From Phenylobacterium sp. (GTDB lineage: Bacteria; Pseudomonadota; Alphaproteobacteria; Caulobacterales; Caulobacteraceae): 64,000 bases of DNA. Where the stretch lies: NCBI GenBank assembly GCA_020402745.1, contig JADBYZ010000012.1:62001-126000 (forward strand), in the 5' to 3' direction. Position numbers and translations under genes: made by a program. Shown here piece after piece: positions 1 through 64,000 of this stretch (the stretch's first letter is position 1; the number at the start of each line of letters is the position of its first letter). Under the pieces are notes generated by a model that was given only the letters and a program-made list of their open reading frames with translations, had not been told where the DNA came from and did no database searches.

Positions 1-345
1 ACCAAGCGGTCGTCCTCGTCATTGTTTCCCCGAAGGTTGTTCACGCTCTGTAATGGGGTGCGGCCTTTGAGGCCGGCGTGGGCCTTGGCGAGGTTGTAGC
101 TGTGCGTCCAGGGTCCGATGGCCACGGCCCTCTCCAGGAAGGCCGTGGTGTCTTCCTCGCGCTCGGAGGGCAGGATCTCCGTGTTGGCAAGCCGACGCCG
201 CACAATGCCCATCGTCGAGACGGCCATCCCCAGCACATGGGCGATCTGGGGGCTGCTCAGCCGTTGGCGACGCAGCCGCTCGGTCTCTGCCACCCGAAGC
301 TCAGGCGTCCTCGGCGCCCCGCGCTCACGAGTATCCACGTCTGCG
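1..345 (-). mobile_element. IS481-type transposase remnant (internally deleted)
   Basis: Read on the minus strand, one open frame joins a transposase-like HTH start (motif RLRRQRLSSPQIAHVLGM, about residues 20-40) directly to a transposase C-terminal part (GPWTHSYNLAKAHAGLKG, then TPLQSVNNL). The middle, which in IS481-family enzymes carries the DDE catalytic core, is missing, so this copy cannot transpose. The frame is still open at base 1, so the far end lies outside the window. A sister fragment with about 110 bp of nearly identical DNA lies at 3781-3890. The family call is from motif memory; the deletion is seen directly. Confidence 0.7.
14..123. repeat. Direct repeat, left copy (IS481 C-terminal part)
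   Basis: About 110 bp that match 3781-3890 in the same orientation with only a handful of mismatches. Both copies encode the same IS481 transposase C-terminal segment. They bracket the thioesterase-to-DoxX block. Confidence 0.75.
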
Positions 346-765
346 TCATTTCAACTTTACAAGTTTGGTGGACGTTGCGCAGGCGATGATCTGTCCCTCT
401 GCGTCGATCACCTCGGCCTGAACGATGGCTGTCCGTCCCGCATAGGCCAGCACACGGGCGACAGCATCCACGGCCCCGGGACAAACGGGACGCACGAACC
501 TTACGCTGAATTCGGTGGTGACGGGCCGAGCGTCAGCGCCTGCCTTCGCCCGTACTGCCGCGCCCAAAGCGGCATCGAGCATCGCGGCGACCAGCCCTCC
601 TTGCACGACGCCATCGCCGTTGCAGAACTCGGGTCGCGCCTCGAACCGCAAGCGAACATGCCCTTCGCGATCGGCGGCGATTATCGTGCGCCCAAGCAGC
701 AGTGCGATCGGAGGTTGATCACCATTCAGTCGCTCAGCGAGGTCGATCATGTCTTGCAACTCCAT
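346..765 (-). CDS. PaaI-family hotdog thioesterase
   Basis: A 139-residue protein of the single-domain hotdog thioesterase family, which hydrolyses acyl-CoA (often phenylacetyl- or hydroxyphenyl-CoA) in the cytosol. The signature segment is FCNGDGVVQGGLVAAMLDAA, matching the family pattern N-x-x-G-x-x-HGG; the usual His before GG is Gln here, so activity could be altered. I start at the ATG at 765; an in-frame TTG at 783 would add six residues. The start region faces the cupin gene, with the 791-806 palindrome between them, so both genes are probably controlled from that site. The substrate cannot be told from the sequence. Confidence 0.8.
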   Translation of the reverse strand: MELQDMIDLAERLNGDQPPIALLLGRTIIAADREGHVRLRFEARPEFCNGDGVVQGGLVAAMLDAALGAAVRAKAGADARPVTTEFSVRFVRPVCPGAVDAVARVLAYAGRTAIVQAEVIDAEGQIIACATSTKLVKLK

Positions 766-790
766 TGGAACATTGACGGGCAACCCGGAG

Positions 791-806
791 GTGATATAGA
801 TATCAC
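791..806. promoter_or_regulatory. Palindromic operator GTGATA-N4-TATCAC (site 1)
   Basis: The 16-bp sequence GTGATATAGATATCAC has perfect 6-bp arms. It sits between the divergent thioesterase and cupin genes, ending 3 bp before the cupin ATG. A second copy with the same arms is at 2014-2029, just upstream of the TetR-type gene. Two copies in the two divergent starts of the patch fit a TetR operator. The link to this TetR protein is inference. Confidence 0.6.
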
Positions 807-809
807 ACT

Positions 810-1181
810 ATGAAACAAGCTTCTGCTCAACCATTGGGCCGCCTCGTAGCAACCCAAGACGCGGCGTGGACAGCGCTGGAACCTGGCGTCGACTATGTGC
901 TGCTGAAGGCTGATGCCGACGGGATCACGACGCTGACGCGCTTTGCCGCTGGAACGATCGGCGGATGGCATACCCATCCGGGGGGAGAGGAACTCTTCGT
1001 GATTTCGGGCCAGGCAAAGATTGGCGGACGCATTCTGAGTACTGGCGACTATGTCGAGACTCAGTCAAATGAAGGGCACCGTGTCGAAGCCTTGGTCGAC
1101 ACGCTTCTTTTCGTACGCCTGCCCCAGCTCCCGATTTACGATGTCGTTTCGCCAGACGAGGAGCAGGGAGACATCGCATGA
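810..1181 (+). CDS. Cupin-domain protein (ChrR-type)
   Basis: A 123-residue single-cupin protein. The cupin motif is visible at about residues 50-68 (GGWHTHPGGEELFVISGQ), with the His, His and Glu that normally bind a divalent metal. The size and the H-T-H-P-G-G-E-E core resemble the ChrR-like cupins. Its role could be a small enzyme or a sensor; the substrate is unknown. The ATG at 810 lies 3 bp after palindrome site 1, so a bound regulator would cover the start. A GGAGGTGA stretch at 788-795 is rather far (15 bp) from the ATG. Confidence 0.8.
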   Translation: MKQASAQPLGRLVATQDAAWTALEPGVDYVLLKADADGITTLTRFAAGTIGGWHTHPGGEELFVISGQAKIGGRILSTGDYVETQSNEGHRVEALVDTLLFVRLPQLPIYDVVSPDEEQGDIA

Positions 1182-1540
1182 TTTTCCGAGCAACCGCCCC
1201 GGTCATGCGACTCACCGCATAGGCGCCACCCGCAAAGGTCCGAGTCCGCTGGCGGACTCCGATTCTTGAGGGCGAGGTTCGCCTGGATCCGTGGGGCGTT
1301 GAACGAAGCGGCAAGCTTGTCACCTCAACGCAGGTCGCGGCCGAGCCGGACCTGCGGAACGGGAAGAATGCCGATGCAGAGCCACGGGTCCGTCGTTTGA
1401 AGGGGCTCATGTTCGTGACCCGCCGGGAAGGCGGTCCAAATGTCAGAATGGATGGTGAGGTCTATAATCCCGGCGATTGGCTGGCCTTCTCGGCTGAACG
1501 GCGCCTGATCGACGCCAACCATGTGCAACTCGGGGGCTAA
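1178..1540 (+). pseudogene. Possible small gene interrupted by an in-frame TAG
   Basis: The frame starts with ATGA overlapping the cupin stop, runs 14 codons, meets TAG at 1220-1222, then stays open in the same frame to the TAA at 1538-1540. The downstream part has a protein-like composition (it ends NPGDWLAFSAERRLIDANHV and a few more residues). I do not recognise the family. It overlaps an opposite-strand frame, and only one of the two can be real. Either a coding gene has been killed by one substitution, or this is chance in a degenerate patch. Confidence 0.3.
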
Positions 1541-1638
1541 GTCATCTACCCGCGTTGCAAGACGGAGACCTGGGCCCTCATACCCTGAGGAAACAGAAGA
1601 CGATTTGGGGCCCCTCAGCCGGTCAAGGGCCTTAGCCG

Positions 1639-1959
1639 TCAACGCGGTCCAGTCTCCCGGGGCGAGCCCGAGATCATCCATTTCCGCGTCCGCAGCAGCG
1701 CCGCACAGTCTTTCGACCGTCGAAAGCCCGCCCTTTCCCGATGGCTGGCGCCGCTCGGCGAAGCCTGCATGGTGCTCGCTATCTTTGCCCGCTCATCGTC
1801 CTGCGATCTCTCATGAACGCGGATGAGAATCTCGGTCTTCTCGGCAAGATGGCGATCGAAGGTCTGCGGGGCGTAGCCTGCGACACGAGCGATCCGGTTG
1901 ATATCGGGCCCGCCAAAGCTCGCCGTATTGAACTCCGTACCTCCAGCCGCAAGGAGCAA
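1639..1959 (-). pseudogene. TetR/AcrR-type regulator, frame broken
   Basis: The N-terminal part carries a TetR-like helix-turn-helix: INRIARVAGYAPQTFDRHLA followed by EKTEIL, corresponding to the family pattern I-x-x-IA-x-x-AGV-x-x-x-T-x-Y-x-HF-x-x-K. The frame begins with a TTG at 1959 and stops at 1639 after about 106 residues, whereas TetR proteins are about 190-210 residues. The continuation may lie in another frame (1325-1681), so one or more frameshifts are likely. Its start faces palindrome site 2 at 2014-2029, which fits autoregulation. It is probably a dying repressor of the thioesterase/cupin genes; whether DNA binding survives is unknown. Confidence 0.5.
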
Positions 1960-2013
1960 CGTCCTCGTGTCGCCCTTGGGTGCGCAGGGTTTCTTGACTT
2001 CAGTCGTGATTAT

Positions 2014-2029
2014 GTGATACCTATATCAC
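2014..2029. promoter_or_regulatory. Palindromic operator GTGATA-N4-TATCAC (site 2)
   Basis: GTGATACCTATATCAC has the same 6-bp arms as site 1 (791-806) with a different 4-bp centre. It lies about 55 bp upstream of the TetR-type reading frame and upstream of the divergent hydrolase remnant. Confidence 0.6.
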
Positions 2030-2055
2030 TAAATTGATCGCTTCAGCCGCGCCTG

Positions 2056-2787
2056 TTGAGATCTGCCCCTCTGGTGGAGCAATCGCCGAAGATGTCGCCA
2101 AGCCTTGCCGCCTTGAGCGCCGCAGATGGCGCAGACTTTCCGGGCCTGCCCTCCGGTGCGCGCCTTGTCGTCAAGCGGTGGGGCCGCGGCTTGCCGGTTC
2201 CGTGTCTGAACGCATCCGGCCATGGGAGCGGTGACTTCGTTGGCCTGGCTGAACGATTGGATTCGGATTTCGAGCCAATCGCGGTCGACCAGCCGGGGAT
2301 GAACTGGTCTCCGCCGGACCGATCTGCGGGGCTGGCGCCGGGCAAGGCGGGCGGCCTTGCGCCTCTCGATGGGGCCGCGCGCTTCGTGATCGGTCACATG
2401 GAGTCCTTCTTCCGCGCGGACAAACGCGGCGCGGTTTGGTTCTTCGCGGCCGTCGCCGCGCACTGCCGCTTCGTGGTGCTGTCTGGGTGGCCTGCGCGTG
2501 CGCATCGCGTGCGTTTTGTTGCGGCTGGGCGCGACCTTGCCCCTATGCTGGCCAATGCATGGACGGGCCTCGGGGGGCCTGTCAGGGACCTCAGGGCCCT
2601 CGCTCCAAGGCTTACCCTGCCTTTCTGGCTCGACTTGGCGCGCCCCAAAGCGGCGGTCGCGCACATGCCGGTACACCGGGTTGCCCTGTTTCAACGCAGA
2701 CACGGCGCTTTCCGAGAGGACCCAGGGGCGTTCGTCGCAACCTTCCGAACTCTTGTCGTCAATGTGCAATCCAGGAGGCTAGCATGA
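2056..2787 (+). pseudogene. Degraded alpha/beta-hydrolase
   Basis: A long frame contains two pieces typical of alpha/beta hydrolases. Near residues 55-85 is GHGSGDFVGLAERLDSDFEP followed by IAVDQPGMNWSPP, matching the oxyanion-loop and strand-4 region. Near the C-terminus is HGAFREDPGAFVATFRTLV, matching the catalytic-His and last-helix region. The expected G-H-S-x-G nucleophile elbow is not seen, the middle reads abnormally, and the key His context is altered. This fits a gene damaged by compensating indels. It could instead be a chance frame with residual homology. Confidence 0.45.
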
Positions 2788-3293
2788 GCCATTACGAAAA
2801 CATCCTCGCCAGTTACGACGCCATCCATCGGTCCCCGCTGAACCGCGCAACGCATGCCATCGGCATTCCCCTGATTGTGACTTCGGTCATTGCGGTGACA
2901 AGTTACGTTCGGCTCCCCGGCCAGGGGGCTTGGGAACACGCCAACCTCGCCACCGCGCTGGCGGTCCTGACCGTGGCGATCGTGCTGTACTGGTCGCGAC
3001 TGGCGGGCCTTGCTTATCTGATCCTGATCGCTGCCTGTTATGCTGTGGCCCATTCAGTGACCACGCACTTTTCGGGCCTCACAGCAGCCGGCATCATCGC
3101 GGCGGGCTTCGTCTTGGGATGGGTTTTCCAGTTTATCGGCCACGGTTTCGAAGGCGAATCGCCGCAGTTCGTCAAGCGTCCGGAGAACCTGCTGCTCGGT
3201 CCCGTGATGATCATGGCCGAAGTGTTCCCCGCTATTCGCCCGCGGAACTTGAGCGCCACGGTCGCGACCTCGGCCGCGGAGAATGAGCAGTGA
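2784..3293 (+). CDS. Mpo1-like (DUF962) membrane protein
   Basis: A 169-residue protein with three or four hydrophobic segments. It has the family pattern of conserved His and acidic residues: N-R-A-T-H-A-I-G-I-P-L near residue 25, F-I-G-H-G-F-E-G-E near 117 and a closing L-L-G-P-V. Yeast Mpo1 is a dioxygenase in 2-hydroxy fatty acid alpha-oxidation; bacterial relatives are mostly uncharacterised. The ATG at 2784 has a strong upstream AGGAGG. Its stop overlaps the GTG start of the DoxX gene, so the two are translationally coupled. Confidence 0.8.
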   Translation: MSHYENILASYDAIHRSPLNRATHAIGIPLIVTSVIAVTSYVRLPGQGAWEHANLATALAVLTVAIVLYWSRLAGLAYLILIAACYAVAHSVTTHFSGLTAAGIIAAGFVLGWVFQFIGHGFEGESPQFVKRPENLLLGPVMIMAEVFPAIRPRNLSATVATSAAENEQ

Positions 3294-3673
3294 TCGGCCT
3301 TCGCAACCTCGCCGGCCCGGCCGGCGTCGCCATTCTCGGCCGAACGCTGATGGCGCTCCTCTTCATCCTCGCGGGCGTGGCAAAAGTCATCGATTCCAAG
3401 CCTGTCCTGGACCAAATGCAGGCGTTCTCCGTGCCAACGGTGCTGTTCCCAGCGGTCGTCGCCTTGGAGCTTGGCGGGGGCTTGGCGCTACTGTTGGGCT
3501 GGCGTCTGCGGGAGGTGGCTGCAGCTCTCGGCATCTTCTGCGTACTGGCAGCGTTTATCTTCCATAGCGATCTTGCCGACAAAGCCGAGAGATCTATCTT
3601 TTTCAAGGACTTGGCGATTGCTGGGGGTCTGCTGGTGCTTGCAGCGCAGGCCGCGATCAAGAAGAATCGCTGA
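3290..3673 (+). CDS. DoxX-family membrane protein
   Basis: A 127-residue protein with four hydrophobic helices and the DoxX pattern: GRTLMALLFILAGVAKVIDS near residue 17, then LELGGGLALLLGWRLREVA. DoxX-like proteins are inner-membrane proteins linked to redox or stress functions. I use the GTG at 3290, which overlaps the upstream TGA (GTGA) and gives a family-like N-terminus; the ATG at 3283 is in another frame. It forms an operon with the Mpo1-like gene. Confidence 0.85.
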   Translation: MIGLRNLAGPAGVAILGRTLMALLFILAGVAKVIDSKPVLDQMQAFSVPTVLFPAVVALELGGGLALLLGWRLREVAAALGIFCVLAAFIFHSDLADKAERSIFFKDLAIAGGLLVLAAQAAIKKNR

Positions 3674-4012
3674 CGGCAGCCATAGTCCGGATTGATGGGG
3701 GATTTCAGGCGATCGCGTGCGTTCGTCAGCCCGTTCGTAAGCAACATCCCAGAATACGCCGCGAGGATTCCGCGCCACGGCCTCGTCATCGTTTACGCGA
3801 AGGTTGTTCACGCTCTGTAATGGGGTGCGGCCTTTGAGGCGGGCGTGGGGCTTGGCGAGGTTGTAGCCGTGCGTCCAGGGTCCGATGGCAAGGGCTTTGC
3901 GGAAGAGACCGTAGCGATAGGCCGAGCCGTTATCGGTCATGACCCGCTGGACGCTGACGCCCTGGCGGCCGAGCCAGGCCACGGCCCTTTTCGTTGCGGC
4001 CCCCGTCGGCCA
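3674..4012 (-). mobile_element. IS481-type transposase remnant (second copy)
   Basis: On the minus strand the frame contains a catalytic-core piece (VQRVMTDNGSAYR, with the TDNG of the second DDE aspartate), then jumps straight to the C-terminal piece GPWTHGYNLAKPHARLKG and TPLQSVNNL. About 40 residues between these, including the PYTPRTNGKAER-type region normal for the family, are deleted. The C-terminal DNA matches 14-123. It is non-functional and ends about 30 bp upstream of the enoyl-CoA hydratase gene. Confidence 0.7.
3781..3890. repeat. Direct repeat, right copy (IS481 C-terminal part)
   Basis: Matches 14-123 at an offset of 3767 bases, same orientation, with few mismatches. Confidence 0.75.
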
Positions 4013-4042
4013 TCATGCCCGGAGCACAGAGGGAGGCCCGAC

Positions 4043-4837
4043 ATGAGCGGCGAGAACGAGACCGTCACCTACCGCGTCGAGGACCATGTGGCGGTCATCA
4101 CGCTGAACCGGCCCGAGCAGAGGAACGCCCTCAACTTCGAGGCCTATGACCGGCTGGAGCGCGCCTTCCGCCAGGCCGTCCGCGACCCTGACGCCCGCTG
4201 CGTGATCGTGACCGGCGCCGACCCGGCCTTCTGCTCCGGCGACGACGTGCGTGAGATCATGGCCGGGCCCAAGCCCCCCATCCCCCCGCCGCCCACCGTG
4301 CGCCACGCCCCGACGCCGGCGGCCATGGCGGCCCTGGAGTGCGACAAGCCAGTCATCGCCGCCGTCAACGGCGCGGCGGTGGGCTGGGGCATGGAGCTGG
4401 CCCTCTACGCCGATATCCGCATCGCCAGCGAGAAGGCGAAGTTCGCCGAGCTGTTCATCAAGCGCGGCCTGACCTGCGACGTGGGCGGCTTCTACCGCCT
4501 GCCGGCCATCGTCGGCCCGGCCAAGGCGGCCGAGCTGCTCTTCACCGGCGACGTCATCGACGCCGAGGAGGCCCTGCGCATCGGCCTGGTCCGCGAGGTG
4601 ACCCCCCACGCCGAGCTGATGGACCGAGCCCGCGCCCTGGCCGCCCGCATCGCCTGCAACCCGCCGCTGGCCCTGCGCTACATGAAGGAGGGCCTGCGCC
4701 GCGCCGCCTACGGCGACCCCCGCGAACTGGGCGGCTGGGCCATCGAAACCATCCGCGCCCTCATGAAAACCGAGGACCACCGCGAAGGCGTGGCCAGCTT
4801 CCTGGAGAAGCGGGAGCCGGTGTTCACCGGGCGGTAG
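4043..4837 (+). CDS. Enoyl-CoA hydratase/isomerase family protein
   Basis: A 264-residue crotonase-fold enzyme, which typically hydrates or isomerises enoyl-CoA in fatty-acid or aromatic-acid breakdown. The N-terminus has VAVITLNRPEQRNALNFEAY. The first oxyanion loop is C-S-G-D-D-V-R-E, and the second is AAVNGAAVGWGMELALYADI. The catalytic Glu region reads RGLTCDVGGFYRLP, so the residues usually acting as catalytic Glu differ and the exact reaction is open. I start at the ATG at 4043 after GGGAGG; upstream in-frame codons lie in IS remnant DNA. Confidence 0.85.
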   Translation: MSGENETVTYRVEDHVAVITLNRPEQRNALNFEAYDRLERAFRQAVRDPDARCVIVTGADPAFCSGDDVREIMAGPKPPIPPPPTVRHAPTPAAMAALECDKPVIAAVNGAAVGWGMELALYADIRIASEKAKFAELFIKRGLTCDVGGFYRLPAIVGPAKAAELLFTGDVIDAEEALRIGLVREVTPHAELMDRARALAARIACNPPLALRYMKEGLRRAAYGDPRELGGWAIETIRALMKTEDHREGVASFLEKREPVFTGR

Positions 4838-4898
4838 GGAGATGTCTCGGGTGTATTGCGTCGCTTGACACTTTACGTCTTGCATCCCATCCTTGGCC

Positions 4899-5189
4899 AT
4901 GAAGATCCGGAACGTGATCCATAAGGGATTGCGACGCTTCATCCTTGAGGATGACGCCAGCGGGCTGCCGCCCGCTTCGGCGCCGAAACTCAGGCGGATG
5001 GTGGCCTTCCTCCAGGACATGGAGCGGGAGGACGAGCTCAGGTCCGTCCCGTCCTGGAAGGCCCACCAGCTGTCCGGGGACCGCAAGGGGGTTTGGAGCC
5101 TGTTCGTGACCCGCAACTGGCGGCTGACCTTCCGGTTGGACGCCGGGGCGATCGAGATCATCGACCTGGATTATGAGGACTATCACTAG
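4899..5189 (+). CDS. higB: HigB-type toxin (RelE/ParE superfamily)
   Basis: A 96-residue protein of the HigB killer family, ribosome-dependent mRNA interferases. Visible features are G-L-R-R-F-I near residue 9, a long alpha-hairpin, then GVWSLFVTRNWRLTFRLDAG and D-L-D-Y-E-D-Y-H at the C-terminus, which match HigB. The toxin gene precedes the antitoxin, as is normal for higBA. A TTGACA hexamer at 4865-4870 could be the -35 box. The ATG at 4899 is preferred over a TTG two codons upstream. Confidence 0.85.
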   Translation: MKIRNVIHKGLRRFILEDDASGLPPASAPKLRRMVAFLQDMEREDELRSVPSWKAHQLSGDRKGVWSLFVTRNWRLTFRLDAGAIEIIDLDYEDYH

Positions 5190-5198
5190 GAGGCCCCG

Positions 5199-5519
5199 AT
5201 GGAGGCTGCAGCCGGCATCCGCATGAAACGCCCCGCCCATCCGGGCGGGTTCATCCGGCACGAGATCCTGGAGCCGCTGGGCCTGTCGGTCACGGCCGCC
5301 GCCGCCGCCCTGGGCGTGACTCGGGCGGCCCTGTCGGCCCTTCTGAACGAACGTGCGGCCCTGTCGCCGGATATGGCTTTGCGCGTGGAGAAGGCCTTTG
5401 GCGTCTCGATGGACACCCTGATGCGCATGCAGAACAGCTGCGACATCGCCGACGCCCGCCGGCGCGAGGCCGAGATCGAGGTGGCGCCCTACCGGCCCGC
5501 GCGGGCCGAGCCCGCCTAG
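5199..5519 (+). CDS. higA: HigA-type antitoxin (XRE family)
   Basis: A 106-residue HTH protein. The HigA signature is clear: H-P-G-G-F-I-R-H-E-I-L-E-P-L-G-L, then AAAALGVTRAALSALLNERA (helix-turn-helix) and M-A-L-R-V-E-K-A-F-G-V. It neutralises HigB and normally represses the higBA promoter. It begins 9 bp after higB with a good ribosome-binding site (AGGAGG). Its stop overlaps the end of the convergent DUF2189 gene by 4 bp. Confidence 0.9.
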   Translation: MEAAAGIRMKRPAHPGGFIRHEILEPLGLSVTAAAAALGVTRAALSALLNERAALSPDMALRVEKAFGVSMDTLMRMQNSCDIADARRREAEIEVAPYRPARAEPA

Positions 5520-6328
5520 CCTCCGCCGCCCTCCGCCCCCAGCATCCCGTCCTGCGCCACCATGTCGCGGAAGGCGCGCCAGCTGGCCAGGCCCAGCCAG
5601 GGGAAGATGATGATCATCGGCAGGAAGCCGGTGACGGCGCTGAGCGCCACCAGGCCGGCGATCAGGGCGGCCCAGAGCAGCATCGGCCCCGGGTTGGCCA
5701 GGGTGGCCTGCACGCTGGTAGCGACGGCGGCGAACACCCCCACCCGGGTGTCGAGCAGCATGGGTGCGGCCACCACCACGCTGGCGAAGGTGAGGCCGGC
5801 GAAGACGGCCCCCACCGCCGAGCCGGTCAGCAGCATGACCCGGCCCGCTTCCGTGCCGAAGGCGAAGGCGGCCAGCTGGGCGGGCGTTTCGTGGAGGGTG
5901 AAGGTCGACAGGCCGTACACCACCTGGGCGGCGCGCAGCCATAGGGCGAAGAGGACGAAGAGGCCCACCCCCAGCGCCGCCACATCCGCCCGCAGGGCGC
6001 GCCGCACCAGGAGGGTGCGCCCCAGGGTGGGCTTCTGTCCCGCCTCCAGGAGGCGGCCGGTCTCATAGGGGCCCATGGCCAGCAGGGGCGCCACCAGGAT
6101 GAAGCCGAAGGTGAGGGCCATGGTCCAGAAGGCGCCCCAGGCGCTGAGCAAGGAGGCGGACAGGCCCACGCCGACCAGGGCCAGGACCAGGCCGTGAAAA
6201 AAGGCGACCAGCGGCGCCTGGGACAGGTCGCCCATGGCGCCGGTCAGCCAGTTGACCGGCGCGCCCCACCCCACCCGGCGGATGGTGGGCAGGCGGGCCG
6301 GATCGGCCCTCGCCACCTCTGCGTCCAT
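5516..6328 (-). CDS. DUF2189 integral membrane protein
   Basis: A 270-residue protein with about six hydrophobic segments from residue 30 onward. It matches the DUF2189 family common in alphaproteobacteria: an N-terminal R-R-V-G-W-G-A-P-x-x-W-L-x-x-G region and a C-terminal LPMIIIFPWLGLASWRAFRD. Function is unknown for the family; an inner-membrane location follows from the helices. It is convergent with higA. Confidence 0.85.
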   Translation of the reverse strand: MDAEVARADPARLPTIRRVGWGAPVNWLTGAMGDLSQAPLVAFFHGLVLALVGVGLSASLLSAWGAFWTMALTFGFILVAPLLAMGPYETGRLLEAGQKPTLGRTLLVRRALRADVAALGVGLFVLFALWLRAAQVVYGLSTFTLHETPAQLAAFAFGTEAGRVMLLTGSAVGAVFAGLTFASVVVAAPMLLDTRVGVFAAVATSVQATLANPGPMLLWAALIAGLVALSAVTGFLPMIIIFPWLGLASWRAFRDMVAQDGMLGAEGGGG

Positions 6329-6512
6329 GTCGCCCTCCCAGGCTGCGCGCGCCGTAGCGCGAGGGGCCCAGACTGTGCCCGCCGGCGCGCGGGGGCAAGC
6401 GGCGGCGGGGTCGGGGCGAATACGGAGGGGCGGCGTTGATCGCCTCAGCCGGCGTCGCCGACAGCTTCCCCGGATGGACAGCGATGCCCGCCCTAAGTTC
6501 CGCGCCTAGAGC

Positions 6513-6547
6513 CTGTTCCTTTCAGACGGAGTAACTGAAAGGAACAG
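6513..6547. repeat. Perfect 13-bp inverted repeat
   Basis: CTGTTCCTTTCAG (6513-6525) and its exact reverse complement (6535-6547), separated by 9 bases. The outer bases (GAGCC/GCGCCTC) extend it imperfectly. There is no T-run, so it is more likely a dispersed intergenic palindromic element than a terminator. Confidence 0.7.
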
Positions 6548-6567
6548 CGCCTCATTTCAATACGTTA

Positions 6568-6616
6568 GAGCATGTTGCGACCCGATAACCGGTTCCCACT
6601 TATCGGAACATGATCT
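6568..6616. repeat. Imperfect palindromic intergenic repeat
   Basis: The outer arms GAGCATGTT and AACATGATCTC, with the inner arms GATAA and TTATC, form a long imperfect hairpin about 20 bp after the first one. The sequence resembles a repeat scattered through many alphaproteobacterial genomes. Confidence 0.5.
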
Positions 6617-6711
6617 CAGGGTAAGGTGGACCCGGGCGCCGGCCCCTCAGCGGCTCCCCTCACCGACCTTCGGGCTGAGCTCCCCCGTGCGGGAGCAATG
6701 GGCCTCGTCAC

Positions 6712-7065
6712 CTATACGGCCGGCGGCGCGAGCCCCAGGGCCGCCCGCGCCTTGCGCGTCAGCTTGGCGGCGACCAGGGCATGGGCGGCGGCCAGCCAGC
6801 CGCGCACCTCCTCGGCGTCCAGGTCTTCCAGCGCCTCAAACGCCACCCACTTGGCCCGCGCCAGATAGGGCGCCGGCCGGGCTCGCCCCGTCTCGATCAG
6901 CACGGCGTAGGCGATGTCGCTGACCTTGATCGACAGGCCCCCCGCCAGGTTCGCGATGGCGAAGACCCGCCCGCCCACCTTGTAGACGTCGGCGCCGCCC
7001 CACTGGATGACCTTTTCCGTCGCCGGCAGGGCCAGGGCGGCGGCCTCGAAGGCCTCGGGCGTCAC
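6712..7065 (-). CDS. MmcQ/YjbR-family protein
   Basis: A 117-residue protein of the MmcQ/YjbR fold. It starts with [13 protein letters not shown], has the family V-G-G-R-V-F-A-I-A, and closes with a W-V-A-F-E segment and a helix containing [19 protein letters not shown]. Members are small and predicted to bind DNA; the role is not established. I use the GTG at 7065, which overlaps the msrA stop (GTGA), so translation is coupled to msrA. A longer upstream frame has no homology. Confidence 0.8.
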
Positions 7066-7715
7066 GCCTTCACGCCCACTCCGATGGGACAGGCCACGCC
7101 CGTGCCCCCGACGCCGCAATAGCCGTCAGGCACCTTGGCCAGGTATTGCTGGTGGTAGTGCTCGGCATAGAAGAAGGCCGGGGCTGGGGCGATCTCCGTG
7201 GTGATGGCGCCGAAGCCCTTCGCCGACAGGGCGCCCTGGTAGGTGGCCAGGGAGGCCCGCGCGGCGGCCTCCTGTTCGGCGTCGAAGGCGTAGATCCCCG
7301 ACCGGTACTGGCTGCCGATGTCATTGCCCTGGCGCATCCCTTGCGTGGGATCGTGGCCCTCCCAGAACACCTTGAGCAGGCCCTCAAAGGAGATGACCGA
7401 GGGGTCGAAGTGCACCAGCACCGCCTCGGTATGGCCGGTCCGGCCAGAGCAGACCTCCTCATAGGTCGGGTTGGGGGTGAAGCCGTTCACATAGCCCACC
7501 GCCGTGGCGACTACGCCCGCGGTCTGCCAGAACTTGCGCTCCACGCCCCAGAAGCAGCCCATGGCGAAGAGGGCGAGCTGCAGGCCCGGGGCGAAGGGCC
7601 CCTTCAGCGGCTGGCCGGTGACGAAGTTGACCGCCGCTGTGGGGATGGCGTCGGGCCGGCCGGGCAGGGCGGTGGCGGCGGTGGGCATGTCGGGCGACTT
7701 GCGCAGGAAGACCAT
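7062..7715 (-). CDS. msrA: Peptide-methionine (S)-S-oxide reductase MsrA
   Basis: A 217-residue MsrA, which reduces methionine-S-sulfoxide in proteins or as free amino acid using thioredoxin. The catalytic motif G-C-F-W-G-V-E is at about residue 53, followed by [26 protein letters not shown], and F-W-E-G-H-D-P-T. The C-terminal [18 protein letters not shown] carries the recycling cysteines. The start at 7715 follows an AGGAGC-like site. It heads a two-gene unit with the YjbR gene. Confidence 0.95.
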
Positions 7716-7831
7716 GGGGCGCTCCTTCAGGGGGCGGTGGCGGTGCGTAACCCCCAAGATAGGCCCGCCCGCCGCCGATTGCACCTGCCGCCTTGCCCGC
7801 CGCCCCGCGCCGGTATATCTCCACCCGTCCA

Positions 7832-7853
7832 CGCCGGAGGCCCGCCTCCGGCG
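7832..7853. repeat. 10-bp perfect hairpin just upstream of tRNA-Ser
   Basis: CGCCGGAGGC-cc-GCCTCCGGCG ends 5 bp before the tRNA 5' end. It lies between the msrA promoter region and the tRNA. It may insulate or attenuate, or be a dispersed palindrome; there is no T-run. Confidence 0.55.
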
Positions 7854-7858
7854 CGTGG

Positions 7859-7948
7859 GGTGCGGTGGCCGAGTGGTTGAAGGCGCACGCTTGGAAAGCG
7901 TGTTTAGGGGAAACTCTAACGTGGGTTCGAATCCCACTCGCACCGCCA
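7859..7948 (+). tRNA. tRNA-Ser (anticodon GGA)
   Basis: A 90-nt class II tRNA. The acceptor 5' strand GGTGCGG pairs with CGCACC, followed by G and an encoded CCA at 7946-7948. The D-arm reads GCCGAGTGGTTGAAGGC. The anticodon arm ACGCTTGGAAAGCGT has GGA at 7893-7895. A variable arm (TAGGGGAAACTCTA) and a T-arm (GTGGGTTCGAATCCCAC) are present. It reads UCC/UCU. Its 3' end is the left border of the inserted element: the last 8 bases plus CT recur at 55544-55553. Confidence 0.97.
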
Positions 7949-8206
7949 CTCCCCTGTCGCGAACCCGTAATCGGGCGACCGCAGGGGCGCAAAGCCCCCA
8001 GTAATCGCGCCATTTTCCAGATGCCGTCCGAACCCCGGAGACCCAGGGACGCGTCCAAAGCGGTCTCTGAACGCAATTTGTCTCTGATCACCCGAACCTC
8101 ACCGCCGGTCGTTCGGATTTCAAATAGCTATGTTTTACAGGCATTTGGCCGATAAGCAGGCTCGGCAGTTCGTCGGAGCACATCCATTGAATGTGCAGTT
8201 AGAGAA
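7941..8206. repeat. Diverged direct repeat, left copy (att-like)
   Basis: Starting with CACCGCCACT (the tRNA 3' end plus CT), about 265 bp align without large gaps to 55544-55809. Shared blocks include GGGGCGCAAAGCCCCCAGT, TCTGATCACCC/TCGCTGATCACCCC, and C-G-G-x-x-GTTCGGATT. Identity by eye is roughly two thirds. The shared GGGGC-gcaaa-GCCCC hairpin could serve as the tRNA terminator. A fresh integration would give identical short repeats, so this similarity is older than, or independent of, the present integration. Confidence 0.6.
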
Positions 8207-8290
8207 TCCGAGGTGGGCGTGTTTGGGCGCAATTCTGGGCGCACCTGACCTGTCCGCGTGGACGGCAAACGCCAGCTTATAGGGCGGTGG

Positions 8291-8686
8291 TTAGGCTTCT
8301 GAAGGGCCGAAGGCGGCGGCAACCTGCTCTGCCCACGGCAGGTCGGCGATGGCCGTCAGGTCCTTGAGCGACACCGCCAATGGGCACCGCTGCAGCAGCA
8401 GTTTCTCGAGAACCGCCGGGGCCAGATAGGCCAGCTTGATCATCCGGCCAATATAGCGGTCGGAGACATCTTCGGCATGGGCCAGGTCGAGATTGGTGCT
8501 CGCCTTTCCGGCATCCAGCTTGCGCCGCCAACTCCATGCCTTGGCGACGGCGCGCAGCACATGGGCCTCCACGGCGGCCTCGTTGGCCTCCATCGGATTT
8601 GACGGCGGCATGATCTTGGGTCGGCCATTACGCTTGCGGATGGCCAGCGGGATGATGACCCGGATTGTGGTGGGCGCGACGCTCAT
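8291..8686 (-). CDS. ParB/KorB-HTH-like protein of the recombinase cassette
   Basis: A 131-residue protein whose C-terminal half resembles the ParB/KorB helix-turn-helix: A-H-A-E-D-V-S-D-R-Y-I-G-R-M-I-K-L-A, then L-A-P-A-V-L-E-K-L-L. The N-terminus is basic and rich in Arg/Lys/Pro. The gene overlaps the end of the serine recombinase gene by 4 bp and is the last of four coupled genes. It probably binds DNA and may assist or regulate recombination; this role is inference. Confidence 0.65.
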   Translation of the reverse strand: MSVAPTTIRVIIPLAIRKRNGRPKIMPPSNPMEANEAAVEAHVLRAVAKAWSWRRKLDAGKASTNLDLAHAEDVSDRYIGRMIKLAYLAPAVLEKLLLQRCPLAVSLKDLTAIADLPWAEQVAAAFGPSEA

Positions 8687-10002
8687 GCCGCCATCTCCCG
8701 GCGCGGCGTCACCATCTCCCTGACCACGGACCCGAGCCCCTCGGTGCGCAGATCGACGGCCATGCCGTTGCTGCCGACCGTGACGCGCTCGACCAGCAGC
8801 CTTGCGATGCGGGCCTGCTCAGCCGGGAACAGAGACTCCCACAAGGCGTCAAAGCCGGTCAGGGCGGCCACCACATCGGGCTGTTCGATCTCGGGGCATT
8901 CACACTGCGCTGCCTCGATCGCTCGCGCCGTGACCTCAGGCGTCAGTAGCAGGGTCCGGATCTGCTGGACGACCGCGGTCTCCACCATTCCCGCCGGCAG
9001 CCGAACGAAGGTTTCGGTGTTCTCACCCGCCCGGTTCCGGATCGCGTCCATCGAGGTGTAGTAGCGATAAAGGCGGCTGCCCTTCTTCGACACGGTCGGC
9101 GTCATCGCGATGCCCTTCTCCGTGAATATCAGACCCTTCAGCAGCGCAGGCGTCTTGGCCCTGGTGTTTCCTGCCCGGGTGCGCGGGCTTTGCGCCAGCA
9201 CCGACCTGACCTTGTCCCAGAGCACCTGGTCGATGATGGCCTGATGCTCGCCGGGATAGCTGGTGCCCTTGTGGACGGCCTCGCCGAGATAGACCCGGTT
9301 GTTCAGCGCCTTGTACAGGAAGCCCTTGTCGATGGGCTTGCCGCGCTTGTTCAGCGCGCCTGCGGCGACCAGTTCCCGCGTCAGGAGGGTGGCCGATCCC
9401 AGCTCGACGAACCGCTCAAACATCCCTTTGATGGCCCGTGCCTCGGTCTCATTGATGATCAGCTTGCGGTCAACGACGTCGTAGCCCATCGGCACGAAGC
9501 CGCCCATCCACATGCCCTTGCGCCGCGAGGCCGCGATCTTGTCGCGGATGCGTTCGCCGGTGACCTCACGCTCGAACTGGGCGAACGACAGCAGGATGTT
9601 CAGCGTCAGCCGGCCCATCGAGGTGGTGGTGTTGAACGACTGGGTGATCGAGACGAAGGTCACCCCATGCTTGTCGAACACTTCCACCAGCCGCGAGAAG
9701 TCCATCAGCGAGCGTGACAGGCGGTCGATCTTGTAAACCACGATCACGTCGACCAGCCCGGCCTCAATGTCGGCCAGCAGGTTCTTCAGGCCCGGCCGTT
9801 CAAGGGTGCCGCCTGAGAAGCCGCCGTCATCGTAGCGGTCGCGGACCGGGACCCAACCCTCGGCCTTCTGGCTGGTGATGTAGGCCTCGCAGGCCTCGCG
9901 CTGGGCGTCGAGGCTGTTGAACTCCATGTCGAGCCCCTCCTCGGAGCTCTTGCGGGTGTAGACCGCGCAGCGCAGGCGGCGCATCGGGGTGTTGACGGTC
10001 AT
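8683..10002 (-). CDS. Serine recombinase (resolvase/invertase-type integrase)
   Basis: A 439-residue large serine recombinase. The catalytic N-terminal domain starts R-C-A-V-Y-T-R-K-S-S-E-E-G, where the first Ser of K-S-S is the likely nucleophile. It continues with Y-D-D-G-G-F-S-G-G and VDVIVVYKIDRLSRSLMDF, and then FERE-V-T-G-E-R-I-R-D-K. A Recombinase domain (about residues 170-270, with LNNRVYLGEAVHKG) follows, with a C-terminal region to residue 439. It excises or integrates DNA by a concerted double-strand break via a phosphoserine bond. Start ATG at 10002 overlaps the DUF2924 stop (ATGA). It is the only recombinase in the element, so it is the candidate integrase. Confidence 0.9.
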   Translation of the reverse strand: MTVNTPMRRLRCAVYTRKSSEEGLDMEFNSLDAQREACEAYITSQKAEGWVPVRDRYDDGGFSGGTLERPGLKNLLADIEAGLVDVIVVYKIDRLSRSLMDFSRLVEVFDKHGVTFVSITQSFNTTTSMGRLTLNILLSFAQFEREVTGERIRDKIAASRRKGMWMGGFVPMGYDVVDRKLIINETEARAIKGMFERFVELGSATLLTRELVAAGALNKRGKPIDKGFLYKALNNRVYLGEAVHKGTSYPGEHQAIIDQVLWDKVRSVLAQSPRTRAGNTRAKTPALLKGLIFTEKGIAMTPTVSKKGSRLYRYYTSMDAIRNRAGENTETFVRLPAGMVETAVVQQIRTLLLTPEVTARAIEAAQCECPEIEQPDVVAALTGFDALWESLFPAEQARIARLLVERVTVGSNGMAVDLRTEGLGSVVREMVTPRREMAA

Positions 10003-10484
10003 GATCGCTCGCCCCTCTTGATGTCGCGCAAGCCAAAGAAGCGGTAGCCGTTCCAGCGGGTGCCGGTGATGTCCCGGGCGATGGACGACAGGGACTTGTA
10101 GCGGCGTCCCTGCCAGTCGAACCCGTCCTTGAGCACGGTGATCACGTGCTCCGCCCCGTCCCATTCGCGCACCAGCCGGGTGCCGATGACCGGGTTGCGG
10201 GGATCGCTTATCACCGTGCGCCGGACCTTCTTGCCCTCGACCTCATCGGCCAGGGCGTCGAGCAGCTTGGCCGCTGGCCCGCCGAGCCCACCGAGGGCCA
10301 GTTCCTGTATCCTGTAGGCGAGCCGCTGCTCGAGGAACTGGCGGCTGTTATTGGGGGCTGGCGTGCCGATCAGGCTCTTCCACTCCGCCTTCAGTTCAAC
10401 CACCGACATGGCCTTCATGGCGGCGAGCCGCCCCAGCAGCTGACCTTCGGGTCGCGCTGCCGATCTTACGCCTTCTGTTTGCAT
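9999..10484 (-). CDS. DUF2924 protein
   Basis: A 161-residue DUF2924 protein, a family typically found directly upstream of serine recombinases in alphaproteobacteria. The visible family core is LKAEWKSLIGTPAPNNSRQF, LEQRLAYRIQELALGGL, GTRLVREWDGAEHVITVL, then F-x-W-x-G-R-R-Y-K-S-L-S-S-I-A-R-D-I-T-G-T-R-W-N-G. Function is unknown; an accessory role for the recombinase is inferred from the fixed order and overlapping starts and stops. Its ATG overlaps the upstream stop (TAATG). Confidence 0.85.
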   Translation of the reverse strand: MQTEGVRSAARPEGQLLGRLAAMKAMSVVELKAEWKSLIGTPAPNNSRQFLEQRLAYRIQELALGGLGGPAAKLLDALADEVEGKKVRRTVISDPRNPVIGTRLVREWDGAEHVITVLKDGFDWQGRRYKSLSSIARDITGTRWNGYRFFGLRDIKRGERS

Positions 10485-10660
10485 TACTGTCCTCCAACTC
10501 GGGCCTCTGCCCGGTGGACACCACCGCTCTTGGTGGGCAGGAATGCGAGTGAACTATCTCCATCGTTGTCAGAAAAACTGCTGGACTGTCCGCGCCGAAT
10601 ACGTCCGATCCCGGCCGCGAGAATTCGTCCGAGTTCACACAGGCGTTCCTCTGCCGACAT
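10484..10660 (-). CDS. Small conserved protein upstream of DUF2924
   Basis: A 58-residue protein starting M-S-A-E-E-R-L-C-E-L-G-R-I-L-A-A-G, then RRGQSSSFSDNDGDSSLAFL. Similar short proteins precede DUF2924-recombinase genes in other alphaproteobacteria, as far as I remember, so I take it as real. The stop overlaps the DUF2924 start. An in-frame ATG at 10705 would add 15 residues, but the family-like start is at 10660. Confidence 0.55.
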   Translation of the reverse strand: MSAEERLCELGRILAAGIGRIRRGQSSSFSDNDGDSSLAFLPTKSGGVHRAEARVGGQ

Positions 10661-10855
10661 CTGGTCGGGGGATATCGAGTTTGAGCTGGATCGGGGTGCG
10701 CGCATTGAGACTGTTCGCTACAAAAGGTGAAGAGCGAACGATAGCCGCAAACAGGAAGTTCTCAATACAAATCAGAGTACTAGCGTAGATCTTACAAATA
10801 GTTCGAAATCATTCATAGGCGCGCGAAAGAACTCATTTGGGCAGCCGCCAAGTGC

Positions 10856-11779
10856 TTATGACCGATCCCGGGATGCGAACTGGTCAAAAGTGTCCCACGG
10901 CTCATCTTCTTCGATATCTGCGCCGCCCGGCGCATCATCAAACTGCAGCAGAGAGACTGAAATTCCGAGATTCTCTGAAAATATCGTCAGCTCCTTGACC
11001 GGCTCCGAGCCACGGCTGAACGTCCAGATGCCGGCGGGCAGCTCCACCGGGCGCTCTTTGTTCGTTGGCGCAGCACCGCCAGCAATGGAGCCATCAGGGA
11101 TCGGCATTCCCGACCGGACGAAGACGCCGCTCCTGGCTGCCGAGGAACTGGCGCGGCCCCAGAGCGCAAACCCATCTCGAGCGACCACCATTGCCGAGCG
11201 CGTGGCCGTGAATTCGATCCACTTGAGCAGCGCGGCCTGCAACGAGACGCCGTATCTATCGGTCAGGTGGGCGAGCAGCGAGCGCGACATGGTCTGGCCG
11301 GTCGTCTGGTCCCGGTAGTCGTCGATCGGCATCAGCAGGTAGGACGCAAAGGTGTCTGCCTCGCCCTCGCGCACCCTTTCGGCCTCCTTCCAGCTACCAG
11401 ACCTGAGAGGCAGGCATTGGAAGTCAACGCTGGCCGCAAGAGCACCGCCGGCATAGTCGAGGTCCGTGAGCGGGCGACGGTGCAGCATGTAGTGCCCAAA
11501 CTCGTGCGCGAGAGTGAAGCGGTCACGGCCAGGGTAACCCGACTGGTCATTGAACAGGATCTGCCAGCCTGGGCTCTTGCGGTTCGCACGGAGCATTCCG
11601 TCGAACCCGGGGATGTCCACGCCGACGATGTCTGTGATGGGATCAGGCTGCTTGCCCGACATCTCCCGGGCAAGCGCCTCGACATCTACTGGAAAACGAT
11701 CTTCCCCGAGAACCGCCTTCAGCAGGGTCGTCAGGTCGTTTGCCGCCCTCTGGGGCGATTTCCCAGGGGGCGAGCTCAT
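10856..11779 (-). CDS. ImmA/IrrE-family metallo-endopeptidase
   Basis: A 307-residue protein. The zinc-protease motif FTLAHEFGHYMLHR is at about residues 88-101 (HExxH), followed by E-A-D-T-F-A-S-Y-L-L-M-P, the family's third-ligand region. In ImmA-type systems such a protease cleaves the paired XRE repressor to induce an element. About 130 further residues follow the protease domain and are unrecognised; they may be a sensor. The gene starts immediately after the XRE stop, in one operon. Confidence 0.85.
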   Translation of the reverse strand: MSSPPGKSPQRAANDLTTLLKAVLGEDRFPVDVEALAREMSGKQPDPITDIVGVDIPGFDGMLRANRKSPGWQILFNDQSGYPGRDRFTLAHEFGHYMLHRRPLTDLDYAGGALAASVDFQCLPLRSGSWKEAERVREGEADTFASYLLMPIDDYRDQTTGQTMSRSLLAHLTDRYGVSLQAALLKWIEFTATRSAMVVARDGFALWGRASSSAARSGVFVRSGMPIPDGSIAGGAAPTNKERPVELPAGIWTFSRGSEPVKELTIFSENLGISVSLLQFDDAPGGADIEEDEPWDTFDQFASRDRS

Positions 11780-12118
11780 CTATTTCTCGTCCAGGATCTT
11801 CAGCATGTCGCGCAGGCGGTTTTTGCTCTTCTCGTCCATCTGCTGATACTTCCGGAAGAACGCGTTGTCCGTGGCGTCGGCTTCGGTGACAGCCTCGGTC
11901 GCGAGCAGGTACTCCGCCGTGGTTTCAAGCGCCAAGGCGATCTGATGCAGCTTCTCGGCTGACGGCCGCGCGACGTCCTTGTTCTCGATCTCCCACATGT
12001 AGCTCTTGCTCGATCCGACCCGGTCAGCGAGCGCTTCCAGCGTCAGCCCCTGCTTCAGTCTGAGCTCGCGGACCCTATCTCCTAAGGGTGTTGGCACGAC
12101 TGTCCTCCTCTTCAACAC
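11780..12118 (-). CDS. XRE-family repressor
   Basis: A 112-residue protein with an N-terminal HTH: LGDRVRELRLKQGLTLEALA, then DRVGSSKSYMWEIENKDVAR and P-S-A-E-K-L-H-Q-I-A-L-A-L. The C-terminal part ends with a helical MDEKSKNRLRDMLKILDEK. Together with the downstream ImmA protease it is the likely lysogeny or induction switch. It faces the 12236 gene over a 117-bp region holding inverted AGTTCGTT/AACGAACT sites, which are likely its operators. Confidence 0.85.
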   Translation of the reverse strand: MLKRRTVVPTPLGDRVRELRLKQGLTLEALADRVGSSKSYMWEIENKDVARPSAEKLHQIALALETTAEYLLATEAVTEADATDNAFFRKYQQMDEKSKNRLRDMLKILDEK

Positions 12119-12120
12119 AA

Positions 12121-12201
12121 AGTTCGTTGTCGCGATACCTTTAGTGCTTGACAGGCGATACAGGCAATCCCTATTTACGCTCTGGTTCGCAGTAACGAAC
12201 T
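12121..12201 (+). promoter_or_regulatory. Divergent control region with paired operators and promoter
   Basis: AGTTCGTT at 12121-12128 and AACGAACT at 12194-12201 form an exact 8-bp inverted pair; a few flanking bases also match. Between them, TTGACA (12148-12153) and TATTTA (12172-12177), spaced 18 bp, form a plausible promoter toward the 12236 gene. The layout fits XRE repression of both directions. Confidence 0.55.
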
Positions 12202-12235
12202 CTTTTTCACGCCATTACGAAGATAGGAGGTGGCC

Positions 12236-13405
12236 ATGGCCACGGTGACAAAGTTTATCCGCAGCACACCGAAGGCCTCGCTGCAGGCCTATTTCAGCCA
12301 GGCGGGTTTCCCGCTGGCGCCGCCCATGAACTGGAATGATCCGGGAGATATTGTCCGGCCTCTGCTCAAGGCCGTCGATGAAATGGCGCCCGACGAGCGT
12401 GATCGTCTGGAGACCGTGGCAGAGCGCGTAACTGGGATGGCCGACGACGCCGGCGAGGCCGCGATCTACAACATCGCCCAGAACCATACCCTGCTGGACA
12501 CCCTGCAGAGTGCCTGTGACCGGGCTCTCTGGATGTACCTGAACGACCCGACCGGCTTCCGTCATGCCGAAGAAGTCCGCTTCACCGATGAGAAGCGCCG
12601 CGGTCGGATGTGGGATGGCTTCATCGGCCAGGCGGGGCTCACCCTGAAGCGCGACCCTGCATCTATCGATGCCTTCAAGCAGGCGATCCGTGAACAGTTC
12701 CAGTCCAACAACGTCCATGTTGACCTGTTCGACCGCAACCGCCCGACTTTCGAGGGCCCGGACAGTCCGCTGGTTCAGGCGACCATCTACCGTGAAGGCC
12801 GCCCCGACGACTTTCTGGAGTTTGTCGATGGCGCGCTGGACCGTCGTCCCCGCAGGCCGGTGTTCGAAGCCGCAATCACCTATGAACCGGCAACCGGCGT
12901 CATCGAGGTCGTCGCGAACGATCGCCACAACCGCGAAGACATGGTTCGGCTGTTTGTCCGTGATCTCCTCGACACGGACTTCCAGAAGGAGCGGCTGCCA
13001 TTTCGCAAGTTTGATCTCAGCATGCTGCGCCAGCAGTTCGCGTTCCCGACGGACCCTGATGACGGCATCGAGTCGGTGCGCGTCAATCTTCTGCGCCTGA
13101 AGCCGCTCGACACGGTAGCCGAGCGTGTGACCCTGGAGTGCATGCGCCAAGCATCCCAGACGATCTGGGAAATGTCGCTGGATCGGTTCGGTCCTTATGA
13201 CCCGTTGAGCGGCGGCTGGGACATCACCCAGGTCAAGCTCACCATCCGCTTCCACCCTGAGGCCGGGTCTGGCCGCAGCAAGGTTCTGCCGCTTACCATC
13301 ACCATGCCGCACGGGTGCGATCTGAAAGACCGGACTGAACGCGAGCGGATGATCGGTGAGAAATACCTGCGGCGCTGGGGCATTGTCCGTGACATCCAGG
13401 ACTGA
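12236..13405 (+). CDS. Unknown protein A, divergent from XRE/ImmA
   Basis: A 389-residue protein I do not recognise. It begins M-A-T-V-T-K-F-I-R-S-T-P-K-A-S-L-Q-A-Y-F and lacks membrane segments and clear catalytic motifs. The C-terminal third has an alternating beta pattern ending in a basic R-R-W-G-I-V-R-D stretch. ATG at 12236 follows AGGAGG; a GTG six bases upstream is less well spaced. It overlaps the next gene by 17 bp, so the two are probably translated together. Its position between the repressor and the replication genes suggests early expression controlled by XRE. Confidence 0.7.
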   Translation: MATVTKFIRSTPKASLQAYFSQAGFPLAPPMNWNDPGDIVRPLLKAVDEMAPDERDRLETVAERVTGMADDAGEAAIYNIAQNHTLLDTLQSACDRALWMYLNDPTGFRHAEEVRFTDEKRRGRMWDGFIGQAGLTLKRDPASIDAFKQAIREQFQSNNVHVDLFDRNRPTFEGPDSPLVQATIYREGRPDDFLEFVDGALDRRPRRPVFEAAITYEPATGVIEVVANDRHNREDMVRLFVRDLLDTDFQKERLPFRKFDLSMLRQQFAFPTDPDDGIESVRVNLLRLKPLDTVAERVTLECMRQASQTIWEMSLDRFGPYDPLSGGWDITQVKLTIRFHPEAGSGRSKVLPLTITMPHGCDLKDRTERERMIGEKYLRRWGIVRDIQD

Positions 13406-14339
13406 TCATCGCCTTGACCCTGCTGCAGCAGACCTGTTGCGCAGGGTCATCGAGACTCCAAGGGGGCGGGTTACTGCAGACGCCTTGGCCGGCCACGGTC
13501 GCGCTGGTGTCTTGCTCCAGTCCCTGCGCCATATCGAACCCGACGGGTTTGAGACCACGACGACCTCGTTGGCCGACCATGACGATACACCGGTCACGAT
13601 CGCATGGTCGGCCGATCAGGGGGGCTACGGTTACTTCAGTGCAGGTTCAGGCTGGGTGCCCGTGCCGGCCGATCGCCTCGGAGTGTTTCGGGTCAATTTC
13701 CCGAATCTCTTGAAGCACGTCCTGCAACAGTTCGACCTGCCATCCCATGCAACGCCGACGACGCTGTTGGCTGACAGCATCTGGGAGGTTGGCGAGGTCC
13801 GCCTTCCTGGACGCACAAAACGCGTCCCGCTTTGGGTCGCACGGCGGCTGGACGATCCCAAGGTCTGGGCCAGCTTTCTGGAGACTGTCCGACTGCGCCC
13901 CGCGCCCGGCTTGAGGGTGGTTCTCAGCTTCTCGCCAACTGATCGACTGCCTGCTCAAGTCCTCAACGGTCATGCCATCATCAGCATTCAAGATGTTGGG
14001 CACCATCAGGATAGCCTGGTCGTAGATCCCGATATCCTGGCCGCCCGCGTAATATCCGGCGCCGTGTTGACCGATGCGCTGATTGTCATGGCGGCAGATG
14101 GTGCGTCCCTCACGGTCCGCGGGCACCGCTACGCATTTCCGGGATCAAAACAGCGCGCCATCATACGGCATCTCTACGAGGCATGGGCCTCAGGTAATGC
14201 GGAATGCTCAACCACTGAGGTGCTTGAGGCGGCCGACTACAGCGGCAGCGTGAACACGATCGCGAAGGCATTCTCGGGTCGAACCGACTGGCACGAGTTC
14301 ATCAAGGTCGAGCAAGGCCGATGTTGGCTGTTCGCCTGA
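13389..14339 (+). CDS. Unknown protein B with C-terminal winged-helix-like segment
   Basis: A 316-residue protein from a GTG at 13389 inside the end of protein A. No family is recognised. Residues about 235-316 (DGASLTVRGHRYAFPGSKQR, AIIRHLYEAWASG, then a helical E-V-L-E-A-A-D-Y) resemble a winged helix of the kind that ends some regulators and restriction-associated proteins. The middle contains a beta-rich part (LRVVLSFSPTDRLPAQVLNG). A perfect terminator follows at 14364, so proteins A and B form a closed two-gene operon. Confidence 0.65.
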   Translation: MTSRTDHRLDPAAADLLRRVIETPRGRVTADALAGHGRAGVLLQSLRHIEPDGFETTTTSLADHDDTPVTIAWSADQGGYGYFSAGSGWVPVPADRLGVFRVNFPNLLKHVLQQFDLPSHATPTTLLADSIWEVGEVRLPGRTKRVPLWVARRLDDPKVWASFLETVRLRPAPGLRVVLSFSPTDRLPAQVLNGHAIISIQDVGHHQDSLVVDPDILAARVISGAVLTDALIVMAADGASLTVRGHRYAFPGSKQRAIIRHLYEAWASGNAECSTTEVLEAADYSGSVNTIAKAFSGRTDWHEFIKVEQGRCWLFA

Positions 14340-14363
14340 TCAGTCCAGATGCGCTGGAACTTC

Positions 14364-14388
14364 AAGCCGCCCTCGGGGCGGCTTTTTA
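14364..14388 (+). terminator. Rho-independent terminator
   Basis: AAGCCGCCC (14364-14372), loop TCG, GGGCGGCTT (14376-14384), then TTTTTAG. A 9-bp perfect stem with a T-run ends the protein A/B operon. Confidence 0.9.
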
Positions 14389-14508
14389 GTTTCCGGCCGC
14401 GATCGGCGTTGATTCCTACCCTGACACCTACCTCGCGCCTTCCCGGCTCCTCCCCTCACAGGCCGCATCTTCTTCGCAGGTTTTCGTCACCGCCTGCTGG
14501 AGGACGCC

Positions 14509-14730
14509 ATGTCCGTCAAACACCTGAACCAGATCGACCTGGCCCGCCGATGGAGTATCAGCCCACGCACGCTTGAGCGCTGGCGCTGGATTGGTCAGGG
14601 GCCCCGCTACATCAAAATTGGTGGTCGGGTGATCTACCGCGTCGAGGAGGTCGAGGCCTTCGAGGCCCAGCAGACCCGCGGCAGCACTTCCGACATCCCC
14701 GAAGCGCCGGCTCTCATGAGCAGCGCCTGA
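14509..14730 (+). CDS. HTH_17/AlpA-like DNA-binding protein
   Basis: A 73-residue protein with a winged HTH of the excisionase/AlpA type: L-A-R-R-W-S-I-S-P-R-T-L-E-R-W-R, then GPRYIKIGGRVIYRVEEVEA. Such proteins act as excisionases or early activators. GGAGG lies 8 bp before the ATG. It heads the replication-recombination module, so it may switch this module on or assist excision. Confidence 0.75.
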   Translation: MSVKHLNQIDLARRWSISPRTLERWRWIGQGPRYIKIGGRVIYRVEEVEAFEAQQTRGSTSDIPEAPALMSSA

Positions 14731-14870
14731 CCCCGGCTTCATGCCGGGCTCTCCAGGGAATGCAAAACCCGCAAGGGAAATACCTGGACCGCAAAGGCTC
14801 CGAGCGGCGTCGGAGCCCGGCAGTAGCAACCCATGACGACATCGGGACCCGACAAATCGGAGTCCTACCT

Positions 14871-15161
14871 ATGTTCAATTCTCCCCTGAAACAGCTTCGC
14901 AAGTCCCTGTGGCTGACCGAAGTCCCCGACAACATCTCCGTCCCCGAGATCGGCGATGAACCTGCCAGCGTCATCCCCACCGAGAAGGCCACGGTCGACG
15001 AGATCGCGTTCGCCGAACTTGCCCTGAGCCGGGAAATCTCGGCGCTGAGCCGGGTCCGATCCTCTCTGTCCGAGATTGTCAGCCTCGCCCGCAAGCAGGG
15101 CGCCCGCGGCGTCGACAACGCTGTGACGGCGGCCGCGCGTGAACTGGGAGAGCGCAAATGA
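14871..15161 (+). CDS. Hypothetical early phage protein
   Basis: A 96-residue, mostly helical, acidic-to-neutral protein. I start at the ATG at 14871 (M-F-N-S-P-L-K-Q-L-R-K-S-L-W), preceded by GGAG; a longer frame from 14760 covers a hairpin (14796-14817, 8-bp perfect stem) and looks non-coding. Its stop overlaps the ATG of the next gene (ATGA), so it belongs to the recombination operon. Function not recognised. Confidence 0.65.
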   Translation: MFNSPLKQLRKSLWLTEVPDNISVPEIGDEPASVIPTEKATVDEIAFAELALSREISALSRVRSSLSEIVSLARKQGARGVDNAVTAAARELGERK

Positions 15162-16048
15162 CCGCGCCCTTCAACGCCCAGCCCCTGCAGATCATCACCG
15201 CCGATCAGCGCATGAAGGAGCGCCGCGGCATCAAGGGCGTGCTGACCGGCATCTCCGGTATCGGCAAGACCTCGCAGCTCTGGACCCTCAACCCGCAGAC
15301 CACGCTGTTCCTGAACCTGGAGGCTGGTGAACTGGCCGTCCAGGGCTGGCCGGGCGACGAGATCCGCATCCGCGACTGGGAGCGGGCCCGGGATCTAGCC
15401 TGCTGGATCGGCGGCGCCAATCCGGCGATGCGCGACGACCAGAGCTACAGCCGCTCGGACTATGCCCGGGTCTGCAACACCTTCGGCCCGCCGACCCTGC
15501 TCGACAAGTACGAGACCATCTTTGTGGACTCGATCACCGTGGCGTCACGCCTCTGCCTACAGTGGTCAAAGGGCCAGCCGCAGGCGATGTCCGACCGCAG
15601 CGGCAAGACCGACATGCGCGGCGCTTACGGCCTGCTCGGTCAGGAAATGATCGGCTGGCTGACCCACCTGCAGCACACGCCTGACAAGAATGTCTGGCTC
15701 GTCGGCCTGCTCGACAAGCGGCTGGATGACTTCAACCGGCCGTTCTTCTCGCTGCAGATCGAGGGTGCCAAGACCGGCCTCGAGCTGCCCGGGATCGTCG
15801 ATGAAATCCTGACGCTGGCCGACATCCGGCCCGTGGAAGGTGCCCCGTATCGGGCGTTCGTCTGCACGACCCTCAATGAGTTCGGCTTCCCCGCCAAGGA
15901 CCGGTCCGGCCGTCTGGCCTCCGTCGAGCCGGCCCATCTGGGCCGCCTGATGGAGAAAATCCGCGGCCCGCTCGCCGACAGCTCGGTCGCCCGCCTGAAC
16001 TTCGAACTGCCCGCGGCAGTCCCCACCACGCCGAATACCGGAGCCTAA
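15158..16048 (+). CDS. Phage RecA-like/AAA ATPase (Sak4-like)
   Basis: A 296-residue ATPase with Walker A G-I-S-G-I-G-K-T-S near residue 32 and a Walker B-like Y-E-T-I-F-V-D-S-I-T near residue 119. The family fits the phage nucleotide-binding proteins (AAA_24) that include Sak4, a RecA-core recombinase promoting single-strand annealing. Neighbouring ssDNA-binding-like, helicase and Cas4-like nuclease genes support a recombination role. The Sak4 assignment is inference; the P-loop is seen. Confidence 0.75.
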   Translation: MTAPFNAQPLQIITADQRMKERRGIKGVLTGISGIGKTSQLWTLNPQTTLFLNLEAGELAVQGWPGDEIRIRDWERARDLACWIGGANPAMRDDQSYSRSDYARVCNTFGPPTLLDKYETIFVDSITVASRLCLQWSKGQPQAMSDRSGKTDMRGAYGLLGQEMIGWLTHLQHTPDKNVWLVGLLDKRLDDFNRPFFSLQIEGAKTGLELPGIVDEILTLADIRPVEGAPYRAFVCTTLNEFGFPAKDRSGRLASVEPAHLGRLMEKIRGPLADSSVARLNFELPAAVPTTPNTGA

Positions 16049-16052
16049 ACCC

Positions 16053-16658
16053 ATGACCAATATCGACTTCAACACAGCCGACACGCAGGACTCTGCCTTC
16101 GCGCTCATCCCGGCCAACACGCTGGCCAAGGCCTATCTGACGATCCGTCCCGGCGGGGCAGGCCCCGAAGGGTGGCTGACCCAGAGCAAGACCAGCGAGG
16201 CTCTCTATCTCAACACCGAGGCGGTGATCGAGGACGGGCCCCATGCTCGCCGCCGCATCTACACGCGCATCGGCTTCCGCGGCCGCAATGGCAGCGACGG
16301 CGGTGAGGACACCTATGCCAACCGCGGCCGGGCCCTGATCCGGGGCATCCTGGAATCCGCCCGCGGTGTCCGGGCCGACGACACTTCCGACCGTGCCCGC
16401 GCGGCCCGCACCATCCACAGTCTGGGTGAACTCAGCGGCCTGACCGTGGCCGTGAAGCTGGGCGTCGACCGGGACCGCAACAATCCCCAGGACGAAGGCC
16501 GCAACGTCATTCTGGCGGCCATCGGCCCCCAGCATCCCGACTATGCACGGCTCATGGGCGCTGCGCCGGGTGCCGCATTCACCCCGACGGCTGCGCCCCA
16601 GGCTGCCGCTTCCCCCCAGTCTCCCTCGAACGGCAGCGCGCCGTTCTGGGCCCAGTGA
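16053..16658 (+). CDS. ssDNA-binding-like protein (DUF669-type)
   Basis: A 201-residue protein with a folded first 160 residues (A-Y-L-T-I-R-P-G-G near residue 28, RRRIYTRIGFRGRNG near 70, R-D-R-N-N-P-Q-D-E-G-R-N near 150) and a flexible Ala/Pro-rich tail ending A-P-F-W-A-Q. The layout (folded domain plus disordered tail with aromatic tip) and position between the RecA-like ATPase and helicase match phage DUF669-type proteins thought to act as SSB. It starts 4 bp after the previous stop. Confidence 0.6.
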   Translation: MTNIDFNTADTQDSAFALIPANTLAKAYLTIRPGGAGPEGWLTQSKTSEALYLNTEAVIEDGPHARRRIYTRIGFRGRNGSDGGEDTYANRGRALIRGILESARGVRADDTSDRARAARTIHSLGELSGLTVAVKLGVDRDRNNPQDEGRNVILAAIGPQHPDYARLMGAAPGAAFTPTAAPQAAASPQSPSNGSAPFWAQ

Positions 16659-16670
16659 GGGAGCGGTTCG

Positions 16671-18353
16671 ATGATCCCCAGAGATTATCAGCAGGAGGCG
16701 GTGAAGGCCGCCCGGTCCAGGACGGCTGCCCATGGCAACACCATCCTGATGCTGCCCACCGGCGCCGGCAAAACGGCCGTTGCCGGGTTCTATATCGGCG
16801 AGGAGGCGCAGGCGCAGCGGAACACCCGCACGCTGGTCCTCCAGCATACCGACGAGCTGATCGAGCAGAACCTCGCCTCGATCAGCGCCATCACCGGGCT
16901 CTCGACCTCCGTGGTCAAAGCCTCCCGGGATGACTGGTCTGGCCGCATCGTCTTTGGCAGCGTCCAGACCCTTGCCCGGGCGAACCGTCGCCAGGCCCTT
17001 GGCCAGGTCTCTCACGTCATCATCGACGAGTGCCACCGGGCGGCTGCCGACAGCTACCAGAACATCATCGCCGACATCCGCGCGATCAATCCGGCGGTCA
17101 AACTGCTGGGACTGTCGGCCACCCCCAGCCGGGGTGACGGTCGCTCCCTGCGCAAGGTGTTCACCAACGTCGGCTACCAGCTGAAGATCGGGACCCTGAT
17201 CGCCCGCGGCATGCTGGTTCCGCCGCGGACCTTCACCATCGGTCTGGGCATCGACGATGAACTGGCTGGTCTCGACGCCACCGCCGGCGACTTCGACATG
17301 CGCCAGGCCGACAAGGTGCTGAACCGGTCTGTCCTGAACGAGGCCGTGGTCGCCCACTGGAAGGAGCGTGCCGGCGATCGGCGCACGATCTTCTTCTGTT
17401 CGACCATCGCCCACGCTGAGGCGGTCGCCGCATCCTTCATGGCAGCCGACGTAACCGCCGCCGTGGTCAGCGGCGACATGCCCGCCGACCACCGGGCTGA
17501 CGTCATCGCCCGGTTCGACCGCGGCGAGATCCAGCTGCTGGTCAACTGCATGGTTCTGACCGAGGGCTTCGACAGCCAGCCGGTCGGCTGCATCGGCATC
17601 CTGCGGCCTATGCTCCACAAGAGCACCTTCATCCAGGCTATCGGGCGCGGCCTGCGCAAGGTCGATCCGGAACGCTACCCCGGCATCATCAAGACCGATT
17701 GCATCGTGCTCGACTTCGCCGGGGCGGCGCTGCGCCATGGCAGCCTTGAACAGGAAATCAGCCTCGACAACGACGATCCGGAGCCGGGTCAGGCTCCATA
17801 CAAGTGCTGCCCGTCCTGTGAGGCGGAGGTGCCCCTGGGCGCCAGTGAATGCCCGATCTGCGGCTTCGGTTTCGAACGCCGGTCCTGCGCCAAGCGTGTG
17901 CTGACCGACTTCGACCTGATGGAGATCGACCTGCTGAACCAGTCGCCGTTCAAGTGGTGCGATCTGCAAGGCGACGGCACATCGCTCATGGCCAGCGGGT
18001 TTGATGCCTGGGCAGGCGTGTTCAGCGACGGCACGCTCTGGCATGCGCTGGGGCGGCCCAAGCTCAAAGCGACGCGGGTCCTGGCGATCGGCACCCGGGT
18101 TCAGGCCCTGGCCGCCGCAGACGATTTCCTGCGGTCGACCGAGAGCAGCCAGGCCGCTGCCAAGAGCCGCGGCTGGATCAATGAGCCCGCCAGCAGCAAG
18201 CAGATGGCCAAGCTGGCCGAAGCCGGCATCGGCGTCTCCGCGCTCGATTTTGGCTTCTCCAAGTACGACGCCAACTGCCGTCTTAATTTCCACTGGAACC
18301 GCGGCGCAATCAACGCGGCCGTCTTCGGGGCAAGCATCCGGAGGGCCGCGTGA
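16671..18353 (+). CDS. DEAD/DEAH-box SF2 helicase with zinc ribbon
   Basis: A 560-residue helicase. Motif I is L-P-T-G-A-G-K-T-A (about residue 30), motif II I-I-D-E-C-H-R-A (about 120), and motif III L-G-L-S-A-T-P-S. The C-terminal domain has A-I-G-R-G-L-R-K (motif VI). A zinc ribbon, C-C-P-S-C-x9-C-P-I-C, is at about residues 380-400. It resembles UvrB/Res-type phage helicases that unwind DNA during recombination-dependent replication. It starts 12 bp after the SSB-like gene with GGGAG. Confidence 0.9.
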   Translation: MIPRDYQQEAVKAARSRTAAHGNTILMLPTGAGKTAVAGFYIGEEAQAQRNTRTLVLQHTDELIEQNLASISAITGLSTSVVKASRDDWSGRIVFGSVQTLARANRRQALGQVSHVIIDECHRAAADSYQNIIADIRAINPAVKLLGLSATPSRGDGRSLRKVFTNVGYQLKIGTLIARGMLVPPRTFTIGLGIDDELAGLDATAGDFDMRQADKVLNRSVLNEAVVAHWKERAGDRRTIFFCSTIAHAEAVAASFMAADVTAAVVSGDMPADHRADVIARFDRGEIQLLVNCMVLTEGFDSQPVGCIGILRPMLHKSTFIQAIGRGLRKVDPERYPGIIKTDCIVLDFAGAALRHGSLEQEISLDNDDPEPGQAPYKCCPSCEAEVPLGASECPICGFGFERRSCAKRVLTDFDLMEIDLLNQSPFKWCDLQGDGTSLMASGFDAWAGVFSDGTLWHALGRPKLKATRVLAIGTRVQALAAADDFLRSTESSQAAAKSRGWINEPASSKQMAKLAEAGIGVSALDFGFSKYDANCRLNFHWNRGAINAAVFGASIRRAA

Positions 18354-18430
18354 TGGGCACAGCACATTCCCTTTGCCCGGTCACCGCCAAGACGACCGCG
18401 CCGATGCTGAAGGCGGTTCACCATGATTGA
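18353..18430 (+). CDS. Tiny ORF coupled to helicase (25 aa)
   Basis: ATG overlaps the helicase TGA (ATGA) and the frame stops at 18428-18430, just inside the next gene. Product M-G-T-A-H-S-L-C-P-V and so on, 25 residues. It may be a small protein or simply a bridge for translational coupling. Nothing else supports it. Confidence 0.25.
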   Translation: MGTAHSLCPVTAKTTAPMLKAVHHD

Positions 18431-18617
18431 TCCAGACGAGCGCGAAACCGCCGCCCTGAGCGCCGGGCTGAAGGCCATGGCCGAGATCATGGCGGAGATC
18501 GGCTGGGAACGCCGGCTGTGTGACGTCACCGGCCCCCAGGCCAGGAACATGTCTCAGGCTGCCGTCGGAGCCTTCCTGCAGTCGATGCGGGACAGCGCCC
18601 CGGAGGTGCCGTTCTGA
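18423..18617 (+). CDS. Small phage protein (DUF6511-like)
   Basis: A 64-residue protein: M-I-D-P-D-E-R-E-T-A-A-L, then L-K-A-M-A-E-I-M-A-E-I-G-W and A-A-V-G-A-F-L-Q-S-M-R ending in E-V-P-F. Similar short proteins occur next to phage helicase and nuclease genes; the DUF6511 name is from memory. Its last base is the first base of the next start (TGATG). Function unknown. Confidence 0.6.
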   Translation: MIDPDERETAALSAGLKAMAEIMAEIGWERRLCDVTGPQARNMSQAAVGAFLQSMRDSAPEVPF

Positions 18618-19363
18618 TGACCGGACCTCTGGACTTCAATCACCGTGAAAAACCAGCCTGCTTCGCCGACGAGGTCAACGCGCGCATCGATGCTGTGCTC
18701 ACCGCGGAGAACGGCGCCCGCGAACCACGCCAGTATCTGGGCGGGAGCCGCCTTGGCGAAGGCTGCTCGCGGCTACTGCAATATGAGTTCCTGCAGGTTC
18801 CTCGCGACCCGGGCGGCGAGTTCACCGGCAAGACCCTGCGCATCTTTGCGGCGGGCCACTGCTTTGAGGACCTGGCCGTCGACTGGATCACCAAGGCGGG
18901 ATTTGATCTGCGCACCCGCAACGCGTCCGGCGACCAGTTCGGTTTCTCGGTGGCTGGCGGGCGTGTCCGTGGACACATCGACGGCGTCATCGTCGCTGCG
19001 CCCGATGGGCTGGCAGTCCCGGCCTTGTGGGAATGCAAATCCGCCAACGCCAAGAACTGGCGCGATATCGTCAAGCGCGGCGTCACGGTCTCGAAGCCGG
19101 TTTATGCGGCCCAGATCGCGCTCTACCAAGCCTATCTGGGCCTGACCGAGCATCCGGCGGTCTTCACGGCCGTGAACAAGGACACCTGCGAGCTCTGGCA
19201 CGAGCTGGTGCCGTTCAACGGCGCTCTGGCGCAGGTGGCCAGCGACAAGGCCGTTCGCATTCTGCAGGCCTGCGACGCCGGCGAATGGCTGCCCCGCGTC
19301 TCCGCCGATCCCGAACATTTCGAATGCGCCTGGTGCGCCTGGAGGCAGAGGTGCTGGGCATGA
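18617..19363 (+). CDS. Cas4/RecB-like PD-(D/E)XK exonuclease
   Basis: A 248-residue nuclease. Active-site pieces are visible: G-H-C-F-E-D-L near residue 78, V-R-G-H-I-D-G-V-I near 117 (acidic residue), and L-W-E-C-K-S-A near 138 (E-x-K). A Cys in L-G-E-G-C-S-R-L (about residue 53) and the C-terminal F-E-C-A-W-C-A-W-R-Q-R-C-W fit the four-Cys Fe-S cluster arrangement of Cas4/AddB-type nucleases. It likely makes ssDNA ends for the Sak4-like protein. Confidence 0.75.
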   Translation: MTGPLDFNHREKPACFADEVNARIDAVLTAENGAREPRQYLGGSRLGEGCSRLLQYEFLQVPRDPGGEFTGKTLRIFAAGHCFEDLAVDWITKAGFDLRTRNASGDQFGFSVAGGRVRGHIDGVIVAAPDGLAVPALWECKSANAKNWRDIVKRGVTVSKPVYAAQIALYQAYLGLTEHPAVFTAVNKDTCELWHELVPFNGALAQVASDKAVRILQACDAGEWLPRVSADPEHFECAWCAWRQRCWA

Positions 19364-21729
19364 CGGCGGCTGACAGCCAAGGCGCGGCCGAACGCGTAAA
19401 ACCCAATCCCGAGATGATCCGGGCCTTCACCCAGATGGTGTTCGGCTATTGCGACCACCTCGTCCCGGTTCGCGCGCTCGCGGAAAAAGGCGGCGGCGAT
19501 CAGATGCCGCACACGCCCTTCATGGAGTGTGACGCGGCGCTGGCGGACAAGCTGGCTATCCAGGCGGGATGGGCTGCCGACAACGGCATGGCGCTGTTCG
19601 TGGTGCCCGGCACCGTTGCGGCATCTGGTGAAGCTCGGGCCGAACACATAGTGCAGACCCAGGTCGTGCTGGTCGATCTCGACCACGGCGACATTGCCGC
19701 CAAGCACGAACACCTGGCCCGACATCTGGGTGACCCCAGCCTGGTGGTAGCTTCGGGCGGAGTCACCCCTGAAGGCCAGCGAAAGCTGCACCTCTATTGG
19801 CGGCTGAGCGAACCAGCCGAGGGCGACGACATCGCCACGGTCTGCCGGGCTCGTCACATGATCGCCAGCAAGGTCGGCGGCGACCCGTCGTTTCGCTCAC
19901 CGCACCAGCCCATCCGCGTGGCGGGATCGGTTCATGGCAAGTCCGGCACGGCGCGGCTGGTGGAAATCCTCAGCCAGCATGACCGCGACCATGACCTCAG
20001 CGATCTGGTCGAAGCGGTCCTGGCCATGCCCCTGCTCGAGGGCGAGGCGAGTTCAGAGTTTGACTACAACGACGCCGGCACGGGCTCTGGAACCGTGACC
20101 GAGCTGTTTGGCCGGGCCGTGCGCGAAGGCGGAGTCGACGGCACAACCCGATTTGATGCCCTGTCGCGGATCATTGGCTACTGGATCAGGCGCTGCCGCG
20201 AGGGCCACGTCACCACCACCCAGGCCTGGCAGGAGATCGTCGACTACAACAACGCCCGCATCGACCCGCCGTGGGAGCAGACCCGCCTCAGGTCGGAAGC
20301 CGAAAAGATCTGGAAGCTCGACAGCGCCCGCTACGGCGAGGACTACCTCGACGACACCGGCAATGGCGGTCCGACAGGCGGCGGCGGTGACAGCGGTGAT
20401 GATGCGGCCCCGGTCCAGCTGACCGAGGATGCGCTCGCCGAGGTCTTCACCGGCCAGCATGCGCAGGACTGGCGATACGTCGCCGCCTGGGGCCAGTGGC
20501 TGACCTGGACCGGCACGGTCTGGGTCCGTGAAGACACCCTCAAGGCCTACGATCTGGCTCGCAAGGTTTGCCGGTCTGCCGCGCGCAAGGCATCCAGCGC
20601 CAAGCTGAAGGCCAAGCTGTCATCGGCTTCGACGATTGCGGCGGTCGAGCGCATCGCGCGGGCCGATCGGCGGCATGCCGAGACGACCGAGGTCTGGGAT
20701 CGCGACCCTTGGGCGCTGAACACGCCCGCAGGCGTGGTGGATCTGCACACAGCCATTGGCGGGTCGCACGATCGGCCCTCCTACATGACCAAGATCACCA
20801 GCGCCTCGCCGCAGGGCGACTGTCCGGTCTGGCGTGAGTTCCTGGCCACCGTCACCGGCGGCGATACCGAGCTCCAGCTCTATCTGCAGCGCATGGCCGG
20901 CTACTGCCTGACCGGCGTGACCAGCGAACACGCGCTGTTCTTCCTCTATGGCACCGGCGCCAACGGCAAATCGGTCTTCGCCAACACCCTGACCGCGATG
21001 ATGGGCGACTACGCAACGGTCGCGGCGATGGACATGTTCATGGCCAGCCATGGGGATCGCCACCCGACCGATATGGCCAGCCTGCGCGGCGCGCGCGTCG
21101 TGACCGCCATCGAGACAGAACAGGGCAGCCGCTGGGCCGAGAGCAAGCTCAAGGCCCTGACCGGCGGGGACAAGATCACCGCCCGGTTCATGCGCCAGGA
21201 CTTCTTCGAGTTCATCCCCCAGTTCAAGCTGCTGGTGGTCGGCAACCACAAGCCATCGATCCGCAATGTCGACGAGGCCATGCGCCGTCGTCTGCACATG
21301 ATCCCGTTCACCGTCACCATCCCGGCCGCCAAGCGCGACAAGCGCCTACCTGACCGATTGCTGGCCGAGCGCGATGGCATCCTGCGCTGGGCGCTCGAGG
21401 GTTGTCTGGAGTGGCAGCGCATCGGGCTGCAGCCGCCGGCATCGGTGCTGGCTGCGACCGAGGAGTATTTCGACGCCGAGGATGCGGTCGGCCGGTGGCT
21501 CGATGAGCGCTGTGATCAGGCGGGCAACCTGCACGACACGTCCAAGCGTCTCTACGCGGACTGGAAGGCGTGGGCCGACGGCAATGGTGAGTACGCCGGC
21601 TCCAACAAGCGCTTCTCAGAAACCCTGACAGCACGGGGGTTTGCGCGAGCCAACACCATGACCGCCCGCGGTTTCCGAGGCTTGGCATTGCGCCAGGCAC
21701 CGACCTCAACCGAACCGATGGAGTTCTGA
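19360..21729 (+). CDS. Phage primase-helicase (prim-pol + D5/SF3)
   Basis: A 789-residue replication protein. The N-terminal half has V-V-L-V-D-L-D-H-G-D (metal-binding acidic pair, near residue 100) and R-K-L-H-L-Y-W-R-L, typical of a RepB-like archaeo-eukaryotic primase. A Gly-rich linker is near residue 340. The C-terminal part is a D5/poxvirus-type SF3 helicase: F-L-Y-G-T-G-A-N-G-K-S-V-F (Walker A, about 527), then A-I-E-T-E-Q-G, and F-K-L-L-V-V-G-N-H-K-P near 625. It opens the origin and primes synthesis. ATG overlaps the nuclease stop. The inverted repeat immediately downstream may be its origin. Confidence 0.9.
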   Translation: MTAADSQGAAERVKPNPEMIRAFTQMVFGYCDHLVPVRALAEKGGGDQMPHTPFMECDAALADKLAIQAGWAADNGMALFVVPGTVAASGEARAEHIVQTQVVLVDLDHGDIAAKHEHLARHLGDPSLVVASGGVTPEGQRKLHLYWRLSEPAEGDDIATVCRARHMIASKVGGDPSFRSPHQPIRVAGSVHGKSGTARLVEILSQHDRDHDLSDLVEAVLAMPLLEGEASSEFDYNDAGTGSGTVTELFGRAVREGGVDGTTRFDALSRIIGYWIRRCREGHVTTTQAWQEIVDYNNARIDPPWEQTRLRSEAEKIWKLDSARYGEDYLDDTGNGGPTGGGGDSGDDAAPVQLTEDALAEVFTGQHAQDWRYVAAWGQWLTWTGTVWVREDTLKAYDLARKVCRSAARKASSAKLKAKLSSASTIAAVERIARADRRHAETTEVWDRDPWALNTPAGVVDLHTAIGGSHDRPSYMTKITSASPQGDCPVWREFLATVTGGDTELQLYLQRMAGYCLTGVTSEHALFFLYGTGANGKSVFANTLTAMMGDYATVAAMDMFMASHGDRHPTDMASLRGARVVTAIETEQGSRWAESKLKALTGGDKITARFMRQDFFEFIPQFKLLVVGNHKPSIRNVDEAMRRRLHMIPFTVTIPAAKRDKRLPDRLLAERDGILRWALEGCLEWQRIGLQPPASVLAATEEYFDAEDAVGRWLDERCDQAGNLHDTSKRLYADWKAWADGNGEYAGSNKRFSETLTARGFARANTMTARGFRGLALRQAPTSTEPMEF

Positions 21730-21731
21730 AA

Positions 21732-22319
21732 ATGCCCAGTGGCTCACCGTCCATGACGGATATGACGGGTAGTCCCCTTATAGGCGTTACACGCGCACAC
21801 GCGCGCGCCTCCAACGTCGATAACCAGCAAACCGTCATATCCGTCATACCCGCTTGCGGGGTCATCCTCGCCCTCGACCTCGGCACCACGACCGGCTGGG
21901 CCCTACCGTCGATGGGCATGATCACCAGCGGCTGCCTGTCCCTCAAGTCCTCCCGGTTCGACGGCGGCGGCATGCGCTATCTGCGCTTCAGGCGTTGGCT
22001 TGAGCATTTGCAGGTCGATGCTGGCCCGATCGGCGCGGTCTACTTCGAAGAGGTCCGCCGCCATGTCGGCACCGACGCCGCACACGTCTATGGCGGCCTG
22101 CTAGGCCAGCTGACCGCCTGGTGCGAGGAACACGGCATCGCCTATCAGGGCGTGCCCGTCGGCACCATCAAGGCCTTCGCCACCGGCCGCGGCAATGCCG
22201 ATAAGGCCGCCATGATCGCCGCGGTAAAGTCGCGCGGGTTCTCGCCGGCCGACGACAACGAAGCCGATGCCATCGCCATCCTGCTTTGGGCCATCGAGAC
22301 CGGCGGAGGTGTGCGATGA
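21732..22319 (+). CDS. RuvC-like Holliday junction resolvase
   Basis: A 195-residue RNase H-fold protein of the phage RuvC-like type. Catalytic acids are seen in I-L-A-L-D-L-G-T-T-T-G-W-A (first strand, about residue 47), V-Y-F-E-E-V-R-R-H (about 103) and P-A-D-D-N-E-A-D-A-I-A-I (about 175). It resolves branched intermediates. GGAG stands 9 bp before the ATG at 21732, but the first 43 residues precede the catalytic fold and are encoded by the inverted-repeat region, so the extension is unusual. No better in-frame ATG/GTG start lies after the repeat. Confidence 0.8.
   Translation: MPSGSPSMTDMTGSPLIGVTRAHARASNVDNQQTVISVIPACGVILALDLGTTTGWALPSMGMITSGCLSLKSSRFDGGGMRYLRFRRWLEHLQVDAGPIGAVYFEEVRRHVGTDAAHVYGGLLGQLTAWCEEHGIAYQGVPVGTIKAFATGRGNADKAAMIAAVKSRGFSPADDNEADAIAILLWAIETGGGVR
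21753..21847. repeat. 16-bp perfect inverted repeat of ATGACGG doublets (origin/operator candidate)
   Basis: ATGACGGATATGACGG (21753-21768) and its exact reverse complement CCGTCATATCCGTCAT (21832-21847) are 63 bp apart. Each arm is itself a tandem pair of ATGACGG, giving four copies in all. The spacer holds an alternating purine-pyrimidine run (about 21788-21807: acgcgcacacgcgcgcgc). The position directly after the primase-helicase gene suggests a replication origin or primase binding site. Confidence 0.75.
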
Positions 22320-22504
22320 ACTGGTGTCCGCGCGGCTATGGCGGCGAGCGCCGCGACCCCGAACAGGTCAAACGCGATGGCTGGCGCGAGATGGGCGTTC
22401 TGGCCGTCTGCGCCTCCGACCATCGGCTGAACTGGGTCGAGAAAGAGTTCATCCGCCAGATCGGTGAGAAGCTCTATGGCGGCTCTCCCAAGGTCGAGGG
22501 CTGA
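22316..22504 (+). CDS. Small hypothetical protein
   Basis: A 62-residue protein, M-N-W-C-P-R-G-Y-G-G-E-R-R-D, then W-R-E-M-G-V-L-A-V and L-N-W-V-E-K-E-F-I-R-Q-I-G. Its start overlaps the resolvase stop (ATGA). No family recognised; the operon position points to an early phage function. Confidence 0.6.
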   Translation: MNWCPRGYGGERRDPEQVKRDGWREMGVLAVCASDHRLNWVEKEFIRQIGEKLYGGSPKVEG

Positions 22505-22508
22505 GCCC

Positions 22509-23090
22509 ATGGCCAAGGGACGCAAACGCAAATCCGGCAAACGCCACCCCTGCGGAAAACTGGTCAGGCCCACCACCGGCGAAACCCAGGCCGACGTCCT
22601 GGCCACGGTGGTAGAAGCCCGGCGTCGACAATATGGGGTCACCGCCAGGCAGGCCCGTGATGAGCGGCTGGGATCGGCGCTGGGGCGTCTGGCCTTCCGC
22701 AGCCTGATCACCGCCGACCAGTATTCAGCCGGTCAGGTCTATGCCACCACCATGGGCCGCTACAGGGCGATCATGGGGCTGCCCACCGATCAACCACGCT
22801 CGATGATGGCCCTTCTGATCAACGAGGGCATCTTTGCCAGTGGGGACGTTGTCCACGACGCTGACCTTATCGAGAAGGTGCGCAGGCAGGCTGCCAGCGT
22901 GCAGCTGATGCTACGGTCCTGTGGTTGCGCGCCTGGCTGCGACGCGGGTCGTGCGGCCATCGATCTCGTTCACCGGGTTGTCGTCGCCGACGAGGACGCC
23001 TCGGGCTGGCCGGCTGCGGACATCGGCAATCTGGTCCAGGGTCTTGAAGCCCTGCGCAAGCTGTTCCACATCAGAACCGATGGTTCGTGA
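22509..23090 (+). CDS. Hypothetical protein, last of the early operon
   Basis: A 193-residue protein with a very basic start (M-A-K-G-R-K-R-K-S-G-K-R), a helical middle including L-G-S-A-L-G-R-L-A-F-R and a Cys-rich C-G-C-A-P-G-C-D near residue 140. It is followed by about 170 bp of AT-rich non-coding DNA before the late genes. It may be a late-gene regulator by position; that is inference. Confidence 0.65.
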   Translation: MAKGRKRKSGKRHPCGKLVRPTTGETQADVLATVVEARRRQYGVTARQARDERLGSALGRLAFRSLITADQYSAGQVYATTMGRYRAIMGLPTDQPRSMMALLINEGIFASGDVVHDADLIEKVRRQAASVQLMLRSCGCAPGCDAGRAAIDLVHRVVVADEDASGWPAADIGNLVQGLEALRKLFHIRTDGS

Positions 23091-23258
23091 TCAGTTTAAC
23101 TCGCTAGGCAAGGATCATAACAAACTGATATTATTACGCTTTCTTTGTTTTCAGCATTGACGACACTAGGCGAACACTCTAAACCTTCCGAAATAGAGAC
23201 TTGAGAACTGCGCCCGGAGCCAATGGCTTTCGGGCGTTGTTCGTTTCGGGCCCTGCTT

Positions 23259-23525
23259 ATGGTCGAACGCAAGCGAGGACGACAGGCGGTGCAGCAACGG
23301 CTGCGACGTCTGCGGGCTCAACCGCTCTGCCAGGACTGCGCTGCCCGGGACCTCGTCCGCGAAGCCACCGTGCCCGACCACATCGTGCCGCTTACCCAGG
23401 GCGGCAGCGACGAGGACAGTAACATCCGCTGCCTCTGCACCGACTGCCACCAAGCCCGCACGGCCGAGCAGTTCGGCCATCGCAGGATCGTTCCGACCGG
23501 CTCGGACGGCTGGCCCATCGGCTGA
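23259..23525 (+). CDS. HNH endonuclease
   Basis: An 88-residue HNH nuclease from the ATG at 23259 (an in-frame ATG at 23223 would add 12). The fold is visible: C-Q-D-C (zinc pair), P-D-H-I-V-P-L-T-Q-G-G (first His), S-N-I-R-C-L-C-T-D-C-H (Asn, zinc pair and His). In HK97-like phages an HNH protein beside the terminase boosts packaging cleavage, which fits its place upstream of the small terminase. About 170 bp before it hold no gene and are likely the late promoter. Confidence 0.85.
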   Translation: MVERKRGRQAVQQRLRRLRAQPLCQDCAARDLVREATVPDHIVPLTQGGSDEDSNIRCLCTDCHQARTAEQFGHRRIVPTGSDGWPIG

Positions 23526-23623
23526 GGCCCCCGGGGGGGCGGGTCGAAACTCGGGGCCCTGCGGGGTGTAAACCGCGCATGGTCCAAACTTTTCACGACC
23601 GCGAGTTAGCGACCGGGGGTCAA

Positions 23624-24967
23624 ATGACACAATGGCCAGCCGATCAGGTCGAGCGCAGGAGCGTCTCGGACCTCGTGCCCTATGCACGGAATGCCCGCAC
23701 CCACAGCGATGAACAGGTGGCCCAGATCGCCGCCTCCATACGCGAATGGGGCTGGACGGTGCCGGTTCTGATCGACGAGGACGGCGGCCTGATCGCCGGC
23801 CACGGCCGTGTGCTGGCGGCCCGCAAACTGGGCCTTGCCGAGATCCCGGTGATGGTCGCGACCGGTTGGAGCGAGGCGCAGAAGCGCGCCTATGTGCTGG
23901 CCGACAACAAGCTGGCGCTCAACGCCGGCTGGGATGCTGACCTGCTGCGCGTCGAGCTTGCCGATCTGCAGGCCTTCGATTTTGATCTGGGCCTGACCGG
24001 CTTCTCTGACGAGGAGCTGGCCGGACTTCTGGCACAGAGCAGCGAGGGTCTGACCGACCCGGACACCGTGCCCGATGTGCCGCTGGTTCCGGTCTCAGCA
24101 TCTGGCGACGTGTGGGTGATGGGCGACCATCGCCTGTGCTGCGGCGACAGCACCGTTCAGACCGACGTCGACAAACTGATGCAGGGCGAGCGCGGGGACC
24201 TTCTGTTCACCGACCCGCCCTGGAATGTGAACTACGGCGCTGTCAAAGCCGGCAACGCACAGGGCTACAAGCCCCGCAAGATTCTCAACGACCATATGGA
24301 TGAGGCCGACTGGGCACAGTTCGTGGCCGGTTTCTGCGCCTCGTTCTACGCCGTCACCAAGCCCGGTGCGCTCGCCTATGTGGTGATGAGCGCCCAGGAG
24401 TGGCCCTCCATCGACAAGGGGCTGCGCGAGGCCAAGTTCCACTGGTCCTCGACCATCATCTGGGTGAAGGACGCGCTCGTCCTCTCCCGCAAGGACTACC
24501 ACACCCAGTACGAGCCCCTCTGGTACGGCTGGAACGAGGACGGCCCACGCATCATGCAGGTGCCGGATCGCAAGCAGTCGGACATCTGGAACATCGCCCG
24601 GCCACGGGTCTCCGATCTTCACCCAACCACCAAGCCGACGCTCCTGATCGAGCGCGCCTTGCTGAACTCCTCGGCGCGCGGCGCGCTGGTGGTCGATCTC
24701 TTCGGCGGCTCGGGCTCGACCCTGATCGCCTGCGAGCAGCAGGGCCGGCGCTGCCGGTTGATGGAACTCGATCCCAAATACGCCGACGTCATCGTCCAGC
24801 GCTGGCAGGACTTCACCGGCAAGGCCGCCACGCTCGAAGGCGATGGACGCGGGTTTGCCGAGATTGCCGCTGGACGAGGCCAGGACATGACCGATGAAAC
24901 CCGGGACCAAACCCAAGCCGACCCATCTGAAACTGATCGAGGGCAACCGCGGCAAGCGGCCGCTTAA
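23624..24967 (+). CDS. ParB-domain/DNA methyltransferase fusion
   Basis: A 447-residue protein. Residues about 10-110 form a ParB/Srx-like domain (I-A-G-H-G-R-V-L-A-A-R-K-L-G and Y-V-L-A-D-N-K-L). From about 170 follows an N4/N6 DNA methylase: F-T-D-P-P-W-N-V-N-Y (motif IV) and V-D-L-F-G-G-S-G-S-T-L-I-A (motif I). The order is that of beta-type enzymes. It probably modifies phage DNA and may counter host restriction. I start at the ATG at 23624. The last 74 bp overlap the small terminase gene in another frame. Confidence 0.85.
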   Translation: MTQWPADQVERRSVSDLVPYARNARTHSDEQVAQIAASIREWGWTVPVLIDEDGGLIAGHGRVLAARKLGLAEIPVMVATGWSEAQKRAYVLADNKLALNAGWDADLLRVELADLQAFDFDLGLTGFSDEELAGLLAQSSEGLTDPDTVPDVPLVPVSASGDVWVMGDHRLCCGDSTVQTDVDKLMQGERGDLLFTDPPWNVNYGAVKAGNAQGYKPRKILNDHMDEADWAQFVAGFCASFYAVTKPGALAYVVMSAQEWPSIDKGLREAKFHWSSTIIWVKDALVLSRKDYHTQYEPLWYGWNEDGPRIMQVPDRKQSDIWNIARPRVSDLHPTTKPTLLIERALLNSSARGALVVDLFGGSGSTLIACEQQGRRCRLMELDPKYADVIVQRWQDFTGKAATLEGDGRGFAEIAAGRGQDMTDETRDQTQADPSETDRGQPRQAAA

Positions 24968-25376
24968 TCGCAAAGAGGCAAAGACCATTCCGGCTCTGCC
25001 AGATCCGCCGCCGCACCTGACCGCTGATGCGCTGGAGGAATGGCACCGGGTGGCCAGCTGGCTGCACAAGATCGGGCTTCTCTCCGAGGTCGATCGCGCT
25101 GCGCTGGCCGCCTACGCCCAGGCCTATGGCCGCTGGGTCCAGGCCGAACGCGCGATCGCCAAGATGGCCGAGAAGGACCAGCTTACCGGAGGCCTGATGA
25201 TCAAGACCTCCAACGGCAACGCCATCCAGAACCCGCTCGTGGGCACCGCCAACAAGGCCGCCTCAGACATGATGCGATACGCCGCCGAGTTCGGGATGAC
25301 GCCCAGTGCCAGAACCCGCATCGAAACCCAGGCGTCGGAGCAAAACGCCGACCCCGCCGACCGTTTCTTCGGCTGA
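24894..25376 (+). CDS. P27-family terminase small subunit
   Basis: A 160-residue protein with the P27-type start P-G-T-K-P-K-P-T-H-L-K-L-I-E-G-N-R-G-K-R, then P-A-L-P-D-P-P-P-H-L-T-A-D-A-L-E-E-W. It recognises the packaging site and loads the large subunit. Its first 74 bp lie within the methyltransferase gene, and its end overlaps the large-subunit gene by about 70 bp, giving tightly nested packaging genes. Confidence 0.85.
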   Translation: MKPGTKPKPTHLKLIEGNRGKRPLNRKEAKTIPALPDPPPHLTADALEEWHRVASWLHKIGLLSEVDRAALAAYAQAYGRWVQAERAIAKMAEKDQLTGGLMIKTSNGNAIQNPLVGTANKAASDMMRYAAEFGMTPSARTRIETQASEQNADPADRFFG

Positions 25377-27159
25377 CCGCACCAGCGCCTATGCCAGGGC
25401 CGTGGTCGCCGGCGAGATCGTCGCGGGGCCCCATGTTCGCAACGCCTGCCGCCGGCATCTGGACGACCTGAAACGCTCCGACGGCATCCGGTTCGATCCC
25501 GACGCTGCGGCCCATGCCTTCGGCTTCTTCGAGGAGGTGCTCAAACTCTCCGAGGGCCAGTTCGAGGGCCAGCCGTTCCATCTGGAACCCAGCCAGGCCT
25601 TCATCATCGGCTCGCTGTTCGGCTGGAAACGCGCCGACGGACGACGCCGGTTTCGCCGGGCCTATATCGAGCAGGGCAAGGGCAACGGCAAATCTCCGGT
25701 CGCCGGCGGCATTGGCCTGTTTGGCATGACCGCAGCCGGTGAAGCCGGCGCGCAGATCTATGCGGCGGCGGCCAAGCGCGAGCAGGCCGGCATCCTCTTC
25801 TCCGACGCGGTGAAGATGGTGCGCCAGTCGCCGGCCCTGGCCAAACGGCTGGAGTTCTCGGGCGGTCCCGGGCGCGAGTTCAACATCGCCCACCATGGGT
25901 CGGGCTCGTTCTTCCGGCCGGTGTCGCGCGATACCGGCAAGACCGGCTCGGGCCCTCGGCCCTATTTCGTGCTGGCGGACGAGATCCACGAGCTGCCCGA
26001 CCGCTCGATCATCGAGATGCTGGAGCGGGGGTTCAAGTTTCGGCGCGAGCCGCTGCTGTTCATGATCACCAACTCCGGCTCGGACCGGAACTCGGTCGCC
26101 TGGGAGGAACACGAACACGCGGTCAAGGTGGCCGCCGGCAATATCGACGCCCTGACCGACCCCACCTATCTGGGCGAGGTCCTGGACGACACGACTTTCT
26201 CCTACGTCTGCGCCCTCGATGACGGCGATGATCCGCTGAACGACCCAGGCTGCTGGATCAAGGCCAACCCGCTGCTGGGCGTGACCATCACGGCCGAATA
26301 CCTCTCCGAGGTGGTGGCCCAGGCCAGGTCCATCCCGGGCCAGCTCAACGGCATCCTGCGGCTTCACTTCTGCGTCTGGACCGACGCCGAGACAGCCTGG
26401 ATGACGCGGGCCACACTGGAGCCGTTGCTCTGCGAGATCACGCCCACCCCGGGCGCAAAGGTCTGGCTGGGGCTCGACCTTAGCCAGAACCGCGACATCA
26501 CCGCGCTCGCCGCCGTTCAAAGGACCGGCGAGCGGGACGGAAAGCCCTGTTTTGACGCCTGGATCGAGGCCTGGACGCCGGGCGACACGCTGGCCGCCCG
26601 GGCGCTGCGCGACAAGCAGCCCTATCCGGTCTGGGTGCGGGACGGTTTCCTGCACGCGCCGCAGGGCGAGAACATCAATTTCCGGCAGGTCGCCCAAGCG
26701 CTGGCCGAATACGACCGCGATTACGACGTCCAGATGGTCGCCTACGACCGCTACGCCTTTCGCCGGTTCGAGGAAGACATTGCCGAAGTCGGGCTCAATC
26801 TGGAGTTCGTCGAACACCCCCAAGGCGGCACCAAGCGCGGCAAGCCGACCGATGCCATGAAACTGGCCGCCAAGAGCGCCGACCGCGAGCCGCAAGGCCT
26901 GTGGATGCCAGGCTCGGTGCGCCAGCTCGAAGAGATGATGCTCGAGGGCCGTATCCGGCTGCAGAAGAGCCCGGTTCTGATCTCGGCGATCATGTCGGCG
27001 GTCATCGAGACCGACCGCTGGGACAACTATTGGCTCTCCAAACAGAGGGCCACCAACAAGATCGACGCGGCCGTGGCGCTTTGCATGGCGATTGGAGCAG
27101 CCATGGCCAGCGACACGGGCGCGACGATCGACGACTGGCTCAAGAGCCTGGCCGCGTGA
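25306..27159 (+). CDS. Terminase large subunit
   Basis: A 617-residue packaging motor of the P27/HK97 group. The ATPase has I-E-Q-G-K-G-N-G-K-S (Walker A, about residue 125) and V-L-A-D-E-I-H-E-L (Walker B, about 222). The C-terminal nuclease begins with L-G-L-D-L-S-Q-N-R-D-I-T-A (acidic metal ligand, about 390). It starts at a GTG at 25306 inside the small-subunit gene. Its stop overlaps the portal start. Confidence 0.95.
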   Translation: MPEPASKPRRRSKTPTPPTVSSADRTSAYARAVVAGEIVAGPHVRNACRRHLDDLKRSDGIRFDPDAAAHAFGFFEEVLKLSEGQFEGQPFHLEPSQAFIIGSLFGWKRADGRRRFRRAYIEQGKGNGKSPVAGGIGLFGMTAAGEAGAQIYAAAAKREQAGILFSDAVKMVRQSPALAKRLEFSGGPGREFNIAHHGSGSFFRPVSRDTGKTGSGPRPYFVLADEIHELPDRSIIEMLERGFKFRREPLLFMITNSGSDRNSVAWEEHEHAVKVAAGNIDALTDPTYLGEVLDDTTFSYVCALDDGDDPLNDPGCWIKANPLLGVTITAEYLSEVVAQARSIPGQLNGILRLHFCVWTDAETAWMTRATLEPLLCEITPTPGAKVWLGLDLSQNRDITALAAVQRTGERDGKPCFDAWIEAWTPGDTLAARALRDKQPYPVWVRDGFLHAPQGENINFRQVAQALAEYDRDYDVQMVAYDRYAFRRFEEDIAEVGLNLEFVEHPQGGTKRGKPTDAMKLAAKSADREPQGLWMPGSVRQLEEMMLEGRIRLQKSPVLISAIMSAVIETDRWDNYWLSKQRATNKIDAAVALCMAIGAAMASDTGATIDDWLKSLAA

Positions 27160-28394
27160 ACCTTCTTCAAAAGGCCGTCAGCTATCTGGCGCGCTCCATC
27201 GGCCTTACCGACCCGCGTCTTTACCGGGCGCTGGGCAGTGTCCCGACCTCCAGCGGCGAGACGGTCAATACCGCCTCGGTGCTGGGGCTGGCGGCGGCCT
27301 GGGCTTGCGTCAATCTGCTGGCCGGCACGATCGCCTCCCTGCCGTTGATGGTCTACCGCACCCGGAACGGCGCTCGCACGGTGGCGAGCGATCATCCGCT
27401 CTACCGCATCCTTCACGACAGCCCCAATGCCGACCAGACGGCGCTCGATTTCTGGGAGTTCGTCTGCGCCTCGCTGGAGTTGCACGGCAATGCCTATGCC
27501 GAGGTGGTGCGGGCCCGCAATGGCCGGATCATCGCGCTCGGCGTGCCAATCACGCCCGAACTGGTCACGGTCCGCCGCCTCGATACCGGGGCTCTGGAAT
27601 ATGAGTGGGTCGATCAGGGCCGGCGCATCATCGCAGGCCAAGACCGGGTGCTGCACATTCGCGGCTTCGGCGGAAATCCGCTGGGCGGGCTCTCGACATT
27701 GAGCGCCGGCCGCCAGAGCTTCGGTCTGGCCCAGGCTATCGAGCGGGCCTCGGGCGACACCTTCCGCAACGGGGTGCGCCCATCAGGACTCCTCAAGACC
27801 GCCGACACCCTGACCATCGACCAGAGGAAACAGGCCGAGGAGCTGCTGCAGGAGAAGTTCGCAGGCGCGATCAACGCCGGGCGGCCGATGCTGCTCGACC
27901 GGGGCATGGACTGGGTCCAGCTCTCGATCAGCCCTGAAGACGCCCAGATGCTGCAAAGCCGGGCCTTCTCGGTGGAGGAAGTCTGCCGGTTCTTCGGCGT
28001 GCCGCCCTTCATGGTCGGCCATACCGAAAAGACCACCAGCTGGGGCACCGGGCTCGAACAACAGACCCTGGGGTTCCAGAAGTTCACCCTGCGCCGGCGT
28101 CTCAAACGCATCGAACAGGCGCTTGAGAAGCAGCTCCTTTCGGTCGCCGACCGGCTGGCCGGCATCACCATCGAGTTCAATCTCGAAGGCCTTCTGCGCG
28201 CCGACAGCGCCGCCCGGGCCAGCTTCTACCAGCTGATGCTAACCAACGGCGTCATGACCATCAACGAGGTGCGCAGCCTCGAGAACCTGCCACCCGTCGA
28301 GGGCGGCGATGAGCCCCGCATGCAGATGCAGAACGTGCCGATCACCCAGGCCGGTCAGCAACAGATCCAACCCACGCCCGGAGGTCCCCAATGA
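27156..28394 (+). CDS. HK97-family portal protein
   Basis: A 412-residue portal protein from the GTG at 27156 (GTGA overlap with the terminase stop). Typical pieces are V-N-T-A-S-V-L-G-L-A-A-A-W-A-C-V-N-L-L-A, LHGNAYAEVVRARNGRIIAL, and PPFMVGHTEKTTSWGTGLEQ near residue 285. It forms the dodecameric ring for DNA entry and joins head to tail. Confidence 0.95.
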   Translation: MNLLQKAVSYLARSIGLTDPRLYRALGSVPTSSGETVNTASVLGLAAAWACVNLLAGTIASLPLMVYRTRNGARTVASDHPLYRILHDSPNADQTALDFWEFVCASLELHGNAYAEVVRARNGRIIALGVPITPELVTVRRLDTGALEYEWVDQGRRIIAGQDRVLHIRGFGGNPLGGLSTLSAGRQSFGLAQAIERASGDTFRNGVRPSGLLKTADTLTIDQRKQAEELLQEKFAGAINAGRPMLLDRGMDWVQLSISPEDAQMLQSRAFSVEEVCRFFGVPPFMVGHTEKTTSWGTGLEQQTLGFQKFTLRRRLKRIEQALEKQLLSVADRLAGITIEFNLEGLLRADSAARASFYQLMLTNGVMTINEVRSLENLPPVEGGDEPRMQMQNVPITQAGQQQIQPTPGGPQ

Positions 28395-29017
28395 GCGAGC
28401 TGGACTTCGTCCTGGACGCCAAGGCCCTGGCCGATGACGGCGAGATCGAAGGTCTGGCCGCCGGCTACGGCAATCTCGACTTCGGCGGCGACGTGATCCT
28501 GCCCGGCGCCATTGCCGCTTCGATTGCAGGCCGAAAGTCGGTGCCGATGCTGATGTACCACGACCAGAAACGCCCCGCCGGCGTCTGGACCGGGTTCGAG
28601 GAGACCAGCGATGGCCTACTCGTGAAGGGCCGGTTCTCCATGTCGACCCGCACCGGCCGCGAGGCCCACGGCCTGGTCAAGGACGGCGCTATCGGCGGTC
28701 TTTCGATCGGCTACCGCGCCATTCGCGAGCGGCTGGTGGGCAAGGCTCGCCACCTGATCGAGGTCGCCCTGCACGAGGTCAGCCTGGTCACCATTCCAAT
28801 GAATGAGAAGGCGCTGATCACGTCGGTCAAATCCATCATCGAGGCCGGCCAGCTGCCGAGCCTCTCCCAGTTTGAGGACTTCCTGCGCGAGGCAGGGTTC
28901 TCGAAGTCTCAGGCCGCCGCGATCGCCGGCAAGGGCCTGAGCTCTCTGCTCCGGGGCGAGCCCGGCAGTCCCTCCAACGACTTCCTATCGGCGCTCGCCA
29001 GATCCGTCCGCGCCTGA
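28391..29017 (+). CDS. HK97-family prohead protease
   Basis: A 208-residue serine protease of family S78/U35. The catalytic His is in V-P-M-L-M-Y-H-D-Q-K (about residue 57) and the Ser in I-G-G-L-S-I-G-Y (about residue 103). It cleaves scaffold and capsid delta domain during head maturation. It overlaps the portal stop by 4 bp and precedes the capsid gene by 23 bp. Confidence 0.92.
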   Translation: MSELDFVLDAKALADDGEIEGLAAGYGNLDFGGDVILPGAIAASIAGRKSVPMLMYHDQKRPAGVWTGFEETSDGLLVKGRFSMSTRTGREAHGLVKDGAIGGLSIGYRAIRERLVGKARHLIEVALHEVSLVTIPMNEKALITSVKSIIEAGQLPSLSQFEDFLREAGFSKSQAAAIAGKGLSSLLRGEPGSPSNDFLSALARSVRA

Positions 29018-29040
29018 CCCCCCAACATCCGGAGACATCC

Positions 29041-30270
29041 ATGACTGATACCAAGACCGCCGAGCAGCTTGCCGGCGAAGTGAAGGCTGCGTTCGACGCC
29101 AAGCACGACCAGGTCAAAGCCCTCGCTGAAGAAGCGCTGGGCAAGGCCCAGAAGGGCGAGGACCTCTCGGCCGCCACCAAGCAACTGGCCGATGAGGCCC
29201 TTGTTGGCATGAACGAGGCCAAGGCCCGGCTCGACGAGCTGGAGCAGAAGATCGCGCGCAAGGGCGCGGACGATGAGACCCGGCCCCGCTCGATCGGCGA
29301 GCAGGTTCTGGCCGCCGACGAGATGAAGGCCTTCCTGGCCTCTCGGGCTTCGCGCGGCCGGGCCAGTGTCGAGGTCAAGGCGATCATCACCTCCCTGACC
29401 ACGGACGCGATGGGCTCTGCCGGCGATCTGATCGTGCCGGACCGGCTGCCGGGCATCCTGGCTCCCGGCCAACGCCGCCTGACGGTGCGCGACCTGCTCA
29501 CCCCAGGCCGGACCTCCAGCACCTCGGTGCAGTACGTGAAGGAGACCGGGTTCACCAATGCCGCCGCGACCGTTTCGGAAACGACCGGCGCGCTGAAGCC
29601 GCAGTCGGACATCAAGTTCGACATCGCCACCTCCAGCGTCACCACCATCGCCCACTGGGTCCTGGCCACCCGCCAGATCCTCGATGATGCGCCGATGCTG
29701 CAGTCCTATATCGACGGTCGCCTGCGCTACGGCCTGGCCCTGGTCGAAGAAAACCAGCTGCTCAACGGCGGCGGCACCGGCACGGACCTCAACGGCATCT
29801 ACACCCAGGCCACAGCCTTCACCGCGCCCATCACCATCCCAGCGCCGGTAACCCGCATCGATGTCCTGCGCCTGGCGGTCCTCAAATCGGCTCTGGCGGA
29901 ACTTCCGACCACGGGTGCGGTCCTGCATCCGTCCGACTGGGCCAGCATCGAGCTCCTGAAGGAAACGACCGGGGCCTATCTGATCGGCAATCCGCAGGGC
30001 GCGCTTGCGCCCACCCTGTGGAGCCTGCCGATCGTCGCCACCCAGGCCATCTCGCAGGGCAACTTCCTGGCCGGAGCCTTCCGGCTCGGGGCCCAGATCT
30101 TTGATCGCTGGGATGCCCGCGTCGAGGTCTCCACCGAGGACGACCAGAACTTCCGCAAGAACCTCGTGACGATCCTTGCCGAAGAGCGACTGGCGCTCGC
30201 GGTCTATCGCCCCGAGGCCTTCGTGAAGGGCGCCTTCGCTGCTGCCGCCACTGCGGCGACCGCTCCTTAA
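29041..30270 (+). CDS. HK97-fold major capsid protein
   Basis: A 409-residue protein with a helical N-terminal delta-like domain to about residue 95, then an HK97 fold with recognisable R-L-P-G-I-L-A-P-G-Q-R-R-L-T-V-R-D-L-L and A-D-W-A-S-I-E-type P-S-D-W-A-S-I-E. The closing part, D-R-W-D-A-R-V-E-V-S-T-E-D-D-Q-N-F, is the usual P-domain end. It builds the icosahedral head. A GGAG precedes the ATG. Confidence 0.93.
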   Translation: MTDTKTAEQLAGEVKAAFDAKHDQVKALAEEALGKAQKGEDLSAATKQLADEALVGMNEAKARLDELEQKIARKGADDETRPRSIGEQVLAADEMKAFLASRASRGRASVEVKAIITSLTTDAMGSAGDLIVPDRLPGILAPGQRRLTVRDLLTPGRTSSTSVQYVKETGFTNAAATVSETTGALKPQSDIKFDIATSSVTTIAHWVLATRQILDDAPMLQSYIDGRLRYGLALVEENQLLNGGGTGTDLNGIYTQATAFTAPITIPAPVTRIDVLRLAVLKSALAELPTTGAVLHPSDWASIELLKETTGAYLIGNPQGALAPTLWSLPIVATQAISQGNFLAGAFRLGAQIFDRWDARVEVSTEDDQNFRKNLVTILAEERLALAVYRPEAFVKGAFAAAATAATAP

Positions 30271-30289
30271 ATCCTGCAAGGAGAGCACC

Positions 30290-30484
30290 ATGCTGATGAA
30301 GGCGATTGATACGCTTCATGTGAGTGCGGTCGGGCCGGACAATATCCAGCCCGGCCAGACCTTCGAGATCAACGAAGGCGACGGCGCCATCCTGCACGAA
30401 CGCGGCCTGGCCGTGCCTGTGGAGGGTGGGTCTGTTGAAGGTGATCCCGAGCCCGCGCCGACCCCCAAGGCCCGCGCCAAATGA
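30290..30484 (+). CDS. Small head-region protein
   Basis: A 64-residue protein between the capsid and the head-tail connector genes: M-L-M-K-A-I-D-T-L-H-V-S-A-V-G-P-D-N-I, a G-D-x-x-I-L-H-E-R-G-L-A core and a Pro/Lys tail. Short proteins at this place are common in HK97-like and GTA clusters; function unknown. A strong GGAGAG precedes it. Confidence 0.6.
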   Translation: MLMKAIDTLHVSAVGPDNIQPGQTFEINEGDGAILHERGLAVPVEGGSVEGDPEPAPTPKARAK

Positions 30485-31017
30485 TCACCACGCTCACCGC
30501 TCCGGCCTGCCGCGCGGTGAGCCTGGAGGAAGCCCGCCAGCAGCTGCGCCTCGACGGCGACGACGAGGACCTGCTGCTGGCTGCCAAGCTCGATGCGGCC
30601 CAGGCTGAACTGGAGCTGCTGACCGGCCTTCGCCTCTGCCCCCAGACCTTGAGCCTCGAGCTTGAGGACTGGGAGGACGAGATCGCGGTGCCGGTCAGGC
30701 CCTGTGCGGTCACCCAGATCCAGTATGTGGGTCTGTCGGGAGCGGTCGTGACCCTGGCGGCCAGCGACTATGTCGTGCGCCGCCGGCACGGCCTGACCCG
30801 TATCCGCCCGGCGACGGGCAAGGTCTGGCCGACGCTTGGCAATGACGGGCTGATCACCATCACGCTGGCGGCGGGTTTTGCCGAGACCGACCCGGACTTC
30901 CTGATCGCCCGGGCCGCCATCCTCGTGAAGGCCGCCTCCGAGTTCCAGAACCGGGAGGGCGGCGCATGTCTGGCGTTCAACACCCTGGCAAGCCAGCTGG
31001 CCGCCCGATGGATCTAG
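30481..31017 (+). CDS. Head-tail connector protein (gp6-like)
   Basis: A 178-residue protein with the connector pattern V-S-L-E-E-A-R-Q-Q-L-R-L-D-G-D-D-E-D and L-L-L-A-A-K-L-D-A-A-Q. Like HK97 gp6 it should sit under the portal. Its end overlaps the head-closure gene by 10 bp. Confidence 0.88.
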   Translation: MITTLTAPACRAVSLEEARQQLRLDGDDEDLLLAAKLDAAQAELELLTGLRLCPQTLSLELEDWEDEIAVPVRPCAVTQIQYVGLSGAVVTLAASDYVVRRRHGLTRIRPATGKVWPTLGNDGLITITLAAGFAETDPDFLIARAAILVKAASEFQNREGGACLAFNTLASQLAARWI

Positions 31018-31355
31018 CCTCAAAGCTCGACACCCGCGTGCGGATCGAGCGCAAGACCGTCACCCTCGATCCGGCCTATGGCACTCAAGAAGCCTCCTGG
31101 TCTCTGTTCGCCAATGTCTGGGGCGAGGTGCGCGATGTGCTGCCAAGCCGTGCCGAACGGCTGGCCGAGACGATCACCATCGCCAACCGGCCGGCCCGGG
31201 TTCGGGTCCGCTACCTCCCGGGCCTGGCCGCTGACATGCGGCTGATCATCGGTGGTCGGATCATGCAGATCATCTCGGGGCCAGCGATGCTTGGCCGGCG
31301 CGAGGCGATGGAACTGATCGTGGAAGACCACTCCACCGAAGGAGACGCGCCATGA
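31008..31355 (+). CDS. Head closure (head-tail adaptor) protein
   Basis: A 115-residue protein with the gp7/SPP1-gp16-like pattern: M-D-L-A-S-K-L-D-T-R-V-R-I-E-R-K, W-S-L-F-A-N-V-W-G-E-V-R-D and G-R-R-E-A-M-E-L. It closes the head so that DNA is held. The ATG at 31008 gives the family start. Confidence 0.88.
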   Translation: MDLASKLDTRVRIERKTVTLDPAYGTQEASWSLFANVWGEVRDVLPSRAERLAETITIANRPARVRVRYLPGLAADMRLIIGGRIMQIISGPAMLGRREAMELIVEDHSTEGDAP

Positions 31356-31918
31356 CCATCAGACTGTCAGGCGGTCCTGAGCTGCTCGCCCTGCTGGACC
31401 AGCTGCCCAAGAACCTTGAGCGCAACATCATTCGCGGCGGTCTTCGCGCCGGGGCCAAGGTCATTCAGCAGCAGGCCCGGGCCAATGTGCCTGTGGAAAC
31501 CGGCCAGCTTCGCCGCGCCATCGGCATTGGCACGCGGACCGAGGGCGCGCGCCTGAGTTCCTACGTCAAACTGCGCGGGCCGGGCTCGTATCTGGGCCCC
31601 TTCATCGAATACGGCGTCTCGCCCCACCTTATCAAAGTAGCCGAAGAAGCCAGACCCATCCGTAACACCCGGCGCGGTCCGCGGCGATTGAGCATGGGCA
31701 CGATCAACAAGATGGTGGCGCGCGGCAGCCTGGTGATCGGCGGTAATTTCGTCGGGCCCATGGTCCATCACCCGGGCCATGCCCCCAAACCCTTCCTGCG
31801 TCCGGCGCTGGATCAGAAGGCGCAAGAAGCGGTCGCGGCCATGGGCGCCTATATCGCCCAGCGCTTCCAGATCGGCGACCTACGCGCACCGACGCTTAGC
31901 GTGGACACCGAGGAATGA
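31352..31918 (+). CDS. HK97-gp10-like tail connector protein
   Basis: A 188-residue protein of the HK97 gp10/minor tail group: L-L-D-Q-L-P-K-N-L-E-R-N-I-I-R-G-G-L-R-A-G-A, then G-Q-L-R-R-A-I-G and H-P-G-H-A-P-K-P-F-L-R-P-A-L. It links the head to the tail. It overlaps both neighbours by 4 bp. Confidence 0.85.
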   Translation: MTIRLSGGPELLALLDQLPKNLERNIIRGGLRAGAKVIQQQARANVPVETGQLRRAIGIGTRTEGARLSSYVKLRGPGSYLGPFIEYGVSPHLIKVAEEARPIRNTRRGPRRLSMGTINKMVARGSLVIGGNFVGPMVHHPGHAPKPFLRPALDQKAQEAVAAMGAYIAQRFQIGDLRAPTLSVDTEE

Positions 31919-32319
31919 ACGGGGTCGTGGCGGTCCGCTCTCTGCTGACCGGGAACGCCGCGCTCACCGCCCTTGTGCCCGAGAGCCGCATCACCGCCGG
32001 CAACCTGCCGCAAGGCTCTAACCTTCCCGCCATCGCCCTGATGAGCATCAGCGGCATCGACCGCAACATCCTCAAACCCGGCAGCCGCCGGCAGGTGACC
32101 GAACGGGTCCAGGTCAGCGTTCTGGCCGCCACCTATCCTGCCACCAAGGCGCTGATGAGGGCAGCTCGCGCCGCCACAGCCGACCAGATGCCCACGGTCC
32201 CAGGTATCGAGAACGTGGTCGTCCACACCGACGCCGCCGGCCCTGACTTCACCGATCCTGAGACCGGCATCTTCATCCAGACCCAGGACCTGCGCGTCTC
32301 GTTCCTCGAGACCGTCTGA
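31915..32319 (+). CDS. DUF3168 tail completion protein
   Basis: A 134-residue protein starting M-N-G-V-V-A-V-R-S-L-L-T-G-N-A-A-L-T-A-L-V, typical for DUF3168 tail terminator/completion proteins. It would cap the tail tube at the head end. It starts inside the gp10-like stop. Confidence 0.82.
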   Translation: MNGVVAVRSLLTGNAALTALVPESRITAGNLPQGSNLPAIALMSISGIDRNILKPGSRRQVTERVQVSVLAATYPATKALMRAARAATADQMPTVPGIENVVVHTDAAGPDFTDPETGIFIQTQDLRVSFLETV

Positions 32320-32348
32320 ACAACCCCCGACCCTAGAAGGATATCCAC

Positions 32349-32810
32349 ATGACGGTTCGCACCTCCGCGGGCACGACGCTGAAAGTGTCGGCCGCTACGC
32401 CCGCTACCTTTGACACCACCGGCTACAACGCCCTGACCATGACGCTCATTGGCGAGGTCACTGATCTGGGCGAGTTTGGCCGGGAATATGCCCTGGTGAC
32501 TTTCAATCCCGTCGGCAGCCGCGGCGTGGTCAAGAAGAAGGGCAGCTTCAACCAGGGTACCATGACCATCGGTCTGGGCCTCGATACCGACGATGCCGGC
32601 CAGATCCTGCTCAAGGCCGCATCGCTGGCGGACGCTGACTACAGCTTCCTCGTCACCACCCAGAACGGCGACAAGTACTATTTCCAGGCCCAGGTGATGA
32701 GCTTCAAGGTCAACATCGGCTCGGTCGATCAGATCACGACTGCCAGCGTCACCCTGGAACTGACCACCAACTCCGCCGGTGTCGGCGTGGTCGAGGTCCT
32801 CGCCCCCTGA
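32349..32810 (+). CDS. Major tail tube protein
   Basis: A 153-residue beta-rich protein: V-R-T-S-A-G-T-T-L-K-V-S, then I-G-E-V-T-D-L-G-E-F-G-R-E-Y and a closing T-T-A-S-V-T-L-E-L-T-T. This matches siphovirus/GTA tail tube proteins. It is followed at once by a strong hairpin, which fits high production of this protein relative to the next gene. Confidence 0.85.
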   Translation: MTVRTSAGTTLKVSAATPATFDTTGYNALTMTLIGEVTDLGEFGREYALVTFNPVGSRGVVKKKGSFNQGTMTIGLGLDTDDAGQILLKAASLADADYSFLVTTQNGDKYYFQAQVMSFKVNIGSVDQITTASVTLELTTNSAGVGVVEVLAP

Positions 32811-32815
32811 TGAGC

Positions 32816-32846
32816 GCTGATCACCGCAGGATTTGCGGTGATCAGC
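32816..32846 (+). terminator. Hairpin after tail tube gene (attenuator)
   Basis: GCTGATCACCGCA and its exact complement around a 5-base loop form a 13-bp perfect stem 6 bp after the tail tube stop. Only a weak T-rich stretch (GTCTTTCC) follows, so partial termination or mRNA end protection is more likely than a full stop. Confidence 0.65.
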
Positions 32847-32886
32847 TGCGTCTTTCCCCGCATCCCTCCCATTCGAAGGACACCAG

Positions 32887-33303
32887 ATGTTCGACATCAC
32901 CAAACTCTCCGCCAATGAGACCTCCACGGTTGAACTGGTCGGCGGCGACGACGAGCCCCTCTATGACGACAAGGGCGCTCGCCTCTCGATCACCGTCTAT
33001 GGCCCGGGCACCAAGGTCTATCAGCGCGCCCAGGCCCGTCAGCAGAACCTGATCATGGACAAGCTGAAGAAGCGCGGGCGCATGGACCAGTCGGCCGAGG
33101 AAAAGGCTCTGGAACAGGCCGAGTTCCTTGCCGCCTGCACGGTCAGCTTCAACGGCTTTGCCTATCCGCCCGCCAAGGGGCTGGAGGGCGCGGCCTATTT
33201 CCGCAAGGCATATGAGGACCCGACCATCGGCTTCATCGCCGCCCAGGTCGGGGCCCATATCGGCGACTGGGCAAATTTTACGAAGAGCTCGGCCGCGAGC
33301 TGA
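32887..33303 (+). CDS. Tail assembly chaperone, short form (G-like)
   Basis: A 138-residue protein that starts M-F-D-I-T-K-L-S-A-N-E-T-S-T-V-E-L and stops at 33301-33303. It is the analogue of lambda G and HK97 gp13, which bind the tape measure protein during tail assembly. Six codons or so before the stop lies a slippery heptamer (33273-33279), so a part of ribosomes should move to the -1 frame and make the longer GT form. Confidence 0.82.
   Translation: MFDITKLSANETSTVELVGGDDEPLYDDKGARLSITVYGPGTKVYQRAQARQQNLIMDKLKKRGRMDQSAEEKALEQAEFLAACTVSFNGFAYPPAKGLEGAAYFRKAYEDPTIGFIAAQVGAHIGDWANFTKSSAAS
33273..33279 (+). promoter_or_regulatory. -1 programmed frameshift site AAATTTT
   Basis: In the zero frame the codons read GCA AAT TTT ACG, so the heptamer is A-AAT-TTT, the canonical X-XXY-YYZ form. 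A -1 shift leads to an open frame (Y-E-E-L-G-R-E-L-I-L-Y-V-R-Q-L) up to 33755. Position and logic are those of G/GT in siphoviruses. Confidence 0.8.
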
Positions 33304-33755
33304 TCCTATACGTCCGCCAGCTTGCCTGGCTGGGCGCAGCGCCGACAGCTAAGGCGCACAAACACCTCAAATCAGAACCGAACCCTGCGCCTCGGTCCCG
33401 TCTCCAGCGGCTTGCCGCCGACGGGCTGGAGCCAGACATGCCGCCCGTCTCCTGCCCATGGGTGGTCGACTATCTGATGGAGGTCGGCCCCACCGAGGCC
33501 GGCGCCATGGGGCCGGTTCCGGTGTCCTGGCGCGAGATCGACCACTGGCAACAATGCCTCGGCATCGCGCTCGACCCGTGGGTCACGCGCCTGCTGCGGC
33601 GCCTGTCGCTGGAGTTTGTCGCTGAGAGCCACAGAGCCCGGGAGGCGGATTGTCCCGCGCCCTGGAACAGTCGGCCCACGGACTTTGATCGTGAGGCCCT
33701 GTCCCGAAAGGTCACTCAGACCTTCCGCGCCATTGCCATGTCCACATCGACCTGA
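33279..33755 (+). CDS. Tail assembly chaperone, frameshift extension (T part)
   Basis: A 158-residue continuation in the -1 frame. It begins Y-E-E-L-G-R-E-L-I-L-Y-V-R-Q-L-A-W, contains LDPWVTRLLRRLSLEFVAES and ends R-A-I-A-M-S-T-S-T. It has no convincing own start near its beginning (the first ATG in frame is at 33438, mid-way through the fold), so it is expected only as the 289-residue GT fusion from 32887. It should recruit tail tube subunits onto the tape measure. Confidence 0.75.
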   Translation, partial: YEELGRELILYVRQLAWLGAAPTAKAHKHLKSEPNPAPRSRLQRLAADGLEPDMPPVSCPWVVDYLMEVGPTEAGAMGPVPVSWREIDHWQQCLGIALDPWVTRLLRRLSLEFVAESHRAREADCPAPWNSRPTDFDREALSRKVTQTFRAIAMSTST

Positions 33756-33769
33756 AGGGAGCCCAGACC

Positions 33770-36700
33770 ATGAAAGCGGGCACACTTGAGATCGAGATGA
33801 TCACCAACATTGCCCGGCTCCAGAAGGAGATGGGCGACATGCGCCGCGCTGTTGGCGGGGCCATGGGCGATATCGAGGCCTCGGCCGGCCGCGCCGACCG
33901 CGCCCTCAACGGTGTCGGCACAGGCGGGCTGACCCGCATGGGCGGCTCGGCCCGGCTCGCCGGCCATCAGGTCCAGAACCTCGTCTACCAGCTCAACGAC
34001 ATGGTGGTCGGGCTGTTCTCGGGCCAGAAGCCGATGACCGTCTTCATGCAGCAGGGCTCGCAGATCGGCCAGATTGCTATGCAGGCCGGCCTTGGCATCG
34101 GCGGCATGGCGCGTGCTCTGGTGGGCCTTGCTGCCAGTGCAGCCATGGTGGTCCTGACCAACCCCTATCTGCTGGCTGCCGCCGCTGCCGCCGCTTTGGC
34201 ATTCGGCGCCTTCAAGATGTTCCAGTCGAGCGTGCGGCAGTCAGGCGAGCTTGACCGCTATGCCGCCAGCCTTGGCCTGACCGCCAGGGAGATGAGAGAA
34301 CTGGGCCCGGTCGGCATCACCGTGGGCGATGTGTTCAAGGGCCTGTGGAAGACCATCAGCGATGGCCTGAACCTCGGCCCGGTGTTCACGTCGATCAAGG
34401 AGTGGACGGTCGCCGCCTTCGGCAAGGTGATGGAGGTCGGAAAGATCGCGCTTGCGGTCATCTACGCGGCCTTCGTCGGCGGCTTTAACGCCATCCGCGT
34501 GGTCTGGAATGCTCTGCCGGGCGTGATCGGCGAAGCGGCGATCGGGGCTGCCAATCTGCTGATTGCGGCGGTCGAGACCATGGCCAACCGCGCTATCGCC
34601 TCCATCAACGCCCTGGTCGCAGGAACCAATGCCGTCCTTGAGGTCGTGGGCCTGCCGCTGCTGGCCCAGATGGACCAGGTGGTGCTGCCGCGCCTTGAGA
34701 ACCGATTTGCCGGCAGCACAGGCCGGATGGCCGATGCGGTCCGGGGCGAGTTCACCTCGGCCTTTGCCGATGCCGAGGGCATGCTGGACGCCTTCTCCGA
34801 ACGCTGGCGCCAGAACGCCCTGGACGCCGCCCGCACGCGCATCGCCGCCCGCGCCAGCGAGATCCGCGGCGACCGGCCAGATCGCGCCGGCAGCCGGGGG
34901 CGTGACAGCGCATCCGACGAGGCCGAGCGCGCCCTGCAGGCAGCCCGTGACTATGCGGCGGCCCTCGTCATGGAGACCGCCAAGATCGGTCGCACCGCCA
35001 TCGAGATCAAACGTCTGGAGGTCGCCATGGCGGCCCTGCGCGCGCCGACCGATGAGAGCCGGATTGCGATCATTCAGGCGGGGCAAGCCTGGGAGGACGC
35101 GACCCGCGCCCAGAACGCCGCCGAGTTCGTGCGCAATACCGTCACGCCCCTCGAACTCCAGATCTCGCTGCTCGGCCAGTCGGCGAAGGCCCAGGCGCTG
35201 GCGACCCTTGAAGCCGAGCGTGAGCAGATCGTGCTGGAGCGCGGGGTGGAGGCCTGGAACCGCTATCACGCCGCCCGCGCCGCCCTGATCGAGCACGACT
35301 TTGGTCTGGCCCAGCAGCAGCAATATCTCGAAACCCTGCAGGAGATGGCGAGCCTCACCCAGCAGGCCGCGCAGGGCATGTCCGACGCTTTCGGAACCGT
35401 GGGCGCGGCGATTGGCGGGGTGGCGTCAGAGTTCGCCCGCTATGCCGCCCAGCAGACCGCTGCGGCCCAGCGCATCGCTGATGCCGAGCGAGAATACGGC
35501 AAGACCTCGTTCCAATATGCCGCTGCCCGAAACGCCATGACGGCTTCGGAGATCAACCACTATGGCAACCTCGCCAGCGCCGCGAAGGGGTTCTTCAAGG
35601 AAGGATCGAAGGGCTACAAGGCGCTGGAAGCGGCTGAGAAGGCCTTCCGCGCCTTTGAGCTGGCCATCGCCATCAAGAATGCCGCGGTCCGCATCGGCCT
35701 GATCGGCGGGGTGACCGCCGCCAAGGTCGGTAGCGATACCGCCCAGGCCGCCTCCGACACCGCCCGCGCCGGGATCGAACAGGGCAACAGCCTGATCGCC
35801 ACGGGCATCAAGGCGGTCGAGGCGGTGATCAACGCCATTCGCTCCATGCCTTTCCCGCTCAATATCGCCGCGGGCGCGGCCACCGCAGCCGTGGTCGCCT
35901 CGCTCGGCGTCGCCATCGGCGGGGCCTTTGGCGGCGGCGGTAAGGCCGCGGCACCCACCAACACAGGGACCGGCACCGTCTTTGGCGATGCAGACGCCCA
36001 GTCCAAGAGCATCTCCAATGCGCTGGAGCGCCTGCGCGAAATCGACACCCTGACCATGCGCTACTCGTCGGCCATGCTGGCCTCGCTGCGTAACATCGAG
36101 GCCAATCTCGGCGGGCTGACCAATCTGATCGTGCGCACCAATGGCGCGGAAAGCTCCGCCGCCGGTGTCGTCACCGGGTTCAAGTCTGATCCGATCGCGG
36201 GCTCCATCTCCAAGGCTATGCAGGGCGTGGGCAATGTGCTGGCCAAGATCCCCGTGATCGGCGGCCTCCTTGGCGGGATCACCGGCCTGCTTGGCAAGCT
36301 GATCGGTTCACTGTTTGGGACCAAGACCTCGATCACCGGCCAGGGCATCTTTGGTAAGGCCCAGTCGCTGGGCGATGTGCTGGGCGGCGGCTTTGACGCC
36401 AGCTATTTCAGCGACATCAAGAAGACCAAGAAGTTCTTCGGGATCAGCGTCGGGAGCTCGACCAGCACCCAGTTCTCCAACGCCAGCCCTGAGCTCGAGC
36501 GCCAGTTCTCGCTGATCTTCTCGGGCTTCTATGACGCCATCTCGGCCGCCGCCGGGCCGCTCGGCCTTTCGCTCGACGAGGTGCAGAACCGGCTGAAGAG
36601 CTTCGTCATCGACATCGGCAAGATTGATCTCAAGGGCCTGACCGCCGAGCAGATCCAGGAGAAGCTGGCCGCGGTATTTGGGGCTGCCGCCGACCGCATG

Positions 36701-37897
36701 GCGCAGTACGCCATTGGCGGGCTCGAGCAGTTCCAGAAGGTCGGAGAGGGCTATTTCGAGACCCTGGTGCGGGTCGCCTCCAGCGTCGAGGCGGTCAGCG
36801 AGGCGCTAAAGCTGCTGGGCCATCAGGCGAGCGCGCTAGGCGTCGCGGCCTCGCTGGATCTGGTCGATCTCTTCGGCACGGCCCAGGACATGATCTCGGC
36901 CACCAACGACTATTTCTCCCTCTACTATACGAGCGCCGAACAGGCCTCGGCCCGCACCGCCCAGATGAGCGCAGCGCTCGAGGCGCTGGGCCTATCCATG
37001 CCCGGCAGTATCGAAGGCTTCCGCGCCCTCGTCGAAGCCCAGGACCTGACGACACAGGCCGGGCGCGCGGCCTATGCAGCGCTGCTGCAACTGGCCCCGG
37101 CCTTTGCCGACCTGATCGGGGCAGCCCAGGACGCCGCCAGCGCCGCGGCCATTGCCGATGAGCGGCTTGGCCTTGAACGCCGGCTGATGGAATTGCGCGG
37201 CGATACCGCTGCGCTTCGGGCTCTGGAACTGGCCGCGCTGGATGCGTCCAACCGCGCCCTGCAGACGCAAATCTGGGCGCTCGAAGATGAGGCCAAGGCC
37301 GCCAGCGAGGCCGCAGCCGCAGCCGAGAAGCTGCGCACTGCCTGGACCCAGATCACCGACGGTCTGATCAGCGAGGTCAAACGCATCCGCGGCGTTATGG
37401 GCGGCGGCTCGGTCAGCTACAGCGATGCCCTGGCACAGTTCAATGCGGCGACTGCCGCAGCCCGGGCCGGCGACCAGGAGGCCGCACAATCCCTACCGCG
37501 CCTGTCGCAGGCTCTGCTCACGGCCGCCGGCAATATGGCGACCAGCGCCGAGGGACTGGCGCGCATTCAGGGCCAGACCGCCGGCAGTCTCGAAGAGACG
37601 CTGGCGATCATTGCGGCCATGGCCGGAGCCGGCGAGGCGACAACCGCTGCCGTCTCCCAGCCCGGCTGGTGGGATCAGTTCGCGGCCGGCCAGACGCCGG
37701 GCGTCACGACCGCCGCCAATGACAGTGGGCTTGCCATCATCGATGAGCTTCAGGGCCTGCGCCAGGAGCTGAGCGACCTGCGCGCCGAGCAGATGACGGC
37801 CTCGGCCGCGATTGCCTCAGGCACCGGCAAGACCGCCCGTATCCTCGAGCGGGTCACGCCGGACGGCGACGCCATCGCAGTGAGGACGGCCGCATGA
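33770..37897 (+). CDS. Tail tape measure protein
   Basis: A 1375-residue protein, the longest of the element. It starts G-T-L-E-I-E-M-I-T-N-I-A-R-L-Q-K-E-M, has hydrophobic segments near residues 105-150 (M-V-V-L-T-N-P-Y-L-L-A-A-A-A-A-A-A-L-A-F) and several Ala-rich coiled-coil stretches. A Gly-rich membrane-like region is near 690-730 and another near 810-850. It sets the tail length; this length would predict a tail of roughly 200 nm by the usual rule. Confidence 0.92.
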   Translation: MKAGTLEIEMITNIARLQKEMGDMRRAVGGAMGDIEASAGRADRALNGVGTGGLTRMGGSARLAGHQVQNLVYQLNDMVVGLFSGQKPMTVFMQQGSQIGQIAMQAGLGIGGMARALVGLAASAAMVVLTNPYLLAAAAAAALAFGAFKMFQSSVRQSGELDRYAASLGLTAREMRELGPVGITVGDVFKGLWKTISDGLNLGPVFTSIKEWTVAAFGKVMEVGKIALAVIYAAFVGGFNAIRVVWNALPGVIGEAAIGAANLLIAAVETMANRAIASINALVAGTNAVLEVVGLPLLAQMDQVVLPRLENRFAGSTGRMADAVRGEFTSAFADAEGMLDAFSERWRQNALDAARTRIAARASEIRGDRPDRAGSRGRDSASDEAERALQAARDYAAALVMETAKIGRTAIEIKRLEVAMAALRAPTDESRIAIIQAGQAWEDATRAQNAAEFVRNTVTPLELQISLLGQSAKAQALATLEAEREQIVLERGVEAWNRYHAARAALIEHDFGLAQQQQYLETLQEMASLTQQAAQGMSDAFGTVGAAIGGVASEFARYAAQQTAAAQRIADAEREYGKTSFQYAAARNAMTASEINHYGNLASAAKGFFKEGSKGYKALEAAEKAFRAFELAIAIKNAAVRIGLIGGVTAAKVGSDTAQAASDTARAGIEQGNSLIATGIKAVEAVINAIRSMPFPLNIAAGAATAAVVASLGVAIGGAFGGGGKAAAPTNTGTGTVFGDADAQSKSISNALERLREIDTLTMRYSSAMLASLRNIEANLGGLTNLIVRTNGAESSAAGVVTGFKSDPIAGSISKAMQGVGNVLAKIPVIGGLLGGITGLLGKLIGSLFGTKTSITGQGIFGKAQSLGDVLGGGFDASYFSDIKKTKKFFGISVGSSTSTQFSNASPELERQFSLIFSGFYDAISAAAGPLGLSLDEVQNRLKSFVIDIGKIDLKGLTAEQIQEKLAAVFGAAADRMAQYAIGGLEQFQKVGEGYFETLVRVASSVEAVSEALKLLGHQASALGVAASLDLVDLFGTAQDMISATNDYFSLYYTSAEQASARTAQMSAALEALGLSMPGSIEGFRALVEAQDLTTQAGRAAYAALLQLAPAFADLIGAAQDAASAAAIADERLGLERRLMELRGDTAALRALELAALDASNRALQTQIWALEDEAKAASEAAAAAEKLRTAWTQITDGLISEVKRIRGVMGGGSVSYSDALAQFNAATAAARAGDQEAAQSLPRLSQALLTAAGNMATSAEGLARIQGQTAGSLEETLAIIAAMAGAGEATTAAVSQPGWWDQFAAGQTPGVTTAANDSGLAIIDELQGLRQELSDLRAEQMTASAAIASGTGKTARILERVTPDGDAIAVRTAA

Positions 37898-38787
37898 GGC
37901 TGATCCGGCCTACAACCCTGACCGACGCCATGCTGACCAGCAGCACCGCGCCCGAGACCGACTATCCCGCCTGGTCGTCGGCCACCCCCTATGCGGTTGG
38001 CGCCCGGGTGATCCTTACCGCTACCCACCGGCGCTATGAGGCGCTGGCGGCCTCTACCAATGTCAGCCCATCCACCGATCCGACCAAATGGCTGGATCTG
38101 GGCCCCACCAACCGCTGGGCCATGTTCGACGCCCGCGTCGGCACCGCCACCAGCAGGGCCGCCTCGCTGCAGGTGGGTCTGGCCCCCGGCGCGATCGACG
38201 CCCTGGCTCTGATCGACACTGAGGCGGAAAGCGCCACCGTGACCCTCACGGCAGGCGGCGTGCAGGTCTATTCGCGCAGCCAGACCTTCAATGTCGGCGG
38301 CGTTGCCATCGACAACTGGTTCTCCTGGTTCTTCGAGCCGCTGGGCCAAAAGACCTCGATGCTGTTTCTGGATGTACCGGTCTATGCGGCCGGCCAGCTC
38401 AGCGTGACCCTGACCCGGGATAACCCGGCCGACAGCGTCTCGTGCGGCACGCTGCTGGTCGGTCGCCAGCTGTCGCTCGGCGATACCGAGCACGGGGCCG
38501 ACATCGGCATCATCGACTACAGCCGCAAAGAGACCGACCAGTTCGGGGTGACCTCCGTGGTCGAGCGGGCCTTCGCCAAACGCATGACCGCCAAGGTGGT
38601 CATGCCCACCGACGCCATCGACGACATTCACCGAAGCCTGGCAGCCCTGCGCGCCACGCCCGTTCTGTGGATCGGCTCGGAGAGCTTCGAGAGCCTCACC
38701 GTCTACGGCTTCTACAAAGAGTTCTCGATCGACATCGCCTATCCGACGGTCAGCTACTGCAGCCTGACCATCGAGGGCCTGACCTGA
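37894..38787 (+). CDS. Tail protein with carbohydrate-binding-like module
   Basis: A 297-residue protein directly after the tape measure. Residues about 25-70 (Y-P-A-W-S-S-A-T-P-Y-A-V-G-A-R-V, R-R-Y-E-A-L and N-V-S-P-S-T-D-P-T-K-W-L-D-L-G) match the small chitin-binding type 5/12 (CBM) pattern seen in tail proteins. The rest is beta-rich and could be the distal-tail part. It starts within the tape measure stop (ATGA). Confidence 0.7.
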   Translation: MRLIRPTTLTDAMLTSSTAPETDYPAWSSATPYAVGARVILTATHRRYEALAASTNVSPSTDPTKWLDLGPTNRWAMFDARVGTATSRAASLQVGLAPGAIDALALIDTEAESATVTLTAGGVQVYSRSQTFNVGGVAIDNWFSWFFEPLGQKTSMLFLDVPVYAAGQLSVTLTRDNPADSVSCGTLLVGRQLSLGDTEHGADIGIIDYSRKETDQFGVTSVVERAFAKRMTAKVVMPTDAIDDIHRSLAALRATPVLWIGSESFESLTVYGFYKEFSIDIAYPTVSYCSLTIEGLT

Positions 38788-38803
38788 GTTTTCAGGAGAC
38801 CCC

Positions 38804-39889
38804 ATGCCCATCACATCCCTGCCAACGCCCCCGTCCCGGACGGATGCGGCGAACTTCAACGCGCGCGCCGACGCCTTCCTGGGCGCGCTGCCGACCTTTG
38901 CGACCGAGGCCAATTCGCTCGCCACCGAGGTCAACGGCTATGTAGTCAGCGCCTCATCCAGCGCCGCCACCGCCGTCAATGCGCCGGGAACCAGCGCAAC
39001 CAGCACCACGAGCCTTGCGATCGGCACCGGCTCCAAGTCGCTCACCGTCCAGACCGGCAAGGCCTTCGTCATCGGCCAGTGGGTGACGATCACCAGCACA
39101 GCCAGTCCTGCCAACTGGATGCACGGCCAGATCACCGCCTATACGAGCGGAACCGGCGCTCTAGTGGTCAATGTCGGCCTGACCAGTGGCAGCGGCACGA
39201 TCGCGGCCTGGACCGTGGCCCTGAGCGCGCCCAGCCAGGGCGGCAACTCGGTGCTGACCTCGGGCAGTTATGCCGACCCGGCCTGGATCACCTCTCTGGC
39301 CGCCGCCAAGCTCACCGGCCAGACGGCCATCGCCAATGGCGGCACCGGTGCTGCAACAGCGCCTGATGCCCGCATCAGCCTTGGCCTCGTCATCGGGAGC
39401 CAGGTGCAGGCCTATAACGCCGCCCTGGATCAATGGGCGGCCAAGGCGGTCCCGGCCGGCGTCGCGGTTGGCACCACCGATACCCAGACCCTGACCAACA
39501 AAACCCTGACCGCCATGGCGTCGGCCTCCACGGTCAGGGACAGCGCCGGTACGAGCTATTCCATCGGCTACCGCGAGGTACCGCAGAACGGCCAGAACGG
39601 CGCCTATACGCTGAGCCTCGCCGATGTCGGCAAACACATCTTCAGCGCCAATGCTGGCGCCCAGACCATCACTCTGCCGACCAACGCGGTGGCGGCGTTC
39701 GCGATCGGCACAGCCATCACCATCGTCAATGCCGGCACAACGCCCATCATCCTCTCGGCGGTTGGCGTGACCCTCTATCAGGCTGGCAGCAGCAACACCG
39801 GCAACCGCACGATCGCGGTCCGGGGCGTGGCGACCCTGCTCAAAGTCGGGACCGATGTCTGGTTCATCTCCGGCGCCGGGATCAGCTGA
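38804..39889 (+). CDS. Tail fibre-like protein
   Basis: A 361-residue Ala/Gly/Thr-rich protein. The N-terminal 40 residues are helical (tail attachment type); the middle has beta repeats and the motif A-N-G-G-T-G-A-A-T-A; a Q-T-L-T-N-K-T-L-T-A motif near 230 is common in phage fibres. It ends with a beta domain. It likely contacts the cell surface. Its stop overlaps the next start. Confidence 0.7.
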   Translation: MPITSLPTPPSRTDAANFNARADAFLGALPTFATEANSLATEVNGYVVSASSSAATAVNAPGTSATSTTSLAIGTGSKSLTVQTGKAFVIGQWVTITSTASPANWMHGQITAYTSGTGALVVNVGLTSGSGTIAAWTVALSAPSQGGNSVLTSGSYADPAWITSLAAAKLTGQTAIANGGTGAATAPDARISLGLVIGSQVQAYNAALDQWAAKAVPAGVAVGTTDTQTLTNKTLTAMASASTVRDSAGTSYSIGYREVPQNGQNGAYTLSLADVGKHIFSANAGAQTITLPTNAVAAFAIGTAITIVNAGTTPIILSAVGVTLYQAGSSNTGNRTIAVRGVATLLKVGTDVWFISGAGIS

Positions 39890-40320
39890 TGAGCGGGATC
39901 ATGGGCATGCTGCTGGGCGCGGGCGGCGCAAGCCTCACGGTGACCCGCGGCAGCTACGCTGAGATTGGCAAACTGAGCACCTATTACTGCGGCTACGACG
40001 CCTCGGTCGGGCTCTACGTGGACTTCGGGTCCATCGCCCCGGTCCCAGCCCTGTTCAATGGGGCGACAGTCAAGGCGGTCTATTCCTATGGCTTCGCCCC
40101 CAATGAGGCCATGGCCTACACGGTCATCGTCTCGGGCAACCGGGCCGCCGGATTCGTCACCGGCCTGACCATCAATGGCACCGTCGTCGACGGGACCATG
40201 AACGCCCCCAGCTACGACGCCCCCAACAACGAGACCGCCTTCACGGTCTTTGCCACCGTCACGGGCGAGACCCTGTTTGGTCTCTCCGACGGCCTGACCT
40301 CAAGCGTCTCCCTGAACTGA
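39889..40320 (+). CDS. Tail-associated hypothetical protein
   Basis: A 143-residue protein from an ATG overlapping the previous stop. It begins M-S-G-I-M-G-M-L-L-G-A-G-G-A and is otherwise beta-rich with many Ser, Thr and Gly (Y-C-G-Y-D-A-S-V-G-L). Composition and place fit a minor fibre or a collar of the fibre. No family recognised. Confidence 0.6.
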   Translation: MSGIMGMLLGAGGASLTVTRGSYAEIGKLSTYYCGYDASVGLYVDFGSIAPVPALFNGATVKAVYSYGFAPNEAMAYTVIVSGNRAAGFVTGLTINGTVVDGTMNAPSYDAPNNETAFTVFATVTGETLFGLSDGLTSSVSLN

Positions 40321-40331
40321 AGGCCTTACCC

Positions 40332-40487
40332 ATGACCGATGAAACCACCCCCACGCCTGCGGACCCGCAGGCGCAAGACGCCGTGCCTGATGCCCCGATT
40401 GAACCTCGTCCGCCGCGTCGACGGATCGGCGAGATCGACGGCGTCCGGGTCGAGCTGGAACTGCACGATCAGCCGGAGGAACTGTGA
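40332..40487 (+). CDS. Small Pro-rich hypothetical protein
   Basis: A 51-residue protein M-T-D-E-T-T-P-T-P-A-D-P-Q-A with a P-R-P-P-R-R-R-I-G-E-I-D-G-V core. The stop overlaps the next start (TGATG). Unknown function; kept because of clean coupling. Confidence 0.5.
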   Translation: MTDETTPTPADPQAQDAVPDAPIEPRPPRRRIGEIDGVRVELELHDQPEEL

Positions 40488-40948
40488 TGAAGAACGTCAG
40501 CTACCGTTACAGCGTCTGCCACGCCGATCGGGTGACGCTCGATGTCGGCGAGACCCTGACCTTTCCCCGCGGCTCGGCTGCGCGGTCCCTCGGCGTCCTG
40601 GTGCTGCAGGGCCGGCTGGAAAGCACCGAGATTGAGACCGGCGATGTACTGCTGCGCGAGCCCGAGCCCATCGGGTTTTTGAAACGGTTCTCAGGAACCT
40701 CACCCATCAGTGTGTTTGCGCCCGACGGCGCGGAGTGGTTCTGCCTGTCGCGCAACGACTCCGGCGACCGCGAGGTGGCCTGCCAGACCATCGACGGCGA
40801 GTTCACCCTGGCGGCCGGCTGGGGGCTGATCGTCGCGCAAGGTCAGGTCGTCATCGACGGGGTCGAGGTCGCGCAGGACCGGTATTTCAAGCCGCGGCTG
40901 ACAGACCTCACTGGCACCGGATCTGGGATCATTCTCCTTGTCCGCTGA
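40487..40948 (+). CDS. Hypothetical beta-rich tail-region protein
   Basis: A 153-residue protein, M-K-N-V-S-Y-R-Y-S-V-C-H-A-D-R-V, with alternating hydrophobic strands of a cupin- or jelly-roll-like type (L-V-L-Q-G-R-L-E-S-T-E-I-E-T-G-D-V). A GTG one codon before the ATG is an alternative start. No family recognised. Confidence 0.55.
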   Translation: MKNVSYRYSVCHADRVTLDVGETLTFPRGSAARSLGVLVLQGRLESTEIETGDVLLREPEPIGFLKRFSGTSPISVFAPDGAEWFCLSRNDSGDREVACQTIDGEFTLAAGWGLIVAQGQVVIDGVEVAQDRYFKPRLTDLTGTGSGIILLVR

Positions 40949-41180
40949 TCTGTCGCCGGCGGCCGTGGCCGCTCCGCGCCCAGAGACCGATCATGCCGAA
41001 ATGAAGCGGGAGCTGGCAGAGGTTCGCGCCGATATCCAGGCGCTGCGCACCGATGTGCAGGACCTGGTCTCGGCCTGGAAGACCGCCACGGGCGTCGTCA
41101 AATTCGTCAAATGGCTGTCGACCCTGATGGCAGCGATGGCGGTGATCTACGCCACCATCAAGGGCCTGGCTGGCCGCTAA
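40938..41180 (+). CDS. Membrane-anchored small protein (holin/accessory candidate)
   Basis: An 80-residue protein from a TTG at 40938 (an ATG at 41001 is an alternative). It has a coiled coil (M-K-R-E-L-A-E-V-R-A-D-I-Q-A-L-R-T-D-V-Q) followed by a C-terminal transmembrane helix (W-L-S-T-L-M-A-A-M-A-V-I-Y-A-T-I). It is next to the cell-wall hydrolase, so a lysis role is possible. Confidence 0.55.
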   Translation: MSADLSPAAVAAPRPETDHAEMKRELAEVRADIQALRTDVQDLVSAWKTATGVVKFVKWLSTLMAAMAVIYATIKGLAGR

Positions 41181-41195
41181 CCCCCGGAGACATCG

Positions 41196-41732
41196 ATGCC
41201 CCAGCTTCCTCCAGCCTATCGCTGGATCGACGAGGTGCGCCCGCTGCCCAGGATGGTGGCTGAGGCTTGCCGTCTCTTCGGCACGGTCGAGACGCCGGGC
41301 CCCGCCGACAACCCGGTCATTTTGGACTGGGCCAAGGAGGCTGGGCTCTCCAAGGCATATTCATCCGACGCCGTGCCCTGGTGCGGTCTCTTCATGGCGC
41401 TGATCGCCAAGCGCGCCGGCAAGGCCGCGCCGGCCAAGCCGCTGTGGGCCCGAAGCTGGAGCCGGTTTGGCATTGCCTCACCGCAAGCCGCGCTGGGCGA
41501 TGTGCTGGTGTTCGCCCGGGCCAAGGGCGGAGGTCATGTTGGCCTCTATGTCGGCGAGGACGAGACCGCCTTCCATGTGCTGGGCGGCAACCAGTCCGAC
41601 GCGGTCAGCGTCACCCGCATCGCCAGGAGCCGCTGCATCGCCATCCGCCGGCCGACCTACCAGGTCCAGCCAGCCAGCGTGGCGCCCGTTCACCTGGCCG
41701 CCTCGGGCGTGATCTCGACCAACGAGGCCTGA
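41196..41732 (+). CDS. TIGR02594/CHAP-like peptidoglycan hydrolase
   Basis: A 178-residue protein with the TIGR02594 pattern: D-W-A-K-E-A-G-L, D-A-V-P-W-C-G-L-F-M-A (catalytic Cys, about residue 67), L-G-D-V-L-V-F-A-R, and G-G-G-H-V-G-L-Y-V-G (catalytic His, about 114). It likely cleaves peptidoglycan peptides, as endolysin or as a tail-borne enzyme. GGAG precedes the ATG. Confidence 0.82.
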   Translation: MPQLPPAYRWIDEVRPLPRMVAEACRLFGTVETPGPADNPVILDWAKEAGLSKAYSSDAVPWCGLFMALIAKRAGKAAPAKPLWARSWSRFGIASPQAALGDVLVFARAKGGGHVGLYVGEDETAFHVLGGNQSDAVSVTRIARSRCIAIRRPTYQVQPASVAPVHLAASGVISTNEA

Positions 41733-41760
41733 TCTCGACCCTCATCACTGTTCCCAACCG

Positions 41761-41787
41761 TCCGCGCTCCTGCGGGCATTTTTTTAT
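41761..41787 (+). terminator. Possible weak terminator after hydrolase gene
   Basis: CCGC-gctcct-GCGG followed by GCATTTTTTTA. The stem is only 4-5 bp, but the T7 run after a GC hairpin is suggestive. Confidence 0.35.
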
Positions 41788-41798
41788 GGAGAAACGAA

Positions 41799-41993
41799 AT
41801 GGACGATCTCAAACCCTGGTGGACCTCCAAGGCCATCTGGACCGGCCTGATCGGCAGCGCCTGGGGCGTGGCTGGCACGCTTGGCCTGCTGCCCGACGGC
41901 CTCAGCCAGGCCGATGTGCTGACCGTGGTCCTGGCCATCACCGGCATTGGCGGGGTGGTCTTCCGCAAGACCGCCCGCGCTCGCATCGGCTGA
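41799..41993 (+). CDS. Holin-like small membrane protein
   Basis: A 64-residue protein. M-D-D-L-K-P-W-W-T-S-K-A-I-W is followed by two hydrophobic helices (residues about 14-30 and 38-55) with a short G-L-L-P-D-G turn and a basic C-terminus R-K-T-A-R-A-R-I. Size and two-helix topology fit class II holins. Lysis role is inferred from this and the hydrolase neighbour. Confidence 0.6.
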   Translation: MDDLKPWWTSKAIWTGLIGSAWGVAGTLGLLPDGLSQADVLTVVLAITGIGGVVFRKTARARIG

Positions 41994-41997
41994 TCTC

Positions 41998-42027
41998 GCT
42001 GGCGCAGGCCTTGTGGTCTGCGCCAGC
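41998..42027. repeat. 10-bp perfect hairpin after holin-like gene
   Basis: GCTGGCGCAG and its exact complement with a 10-base loop, right after the holin-like gene stop. No T-run follows; it may stabilise the mRNA end or attenuate. Confidence 0.55.
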
Positions 42028-42051
42028 CCTCATTTCCGAAAAGGTGCAGGC

Positions 42052-42363
42052 ATGACCAGGCTGACGATCCGCCGCGGCGGCACCAAGCGCCTGCGCGCGA
42101 CCTATTTCACCGATCAGCCGGCGGGGATCGTCCGGAACCTCTCCGGCCTGTCGCTGATCATCATCGACCAGAGCGCCAATATCGCCGCGCCCACGGTTTC
42201 GATCCTGACGCCGGCCAGCCTCGGCCAGATCCAGATTCTCTGGACCGACGACCAGACCGCCGCTCTCAACCGCGGGCTTGGCCGGGTCTGGCTGACCCTC
42301 GGGCTGGAGAACACCAGCGGGGAGCGTGAGGTCCTGCCGACCCTCACGTTTGATGTCGAATGA
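42052..42363 (+). CDS. Hypothetical tail-fibre-module protein
   Basis: A 103-residue beta-type protein: M-T-R-L-T-I-R-R-G-G-T-K-R-L-R-A-T-Y-F, then L-S-G-L-S-L-I-I-I-D-Q. It resembles small structural proteins that precede phage fibre genes, with an immunoglobulin- or baseplate-like look. It overlaps the next start (ATGA). Confidence 0.55.
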   Translation: MTRLTIRRGGTKRLRATYFTDQPAGIVRNLSGLSLIIIDQSANIAAPTVSILTPASLGQIQILWTDDQTAALNRGLGRVWLTLGLENTSGEREVLPTLTFDVE

Positions 42364-42653
42364 CCGCCGCGCTCCAGATCCTGGAGACGGTTCAGTCCCT
42401 CGTCGTTGAAACCGAAGACGGCGCCTTGACCCTCCTCATCGAAGGACAGGGCATCGCCGGGCCCGCAGGCCCCACAGGCCCCCAAGGGCCAGCGGGACCG
42501 CAAGGGCCTGCAACGCCGGCCACCACGCTCACCCAACTTGGCGATGTCACCGTCTCGGCCCCCGCGGTCGGCGACGTGCTGATGTTCACCGCCCCCCAGA
42601 ACCGATGGACCAACTCAAACGCGACCGGGCTGGTCGACGGAGGAAATTTCTAG
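42360..42653 (+). CDS. Short collagen-like fibre protein
   Basis: A 97-residue protein with a Gly-x-y stretch G-I-A-G-P-A-G-P-T-G-P-Q-G-P-A-G-P-Q-G-P near residue 35, then T-Q-L-G-D-V-T-V-S-A-P-A-V-G-D-V-L, the latter a repeat common in phage fibres. It ends exactly where the large fibre begins, so the two probably act as parts of one fibre. Confidence 0.65.
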   Translation: MTAALQILETVQSLVVETEDGALTLLIEGQGIAGPAGPTGPQGPAGPQGPATPATTLTQLGDVTVSAPAVGDVLMFTAPQNRWTNSNATGLVDGGNF

Positions 42654-44195
42654 ATGGCCAACACACTTCGCATCAAACGCCGCGCCTCGGGCGGCTCAGC
42701 CGGAGCGCCAGCCTCGCTGGCCAACGCCGAGCTTGCCTTCAACGAGCAGGACAACACCCTCTACTACGGCACTGGCACTGGCGGCGCTGGCGGCACGGCG
42801 ACGTCCGTCATTGCGATTGGCGGCCCGGGTGCTTTTGTCGGGTTGGCGGGCGATCAGACAGTCGCCGGCATCAAGACCTTCTCCAGCACCATTGGCGGCT
42901 CGATCACTGGCAATGCCGCGACCGCCACCAAGCTGGTGACGGCCCGGTCCCTGGCCCTTTCGGGGGATGTCTCAGGTTCGGCCAGTTTCGATGGATCGGC
43001 CAACGCCACCATCACGGCGACCCTCGCCAATAGCGGCGCGACCGCCGGGACCTATGGTTCGGCCACGCAGGTCTCCCAGATCACCGTCGATGCCAAGGGC
43101 CGGGTTACCCTGGCAGCCGGCGTCGCCATCAGCTTCCCGGTGGCCTCCGTGGCCGGCCGCACCGGCGCCATCACCCTGACCACCGCCGATGTGGCCGAGG
43201 GCGCAAACCTCTATTTCACCGACGCCCGGGTGCGCGCCAATCGGCTAGATCAACTGGCAGCGCCCACCGCCGCAGTGGCTATGAACGCCCAGCGGCTGAC
43301 CGGCCTTGCCGAACCGACGGCCGCCCAGGACGCGGCCACCAAGAACTATGTCGACCTGACGGTTCAGGGGCTCGATCCCAAGGCCTCGGTCAGGGCGGCC
43401 TCGACCGGCAACATCGCAGCGCTGACGGGCACGATGACCATCGACGGCGTGGCGCTCATCGCGGGCAACCGGGTATTGGTGAAGGACCAGACCACGCCAG
43501 CCCAGAACGGCGTCTATATTGTCGCTGCCAGCACCTGGGCCCGGGCAGATGATCTGTCGACCTGGGACGAACATGTGTCGGCCTATCTGTTCGTCGAGCA
43601 GGGCACGATCAACGCTGACGTCGGCTTCCTCTGCACGGTCGACAGCGGCGGCACGCTGGGGACCACAGCCATCGCCTTTGTCCAGTTCAATGGCGCAGGT
43701 CAGGTGGTGGCCGGCGCGGGTCTGACCAAGACAGGCAACAGCATCGATGTGGGTGCTGGCACGGGGATAGCGGTAAGCGCCGACAGTATCGCCCTGAGCG
43801 GCCAGGCTCTGGCGCTGCACAACCTCGCCACCAGCGGCCTGGTCGCGCGCACCGCGGCCGATACGGTGACCGGGCGCACGCTTACCGCCGGTTCGGCCAA
43901 GCTGACCGTCACCAATGGCGACGGCATCGCGGGCAACCCGACCCTCGATGTGAACGAGGCCAATCTCACCCATAACAACATCGGCGGCACGCTGGGCGTG
44001 GCCAAGGGCGGCACCGGAGCCACCACCCTGACCGGCTACATCAAGGGTGCGGGCACAGCCGCCTTCACGGCCTCGGCCACCATCCCCAGCACCGACATCA
44101 CTGGGCTCGGCACCATCGCCAGCCAGGCTGCCAGCAATGTCGCCATCACCGGCGGCACGATCGACAACATCACTCTGGATGGCGGCACCTTCTGA
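42654..44195 (+). CDS. Tail fibre protein
   Basis: A 513-residue Ala/Thr/Gly-rich protein. The start [17 protein letters not shown] matches the head-fibre/tail-fibre N-terminus (shared with the next gene: [11 protein letters not shown]). Repeats of [21 protein letters not shown], and [11 protein letters not shown] are typical fibre motifs. It likely binds the host receptor. Confidence 0.75.
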
Positions 44196-44746
44196 TGCCC
44201 AACACCCTGCGCCACAAACGATCGACAGCTGCGGGCGTGGTTCCGACGACGGCTGCCCTGTCGCTCGGCGAGCTCGCCATCAACACCTATGACGGCAAGC
44301 TGTACCTCAAGAAGAACGTCTCGGGGACCGAGACCGTGGTTGAGATCGGCGCGATCACGTCTGGTGGGGTTATCGCGGCGCTCGGCTACACCCCGGCCAA
44401 CAAGGCGGGCGAGAGCTTCACTGGTGCGATCTCGGTGGCCGGGTCGATCACGGCGACTGGCGACGTGACAGCCTATTCCGATGCGAGATTGAAGACCGAT
44501 GTGGCCGCCATCGCCGGTGCGCTGGAGCTGGTGCGGCAGATGCGCGGGGTCCGGTATCAGCGCCTGGACACCGGCGCGGCAGGCATCGGGGTCATTGCCC
44601 AGGAACTGCGCGTGGTGGCGCCTGAGCTGGTCGCCGAGAACCCGGACGGCCTGCTGTCGGTCGCCTACGGCAATCTGGTCGGGGTGCTGATCGAGGCGGT
44701 CAAAGAACTGGCCGCCAGGGTCGAGACGCTCGAGACGCGCCCATGA
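44195..44746 (+). CDS. Tail fibre with S74 intramolecular chaperone domain
   Basis: A 183-residue protein. The C-terminal about 95 residues form an S74 peptidase/chaperone domain: A-Y-S-D-A-R-L-K-T-D-V (the S-D-x-R-L-K cleavage site, with Ser as nucleophile), L-V-R-Q-M-R-G-V-R-Y, G-V-I-A-Q-E-L-R-V-V and a C-terminal coiled coil V-K-E-L-A-A-R-V-E-T-L. Such domains trimerise fibres and cut themselves off. It repeats the N-terminal motif of the previous fibre, perhaps by duplication. Confidence 0.82.
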   Translation: MPNTLRHKRSTAAGVVPTTAALSLGELAINTYDGKLYLKKNVSGTETVVEIGAITSGGVIAALGYTPANKAGESFTGAISVAGSITATGDVTAYSDARLKTDVAAIAGALELVRQMRGVRYQRLDTGAAGIGVIAQELRVVAPELVAENPDGLLSVAYGNLVGVLIEAVKELAARVETLETRP

Positions 44747-45204
44747 CCCTGCAGTCCTCCGGCGCTATCTCGCTGTCGAATGTATCCGTGGAGCTGGGGC
44801 GCAGCACGTCTGCGACCACATCCCTTGGCGAGGCCGCGGTCCGCACTCTGGCCGGCGTCGCATCCGGCCCGATCTCGCTGTCGAACCTCTATGGGAAATC
44901 CAACGTGTCGTTCACGCCAGCCGGCGGCATGTCAGCTGGAACAGCTGTGGCTCTGGAAGATGTGCGCTCGACTGGGTCTACGATCACGATCAGCTGCTCT
45001 CAGCCTGCAACATGGACCCACAGCAGGACTGGAGGCTTTGCCGGGGCGGCAAACGTCGCGTCCGGTGGCACCGCGAGCTCGATCCGGTTCAATCTCAACA
45101 ATACGACCTTCGCGCCGCGGACTTCGCAGTGGACGGTGTCAGGAACAGCCGGTGGGGTGACCCGACACTGGCTGGTGACGCTGACAGCGGAAGGGCTGGC
45201 TTGA
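44743..45204 (+). CDS. Hypothetical fibre-module protein
   Basis: A 153-residue protein: M-T-L-Q-S-S-G-A-I-S-L-S-N-V-S-V-E-L-G-R, then G-P-I-S-L-S-N-L-Y-G-K-S. The repeated I-S-L-S-N pattern is common in small phage structural proteins. Last gene of the late operon; its stop faces the defence island, with a 12-bp gap. Confidence 0.6.
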   Translation: MTLQSSGAISLSNVSVELGRSTSATTSLGEAAVRTLAGVASGPISLSNLYGKSNVSFTPAGGMSAGTAVALEDVRSTGSTITISCSQPATWTHSRTGGFAGAANVASGGTASSIRFNLNNTTFAPRTSQWTVSGTAGGVTRHWLVTLTAEGLA

Positions 45205-45216
45205 GCGTCGGACGGC

Positions 45217-46176
45217 CTAAATCGCTCCGCCCGTCAGCTCCTCATCCTCGATCGGGATGGGCGAAGCGTTTTGCCCTTCCTCCCATTCGGCATAGGTACG
45301 GCCATCCGGCAGACGCCATGAAACGCGCCCGTTGGCGCTGGCCCCGGTCACCGCCGCAGCAGCTGATGAAACCGATGGGAACATGTAGTCCGAGGTAAAG
45401 ACTAGGGCGTCCTGCTGCTCGAGCAGTATGCCGCTCGTGACCAGGTCAGCCCTCAGTGCAACAGTGCCCTTGGGAATGGTGGGCGTTGTCTTCAGCCTGG
45501 CCCGAGACCCTTTTTTGACAACGATTTCGCCGCTGGGAGTCACCGACATCTGTCCTGCGAACCCTTGGCCGCGGAACTCAAACTGCACGCTTTCCGCCCA
45601 AGACGGCGAAGGGGTGGTGCTCTTGGGCAGGCTGGAAATGTCCCCCGAGACGACCTTGAACAGGTCGCAACCCAGCGCTCCAACCAGGGTCTTGGTCTGA
45701 TCAATGAACTCTTCCATGGCCGCCCTGTCAGGCAGCGGGAGCTTGCCCTCCTCGCCGGCCTTCTGGGTGTTCTGCAACTGCCAGCGGGGGTTCAGGCCGG
45801 CGTCCGCAATCAGGCGCGCTTCCACGTAACGGGCGTGCGACTTGGTGAGGTTCTCGTCCTTGCTGACCATCGCAATGGTCTCGACCCAGAAGGGCTTGCC
45901 GCCTTTCCCCTTGTCGTTGCCGGCGTGGTATTGGAGCCGGTCGGCAACGCATTCGGACTCGCCGATATAGGCAAGGAGCCGATCCGGCTGGGTCTCGTCA
46001 AAGCCGAGCAGCATGTAGACGCCCGGCCGCGCTAACTCGGGAAAGGTGCCGCGCACCTGCTTCATCTGCAGCTTGCGGAAGGCGATAGCCTGGATCGTCG
46101 ACATCGAGATCTGAGCGACCCGGATGCCATCGGGGTCGCCGTCGAGCAGGAAGATGTTGATTGAGCGAGGCCTCAT
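45217..46176 (-). CDS. GIY-YIG nuclease with DUF4357
   Basis: A 319-residue protein. The GIY-YIG region is seen near residues 50-80 as [10 protein letters not shown] and A-Y-I-G-E-S-E (the usual Y-x-G pair), with a downstream E-A-R-L-I-A-D-A as the likely metal Glu. The C-terminal part has the DUF4357 motif [20 protein letters not shown], then W-R-L-P-D-G-R-T. It may be a nuclease acting with the Mod/Res pair, or an accessory. It overlaps the res stop (ATGA) and closes the operon. Confidence 0.8.
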
Positions 46177-49100
46177 GCCGTCTGTCCCGCCGACGCTGAC
46201 CGGCTTAAACCGACCACCTCCATCAGCTTTCCGTAGTCCGTGACGACGTCATACCGAACCGGGTCGGTGGATGCGCGCTGCCCGATTTCGTCGAAGAACT
46301 TCCGCGCGCAGGCGATCTTGGTGGACTCTATCTCGCGCAGCTTGAGCGAGGACATTGTCCCCTTGGTCTCGGCAACGAAGTAGACGTGCTTGACGGTGCC
46401 GACCTTGAACGAGATCGCCCAGTCCGGGTTGTAATCGCCGACAGGGGTCGGAATCAGGAACCCGCGAGGAAGCTTCGCATAGACGACGACCTCGTCGCTC
46501 GTATCAAGCTCCTCCACGAACCTCCGCTCGATATCTGAGTCCGTGACGACGTAGTCGTAGACATGGTTTTTCAGTTTCGAGCCGACCTTGGAGAAGTCCT
46601 GACCTGACTGGTTGGCCGTGAATATGTCGACCTCGTATCTGTCCTCGACACCGTCATAGGCCAGGCGCTCGATGACCATCGTGGCCTTCTGTTCGGAGAT
46701 GATTCTGGAAGCCTCGGCAATGAAATGCTCGGGGTTCTGGCGGAACTGAGCAAAGATGCTTGGCTCCATCCCGGTCAGGATTTGCGCAACGGTCTGACGG
46801 GTGAGATGGGCGTTTTCGGCGACCTTGCCCAGCAGGTCGTACTTCACCTGCGAATAGACGGACCCACCGCTCTCGGTGGTCGTATTGGTCACCTTAAAGC
46901 CGTCGCCCGCCTTGAGCTGATCGTCCGTGATCTCGTCGCTCTGAATGCCTGTTTGGACAGTGTACTGCAGCGGCGTGACCCGGAGCTGGCTATCGAGCGC
47001 ACCGACGCATTTGCGAACGAGCTCGTCGGAATCAAACTCCACCCGATAAACTGCTTTGCGGTTGATCCGGCCCCAGAGCTCCTGGAATTCCTTCTTGTCG
47101 AAGTTGGCATTCAGCGGATTGGTCTTCGGCTTCCGGCCGTCTTCAACCTTCGGCAATTGGGCGTTGCTGAACACGCTGTCGATCAGCTGGAAGACCTGAT
47201 CGGCATAGGGCTTCAGATCATCCGGAAGCGCCGCCAGCGTGCCTGCGGTCTTGGCCTCATGGTAGCCAGCCGCGATCTGGTCAGTGTCATCGGTGTAATC
47301 GTTCTTCACCAGATACCGGTAGATCTGCTTAGCCAGGGCCGGAGTGATCTGGACCGGACCATTATCGGTGGCGACCGTCTTGCCGGTGAAGTAGGCCTCC
47401 GTTGCCTTCCTCGGGCGCGACGACAGGGTATCGGCAATCTCCTTCTGGAGCCCCCCGACAAAGTCCTTGTAGCTCTCGCTGGCCACAACGGTCAGAACGT
47501 TGATGTCGTGTACCACCGCAGGGTGGTCCATGCGATCGCCATCCTGGTTGACCGACAGGCGTAACCCGCGACCGACTTCCTGCCGCCGCGAGATCATGTT
47601 GTCGCTGTGCTTCAGCATGCACATCACGAAGACGTTCGGATTGTCCCACCCTTCGCGGAGCGCGGAGTGGGAAAAGATGAACCGAGTCGCCTCGGCGAAG
47701 GACAGTAGCCGCTCCTTGTCCTTCAGGATCAGATCATAGGCATCCGTGTCGTCGGAATCGACGGACTTCGCCCCTACGTCAGGATTCTTCAGTCGGTTGG
47801 TCTTCTTGTCGATCGAGAAGTAGCCATTGTGGGTCTTGGTGGCGTCGATGCCGGCCAGGTGCTTGCGATAGGCCTCGTTGTCGATCGCCAGCTCCGACAG
47901 GTATTCCGTCTTCAGGAGCTCATATTCCTCCTCGAAAACGCGGGCATACTCTCCCTTTTCGTCCGCCTGATCGTAGTCGCGGTACTTGGCGACCTCGTCG
48001 ATGAAGAACAGGGACAGCACCTTGATCCCTTGGGAAAAGAGCTGCTTTTCCTTGTCGAAATGCGCCTTGATCGTCTCCCGGATCTGGATGCGACGGATAT
48101 CCCGCTCGGACACGTCACCGGTGGCCTCGCCGGCCGACAGGATCACGCCATTGGTGAATTCGACGGTGTCGTTGTTGTAGTCGATCTGGGAGATGGTGAA
48201 GCCGCGGTACTGATCGAGGTCACCGGACAGAGTGAACAGGTCGTCGCGGAATTCCAGCCGGCGGACCTGACGCTTGATCTCGCCGGTCTTGAGCTTGACC
48301 TCCAGCTCGATGCGGGCGACCGGCGCCTTCTTCGAGATGTCGATCCCTTCGAGATAGAGGTAGGCATTGGTGCCAGCCAGGCCGCGGGTCTGGATGCCGC
48401 GCACGGAGATCTTCTTCACCAGCTTCTGGTTATAGGCGTCCAACGCATCCAGACGGTGAACCCGGTTGTGCTGGGTCTTATGGGTCGCTGAATAGCGCAG
48501 GATCATCAGCGGCTTGAACTTCGGCAGGGACTCCGTCGTCGCCTTGCCCTCCATCTTCTGCGGCTCGTCCAGGATCACGATCGGCCGGTTGCTGGCGATC
48601 ACATCGATGGGCCGCCGAGACTGGAAGTCGTCCAGCTCGTCGTAGATCCGGCGGTTGTCAGCACCCCTGGCGGCGAACGCCTGGATGTTTATGACCATGA
48701 CGTTGATGCCGGCGTCAGACGAAAAGCTCTCTAGCTCGTGCAGGCGCTTTGAATTGTAGATGAAGAAGCGCGCCTTCTTGCCGTAGCTTTCGGTGAAATG
48801 GTCCGCGGTGATCTGGAGCGACTTGTAGACGCCCTCTCTGATCGCGATGCTCGGAACCATGATGATGAACTTGGACCAGCCATAGCGCTTGTTCATCTCG
48901 AACATGGTCTTGATGTAGCAATAGGTTTTGCCGGTGCCCGTTTCCATCTCCACGTCGAGGTTGAATTTGCACCCCGCGCTGGCGACCAGGCCGTCGGAGA
49001 TGGGCAGGTTCTGGCGACGCTGGATGTCCTTGATGTTGGCCAGGACCTGAGGCTCGGTCAGCTGAAGGTCGGCGTTCTTGAAGCCTTCCTCAAAGGCGCT

Positions 49101-49229
49101 GGTCTGCGCCTTGCGGCCGGGGTCGATCCTGTAAGCGATGCCACCTGTCATCAGCTGCCCGGCAAAGCAGTCGACGACTGCCTCCACAGCATCAGTCTGA
49201 TAGGGCTGGACCTTGAACTTGAGCTTCAT
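46173..49229 (-). CDS. Type III restriction enzyme-like helicase-nuclease (Res)
   Basis: A 1018-residue protein of the type III Res type. Helicase parts are M-E-T-G-T-G-K-T (Walker A, residues 95-102), [11 protein letters not shown] (DExx motif), R-Y-S-A-T-H-K, and [14 protein letters not shown] (motif VI). The C-terminal nuclease is Y-N-P-D-W-A-I-S-F, then Y-F-V-A-E-T-K-G (PD...ExK). It should translocate or switch on DNA and cut when two unmodified sites meet. I start at [11 protein letters not shown] (ATG 49229), 11 bp after the mod stop; an upstream extension is an artefact. Confidence 0.9.
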
Positions 49230-49239
49230 GCCGAGCCCC

Positions 49240-51219
49240 TCAGATCGACTTGATGTCGGTGGCGGGAGAGAGCTGGCGGAAGATCTGTTCGACGTTGATC
49301 TTAACAGCGTCCGATACAAAGCCGTTGTCGCGGAAGACCACACGCAGTGGCTCGTGGCCGGCCAACGCCTTTACAAGCTCCTCTGTTACGCCGGTGTCGA
49401 AACATGCTGCCAGGGCGTTGTCGTCGACGAAGAACACGGTCTTGCCTTGCACCGTCTCGCGTCGGATCGGCAGCGTCAGGTCCACGCCCCAATCTACCAG
49501 CACCTGGAACAGCATGTCCTCGGCGGTGCGGCCTTCCTTCACGTTGTCGACCATGTCGAGCAGGTCCGCACGCTTCAGCTCATCTGGGCGGTAATAGACG
49601 TCCTTCATGTTGGACGTGTCCACCTTGAGCACTCGGAAGCCGACATCGCGGTTCCAGTCAGGGTGGCATTCACCTTCGAGAATTTTCTTTCCGGCGCGAC
49701 GGATGCGGTCCTTGCAAAGGTCAGCGATGGTCGAGTAGCCGGCCGCCCGAGCCAAGCTTTCGTCTGCAGTATCTTCCGGAATTTGAACACTTATGCATTG
49801 GCGGTTTCCACCTTGCGTGGCGTTTGCGTAGAAAACTCCATGCGCAGTCGATCCAGAACCGGCGAAGAAATCCATTATGATATCGTCGGGTCCAGAGAGA
49901 TAATTCACTAAAAGGGAAATATCTTTATAGTTCTTCGGGTTCTCAAAGACACGAGATCCATCGAATAACTGCTCAAACTCCAGCGTGGCTGTTTGGGCAT
50001 AGCTATATCTTACAGAAGTTAATACCTGATCATTATTTTCAAACAGGTTTGTTCGAACCCTCGGAACTGTAGTTTCATCTTCCCCAAAGACAATGCGGCC
50101 CCTCTCGACCTCTTCGTCAAAGCGCTTTTTGGTTGGATACCGCCAGCCGCTCTTGGGCAACTTGCATGGTTTTCCTGTGACCGGGTGCAGCACTTCGTAC
50201 GTCGGTCCGCCTCCGCCAGGCCAGTTGATGTTACCATCATCCCGATATGGGCCCTTTTCATCTACCTTGGTAAAACGGGCTAACGGGAGTCTGGCGTCAT
50301 CTTCATCAAATGTCCTGTAAAATTCTCTCAGGGCAGCGGAAATGTTAGACCAGTCCTCACCGTGCTCTTTCCGTAGATCGGAGAATAAATCCCTTACCTC
50401 TTCGACGCCTACTTTCGGTGCTCGGAGCTTAATGTCGTGATCCTTAAGCTCTTGGAGAGATTTTACATAAACGAGCATGTACTCGTGACCTACTGAAAAA
50501 TACTTGGCATCATTCTTACGGTTTCGGTCCCAAACCAAAGCAGCGACGAAATTTTCCTCTCCAAATATCTCGTCCATAATCCTCTTGAGAGAATGGCATT
50601 CGATATCATCGATGCTGACTGCAATGAATCCATCATCCCGCAACAGATTTCGCGCGAGTTTTAGGCGCGGATAAATCATCGACAGCCAGTCAGAGTGAAA
50701 CCGGCCGTTGGACTCAAGATTCGCAACGAGCTTGTTTCCGCCAATGTCAGATTGCATCGACCTTTGGAAAAAGGTGCGCGTGTCTACTGAGAAGTCGTCG
50801 TCATAAACGAAGTCGCCGCCCGTATTATAAGGCGGGTCAATGTAGATTAACTTTATAGATCCCAAGTACGAGACCTGAAGAAGTTTCAGAGCATCAAGGT
50901 TGTCACCCTCGACAAATATATTTCGAGTGCCGTCGAAGTTGATACTCTCGTTCGCTGTTGGACGAAGCGTTTTGGCAATCGGCGCATTCGCTACGGTCAG
51001 AGACTCCCGTTTTCCCGGCCAGTCTAGCCGATACCGCTCTTGCGGCCCCTCTACGATTTGGTCACTCAACTCCTGACGTAGCTGATCGAAGTCTATCGCC
51101 AGACGTACTGCCCCCGTTGCCTCATCGCGCGCCTCGGTCACGCAGCCGGGAAACAGATCGCGGATCTTCGCGACGTTCTCGTCCGTCAGGTTCGGGCTGT
51201 GCATCTTGAGCTTGTCCAT
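49240..51219 (-). CDS. Type III-like DNA methyltransferase (Mod)
   Basis: A 659-residue N6-adenine-type methylase. Motif IV is [10 protein letters not shown] (residues 126-135), motif I comes later as [15 protein letters not shown] (near 450), which is the beta-type order of Mod proteins; the part between acts as target recognition. It marks host DNA and lends specificity to Res. DNA from about 49780 to 50950, mainly this central part, is visibly more AT-rich than its flanks, as if swapped in. The start is ATG 51219; a GTG at 51240 overlaps the previous stop. Confidence 0.9.
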
Positions 51220-51232
51220 CGTCGTCGTCCCC

Positions 51233-51928
51233 TCACTCACTCGTGGCCGCCATCGGTGCGCTTGCCCGGGTGAGCCGTTCCATTTCCAGTTTGGCGTCGC
51301 GTAGCTCGGCGTTGATCGCCACGCGTTTGTTGAATTGTTTCTCGCGGTTCAGCCGCAATGTGATCCGCTCGATTTCACGGGTTTGCGCCCGGACCGCTTC
51401 GAGCCGAGCGACACGCTCCTGGATAGCGCCGTCCGTCCGGACCTGGGCTGGCATCATCGCCGTCAGGAGCTTGTCGTATAGTCCCCCGAGGTCGAGGGCG
51501 ACGGGAAGCGCATCTCGCGGCGCACCTTCGCTGGTCCAGTCGGTCGAGAAATACTCGCTGATCACCCACTTCGACGCGTCGGCTTCGCTGGGTCGTTTGA
51601 AGGTGGCCGTCGCGCGCCGCTTACCGGACCAGGTCAGTTCGAAGATGATCGGGAACGGAATAGCCCGGTCGATCGCCCGCAGGATGTCTTCGTTCGGTGA
51701 GCCGGTCCGCAGGCTGATTTCGAAGATCTGGATTTCCGTGACTGCCGAGGTGGCGGCCAGGTTGATGGTCTCAGGGGCCAGCTTGAACCGCCAGACGATC
51801 TGGTCGACCTGTGTGACGAACAGCTGTTTCAGTCCCGCGCTTGCGCCGGCGTGTTCATAGATCTTGTTCTTTGGCAGAACCCGGCCGAACGCAGCACTCC
51901 TGGGATAGTCGAACAGGCCTGCCGTCAT
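51233..51928 (-). CDS. DUF4391 protein
   Basis: A 231-residue DUF4391 protein. It begins M-T-A-G-L-F-D-Y-P-R-S-A-A-F-G-R-V-L-P-K-N-K-I-Y and contains F-E-L-T-W-S-G-K-R-R-A-T-A and a C-terminal coiled coil (R-E-I-E-R-I-T-L-R-L-N-R-E-K-Q-F-N-K-R). The family is small, of unknown function, and usually linked with helicase and methylase genes. The coiled coil suggests it bridges other subunits. Its ATG overlaps the helicase stop. Confidence 0.82.
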   Translation of the reverse strand: MTAGLFDYPRSAAFGRVLPKNKIYEHAGASAGLKQLFVTQVDQIVWRFKLAPETINLAATSAVTEIQIFEISLRTGSPNEDILRAIDRAIPFPIIFELTWSGKRRATATFKRPSEADASKWVISEYFSTDWTSEGAPRDALPVALDLGGLYDKLLTAMMPAQVRTDGAIQERVARLEAVRAQTREIERITLRLNREKQFNKRVAINAELRDAKLEMERLTRASAPMAATSE

Positions 51929-54900
51929 GGCGCGTCCTCGAGGATCACGACGAAGGCGACCAGTTCGAAGTCGCTGAGCCCCGCGATCGTGTTCGTGAGC
52001 GCTGTGGTGCTGCCGCCGCTGAACAGGCTGTCGAGGTCCTTTTCTTCCTTCACCTCGATCATCGACCGGATGGCCGAGCTGAGCAGGTCGGAATAGCCCG
52101 CCATGTTTCGGCCGTCCTGGGTTTGCTCGTTGAAGAGGCGGCAAACAGCCTGGATCGGCTCGTCCTCGCCCTTGCAGCTCGTGCGGACCAGATCGAGCAG
52201 CCGCTTGGCCTCTGTGTGGTCAGCGATGATCTCGCCGTCGCGGCCGATATAGACCAGGTAGTAGGGATGCAGCCGGTTCTGCTGGTTTGTGTTCACGCTG
52301 TCGTGGATGTTGCGCAGCGCAAAGATCACGCCTGGCTGCAGGCCTAGCTCGGGCTTCGCCGGCACCACGGCGTGCATGCCGCGAGGCACGTTTTCCAGCT
52401 CGCCATTGGCCTTCACGTAATTGAGCAAGTCCATCCGGAAGTCGTTCAGACCAAGGTCGGTGATCGAGATCCCCGTCTTGACGTCTTCCAGCTCGATGAC
52501 CTCGTCCTGCAGGCGCCGCAGTTGGTCCTTGCGGTAGGCGATCTCGCTGCTCTTTGCGGTAAGGACATTGTCGTCGCCCGTCGCCGTCACATCGGCGATC
52601 ACCATCCGGTTTTCGACGCGTTCCTTCAGGTTGATGTACTCGTCGAGGGTGATGTCCGGCCAATAGTTCGCCAGCTGGATCTGGCTGTTCGGCGACCCGA
52701 TGCGGTCGATACGGCCGAAGCGCTGGATAATCCGGACCGGGTTCCAGTGAATGTCGTAATTCACCAGGTAGTCGCAGTCCTGAAGGTTTTGGCCCTCGGA
52801 GATGCAGTCGGTGCCGATGAGAATATCAATCTCGGCCGGCTCCTCGGGCAGGATCGCGGCTTTTTCCTTCGATCGCGGCGAAAACAGCGTCAGCAGCGAC
52901 TGGAAGTCATAGCCTTTGGCCAAGGTAGATTTCGGCCCATCGGAGCCGGTGACACGCCCTGTATGCAGACCCTTCGTGCGCAGCAGCTCGGCGGCGATGT
53001 TTTCATAGAGGTAGTTGGCGGTGTCGGCGAAGGCCGTGAAGATCAGGACTTTCTTGTTTCCCGGGTTCAGCGGGGCCTCGATCTTGCTCGCGATCAGGGT
53101 CTTGAGATGCTGGAGCTTGGTGTCGTGCTCAGGCGTGATCAGCTCCATCTCCCGGGTCAGCTCCTCGATCAGGAACAGGTCGGAGCGAAGGTCGTGCTGC
53201 CAGGACTGGACGTCCATGTCCGAGAGGCTGATCTGGATCTTGCCCCCGACCTTGAAGTCGCCCAGGTCCCCGAACTCATCGTCCTCGGGCTCCATGTCCT
53301 CAAAGTCTGCGGTGTAGTCCGACACCTTGAGGGAGCCGCCGTTGCGTTCAAACTCGGCGATAGCATCCAGGGTCTTGTTCAAATTGGCCTGAAGGGACTT
53401 CAAGGTCAGGCGGAAGGCCTCGACGGAGCTCTCCAGCCGCTTGAGCAGGTTCGTCGTCATGAGCGCCTGCAGGCTGCGCTCGCGGTCGATCTGTCGGAGC
53501 TTGCCGCGGCCGCCCTCGACCTGGGTGTCGTAGAGCTGTTCGTATTTGCTGAGGCGGCTGGGCAGGATGTAGCTGATCGGCGCGTAGACCGCGAGTTTGA
53601 GCAGGGTGAGCTGGGCCACGATGCCGTTCAGGTCCATCACGCCGGGGCGGCTGGTAAGCGGGCAGCGGAACGACAGCGGCTTACGGCGTTCCGGAAACTT
53701 CCCGATGTCGGTGGTGTCGTAGAACGTCTCAATGTGTTTGCGCGACCGGGCGATGGTGACGCTGTCGAGCAGCTCGAAGAAGTCAAAGTCCAGAGCCTGA
53801 AGAATGGCCTGTGCGGTGCGTTCCTCGTTGGGGAGCTTGGACCACGCGTTGAATGCAGCCTGGGCGCGGCGGAAGATTTCTTCGACGCTGTTTTTGCTCT
53901 TGAGCTTCTTGGTCAACGCCTCGGACTGGCCTTCATAGGCGAGCGCCAGCTGGTTGCGCAGGTCGTTGAACCGGTTGTTCACCGGCGTCGCCGACAGCAT
54001 CAGCACCTTGGTCTTCACGCCCTCGCGGATGACCCGGTTCATCAACTTCTGATACCGGGTCTCCTTCTCCTTGAACGCATCGTTGTTCCGGAAATTGTGG
54101 GACTCATCGATGACCACGAGGTCGTAGTTGCCCCAGTTTACCCGGTTGAGCGGGATGCCGTGGGAGACGCCCGAGTTCCGCGAAAGGTCGGTGTGGCAAA
54201 GGACGTCGTAGTTGAAGCGGTCCCTGGCGAAGATGTTGGTCTTCAGGTTTGTGTTGTAGTTCAACCAGTTATCCGACAGCTTTTTCGGGCAAAGCACGAG
54301 CACAGACCGGTTGCGAAGTTCGTAGTATTTGATCACGGCCAGCGCTGTGAACGTCTTACCCAGGCCAACGCTGTCAGCGAGGATGCAGCCGTTGTAGGTT
54401 TCCAGTTTGTTGATGATGCCTGTCGCGGCGTCGCGCTGGAAATTGAACAGTTTGTTCCAGATCTGAGTGTCCTGATACCCGGTGCGGTCGTTAGGCAGGA
54501 CGTCTTCATCGATGTCTTCGAGGAACTCATTGAAAATATTGTAGAGCATCAGGAAGTAGATGCGTTCGGGCGAATTCTCCTGGTAGACGGACTCGATGTG
54601 GTCGCAGATCGCAGCAGTGACATCCTCAAGCTTCGTCGGGTCAGCCCAAATCTGGTTGAAGAGCTGGAGGTAGGTTCCGGTGTGGACTGCCTCGTCGAAC
54701 CGGTTGACGAAACTGGAGACGGCGTCGCCCCGCTGGTAGCCAAGATCCACTGCAGTGAAGCCGTTCAAGGGCATGTAGGCGACATCGTCTGCCGCACCGG
54801 TGACGCAGACAAATTGCTGCATCGGGGCCTTTGATTTGTTCGACCGGAACTTGGCCTTCCTACGAATCCAATCCGCACACTCGCGGGCGACAGCGCGCTG

Positions 54901-55200
54901 GGTCAGCTTGTTGCGGAGCTGGATCTCGAATTCCGACCCGTAGAGGTTGCTCTCGCGGTTGGCCTTCGGGATGAAGAACTCGCGCCGCTCCTTGCTCACC
55001 TTGTCGGTCACTTCTGTCGGCACGAAGGTCGGGGCCGTGAAGATGAACTCCAGACCGTCGATCCGGGCGAGCTCAGACTTCAGGGCCTCGTAAGCATAGA
55101 TGGAGAAGCATGAGGCTGCGATCTTGAGCTTCGATCCCTTGGCGAGCGAGCCCTTGAGATCATCGCCCAACAGCGAATTGACGTTATCAATGATCTTCAT
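51925..55200 (-). CDS. SNF2-like helicase with unusual N-terminal domain
   Basis: A 1091-residue protein. Residues 1-240 resemble the phospholipase D-like N-terminal part found in related helicases (K-L-K-I-A-A-S-C-F-S-I-Y-A-Y-E-A-L), but no H-K-D motif is visible, so it is probably not catalytic. The motor has G-C-I-L-A-D-S-V-G-L-G-K-T (Walker A, 275-284), V-V-I-D-E-S-H-N-F (365-369), L-M-L-S-A-T-P-V-N-N, and near 830-870 G-T-D-C-I-S-E-G-Q-N-L-Q and Q-R-F-G-R-I-D-R-I-G-S. It is likely a DNA translocase of the island. It starts 3 bp after the HTH gene stop. Confidence 0.85.
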   Translation of the reverse strand: MKIIDNVNSLLGDDLKGSLAKGSKLKIAASCFSIYAYEALKSELARIDGLEFIFTAPTFVPTEVTDKVSKERREFFIPKANRESNLYGSEFEIQLRNKLTQRAVARECADWIRRKAKFRSNKSKAPMQQFVCVTGAADDVAYMPLNGFTAVDLGYQRGDAVSSFVNRFDEAVHTGTYLQLFNQIWADPTKLEDVTAAICDHIESVYQENSPERIYFLMLYNIFNEFLEDIDEDVLPNDRTGYQDTQIWNKLFNFQRDAATGIINKLETYNGCILADSVGLGKTFTALAVIKYYELRNRSVLVLCPKKLSDNWLNYNTNLKTNIFARDRFNYDVLCHTDLSRNSGVSHGIPLNRVNWGNYDLVVIDESHNFRNNDAFKEKETRYQKLMNRVIREGVKTKVLMLSATPVNNRFNDLRNQLALAYEGQSEALTKKLKSKNSVEEIFRRAQAAFNAWSKLPNEERTAQAILQALDFDFFELLDSVTIARSRKHIETFYDTTDIGKFPERRKPLSFRCPLTSRPGVMDLNGIVAQLTLLKLAVYAPISYILPSRLSKYEQLYDTQVEGGRGKLRQIDRERSLQALMTTNLLKRLESSVEAFRLTLKSLQANLNKTLDAIAEFERNGGSLKVSDYTADFEDMEPEDDEFGDLGDFKVGGKIQISLSDMDVQSWQHDLRSDLFLIEELTREMELITPEHDTKLQHLKTLIASKIEAPLNPGNKKVLIFTAFADTANYLYENIAAELLRTKGLHTGRVTGSDGPKSTLAKGYDFQSLLTLFSPRSKEKAAILPEEPAEIDILIGTDCISEGQNLQDCDYLVNYDIHWNPVRIIQRFGRIDRIGSPNSQIQLANYWPDITLDEYINLKERVENRMVIADVTATGDDNVLTAKSSEIAYRKDQLRRLQDEVIELEDVKTGISITDLGLNDFRMDLLNYVKANGELENVPRGMHAVVPAKPELGLQPGVIFALRNIHDSVNTNQQNRLHPYYLVYIGRDGEIIADHTEAKRLLDLVRTSCKGEDEPIQAVCRLFNEQTQDGRNMAGYSDLLSSAIRSMIEVKEEKDLDSLFSGGSTTALTNTIAGLSDFELVAFVVILEDAP

Positions 55201-55203
55201 GGG

Positions 55204-55368
55204 TCAGGCCTCGCCACGCTCTTGCGCGGTGATCCACCGGTCGATTTCACTCTTTCTGAAACGCCAGGAGGCGCCAACCTTGAACCCGGGGATCTTGCCT
55301 TCGGCCGCCAGGCGATAGGCCGTCTTTTCAGCCAATTTGAGGTACTCGGACACCTCCTTGATGGTCAT
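55204..55368 (-). CDS. Small HTH (excisionase-family) regulator
   Basis: A 54-residue HTH_17-type protein, read directly: M-T-I-K-E-V-S-E-Y-L-K-L-A-E-K-T-A-Y-R-L, then G-K-I-P-G-F-K-V-G-A-S-W-R-F and D-R-W-I-T-A-Q-E. The HTH plus the K-V-G-x-x-W-R-F wing is classical. It stands first in the operon, with GGAGAG before the ATG at 55368, and is likely the local regulator of the island. Confidence 0.85.
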   Translation of the reverse strand: MTIKEVSEYLKLAEKTAYRLAAEGKIPGFKVGASWRFRKSEIDRWITAQERGEA

Positions 55369-55886
55369 CACGTCGCTCTCCAACTGCCGACTCCATCAGG
55401 AGGGTTGTCCGTATTTGAGAAAATAGGGAAAACCTGGGTAGTCGGCAACTGCAATCAGAACAAGCGTGATGTGCGAGCTGCTCAATGGGTTGTGCCCGCC
55501 CGGTGGCCAAGGATATGCGATAGTTCGCCTTCAGGCTCTCTTCCACCGCCACTTCCCTGTTGCGAACCTGCAATCGGGCGTCCGAAGGGGCGCAAAGCCC
55601 CCAGTCGTCACGCCGCTCTCCGGATGCTATCAGAACCTTGGAGACCGGGGCGCTCGGCTGAAGCTGGCTCTTAGCGCAGTGTGTCGCTGATCACCCCAAC
55701 CTCGCCCTCGGCGGTTCGGATTCAGAGCAGTCAGCGTTTACAGCGTTGCGGGCTGATAAAAGGTCCGGAAGTTCGCGGGCGTCGTTTCATCCAACGTGCA
55801 GATTGAAGAGCCGAAGCCCTTTCACTTGCCGGCCAGGTTCCTGCTCTTCAAGGTCTGCCGTCTGGTAGCCAGGTTCAGAGGGAGCC
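55369..55886. other. Gene-free region with operon promoter and right att repeat
   Basis: About 520 bp without a believable gene. The left part must hold the promoter of the defence operon (AT-rich stretch about 55412-55435, TTTTCCCTATTTTCTC on the minus strand). From 55544 it carries the diverged direct repeat. Confidence 0.6.
55544..55809. repeat. Diverged direct repeat, right copy (att-like)
   Basis: Begins CACCGCCACT, identical to 7941-7950, and follows the same order of blocks as 7941-8206, at about two-thirds identity by eye. It marks the right border of the element. Confidence 0.6.
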
Positions 55887-56678
55887 ATGTCGCTGAGTCA
55901 GGACGTACTGGATCGCATCATAGAGCGCTTGCGCGCGGCGGAGCCGAAGCTGCAAGCGGTGGTGCTCTGTGGCAGTCACGCGCGCGGAGAAGGCGCGCCC
56001 TTCAGCGATATCGACATCATGGCGCTCACCGATGGCCCTCCCAAGAGGCAAGAGAGGGCATGGTTCGAGATCGGGATGGAGGGGCAGATGCTCCACGTTT
56101 CGGTGGGCGCTGAGTCATTGGAGGATTTCGAGGAAGCGGAGACAGAGACGGCGAGTTGGGCCCTGGGCTTCCCTGTCGAGGACACCATGCGGCTCGCATG
56201 GGCAACGGCCAAGGGACGTGCCGTGCTTGGCGACGATCCGAGCGAGAGGTTGCCTGCCGGGACGCCGGAGCTCGAGGACTTCGTCGAATTCTACATGAAG
56301 GTGCGTCGCGCGGAGGCGACAGATGATCGCCTGCTTCTTCGCTGGGCGGCGCGAAACCTGGCCGAGTATGCCGCTGGCCTGCTGAGGCCATTCAATCCCG
56401 ACGTCAATGTTCGCACCCCTATCGAAGCGCTGAGGGTCGCGCTGAGCTTTGAGGAGGCGCCAGAGCACTTCCGCCACGATGCGGAGATTTGCATGGGCTT
56501 GTCTCCGACGTTGGAGCCGCAGATTGCGCAGGCGGCGAAGCGGCTGGTGGCCGAGACCCTGAGTTTCCTGCGCGAGCGACTGGGCGCCGAGGACTTCGCG
56601 AACGACGACATCAGAGCCGCATTACGGGATGGAACGCTGGAAGCCTACGTGTCGTCGCCTCATCCTGCCGCGCTCTAG
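55887..56678 (+). CDS. Nucleotidyltransferase-domain protein
   Basis: A 263-residue protein. The polymerase-beta-like motif is V-V-L-C-G-S-H-A-R-G-E-G-A-P-F-S-D-I-D-I (near residues 24-43; G-S and D-x-D). The rest is helical with a P-E-L-E-D-F-V-E-F-Y region and a C-terminal substrate-binding part. Candidates are an aminoglycoside-type or MNT-type adenylyltransferase; no HEPN partner lies next to it. It is the first chromosomal-type gene after the element, with GGGAG before ATG. Confidence 0.8.
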   Translation: MSLSQDVLDRIIERLRAAEPKLQAVVLCGSHARGEGAPFSDIDIMALTDGPPKRQERAWFEIGMEGQMLHVSVGAESLEDFEEAETETASWALGFPVEDTMRLAWATAKGRAVLGDDPSERLPAGTPELEDFVEFYMKVRRAEATDDRLLLRWAARNLAEYAAGLLRPFNPDVNVRTPIEALRVALSFEEAPEHFRHDAEICMGLSPTLEPQIAQAAKRLVAETLSFLRERLGAEDFANDDIRAALRDGTLEAYVSSPHPAAL

Positions 56679-56749
56679 CGCCCAGGCACCCGCGCACCTC
56701 GGCCAAGTTCAGCCCTCCGGCCTTTGCCGGCGCTCAGACGGGCCGCTCC

Positions 56750-56767
56750 GGGGGGGGTGGGGGGGGG
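56750..56767 (+). repeat. Poly-G tract (G8-T-G9)
   Basis: Eight G, one T, nine G in the intergenic region between the nucleotidyltransferase and the YqhA gene. Such runs are prone to slippage and could also form a quadruplex. No gene depends on it as far as seen. Confidence 0.7.
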
Positions 56768-56925
56768 CTTGAAGGGCCGGCTCCAGACCACCCGCCGGTC
56801 TCGACCCGTTGCGGACCTTTGGCGCTCTGACTTTTTGGGCTCCCCGCGGACGCCTTCTGAAACCCACCGCAACGCAGGCTCAGATCAACCCGGGACGCTC
56901 GTTGTGGCAGGATGAGGAACGGGGG

Positions 56926-57450
56926 TCAGGTCTCACCCTTCTCCCGCGCCAATCTCTCTGCAAAAGAGATACCGATGGCGGAAAGCACAAAAGTGAAGTG
57001 AATGACGGCCACCATAAGGACAATCTGAATACTTTCGAAAGTGAGGTCGCCACCCAAGTAAGTCTTCAACGCATGAACGCCCGAGATCGAGATTATAGCG
57101 AACGCAAGCTTCAGCTTGAGGTTGTAGGTGTTTACGTGGTCCAACCAGTCCGGCTTTTTGGCGTCCTCGTTGTCAAAGTGTCCGGTGGTCACGAAGAGAG
57201 ACACACCCGCCAGCGCAACAACCCATACAAGTTGCGCCACCATCGTCATGTCGACCAGTTCAAGCACCTTGATGATCAAGTCGATCTTGCTGAGCTCGCC
57301 AAAAATCAAGGTGAGCATCAGTTTATACGCTTCCAGCAGGAACTTTCCCAGAATGCCAAGAATGATCGCAACCAGACCCACATAGAAAAACAGCATGGTG
57401 AATCTCATGCCGTAGAGCAGAGATCCAACCCCGGAAAGTAGTTTTTCCAT
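56926..57450 (-). CDS. YqhA/UPF0114-family membrane protein
   Basis: A 174-residue protein with four hydrophobic helices: M-L-F-F-Y-V-G-L-V-A-I-I-L-G-I-L-G-K-F, V-D-M-T-M-V-A-Q-L-V-W-V-V-A-L-A-G-V-S, and two C-terminal ones. The segment between helices (P-D-W-L-D-H-V-N-T-Y-N-L-K-L-K-L-A) is typical of UPF0114. Function is unknown for the family. The coding DNA is clearly less GC-rich than its neighbours. Confidence 0.85.
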   Translation of the reverse strand: MEKLLSGVGSLLYGMRFTMLFFYVGLVAIILGILGKFLLEAYKLMLTLIFGELSKIDLIIKVLELVDMTMVAQLVWVVALAGVSLFVTTGHFDNEDAKKPDWLDHVNTYNLKLKLAFAIISISGVHALKTYLGGDLTFESIQIVLMVAVIHFTFVLSAIGISFAERLAREKGET

Positions 57451-57915
57451 GTGAAATTACCTTCAAACGACCAGAGGAACACTTCAAGCAGCGCCCCCGT
57501 TACGGCGTCACCTTTCGGCGCTTCGTAAAACCCAAACCGCATAAGGTCCAACGACACGGGACGAAGATTGGCAATGGCGCATTTTGAGGGCGGCGTCCAT
57601 AGGGCCAACCGGTGTTGTCAGCTTAACATGACACAGGCCGAAGAAGGCCCAACTCGAAGCACCGATCACCTCACGGCGGTTGCCGCCACCCAGGTTTGGT
57701 GGGCTTCGGTTCGGAACGGCCGGTGGGTGGAGCGGCGGATCAAATGCGCTTGCAGGCACTGTCAGTCCAAACCCGAGCCACTCGGTAAGCCGGTCCACGC
57801 TCGGGTCGCGGCATCATCCAATCGACCGACCCGTTTCCCTGTTCTGACCCGTCGCCCGAGGTCATCCGGCTGGGGGTGAGGGTATAGGTCCGCGCCCCGC
57901 TGTCGAACGGCCTGC
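57451..57915. other. No recognisable gene
   Basis: About 465 bp in which short frames on both strands look like noise. No repeats or clear promoters are seen besides the region upstream of the YqhA gene. Confidence 0.5.
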
Positions 57916-58380
57916 TCAGGTCGGTGTGTTGCAGGCGCGCATCTGGGGCGTCGACTCTCGGATTCCGGCGAGGAAGGCCCGCGTTCCCTCTTGCACGGCC
58001 ATAAAGTCGCCATCCGCCGCGAGCGCCTGGTTAATGGCCGCGTAGGCCGCCGCCTTGGCGGCGAAAGCCCGTTGACACGCCTCCGCGCGCGGGCGCTCCT
58101 CAGAAGGCCGACCCGCCACGTCGATGAGCCGCGCCGTTTCCCCGCAGCGTTGGAGCCCGGTCCGGACCGCAGACTCCAAGGCGGCGTTCTCTGAGCCGGT
58201 GAAGAGGCCCGCCATCCCGTCCACCACCAATGACTCCACGTCTACGCAGCTGCGCAGGGCTGCGGGGTCGATCTGCAGGAAGGCGATGGTCTCCGGCGTC
58301 GGGGCCACGCTCTGGACCGGCGATCCACCGCTGCAGGCGACCAGGAGCGCGAGCGGCGCCAAGATGACCCATCGCTTCAT
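57916..58380 (-). CDS. Small lipoprotein of unknown function
   Basis: A 154-residue protein with a lipoprotein signal: M-K-R-W-V-I-L-A-P-L-A-L-L-V-A-C-S-G-G, with Cys 16 the lipidated residue. The mature part is Ala/Glu-rich and helical with four more Cys. Likely anchored in the outer or inner membrane. No family recognised. Confidence 0.65.
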   Translation of the reverse strand: MKRWVILAPLALLVACSGGSPVQSVAPTPETIAFLQIDPAALRSCVDVESLVVDGMAGLFTGSENAALESAVRTGLQRCGETARLIDVAGRPSEERPRAEACQRAFAAKAAAYAAINQALAADGDFMAVQEGTRAFLAGIRESTPQMRACNTPT

Positions 58381-58575
58381 ATACCTCTCCTGCTCGGTCG
58401 GACGCCGGGGGCGCCGCAGCCAGGGCCTGCCCGGGCTTCACCTTAGCGGGACGAATGTTCTGGCGAGAGCGCGTCCTGGGTAAAGATAGCACTGATGGCG
58501 GTCCTCCGCGACGACAACCTTGAACTGCTGACATTCAGCAATCTGCAGAACCTGTGGTCCCGATCACGCCTGAGC

Positions 58576-58848
58576 TTAGGGCGGTCCCGGACCGAATGCG
58601 GCCTTGAGACGTCGCTCCGGAAGGCCAGGATCGCGGCGGGGAATACGGGCCTCCGCCGGCATGATGTCCTTGGGGCGAAGTGACGAGCGAGGAGCTCGTC
58701 TGCGGGCGAGGACCTCACTCCCCGCGCCAAAGACCGTCGCCAGAACCGCAAGACTGATCAGGCTCAAGCCAACCCGAGCGGTCGGGCCCCAGGGCCTGGA
58801 ATGTGCCCTGGGATAAGATCTCGCGTTCGCGATCATCCCATCCCACAT
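58576..58848 (-). CDS. Possible small single-helix membrane protein
   Basis: A 90-residue frame with one hydrophobic segment (V-G-L-S-L-I-S-L-A-V-L-A-T-V-F-G-A) after a short basic start and a long Arg/Pro-rich tail. The composition is borderline and no family is recognised, so it may not be real. The rest of 58381-58872 holds no other convincing gene. Confidence 0.3.
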   Translation of the reverse strand: MWDGMIANARSYPRAHSRPWGPTARVGLSLISLAVLATVFGAGSEVLARRRAPRSSLRPKDIMPAEARIPRRDPGLPERRLKAAFGPGPP

Positions 58849-58872
58849 GCTGGAGAGGTTCGCGGAATCTTC

Positions 58873-59508
58873 CTACCGCCGCCCAAACAGCCGCGCGAAG
58901 AAGCCGGGGCGGGAGGTCGCTTCCGTAGCCTCCGCCTGGGCCGCCTGCGCGGGATCTGCCGACAATCCGGGCTCGCGCATCTTCATCAGGTCCTTGCGGG
59001 TCACGGAGAGAACGGTCAGGTCCACTTCGCCCTCGTATTCGTGAGGATGGAAGCTGCAGACGCTGGCCGCCAGATCGAGGGGCGCGTCGAAGAGGGTGTC
59101 GGCTTCGTTGTCTTCCTGGAGGTCCGCCAGCAGGCGTTCGCGGATCGACGCCAGGGCGCCGGGCGGATCGCCCCAGACCTCCAGGTGCTCCAGCCCATGC
59201 TCGGGGTCGTGCTGGGCGCTCCAGGAGAGCTGCCCGTCCTTCGCGCCGAAGGCGCCGCTGATCATGACATGCTCTTCCATGTAGACGCCAATGGCCACCC
59301 CGCCCTGGGCAGCGGCGCTGACCCGCTCGCGGCTGGCGAAGCGGTGGTCATCGCTCATGACGATGCGCCAGCCCCCCAGGTCGAAGGCGACGAACTTGGC
59401 GGGCGGTGGCAGGGGCTCGGCCCTGAGGGTCTTGCCGTCGGCGGACAGGCCTAGGCGCTCCAGGGGATCCGGCCCCTGGCTGGCGATGAATGAAAGGGAG
59501 AGTCCCAC
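58873..59508 (-). CDS. Hypothetical protein
   Basis: A 211-residue protein: M-G-L-S-L-S-F-I-A-S-Q-G-P-D-P-L-E-R-L, a beta-rich centre (W-R-I-V-M-S-D-D-H-R, G-V-Y-M-E-E-H-V-M-I-S-G), then E-Y-E-G-E-V-D-L-T-V-L-S-V and a basic tail ending F-F-A-R-L-F-G-R-R. The tail resembles short membrane-targeting or self-association ends. It may be a regulator or immunity-like protein; not recognised. Confidence 0.6.
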   Translation of the reverse strand: MGLSLSFIASQGPDPLERLGLSADGKTLRAEPLPPPAKFVAFDLGGWRIVMSDDHRFASRERVSAAAQGGVAIGVYMEEHVMISGAFGAKDGQLSWSAQHDPEHGLEHLEVWGDPPGALASIRERLLADLQEDNEADTLFDAPLDLAASVCSFHPHEYEGEVDLTVLSVTRKDLMKMREPGLSADPAQAAQAEATEATSRPGFFARLFGRR

Positions 59509-59842
59509 GGAATATCCTTCCTGCTTCTGGCCCGACCCAGGGTCAGTAGCTGCCGGGGCGGGTTGGGAGATAGGTGCTGAAAATCACGGAAACGAAGGGA
59601 CGGCCTTTTTATCCAGCCGTCCAGACCAAAGGTACGCGGACAGGAAGCCGGGCCGCGAAGGCGAATTCATGACGACGGCGGGGCGACAAGGGGGCGCTCC
59701 GGTTTGGCGGCGCGACCTCGGCCTCGAGAAAGGCCCAGTCGGGCGCCAGGGTCTCGGCCTCGGTCCGGTGCCTCGAGCGGTGGAAAACGTTTGGGCCGGT
59801 TGGAACGTCCCGCCAAGGCCGGCCGACAGGCCGCGATCTGCA
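59509..59842. other. No recognisable gene
   Basis: About 330 bp between two minus-strand genes. Frames here are Arg/Pro-rich shadows. No repeat seen. Confidence 0.5.
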
Positions 59843-60238
59843 TCAGTCGTCCGGTCTGAGGTAGGTGCAGGCTTCGTGCCAGGTGGCGTACCCAAGCGCG
59901 CCGTCGTCCATGAGGATTAGGCTCGTTGAAGACCCTTCCTCCTCGTTCCAGGGGAAGGTGATTTCGAGGTGGATCCGGTCCGCGTCGTGGGTCAGCAAGA
60001 GCTTGTCGAGATAGGGCCATGACTCGCCGGACCGGATGAACTCGCTTCCCCGGACGAGGAGTTCATCGCTCGGGTCCATTTCGTCGACCCATCGCCCCTG
60101 CAGAGCCTCTGGGAAGTCGGCCTCCCGACGCTCTTTGATTTCGTCGGCAGAACTCAGCTTGGCCTCTTCGCGCATGCTCTCGACCCAAGCCGCATAGGCA
60201 TCGGCATCCTCTGGCGATGGCCTTTGATCATCAGACAT
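59843..60238 (-). CDS. Probable immunity protein for the Tox-REase toxin
   Basis: A 131-residue acidic protein: M-S-D-D-Q-R-P-S-P-E-D-A-D-A-Y-A-A-W, then Q-G-R-W-V-D-E-M-D-P and a beta part with I-H-L-E-I-T-F-P-W-N-E-E-E-G. Acidic, small and placed 8 bp after the toxin gene on the same strand, it fits the immunity role of polymorphic toxin loci. This is inference from place and charge. A second ATG directly before (60241) is an alternative start. Confidence 0.55.
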   Translation of the reverse strand: MSDDQRPSPEDADAYAAWVESMREEAKLSSADEIKERREADFPEALQGRWVDEMDPSDELLVRGSEFIRSGESWPYLDKLLLTHDADRIHLEITFPWNEEEGSSTSLILMDDGALGYATWHEACTYLRPDD

Positions 60239-60246
60239 CATCTCGG

Positions 60247-61302
60247 TCACTTTCTCGGAGATGGCGGGGCGCCCGGTCGGGGCGAGGTTTGAATGACCCT
60301 CAGGGTGGAAGGGGTCTCGAGGGCTGTCCTGAAGGCAGGAACGACTTCCGGCTCGGCAATGTGCCATTCAACGACCCTGCCCCGGGCGGCGCGGTTCGGC
60401 CGTTGGGACTGGTTGTGGATTCCCTTCCACAGGAACTGGGCGAAATTCGACTTTCGGGCCCGTCGATCCAGGCCCGCATAGCCGGGCCCCTTCGCCTCCA
60501 GAAGTTGCCGGCGGGGGTCCCATACGGCGCACCCATCGAACCTCACCGCCTTCTCCTCTGGATTGCGCACGACATAGTCGAGGCCGGGCGCCCCGGTGAT
60601 CTGGTCCTCATAGTCCTGCGTCCAGGCCTTGTATCTCGAAAACGTCGGATCCCGCTCCCAGCCGCCGTTGACGTGGCAGGTAGGGTCGATCTGGCGCTGG
60701 CCCGCCGCCACCTGTTCCGCCCTGGGAATGGCGCCGTCCTTCCACTGGTCTATCGAACGGACCTGGGCGGGGGGTTCGGGCTTGTCCTCGCCTGTCATCC
60801 GCAGTTGCTGTTCGGCGAAGAGCCGCTCGACCTCGTCGGCGCTCCGGACAAGTCGCCCGTCCCCGAGCTCGAACCAACCCCCCGCCCTGGGGGTCACCAA
60901 ATTGAGGGGGCTTGGAAGGTCGGTAATGTAGGCGGGGCCCCGGATTGGGTTTGGGATCGGCGTGTGCGTATCGAAGAAGCCTCCGCCGTGCGCATCTGGC
61001 GGCGTCTGGCCGACGGGGATCGGCATGGCGACCCGCATGCCGGAGGGCGTCGCTTGGACCGGCGGCTGATAGGCGAACTGGATGACGTTCGACCCAGGTC
61101 CCGCGGTCAGGTTCCGGGCCCCGGGGGCGTCTTCTTCCCAAGGCCCTGCCGACGGCGTCCCCTCGCGGGCGCCGAAAAAGGCGTCGTAACGCGCCTGCCG
61201 CGCCGCCTCCCGATCCGCCCGGACCTGAGCCGGTGAACGCCGGAACCATCGGGCCAGGTCGTCGCCCTCGAGCTGGGAAGGATCGGATTGATATCGCCGC
61301 AT
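60247..61302 (-). CDS. Polymorphic toxin with Tox-REase-5-like C-terminus
   Basis: A 351-residue protein. The first 50 residues are a charged helical leader (A-R-W-F-R-R-S-P-A-Q-V-R-A-D-R-E-A-A-R-Q); 60-200 is Pro/Gly-rich linker. From about 225 the domain has V-R-F-D-G-C-A-V-W-D and Q-L-L-E-A-K-G-P-G-Y-A-G-L, the D and E-x-K of the restriction-endonuclease-like Tox-REase-5 family, then F-L-W-K-G-I-H-N-Q. It likely cuts DNA of rival cells after delivery by a secretion system; no delivery genes lie in view. Confidence 0.68.
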   Translation of the reverse strand: MRRYQSDPSQLEGDDLARWFRRSPAQVRADREAARQARYDAFFGAREGTPSAGPWEEDAPGARNLTAGPGSNVIQFAYQPPVQATPSGMRVAMPIPVGQTPPDAHGGGFFDTHTPIPNPIRGPAYITDLPSPLNLVTPRAGGWFELGDGRLVRSADEVERLFAEQQLRMTGEDKPEPPAQVRSIDQWKDGAIPRAEQVAAGQRQIDPTCHVNGGWERDPTFSRYKAWTQDYEDQITGAPGLDYVVRNPEEKAVRFDGCAVWDPRRQLLEAKGPGYAGLDRRARKSNFAQFLWKGIHNQSQRPNRAARGRVVEWHIAEPEVVPAFRTALETPSTLRVIQTSPRPGAPPSPRK

Positions 61303-61431
61303 GCAGGCCTCCGCGTTGGGAAGGGACCCTACCCCTCAGGCGGAGGCTTGGCAAGAACAAAACAAGAACAGCCCCCTGGGCCCATTGTGGGCTTGGGCGG
61401 GCGTCCGGGTTGATGTCGCCGCCCGGAGGGC

Positions 61432-61551
61432 ATGATCAGGCCCTCAGCGCTGAGGCGGCCGCCCCACATCGACGTCCGCAATCCCTGGCGCTCGCGCATC
61501 CTTTCGGCCGTCCTCTTCGACACGGTCGCCGTCTACGAGGCCTCCTGGTAG
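61432..61551 (+). CDS. Possible small protein (39 aa)
   Basis: An ATG at 61432 directly after GGAGGG opens a 39-residue frame, M-I-R-P-S-A-L-R-R-P-P-H-I-D-V-R-N-P-W, then R-I-L-S-A-V-L-F-D-T-V-A and E-A-S-W. The good ribosome-binding site and protein-like, amphipathic tail support it; nothing else does. The remaining bases of 61303-61699 hold no gene and should include the receptor promoter. Confidence 0.35.
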   Translation: MIRPSALRRPPHIDVRNPWRSRILSAVLFDTVAVYEASW

Positions 61552-61699
61552 TTGAGAGGATCAGCGCCATGTGCGTAACCGCTGCGGCCTCACCTGCGAT
61601 GTCCGCCCTGCCCCCTGTTCGCACCAATCTCTTCCAACTGTGACTGAACTGACATACGAACGCGCTAACGCCCGACCTTTAGAAAAAAGCGAGGTTGAA

Positions 61700-64000
61700 A
61701 TGTTGCGTCGATCGGTTCGTGGGCTGGCTTTGTGCACGATGTGCACATCTGCATTGCTTCCTTTTTCCGGCGCAAGTGCGCAGGTCGCTGGAGGCCAAGC
61801 GCCCGCTGCGAGCTATATTGAGGAACTGATCGTCACCGCACAGAAGCGCGAACAGCGGACCCTCGACGTCCCGATCGCCTTGACCGCCTATACCGGAGCC
61901 TTCCTGGACGAGATCGGTGTCCAGGAGTTCGAGGAGCTTTCCCTCTTTGTCCCGGGTTTCGAGGTCCAGAACCAGTCGCCCAACAATCCCGGCTTTGTGA
62001 TGCGCGGGATCACATCCGATGACGGCGGCGCCACGGTCGAGCCCCGCGTGTCGGTCTTCCAGGACGGCGTTTCGGTCTCCAAGTCGCGCGGCTCGTACAT
62101 CGAGCTGTTCGACAACGCCCGCATCGAAGTCGCCAAGGGGCCGCAATCGACCCTGTTCGGGCGCAGCGCCCTGATCGGCGCCGTCAATATCGTCCAGAAC
62201 AAGGCTGACCCTGGCGGCTTTGCCGCGGCGGCGAAGTTCGAGGCCGGGAACTTCAACTATCGCGGCCTCGAAGCGATGGTGAACGTGCCGCTGAGCTCCA
62301 CCCTCGCCGTTCGCTTTGCCGGCCGTGTCAAGCAGCGTGACGGCTTCGTCGAAAATGTCCTCGGCGGCCGCGACTTCAATTCCACCGACACCAACGCCTA
62401 TCGCGTCGTTCTCAAGTGGCAGCCGAGCGATAACCTCGATGCGGACCTGATCTTCAACTACGAGGAGAACAACCCGTCGGGAACCTCATTCAAGTCGCTG
62501 ACCTATCTTCCGACCGACCCTCTGACGGGCAAGGTCCTGGGCGACCTGGGGCGGAATTCCGGCGCGGCCCTTGCGAGCAGCGACGGCTTTGCCGGCGGTC
62601 GCGACCTTGGCCTGGAGCGGACCACCTGGGGCGTCACCGGTCTCGTGGACTACCGGATCAGCGACACGCTGCGCCTGTCCTCAATCAGCGCGTTTCGCCG
62701 CTTCAAGTCTCTGGAAGTGTTCGATGCGGACGGCTTCTCCCTGCCGCTCTTCGTCTTTGCGGAGGACGCGCGCGGCGACCAGTACAGCCAGGAATTCAGG
62801 ATCAACTACGAGGGCGGCGAGCGCCTGAGCGCCTTTGCCGGCGTCGGGTACTTCTACGAAGATGGATCCCAGGCCGTTCCGCTTCAGTACAACGAGCGCG
62901 TGTTCGCCGCCCGCAACGCGCCCCTGGCCGGCCTGGTGGGGTTCACGCCGCCGAACGTGCCCTCGATCAACACCATCAACTCGGCGGCCGCCCTCAGCAC
63001 GCTGAAGCTGGTTCACCGCGAGACCTTCCAGAACTATGGGCGCACCACGTCGTATGATGTGTTCGCCGATGCGACCTACAAGGTCACCGACCAGTTCGAG
63101 GTCTCCGCCGGCATCCGCTACAGCAACGACGACAAGCGCTCCGGGTACCGCGGCACGCTGGATAATGGCGGGTCCATCCTGACCAGCGGGTCGGCGGCCA
63201 ACGCCGCCAATCCAGCCACCGCGCGTGGTATCTTCCTGCAGTCCACGCCGGGCGGGCTCGCCCAGTATAGGTCCTTCTCCGACTCCGGGGTGACCTACCG
63301 GGTGGTGGGCCGCTACGCCGTCTCAGACGACATCAGCCTGTTCGCCACCTATTCGCGGGGTCGGCGTCCGGAGGTTCTGTCGCCGGCGGCGCCGGTGGCG
63401 CCGCAGGGAAATGTCCGCTTCACGGCGGTCGCCGCCGAAATCGTCGACTCCTACGAGGCGGGCGCCAAGACCCAATGGCTTGACCGAAGCCTCTCGCTTG
63501 AAGGCTCCATCTATCGCTTCACCTATACGAACTTCCAGACAAGCATCCAGACAGCCCCGGGCGTCTTCCAGACGATCAGCGCCGGCGACGCCTCGTCCAC
63601 CGGCTTCGAAGGCCAGTTCAACTGGAAACCCACTGGCCAGCTGTCGGTCTTCGGCACCTATGGCTACAATAATGGTCGGTTCGACAATGGTCGCTTCAAG
63701 GGCAACAGCTTCCGCCTCTCGCCTGACCATACGGCCTCATTTGGCCTCAACTTCACCGTGCCTGTTTGGGAAGGCGATCTGAGCTTCCTGCCGACCTATA
63801 CTTGGCAATCCAGGGTCTTCTTCGACAACGACAACGACATCCCGGCGCTGCAGAGCACCGGGGACCTGATCCAGGATGAGGTGCAGGGGGCCTATGGTCT
63901 TCTGAACCTGCGCGTGTCCTACCAGCCGACCGATGCAAACTGGCGGGTTGAGGCATCTGCCTCTAACCTCCTTGACCAGGAGTACATCAAGGACGCCGGC
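61700..64000 (+). CDS. TonB-dependent outer-membrane receptor (partial)
   Basis: 767 residues are seen and the frame is still open at the window end. A signal peptide covers residues 1-27 (L-A-L-C-T-M-C-T-S-A-L-L-P-F-S-G-A-S-A-Q). The TonB box-like I-E-E-L-I-V-T-A-Q-K-R-E-Q follows, then the plug (L-S-L-F-V-P-G-F-E-V, R-I-E-V-A-K-G-P-Q-S-T-L-F-G-R-S-A). After it come repeated beta strands of a 22-strand barrel. It imports a chelate or oligosaccharide; the ligand is not told by the neighbours. GAGG lies 6 bp before the ATG. Confidence 0.93.
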   Translation, partial: MLRRSVRGLALCTMCTSALLPFSGASAQVAGGQAPAASYIEELIVTAQKREQRTLDVPIALTAYTGAFLDEIGVQEFEELSLFVPGFEVQNQSPNNPGFVMRGITSDDGGATVEPRVSVFQDGVSVSKSRGSYIELFDNARIEVAKGPQSTLFGRSALIGAVNIVQNKADPGGFAAAAKFEAGNFNYRGLEAMVNVPLSSTLAVRFAGRVKQRDGFVENVLGGRDFNSTDTNAYRVVLKWQPSDNLDADLIFNYEENNPSGTSFKSLTYLPTDPLTGKVLGDLGRNSGAALASSDGFAGGRDLGLERTTWGVTGLVDYRISDTLRLSSISAFRRFKSLEVFDADGFSLPLFVFAEDARGDQYSQEFRINYEGGERLSAFAGVGYFYEDGSQAVPLQYNERVFAARNAPLAGLVGFTPPNVPSINTINSAAALSTLKLVHRETFQNYGRTTSYDVFADATYKVTDQFEVSAGIRYSNDDKRSGYRGTLDNGGSILTSGSAANAANPATARGIFLQSTPGGLAQYRSFSDSGVTYRVVGRYAVSDDISLFATYSRGRRPEVLSPAAPVAPQGNVRFTAVAAEIVDSYEAGAKTQWLDRSLSLEGSIYRFTYTNFQTSIQTAPGVFQTISAGDASSTGFEGQFNWKPTGQLSVFGTYGYNNGRFDNGRFKGNSFRLSPDHTASFGLNFTVPVWEGDLSFLPTYTWQSRVFFDNDNDIPALQSTGDLIQDEVQGAYGLLNLRVSYQPTDANWRVEASASNLLDQEYIKDAG

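Follow-up and report, generated by a model that had tools for sequence, protein, structure and literature searches.

Within the window analyzed here, a 64,000-nucleotide stretch of contig JADBYZ010000012.1 from Phenylobacterium sp., six genes occupy positions 45217–55368 of the minus strand, with the placement and orientation that an earlier note had given them. Read from the start of the operon, they comprise an HTH gene (55204–55368; 54 aa; Pfam HTH_17, E 4e-18), a SNF2 gene (51925–55200; 1091 aa; SNF2-rel_dom, E 8e-12, and Helicase_C), a DUF4391 gene (51233–51928; 231 aa; PF14335, E 2.5e-55), a Mod gene (49240–51240; N6_N4_Mtase, E 1.6e-27; PADLOC MTase_III, E 1e-217), a Res gene (46173–49229; RE_endonuc, E 5e-33, and ResIII) and a GIY-YIG/DUF4357 gene (45217–46176; DUF4357, E 1.7e-15; PADLOC PDC-S14, E 2.5e-85). 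The genes are tightly packed, with a 3-bp gap between HTH and SNF2, 4-bp overlaps at the SNF2/DUF4391 and Res/GIY-YIG junctions and a 10-bp gap between Mod and Res; the gap between DUF4391 and Mod is 13 bp when counted from the inner ATG at 51219, which is more likely to be the Mod start than the GTG at 51240. A scan for promoters and terminators gave 6 promoter-like sites (3.0 expected) and 5 terminator-like sites (10.4 expected), with neither kind in the interval between the HTH gene and attR, and it pointed clearly neither to a separate GIY-YIG promoter nor to its absence.

The earlier note described a restriction-type island carried as prophage cargo at the prophage end, and this placement can now be sharpened: the island lies inside a prophage of about 47.6 kb integrated in a tRNA-Ser gene (7859–7948) and adjoins its attR. 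The attachment sites form a 62-bp repeat of 90% identity, attL at 7941–8002 and attR at 55544–55605, with an identical 10-bp core (7941–7950 and 55544–55553) that in attL falls at the 3′ end of the tRNA gene. A congeneric genome (G689) represents the empty site, in which the joined outer flanks are contiguous (450 of 451 bases, 87% identity). The integrase gene (8683–10164, minus strand; phrog_95, E 4e-103) encodes a serine recombinase, judging by its matches to DNA invertases. All six genes recur as in the window in a Brevundimonas MAG (locus L020). Circular permutation of the L020 prophage was considered and dropped, its att/tRNA end being located at about 51.6 kb on the same contig; an outer integrase match at this locus is taken to belong to another element.

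Mod and Res form the type III core that the earlier note had proposed. Both are homologous to the subunits of EcoP15I (4zcf), with E 5e-82 for Mod and E 1.7e-71 for Res, and because of this resemblance the SNF2–DUF4391–Mod–Res quartet is predicted to be an extended type III restriction-modification system. Mod is a beta-class DNA methyltransferase, in which the conserved DPPYNTG (residues 135–141) precedes the conserved FxGxG-type motif DFFAGSGS (at 457), and the variable center bearing the TRD lies between them, as in type III Mods. Res, whose gene adjoins mod, combines SF2 ATPase motifs with a PD-(D/E)XK nuclease, as expected of a type III Res; ETGTGKT (Walker A), DEPQ and PD...ETK, the last of which we take to be the nuclease motif, are conserved in at least 97% of 88 sequences.

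The quartet is a conserved four-gene unit, whereas the six genes are not one fixed system. In the genome scan, SNF2 adjoined DUF4391 in 79 of 79 loci; Mod was present in 78 and Res in 71 of them, all misses being at contig ends. The quartet was also found in Actinomycetota, Bacillota and one archaeon, with constant gene order. A contig in a Methylocystis MAG (L018) was compared with the window over 14.4 kb and 1.9 kb and proved 100% identical; it was taken as the same phage and left out of the counts. Among 398 genomes sampled from the phylum, 23 carried DUF4391, and almost every DUF4391 locus examined belonged to this restriction quartet; at one locus (L237) DUF4391 occurs without Mod or Res within 9.6 kb downstream, and at two more (L119 and L120) only the end of DUF4391 is matched and the other quartet genes are absent.

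Pairwise distances among SNF2, DUF4391 and Res are strongly correlated (0.91–0.93 in 74 loci; 0.93 for SNF2 against Res), although shared ancestry accounts for part of these correlations. Together with the constant co-occurrence, this correlated divergence upholds the view that the extra translocase and DUF4391 are standing parts of the system. The Mod center (49732–50607, minus strand; about residues 212–503), which is hypervariable and contains the TRD, behaves differently: its distances correlate with those of each of the three other proteins at only 0.13 (74 loci), a value that nevertheless exceeded 500 of 500 permutations, so the correlation is weak rather than absent. Its mean identity over the 74 loci is 0.32. 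In islands that are 86–93% identical on either side of it, the center gave no blastn match, and in L019 its identity is 15–46%; the TRD-containing part is the only part of Mod that is swapped between near-identical islands. A search with the center returned many Mods below 60% identity and no known specificity.

The large N-terminal domain claimed for the SNF2 protein proved to be real and conserved, with a length of about 240 aa, and the helicase motifs are invariant in at least 97% of 101 sequences. The PADLOC model C3a139 matches residues 3–1054 (E 4e-130), and PADLOC names this full-length family "HKD+Snf2." However, no PLD domain was detected in the protein by Pfam or hhalign (probability 0.2% for the N-terminus against a single PLD-SNF2 sequence), and HxK triplets are confined to 20 of the 101 N-termini; an active HKD nuclease in SNF2 is therefore possible but unsupported. 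DUF4391, the constant partner of the SNF2 gene, had no PDB relative at E ≤ 1 and no PADLOC model at E ≤ 0.01, and in the open-access literature searched it is named only in a host-range table of one paper.

The GIY-YIG/DUF4357 gene travels independently of the quartet and is an exchangeable accessory. It was detected in 9 of the 79 quartet loci, and PDC-S14, found in 23 of 299 genomes of the order, shares a genome with DUF4391 in just one of them, that of the window. PDC-S14 is a candidate single-gene defense family in PADLOC, and the window protein matches it over nearly the full length (residues 1–301 on model positions 13–296 of 301). The GIY-YIG domain itself scores below the Pfam cut-off in the window (16.6 against 22.6 bits); all 14 relatives in the alignment nevertheless match PF01541 at E ≤ 1, the best of them at 1.7e-5, and the alignment gave only two weak PDB matches (E 0.22 and 1.1). 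All 15 loci fetched at the level of the order have the gene adjoining restriction-type genes, a raw count with no background rate, and its neighbors across loci belong to type I, IIG, III and BREX systems. In the window it is the tail-side border of the prophage cargo slot; in related phages, too, tail genes are its neighbors, but the place of the quartet is taken by type IIG or BREX genes. Hence, of the two genes that might have been independent neighbors, the helicase gene belongs to the set and the GIY-YIG gene does not, and the proposal that all six form one machine is not supported.

Among known systems, the EcoP15I type (Mod2Res1) shares with the window adjacent mod and res genes, homologous over most of their length; it differs in that the window adds a constant SNF2 and DUF4391 upstream of mod and that its system is prophage cargo with GIY-YIG after res. 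Phage P1 carries the type III system EcoP1I. The closest published system is the Eco86II-type type III system with one extra SF2 ATPase, whose gene lies 5′ of mod-res, as in the window, and which is reported from more than 500 genomes; Mods of this class are reported to make m4C, and the extra ATPase to be dispensable for methylation and absent from the purified enzyme (Murray et al., 2021, PMC8259958). The NCTC86 locus, likely Eco86II, contains SNF2–Mod–Res without DUF4391, and its SNF2 protein (963 aa) lacks the N-terminal domain and is 29–33% identical to that of the window in the helicase segments only. Provided that this locus is Eco86II, the window protein falls outside that ATPase family, since the SNF2 differs and DUF4391 sits between SNF2 and mod.

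DISARM consists of drmA, drmB and drmC around a helicase and a methylase; membership was rejected because no DrmA/B/C model was the best match in any of the six proteins, the SNF2 protein giving partial helicase-domain matches to DrmD and DrmA models. Type-2 BREX-related systems combine an HKD-Snf2, an N6-MTase, a DUF499 ATPase and DUF3780, a small protein (PMC12839542). The window resembles them in its HKD-labeled SNF2 helicase, methylase and small DUF protein and differs in its Mod–Res, which does not appear in the sections of their description drawn on here. Membership was rejected, as Pfam finds neither DUF499 nor DUF3780 in the six proteins; PADLOC gave one partial DUF3780 match, within the DUF4357 part of the GIY-YIG protein. 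A DUF3780 search of 200 genomes, run to compare this family with DUF4391, found none, its controls being equally silent.

The explanation that we consider probable is a prophage-borne extended type III system with an SNF2–DUF4391 motor module and a separate GIY-YIG protein. Given the homology to EcoP15I, Mod would recognize and methylate a short site, with specificity residing in its swappable center, and Mod–Res would cut unmethylated incoming DNA through the Res nuclease. SNF2 and DUF4391 would form a constant second motor module, presumably sequence-blind because they remain nearly identical when the Mod specificity segment is replaced. Such a module would most likely assist the complex in moving along, clearing or loading DNA to which phage factors are bound or which they protect, which is the weakest step of the scheme; the dispensability of the Eco86II ATPase for methylation and its absence from the purified enzyme argue against an obligatory motor, if both classes work alike. 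The GIY-YIG/DUF4357 protein would be a separate accessory nuclease common to several kinds of restriction, and the whole would probably help the lysogen to keep out competing phages.

Alternatively, one methylase could serve two arms, an ordinary type III Mod–Res and an SNF2–DUF4391 restriction arm reading the same Mod mark. An arm of this kind has been proposed in RM-like systems whose effector is an HKD-SNF2 protein, and the PADLOC family name, the composition of the Type-2 BREX-related systems and the different SNF2 class that accompanies related Mod–Res pairs are in its favor; with neither a detected PLD domain nor a conserved HxK in the SNF2 N-terminus, and with DUF499 and DUF3780 missing apart from the partial match mentioned, we regard it as unlikely. 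The six genes acting as a single machine, which their common direction, the Res/GIY-YIG overlap and the same six genes in the Brevundimonas MAG would suggest, is less likely still, given the few quartet loci with a GIY-YIG gene, its separation from DUF4391 across the order and the phages that have it in this position but lack the quartet. A role of SNF2 and DUF4391 as mere hitch-hikers, or as regulators, outside restriction itself would agree with the many type III systems that consist of mod and res only and with the purified Eco86II enzyme (PMC8259958), but the unchanging gene order across Bacteria and Archaea and their strongly correlated divergence with Res make this the most improbable reading.

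What a second motor does in type III restriction, a question that Murray et al. (2021, PMC8259958) left open, becomes testable in a compact, naturally mobile operon. The repeated company of a GIY-YIG gene suggests that systems usually studied apart share a back-up nuclease. In P2/P4-type antiviral hotspots, a single phage position holds exchangeable defense cassettes, and type III restriction is reported among P4 cargo (Rousset et al., 2022, PMC9122126). The slot in the window is similar in this respect; it belongs to another phage lineage and lies between att and the GIY-YIG gene beside tail genes. We tentatively suggest, with slightly less than even confidence in the combination, that type III systems acquired a second, sequence-blind SNF2 motor as a lasting component at least twice (with DUF4391 in the quartet of Bacteria and Archaea, and alone in the Eco86II class), that GIY-YIG/DUF4357 serves many methylase-based systems (types I, IIG, III and BREX) as a plug-in nuclease held in reserve, and that the order att, exchangeable system, GIY-YIG and tail genes is a dock of one phage lineage, where exchange affects entire systems as well as the specificity segment of Mod.

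The HTH protein, encoded by the first gene of the operon, is a probable regulator, likely setting expression at the operon start. In MADS, mad1 is accompanied by mad2–mad8; membership was rejected, as only the HTH protein resembles mad1, scoring 79.8 bits against the NCBIfam MAD1 cut-off of 80, that is, 0.2 bits below it. With our own HMM, a MAD1-like HTH was found in 17 of the 79 quartet loci, and this frequency, like that of the GIY-YIG gene, does not bear out the earlier suggestion that these two genes are the new variation of the system. An HTH gene annotated as mads1 also precedes SNF2 genes of the Eco86II type, which belong to a different SNF2 class.

The earlier note had described a six-gene island in this part of the window, and all six ORFs were found, reading in one direction along the minus strand between 55368 and 45217. 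SNF2 and DUF4391, and likewise Res and the GIY-YIG/DUF4357 gene (hereafter GIY), overlap by 4 bp, and the other junctions are gaps of 3–13 bp. The best family of the HTH protein was HTH_17 (NCBIfam MAD1 was scored at 79.8 bits vs. a cut-off of 80), the SNF2 protein matched PADLOC C3a139 “HKD+Snf2” along its full length, and the remaining best matches were DUF4391, type III Mod, type III Res, and PADLOC PDC-S14 with DUF4357 (GIY). Pfam scored the GIY-YIG part of the window protein below threshold (E 0.01); PF01541 was matched by 14/14 aligned relatives at E ≤ 1 (best 1.7e-5), and G52, Y54, Y70-I71-G72, R80, E119, and N136, presumably the residues used in catalysis by GIY-YIG nucleases, were invariant in their alignment.

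The conserved core comprises four of these genes, SNF2-DUF4391-Mod-Res (the quartet). A genome scan was performed with a 15-sequence DUF4391 alignment, and the locus set is biased toward relatives of the window because only the best 80 of 446 relatives were retained; the locus L018, which carries the same phage as the window, was left out. Among the resulting 79 loci, SNF2 was present in 79, Mod in 78, and Res in 71, and the eight Res-less loci (one also Mod-less) stop no more than 0.9 kb past the last core gene. Evenly drawn samples of larger groups gave a concordant picture. DUF4391 was found in 11/299 genomes of the order Caulobacterales, with SNF2 in 11/11 and Mod and Res in 10/11; in the remaining genome, DUF4391 lies on a 4.5-kb contig. 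In the phylum Pseudomonadota (23/398 genomes), 22 further loci were examined, leaving out the 51-residue fragment L214: SNF2 was found in 18/18 loci with upstream sequence, and Mod in 20/21 and Res in 17/18 with enough downstream sequence. The exception, L237, has a putative zeta-like kinase gene and IS-like ORFs after DUF4391 (names read from the sequence).

The quartet is also annotated on plasmids of Methylotuvimicrobium, Raoultella, E. coli, Phaeobacter, Acinetobacter, Lactococcus, Weissella, and Mycolicibacterium, and of the archaeon Methanomethylovorans; several of these hold extra genes between the four, and in the copy from Acetobacter no Res is annotated behind Mod. When the SNF2-DUF4391 pair from a single E. 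coli plasmid was compared by megablast with 5,426 complete genomes of this species, 10 genomes carried it at that level of identity, nine of them on a plasmid. Among 23 viral-contig loci, SNF2 was found in 20, Mod in 20, and Res in 18; in L119 and L120, only the DUF4391 C-terminus was matched and the other quartet genes were absent. In one published table (PMC7784981), enrichment of DUF4391 is listed for hosts that do not permit the epibiont TM7x (3/3 vs. 1/10 and 1/10), which would fit a role in defence.

Between the window and the islands L019, L020, and L021, DNA of ~86–93% identity flanks a gap at ~49,730–50,605, the centre of mod. This variable centre includes, by sequence alignment, the region corresponding to the TRD of EcoP15I (residues 263–384; PMC4490356). 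Pairwise protein distances were compared across the 74 loci in which all four proteins could be aligned, with shared ancestry included in every value. SNF2, DUF4391, and Res correlated with one another at 0.91–0.93 and the outer parts of Mod correlated with these three at 0.75–0.76, whereas the Mod centre correlated with them at 0.13 and with the outer parts at 0.30; all correlations, 0.13 included, exceeded 500 permutations. The specificity is swapped while the chassis is kept, and we conclude that sequence specificity resides neither in SNF2 nor in DUF4391.

Murray et al. (2021, PMC8259958) reported, from >500 genomes, type III systems in which a further helicase-like ATPase is encoded 5′ of mod; this ATPase was dispensable for methylation and was not observed in partly purified Eco86II. 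The NCTC86 chromosome has SNF2-Mod-Res without DUF4391 at 5046030–5055447, which is likely the Eco86II locus. Its SNF2 aligned with that of the window over the helicase segments only, and blastp at E ≤ 1e-3 did not match its Res to that of the window. A further type III system in the genome of the window (L252, G000:C1:268001-288000), likewise SNF2-Mod-Res without DUF4391, has the same SNF2 class as this locus (46% across the full NCTC86 length), and its Mod and Res belong to the same families as those of the quartet (32% and 36%). Type III genes are thus accompanied by SNF2 proteins of two different classes. No description of the DUF4391 quartet was found in the open-access literature searched, outside which most subscription journals lie. 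The SNF2 N-terminal domain is conserved, and an HxK triplet occurs in 20/101 sequences; PLD models gave no match at E ≤ 0.01, and hhalign, as a weak test, detected no similarity with one PLDc_2-carrying PLD-SNF2 protein (probability 0.2%).

Additional genes accompany other quartets. Among the 79 loci (best 80 of 446, minus L018), gaps of >250 bp with intervening genes separate DUF4391 from Mod in 12 and Mod from Res in 15, and some quartets have extra genes after Res. Inserted and trailing representatives matched SIR2, Mrr, OLD/Gabija-type, SLFN_AlbA_2, PDC-S02, HEC-05, and MkoA-type models; a PADLOC scan of ten left two without any match. A SIR2-type gene recurs in eight loci (L056, L064, L039, L040, L045, L052, L053, L097), directly after Res in seven and between DUF4391 and Mod in one.

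GIY itself occurs in other contexts. L019 carries HTH and the quartet without GIY, and L020 carries all six genes. PDC-S14 was found in 23/299 order genomes, overlapping with DUF4391 in the window's genome only. Fifteen of the 22 other loci were taken, omitting seven whose matches were weaker or broken, and a methylase or type I/III gene lay within ~3.1 kb of GIY in 14 (a raw count), mostly with GIY inside a type I/III operon; in L169, GIY is antiparallel. The remaining locus (L163:11555-17320) has GIY beside a true PLD-SNF2 helicase (HGK present) and a protein of DUF1156, which we take to be a methylase family; here the same accessory accompanies another kind of SNF2 system. Neighbour labels rest on HMM and phmmer hits, some of modest score, and on Pfam for some. 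The viral contig L262, from a phage closely related to that of the window, is 94% identical to 38,123–44,900 of the window and has GIY at the same place. Where the window has the quartet, L262 carries a type IIG enzyme, a helicase, and a T5orf172 protein (L262:441-7453, GIY being the last gene), bounded on one side by GIY and on the other by the same half-site of att (94.6% over 37 bp). In L266 (tail genes ~71–74% identical), BREX pglX-pglZ-brxL runs into GIY, and in L265 type I genes are divergent from it. Restriction-type genes lie upstream in 11/17 closer viral GIY loci (again a raw count), the other six having contig edges, helicase fragments, or none. The slot between GIY and att may serve as a cassette dock with exchangeable systems.

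The island is phage cargo adjoining attR. The attachment sites are 62-bp direct repeats of 90% identity at 7941–8002 (attL, which takes in the final 8 bases of tRNA-Ser) and 55544–55605 (attR), with weaker similarity (78%) extending ~180 bp further, and 8/8 tested proteins between them matched phage families, including integrase, terminase, major head, and tape measure. The joined outer flanks are contiguous in the congeneric genome G689 (450/451 bases, 87%); the locus there aligns with both and is therefore the empty site. L018 (JADCCX010000089.1, 47,875 bases), a contig of a Methylocystis MAG that is probably misbinned, carries this same prophage and was identical to it in all stretches compared. 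Both its ends lie exactly 141 bases outside the 10-bp att core, suggesting that the assembly, with a k-mer of 141, was broken there; empty and filled sites would therefore have coexisted in that metagenome. Just beyond attR, in the chromosomal flank outside the island, an ORF at 55887–56678 reads like a nucleotidyltransferase-domain protein.
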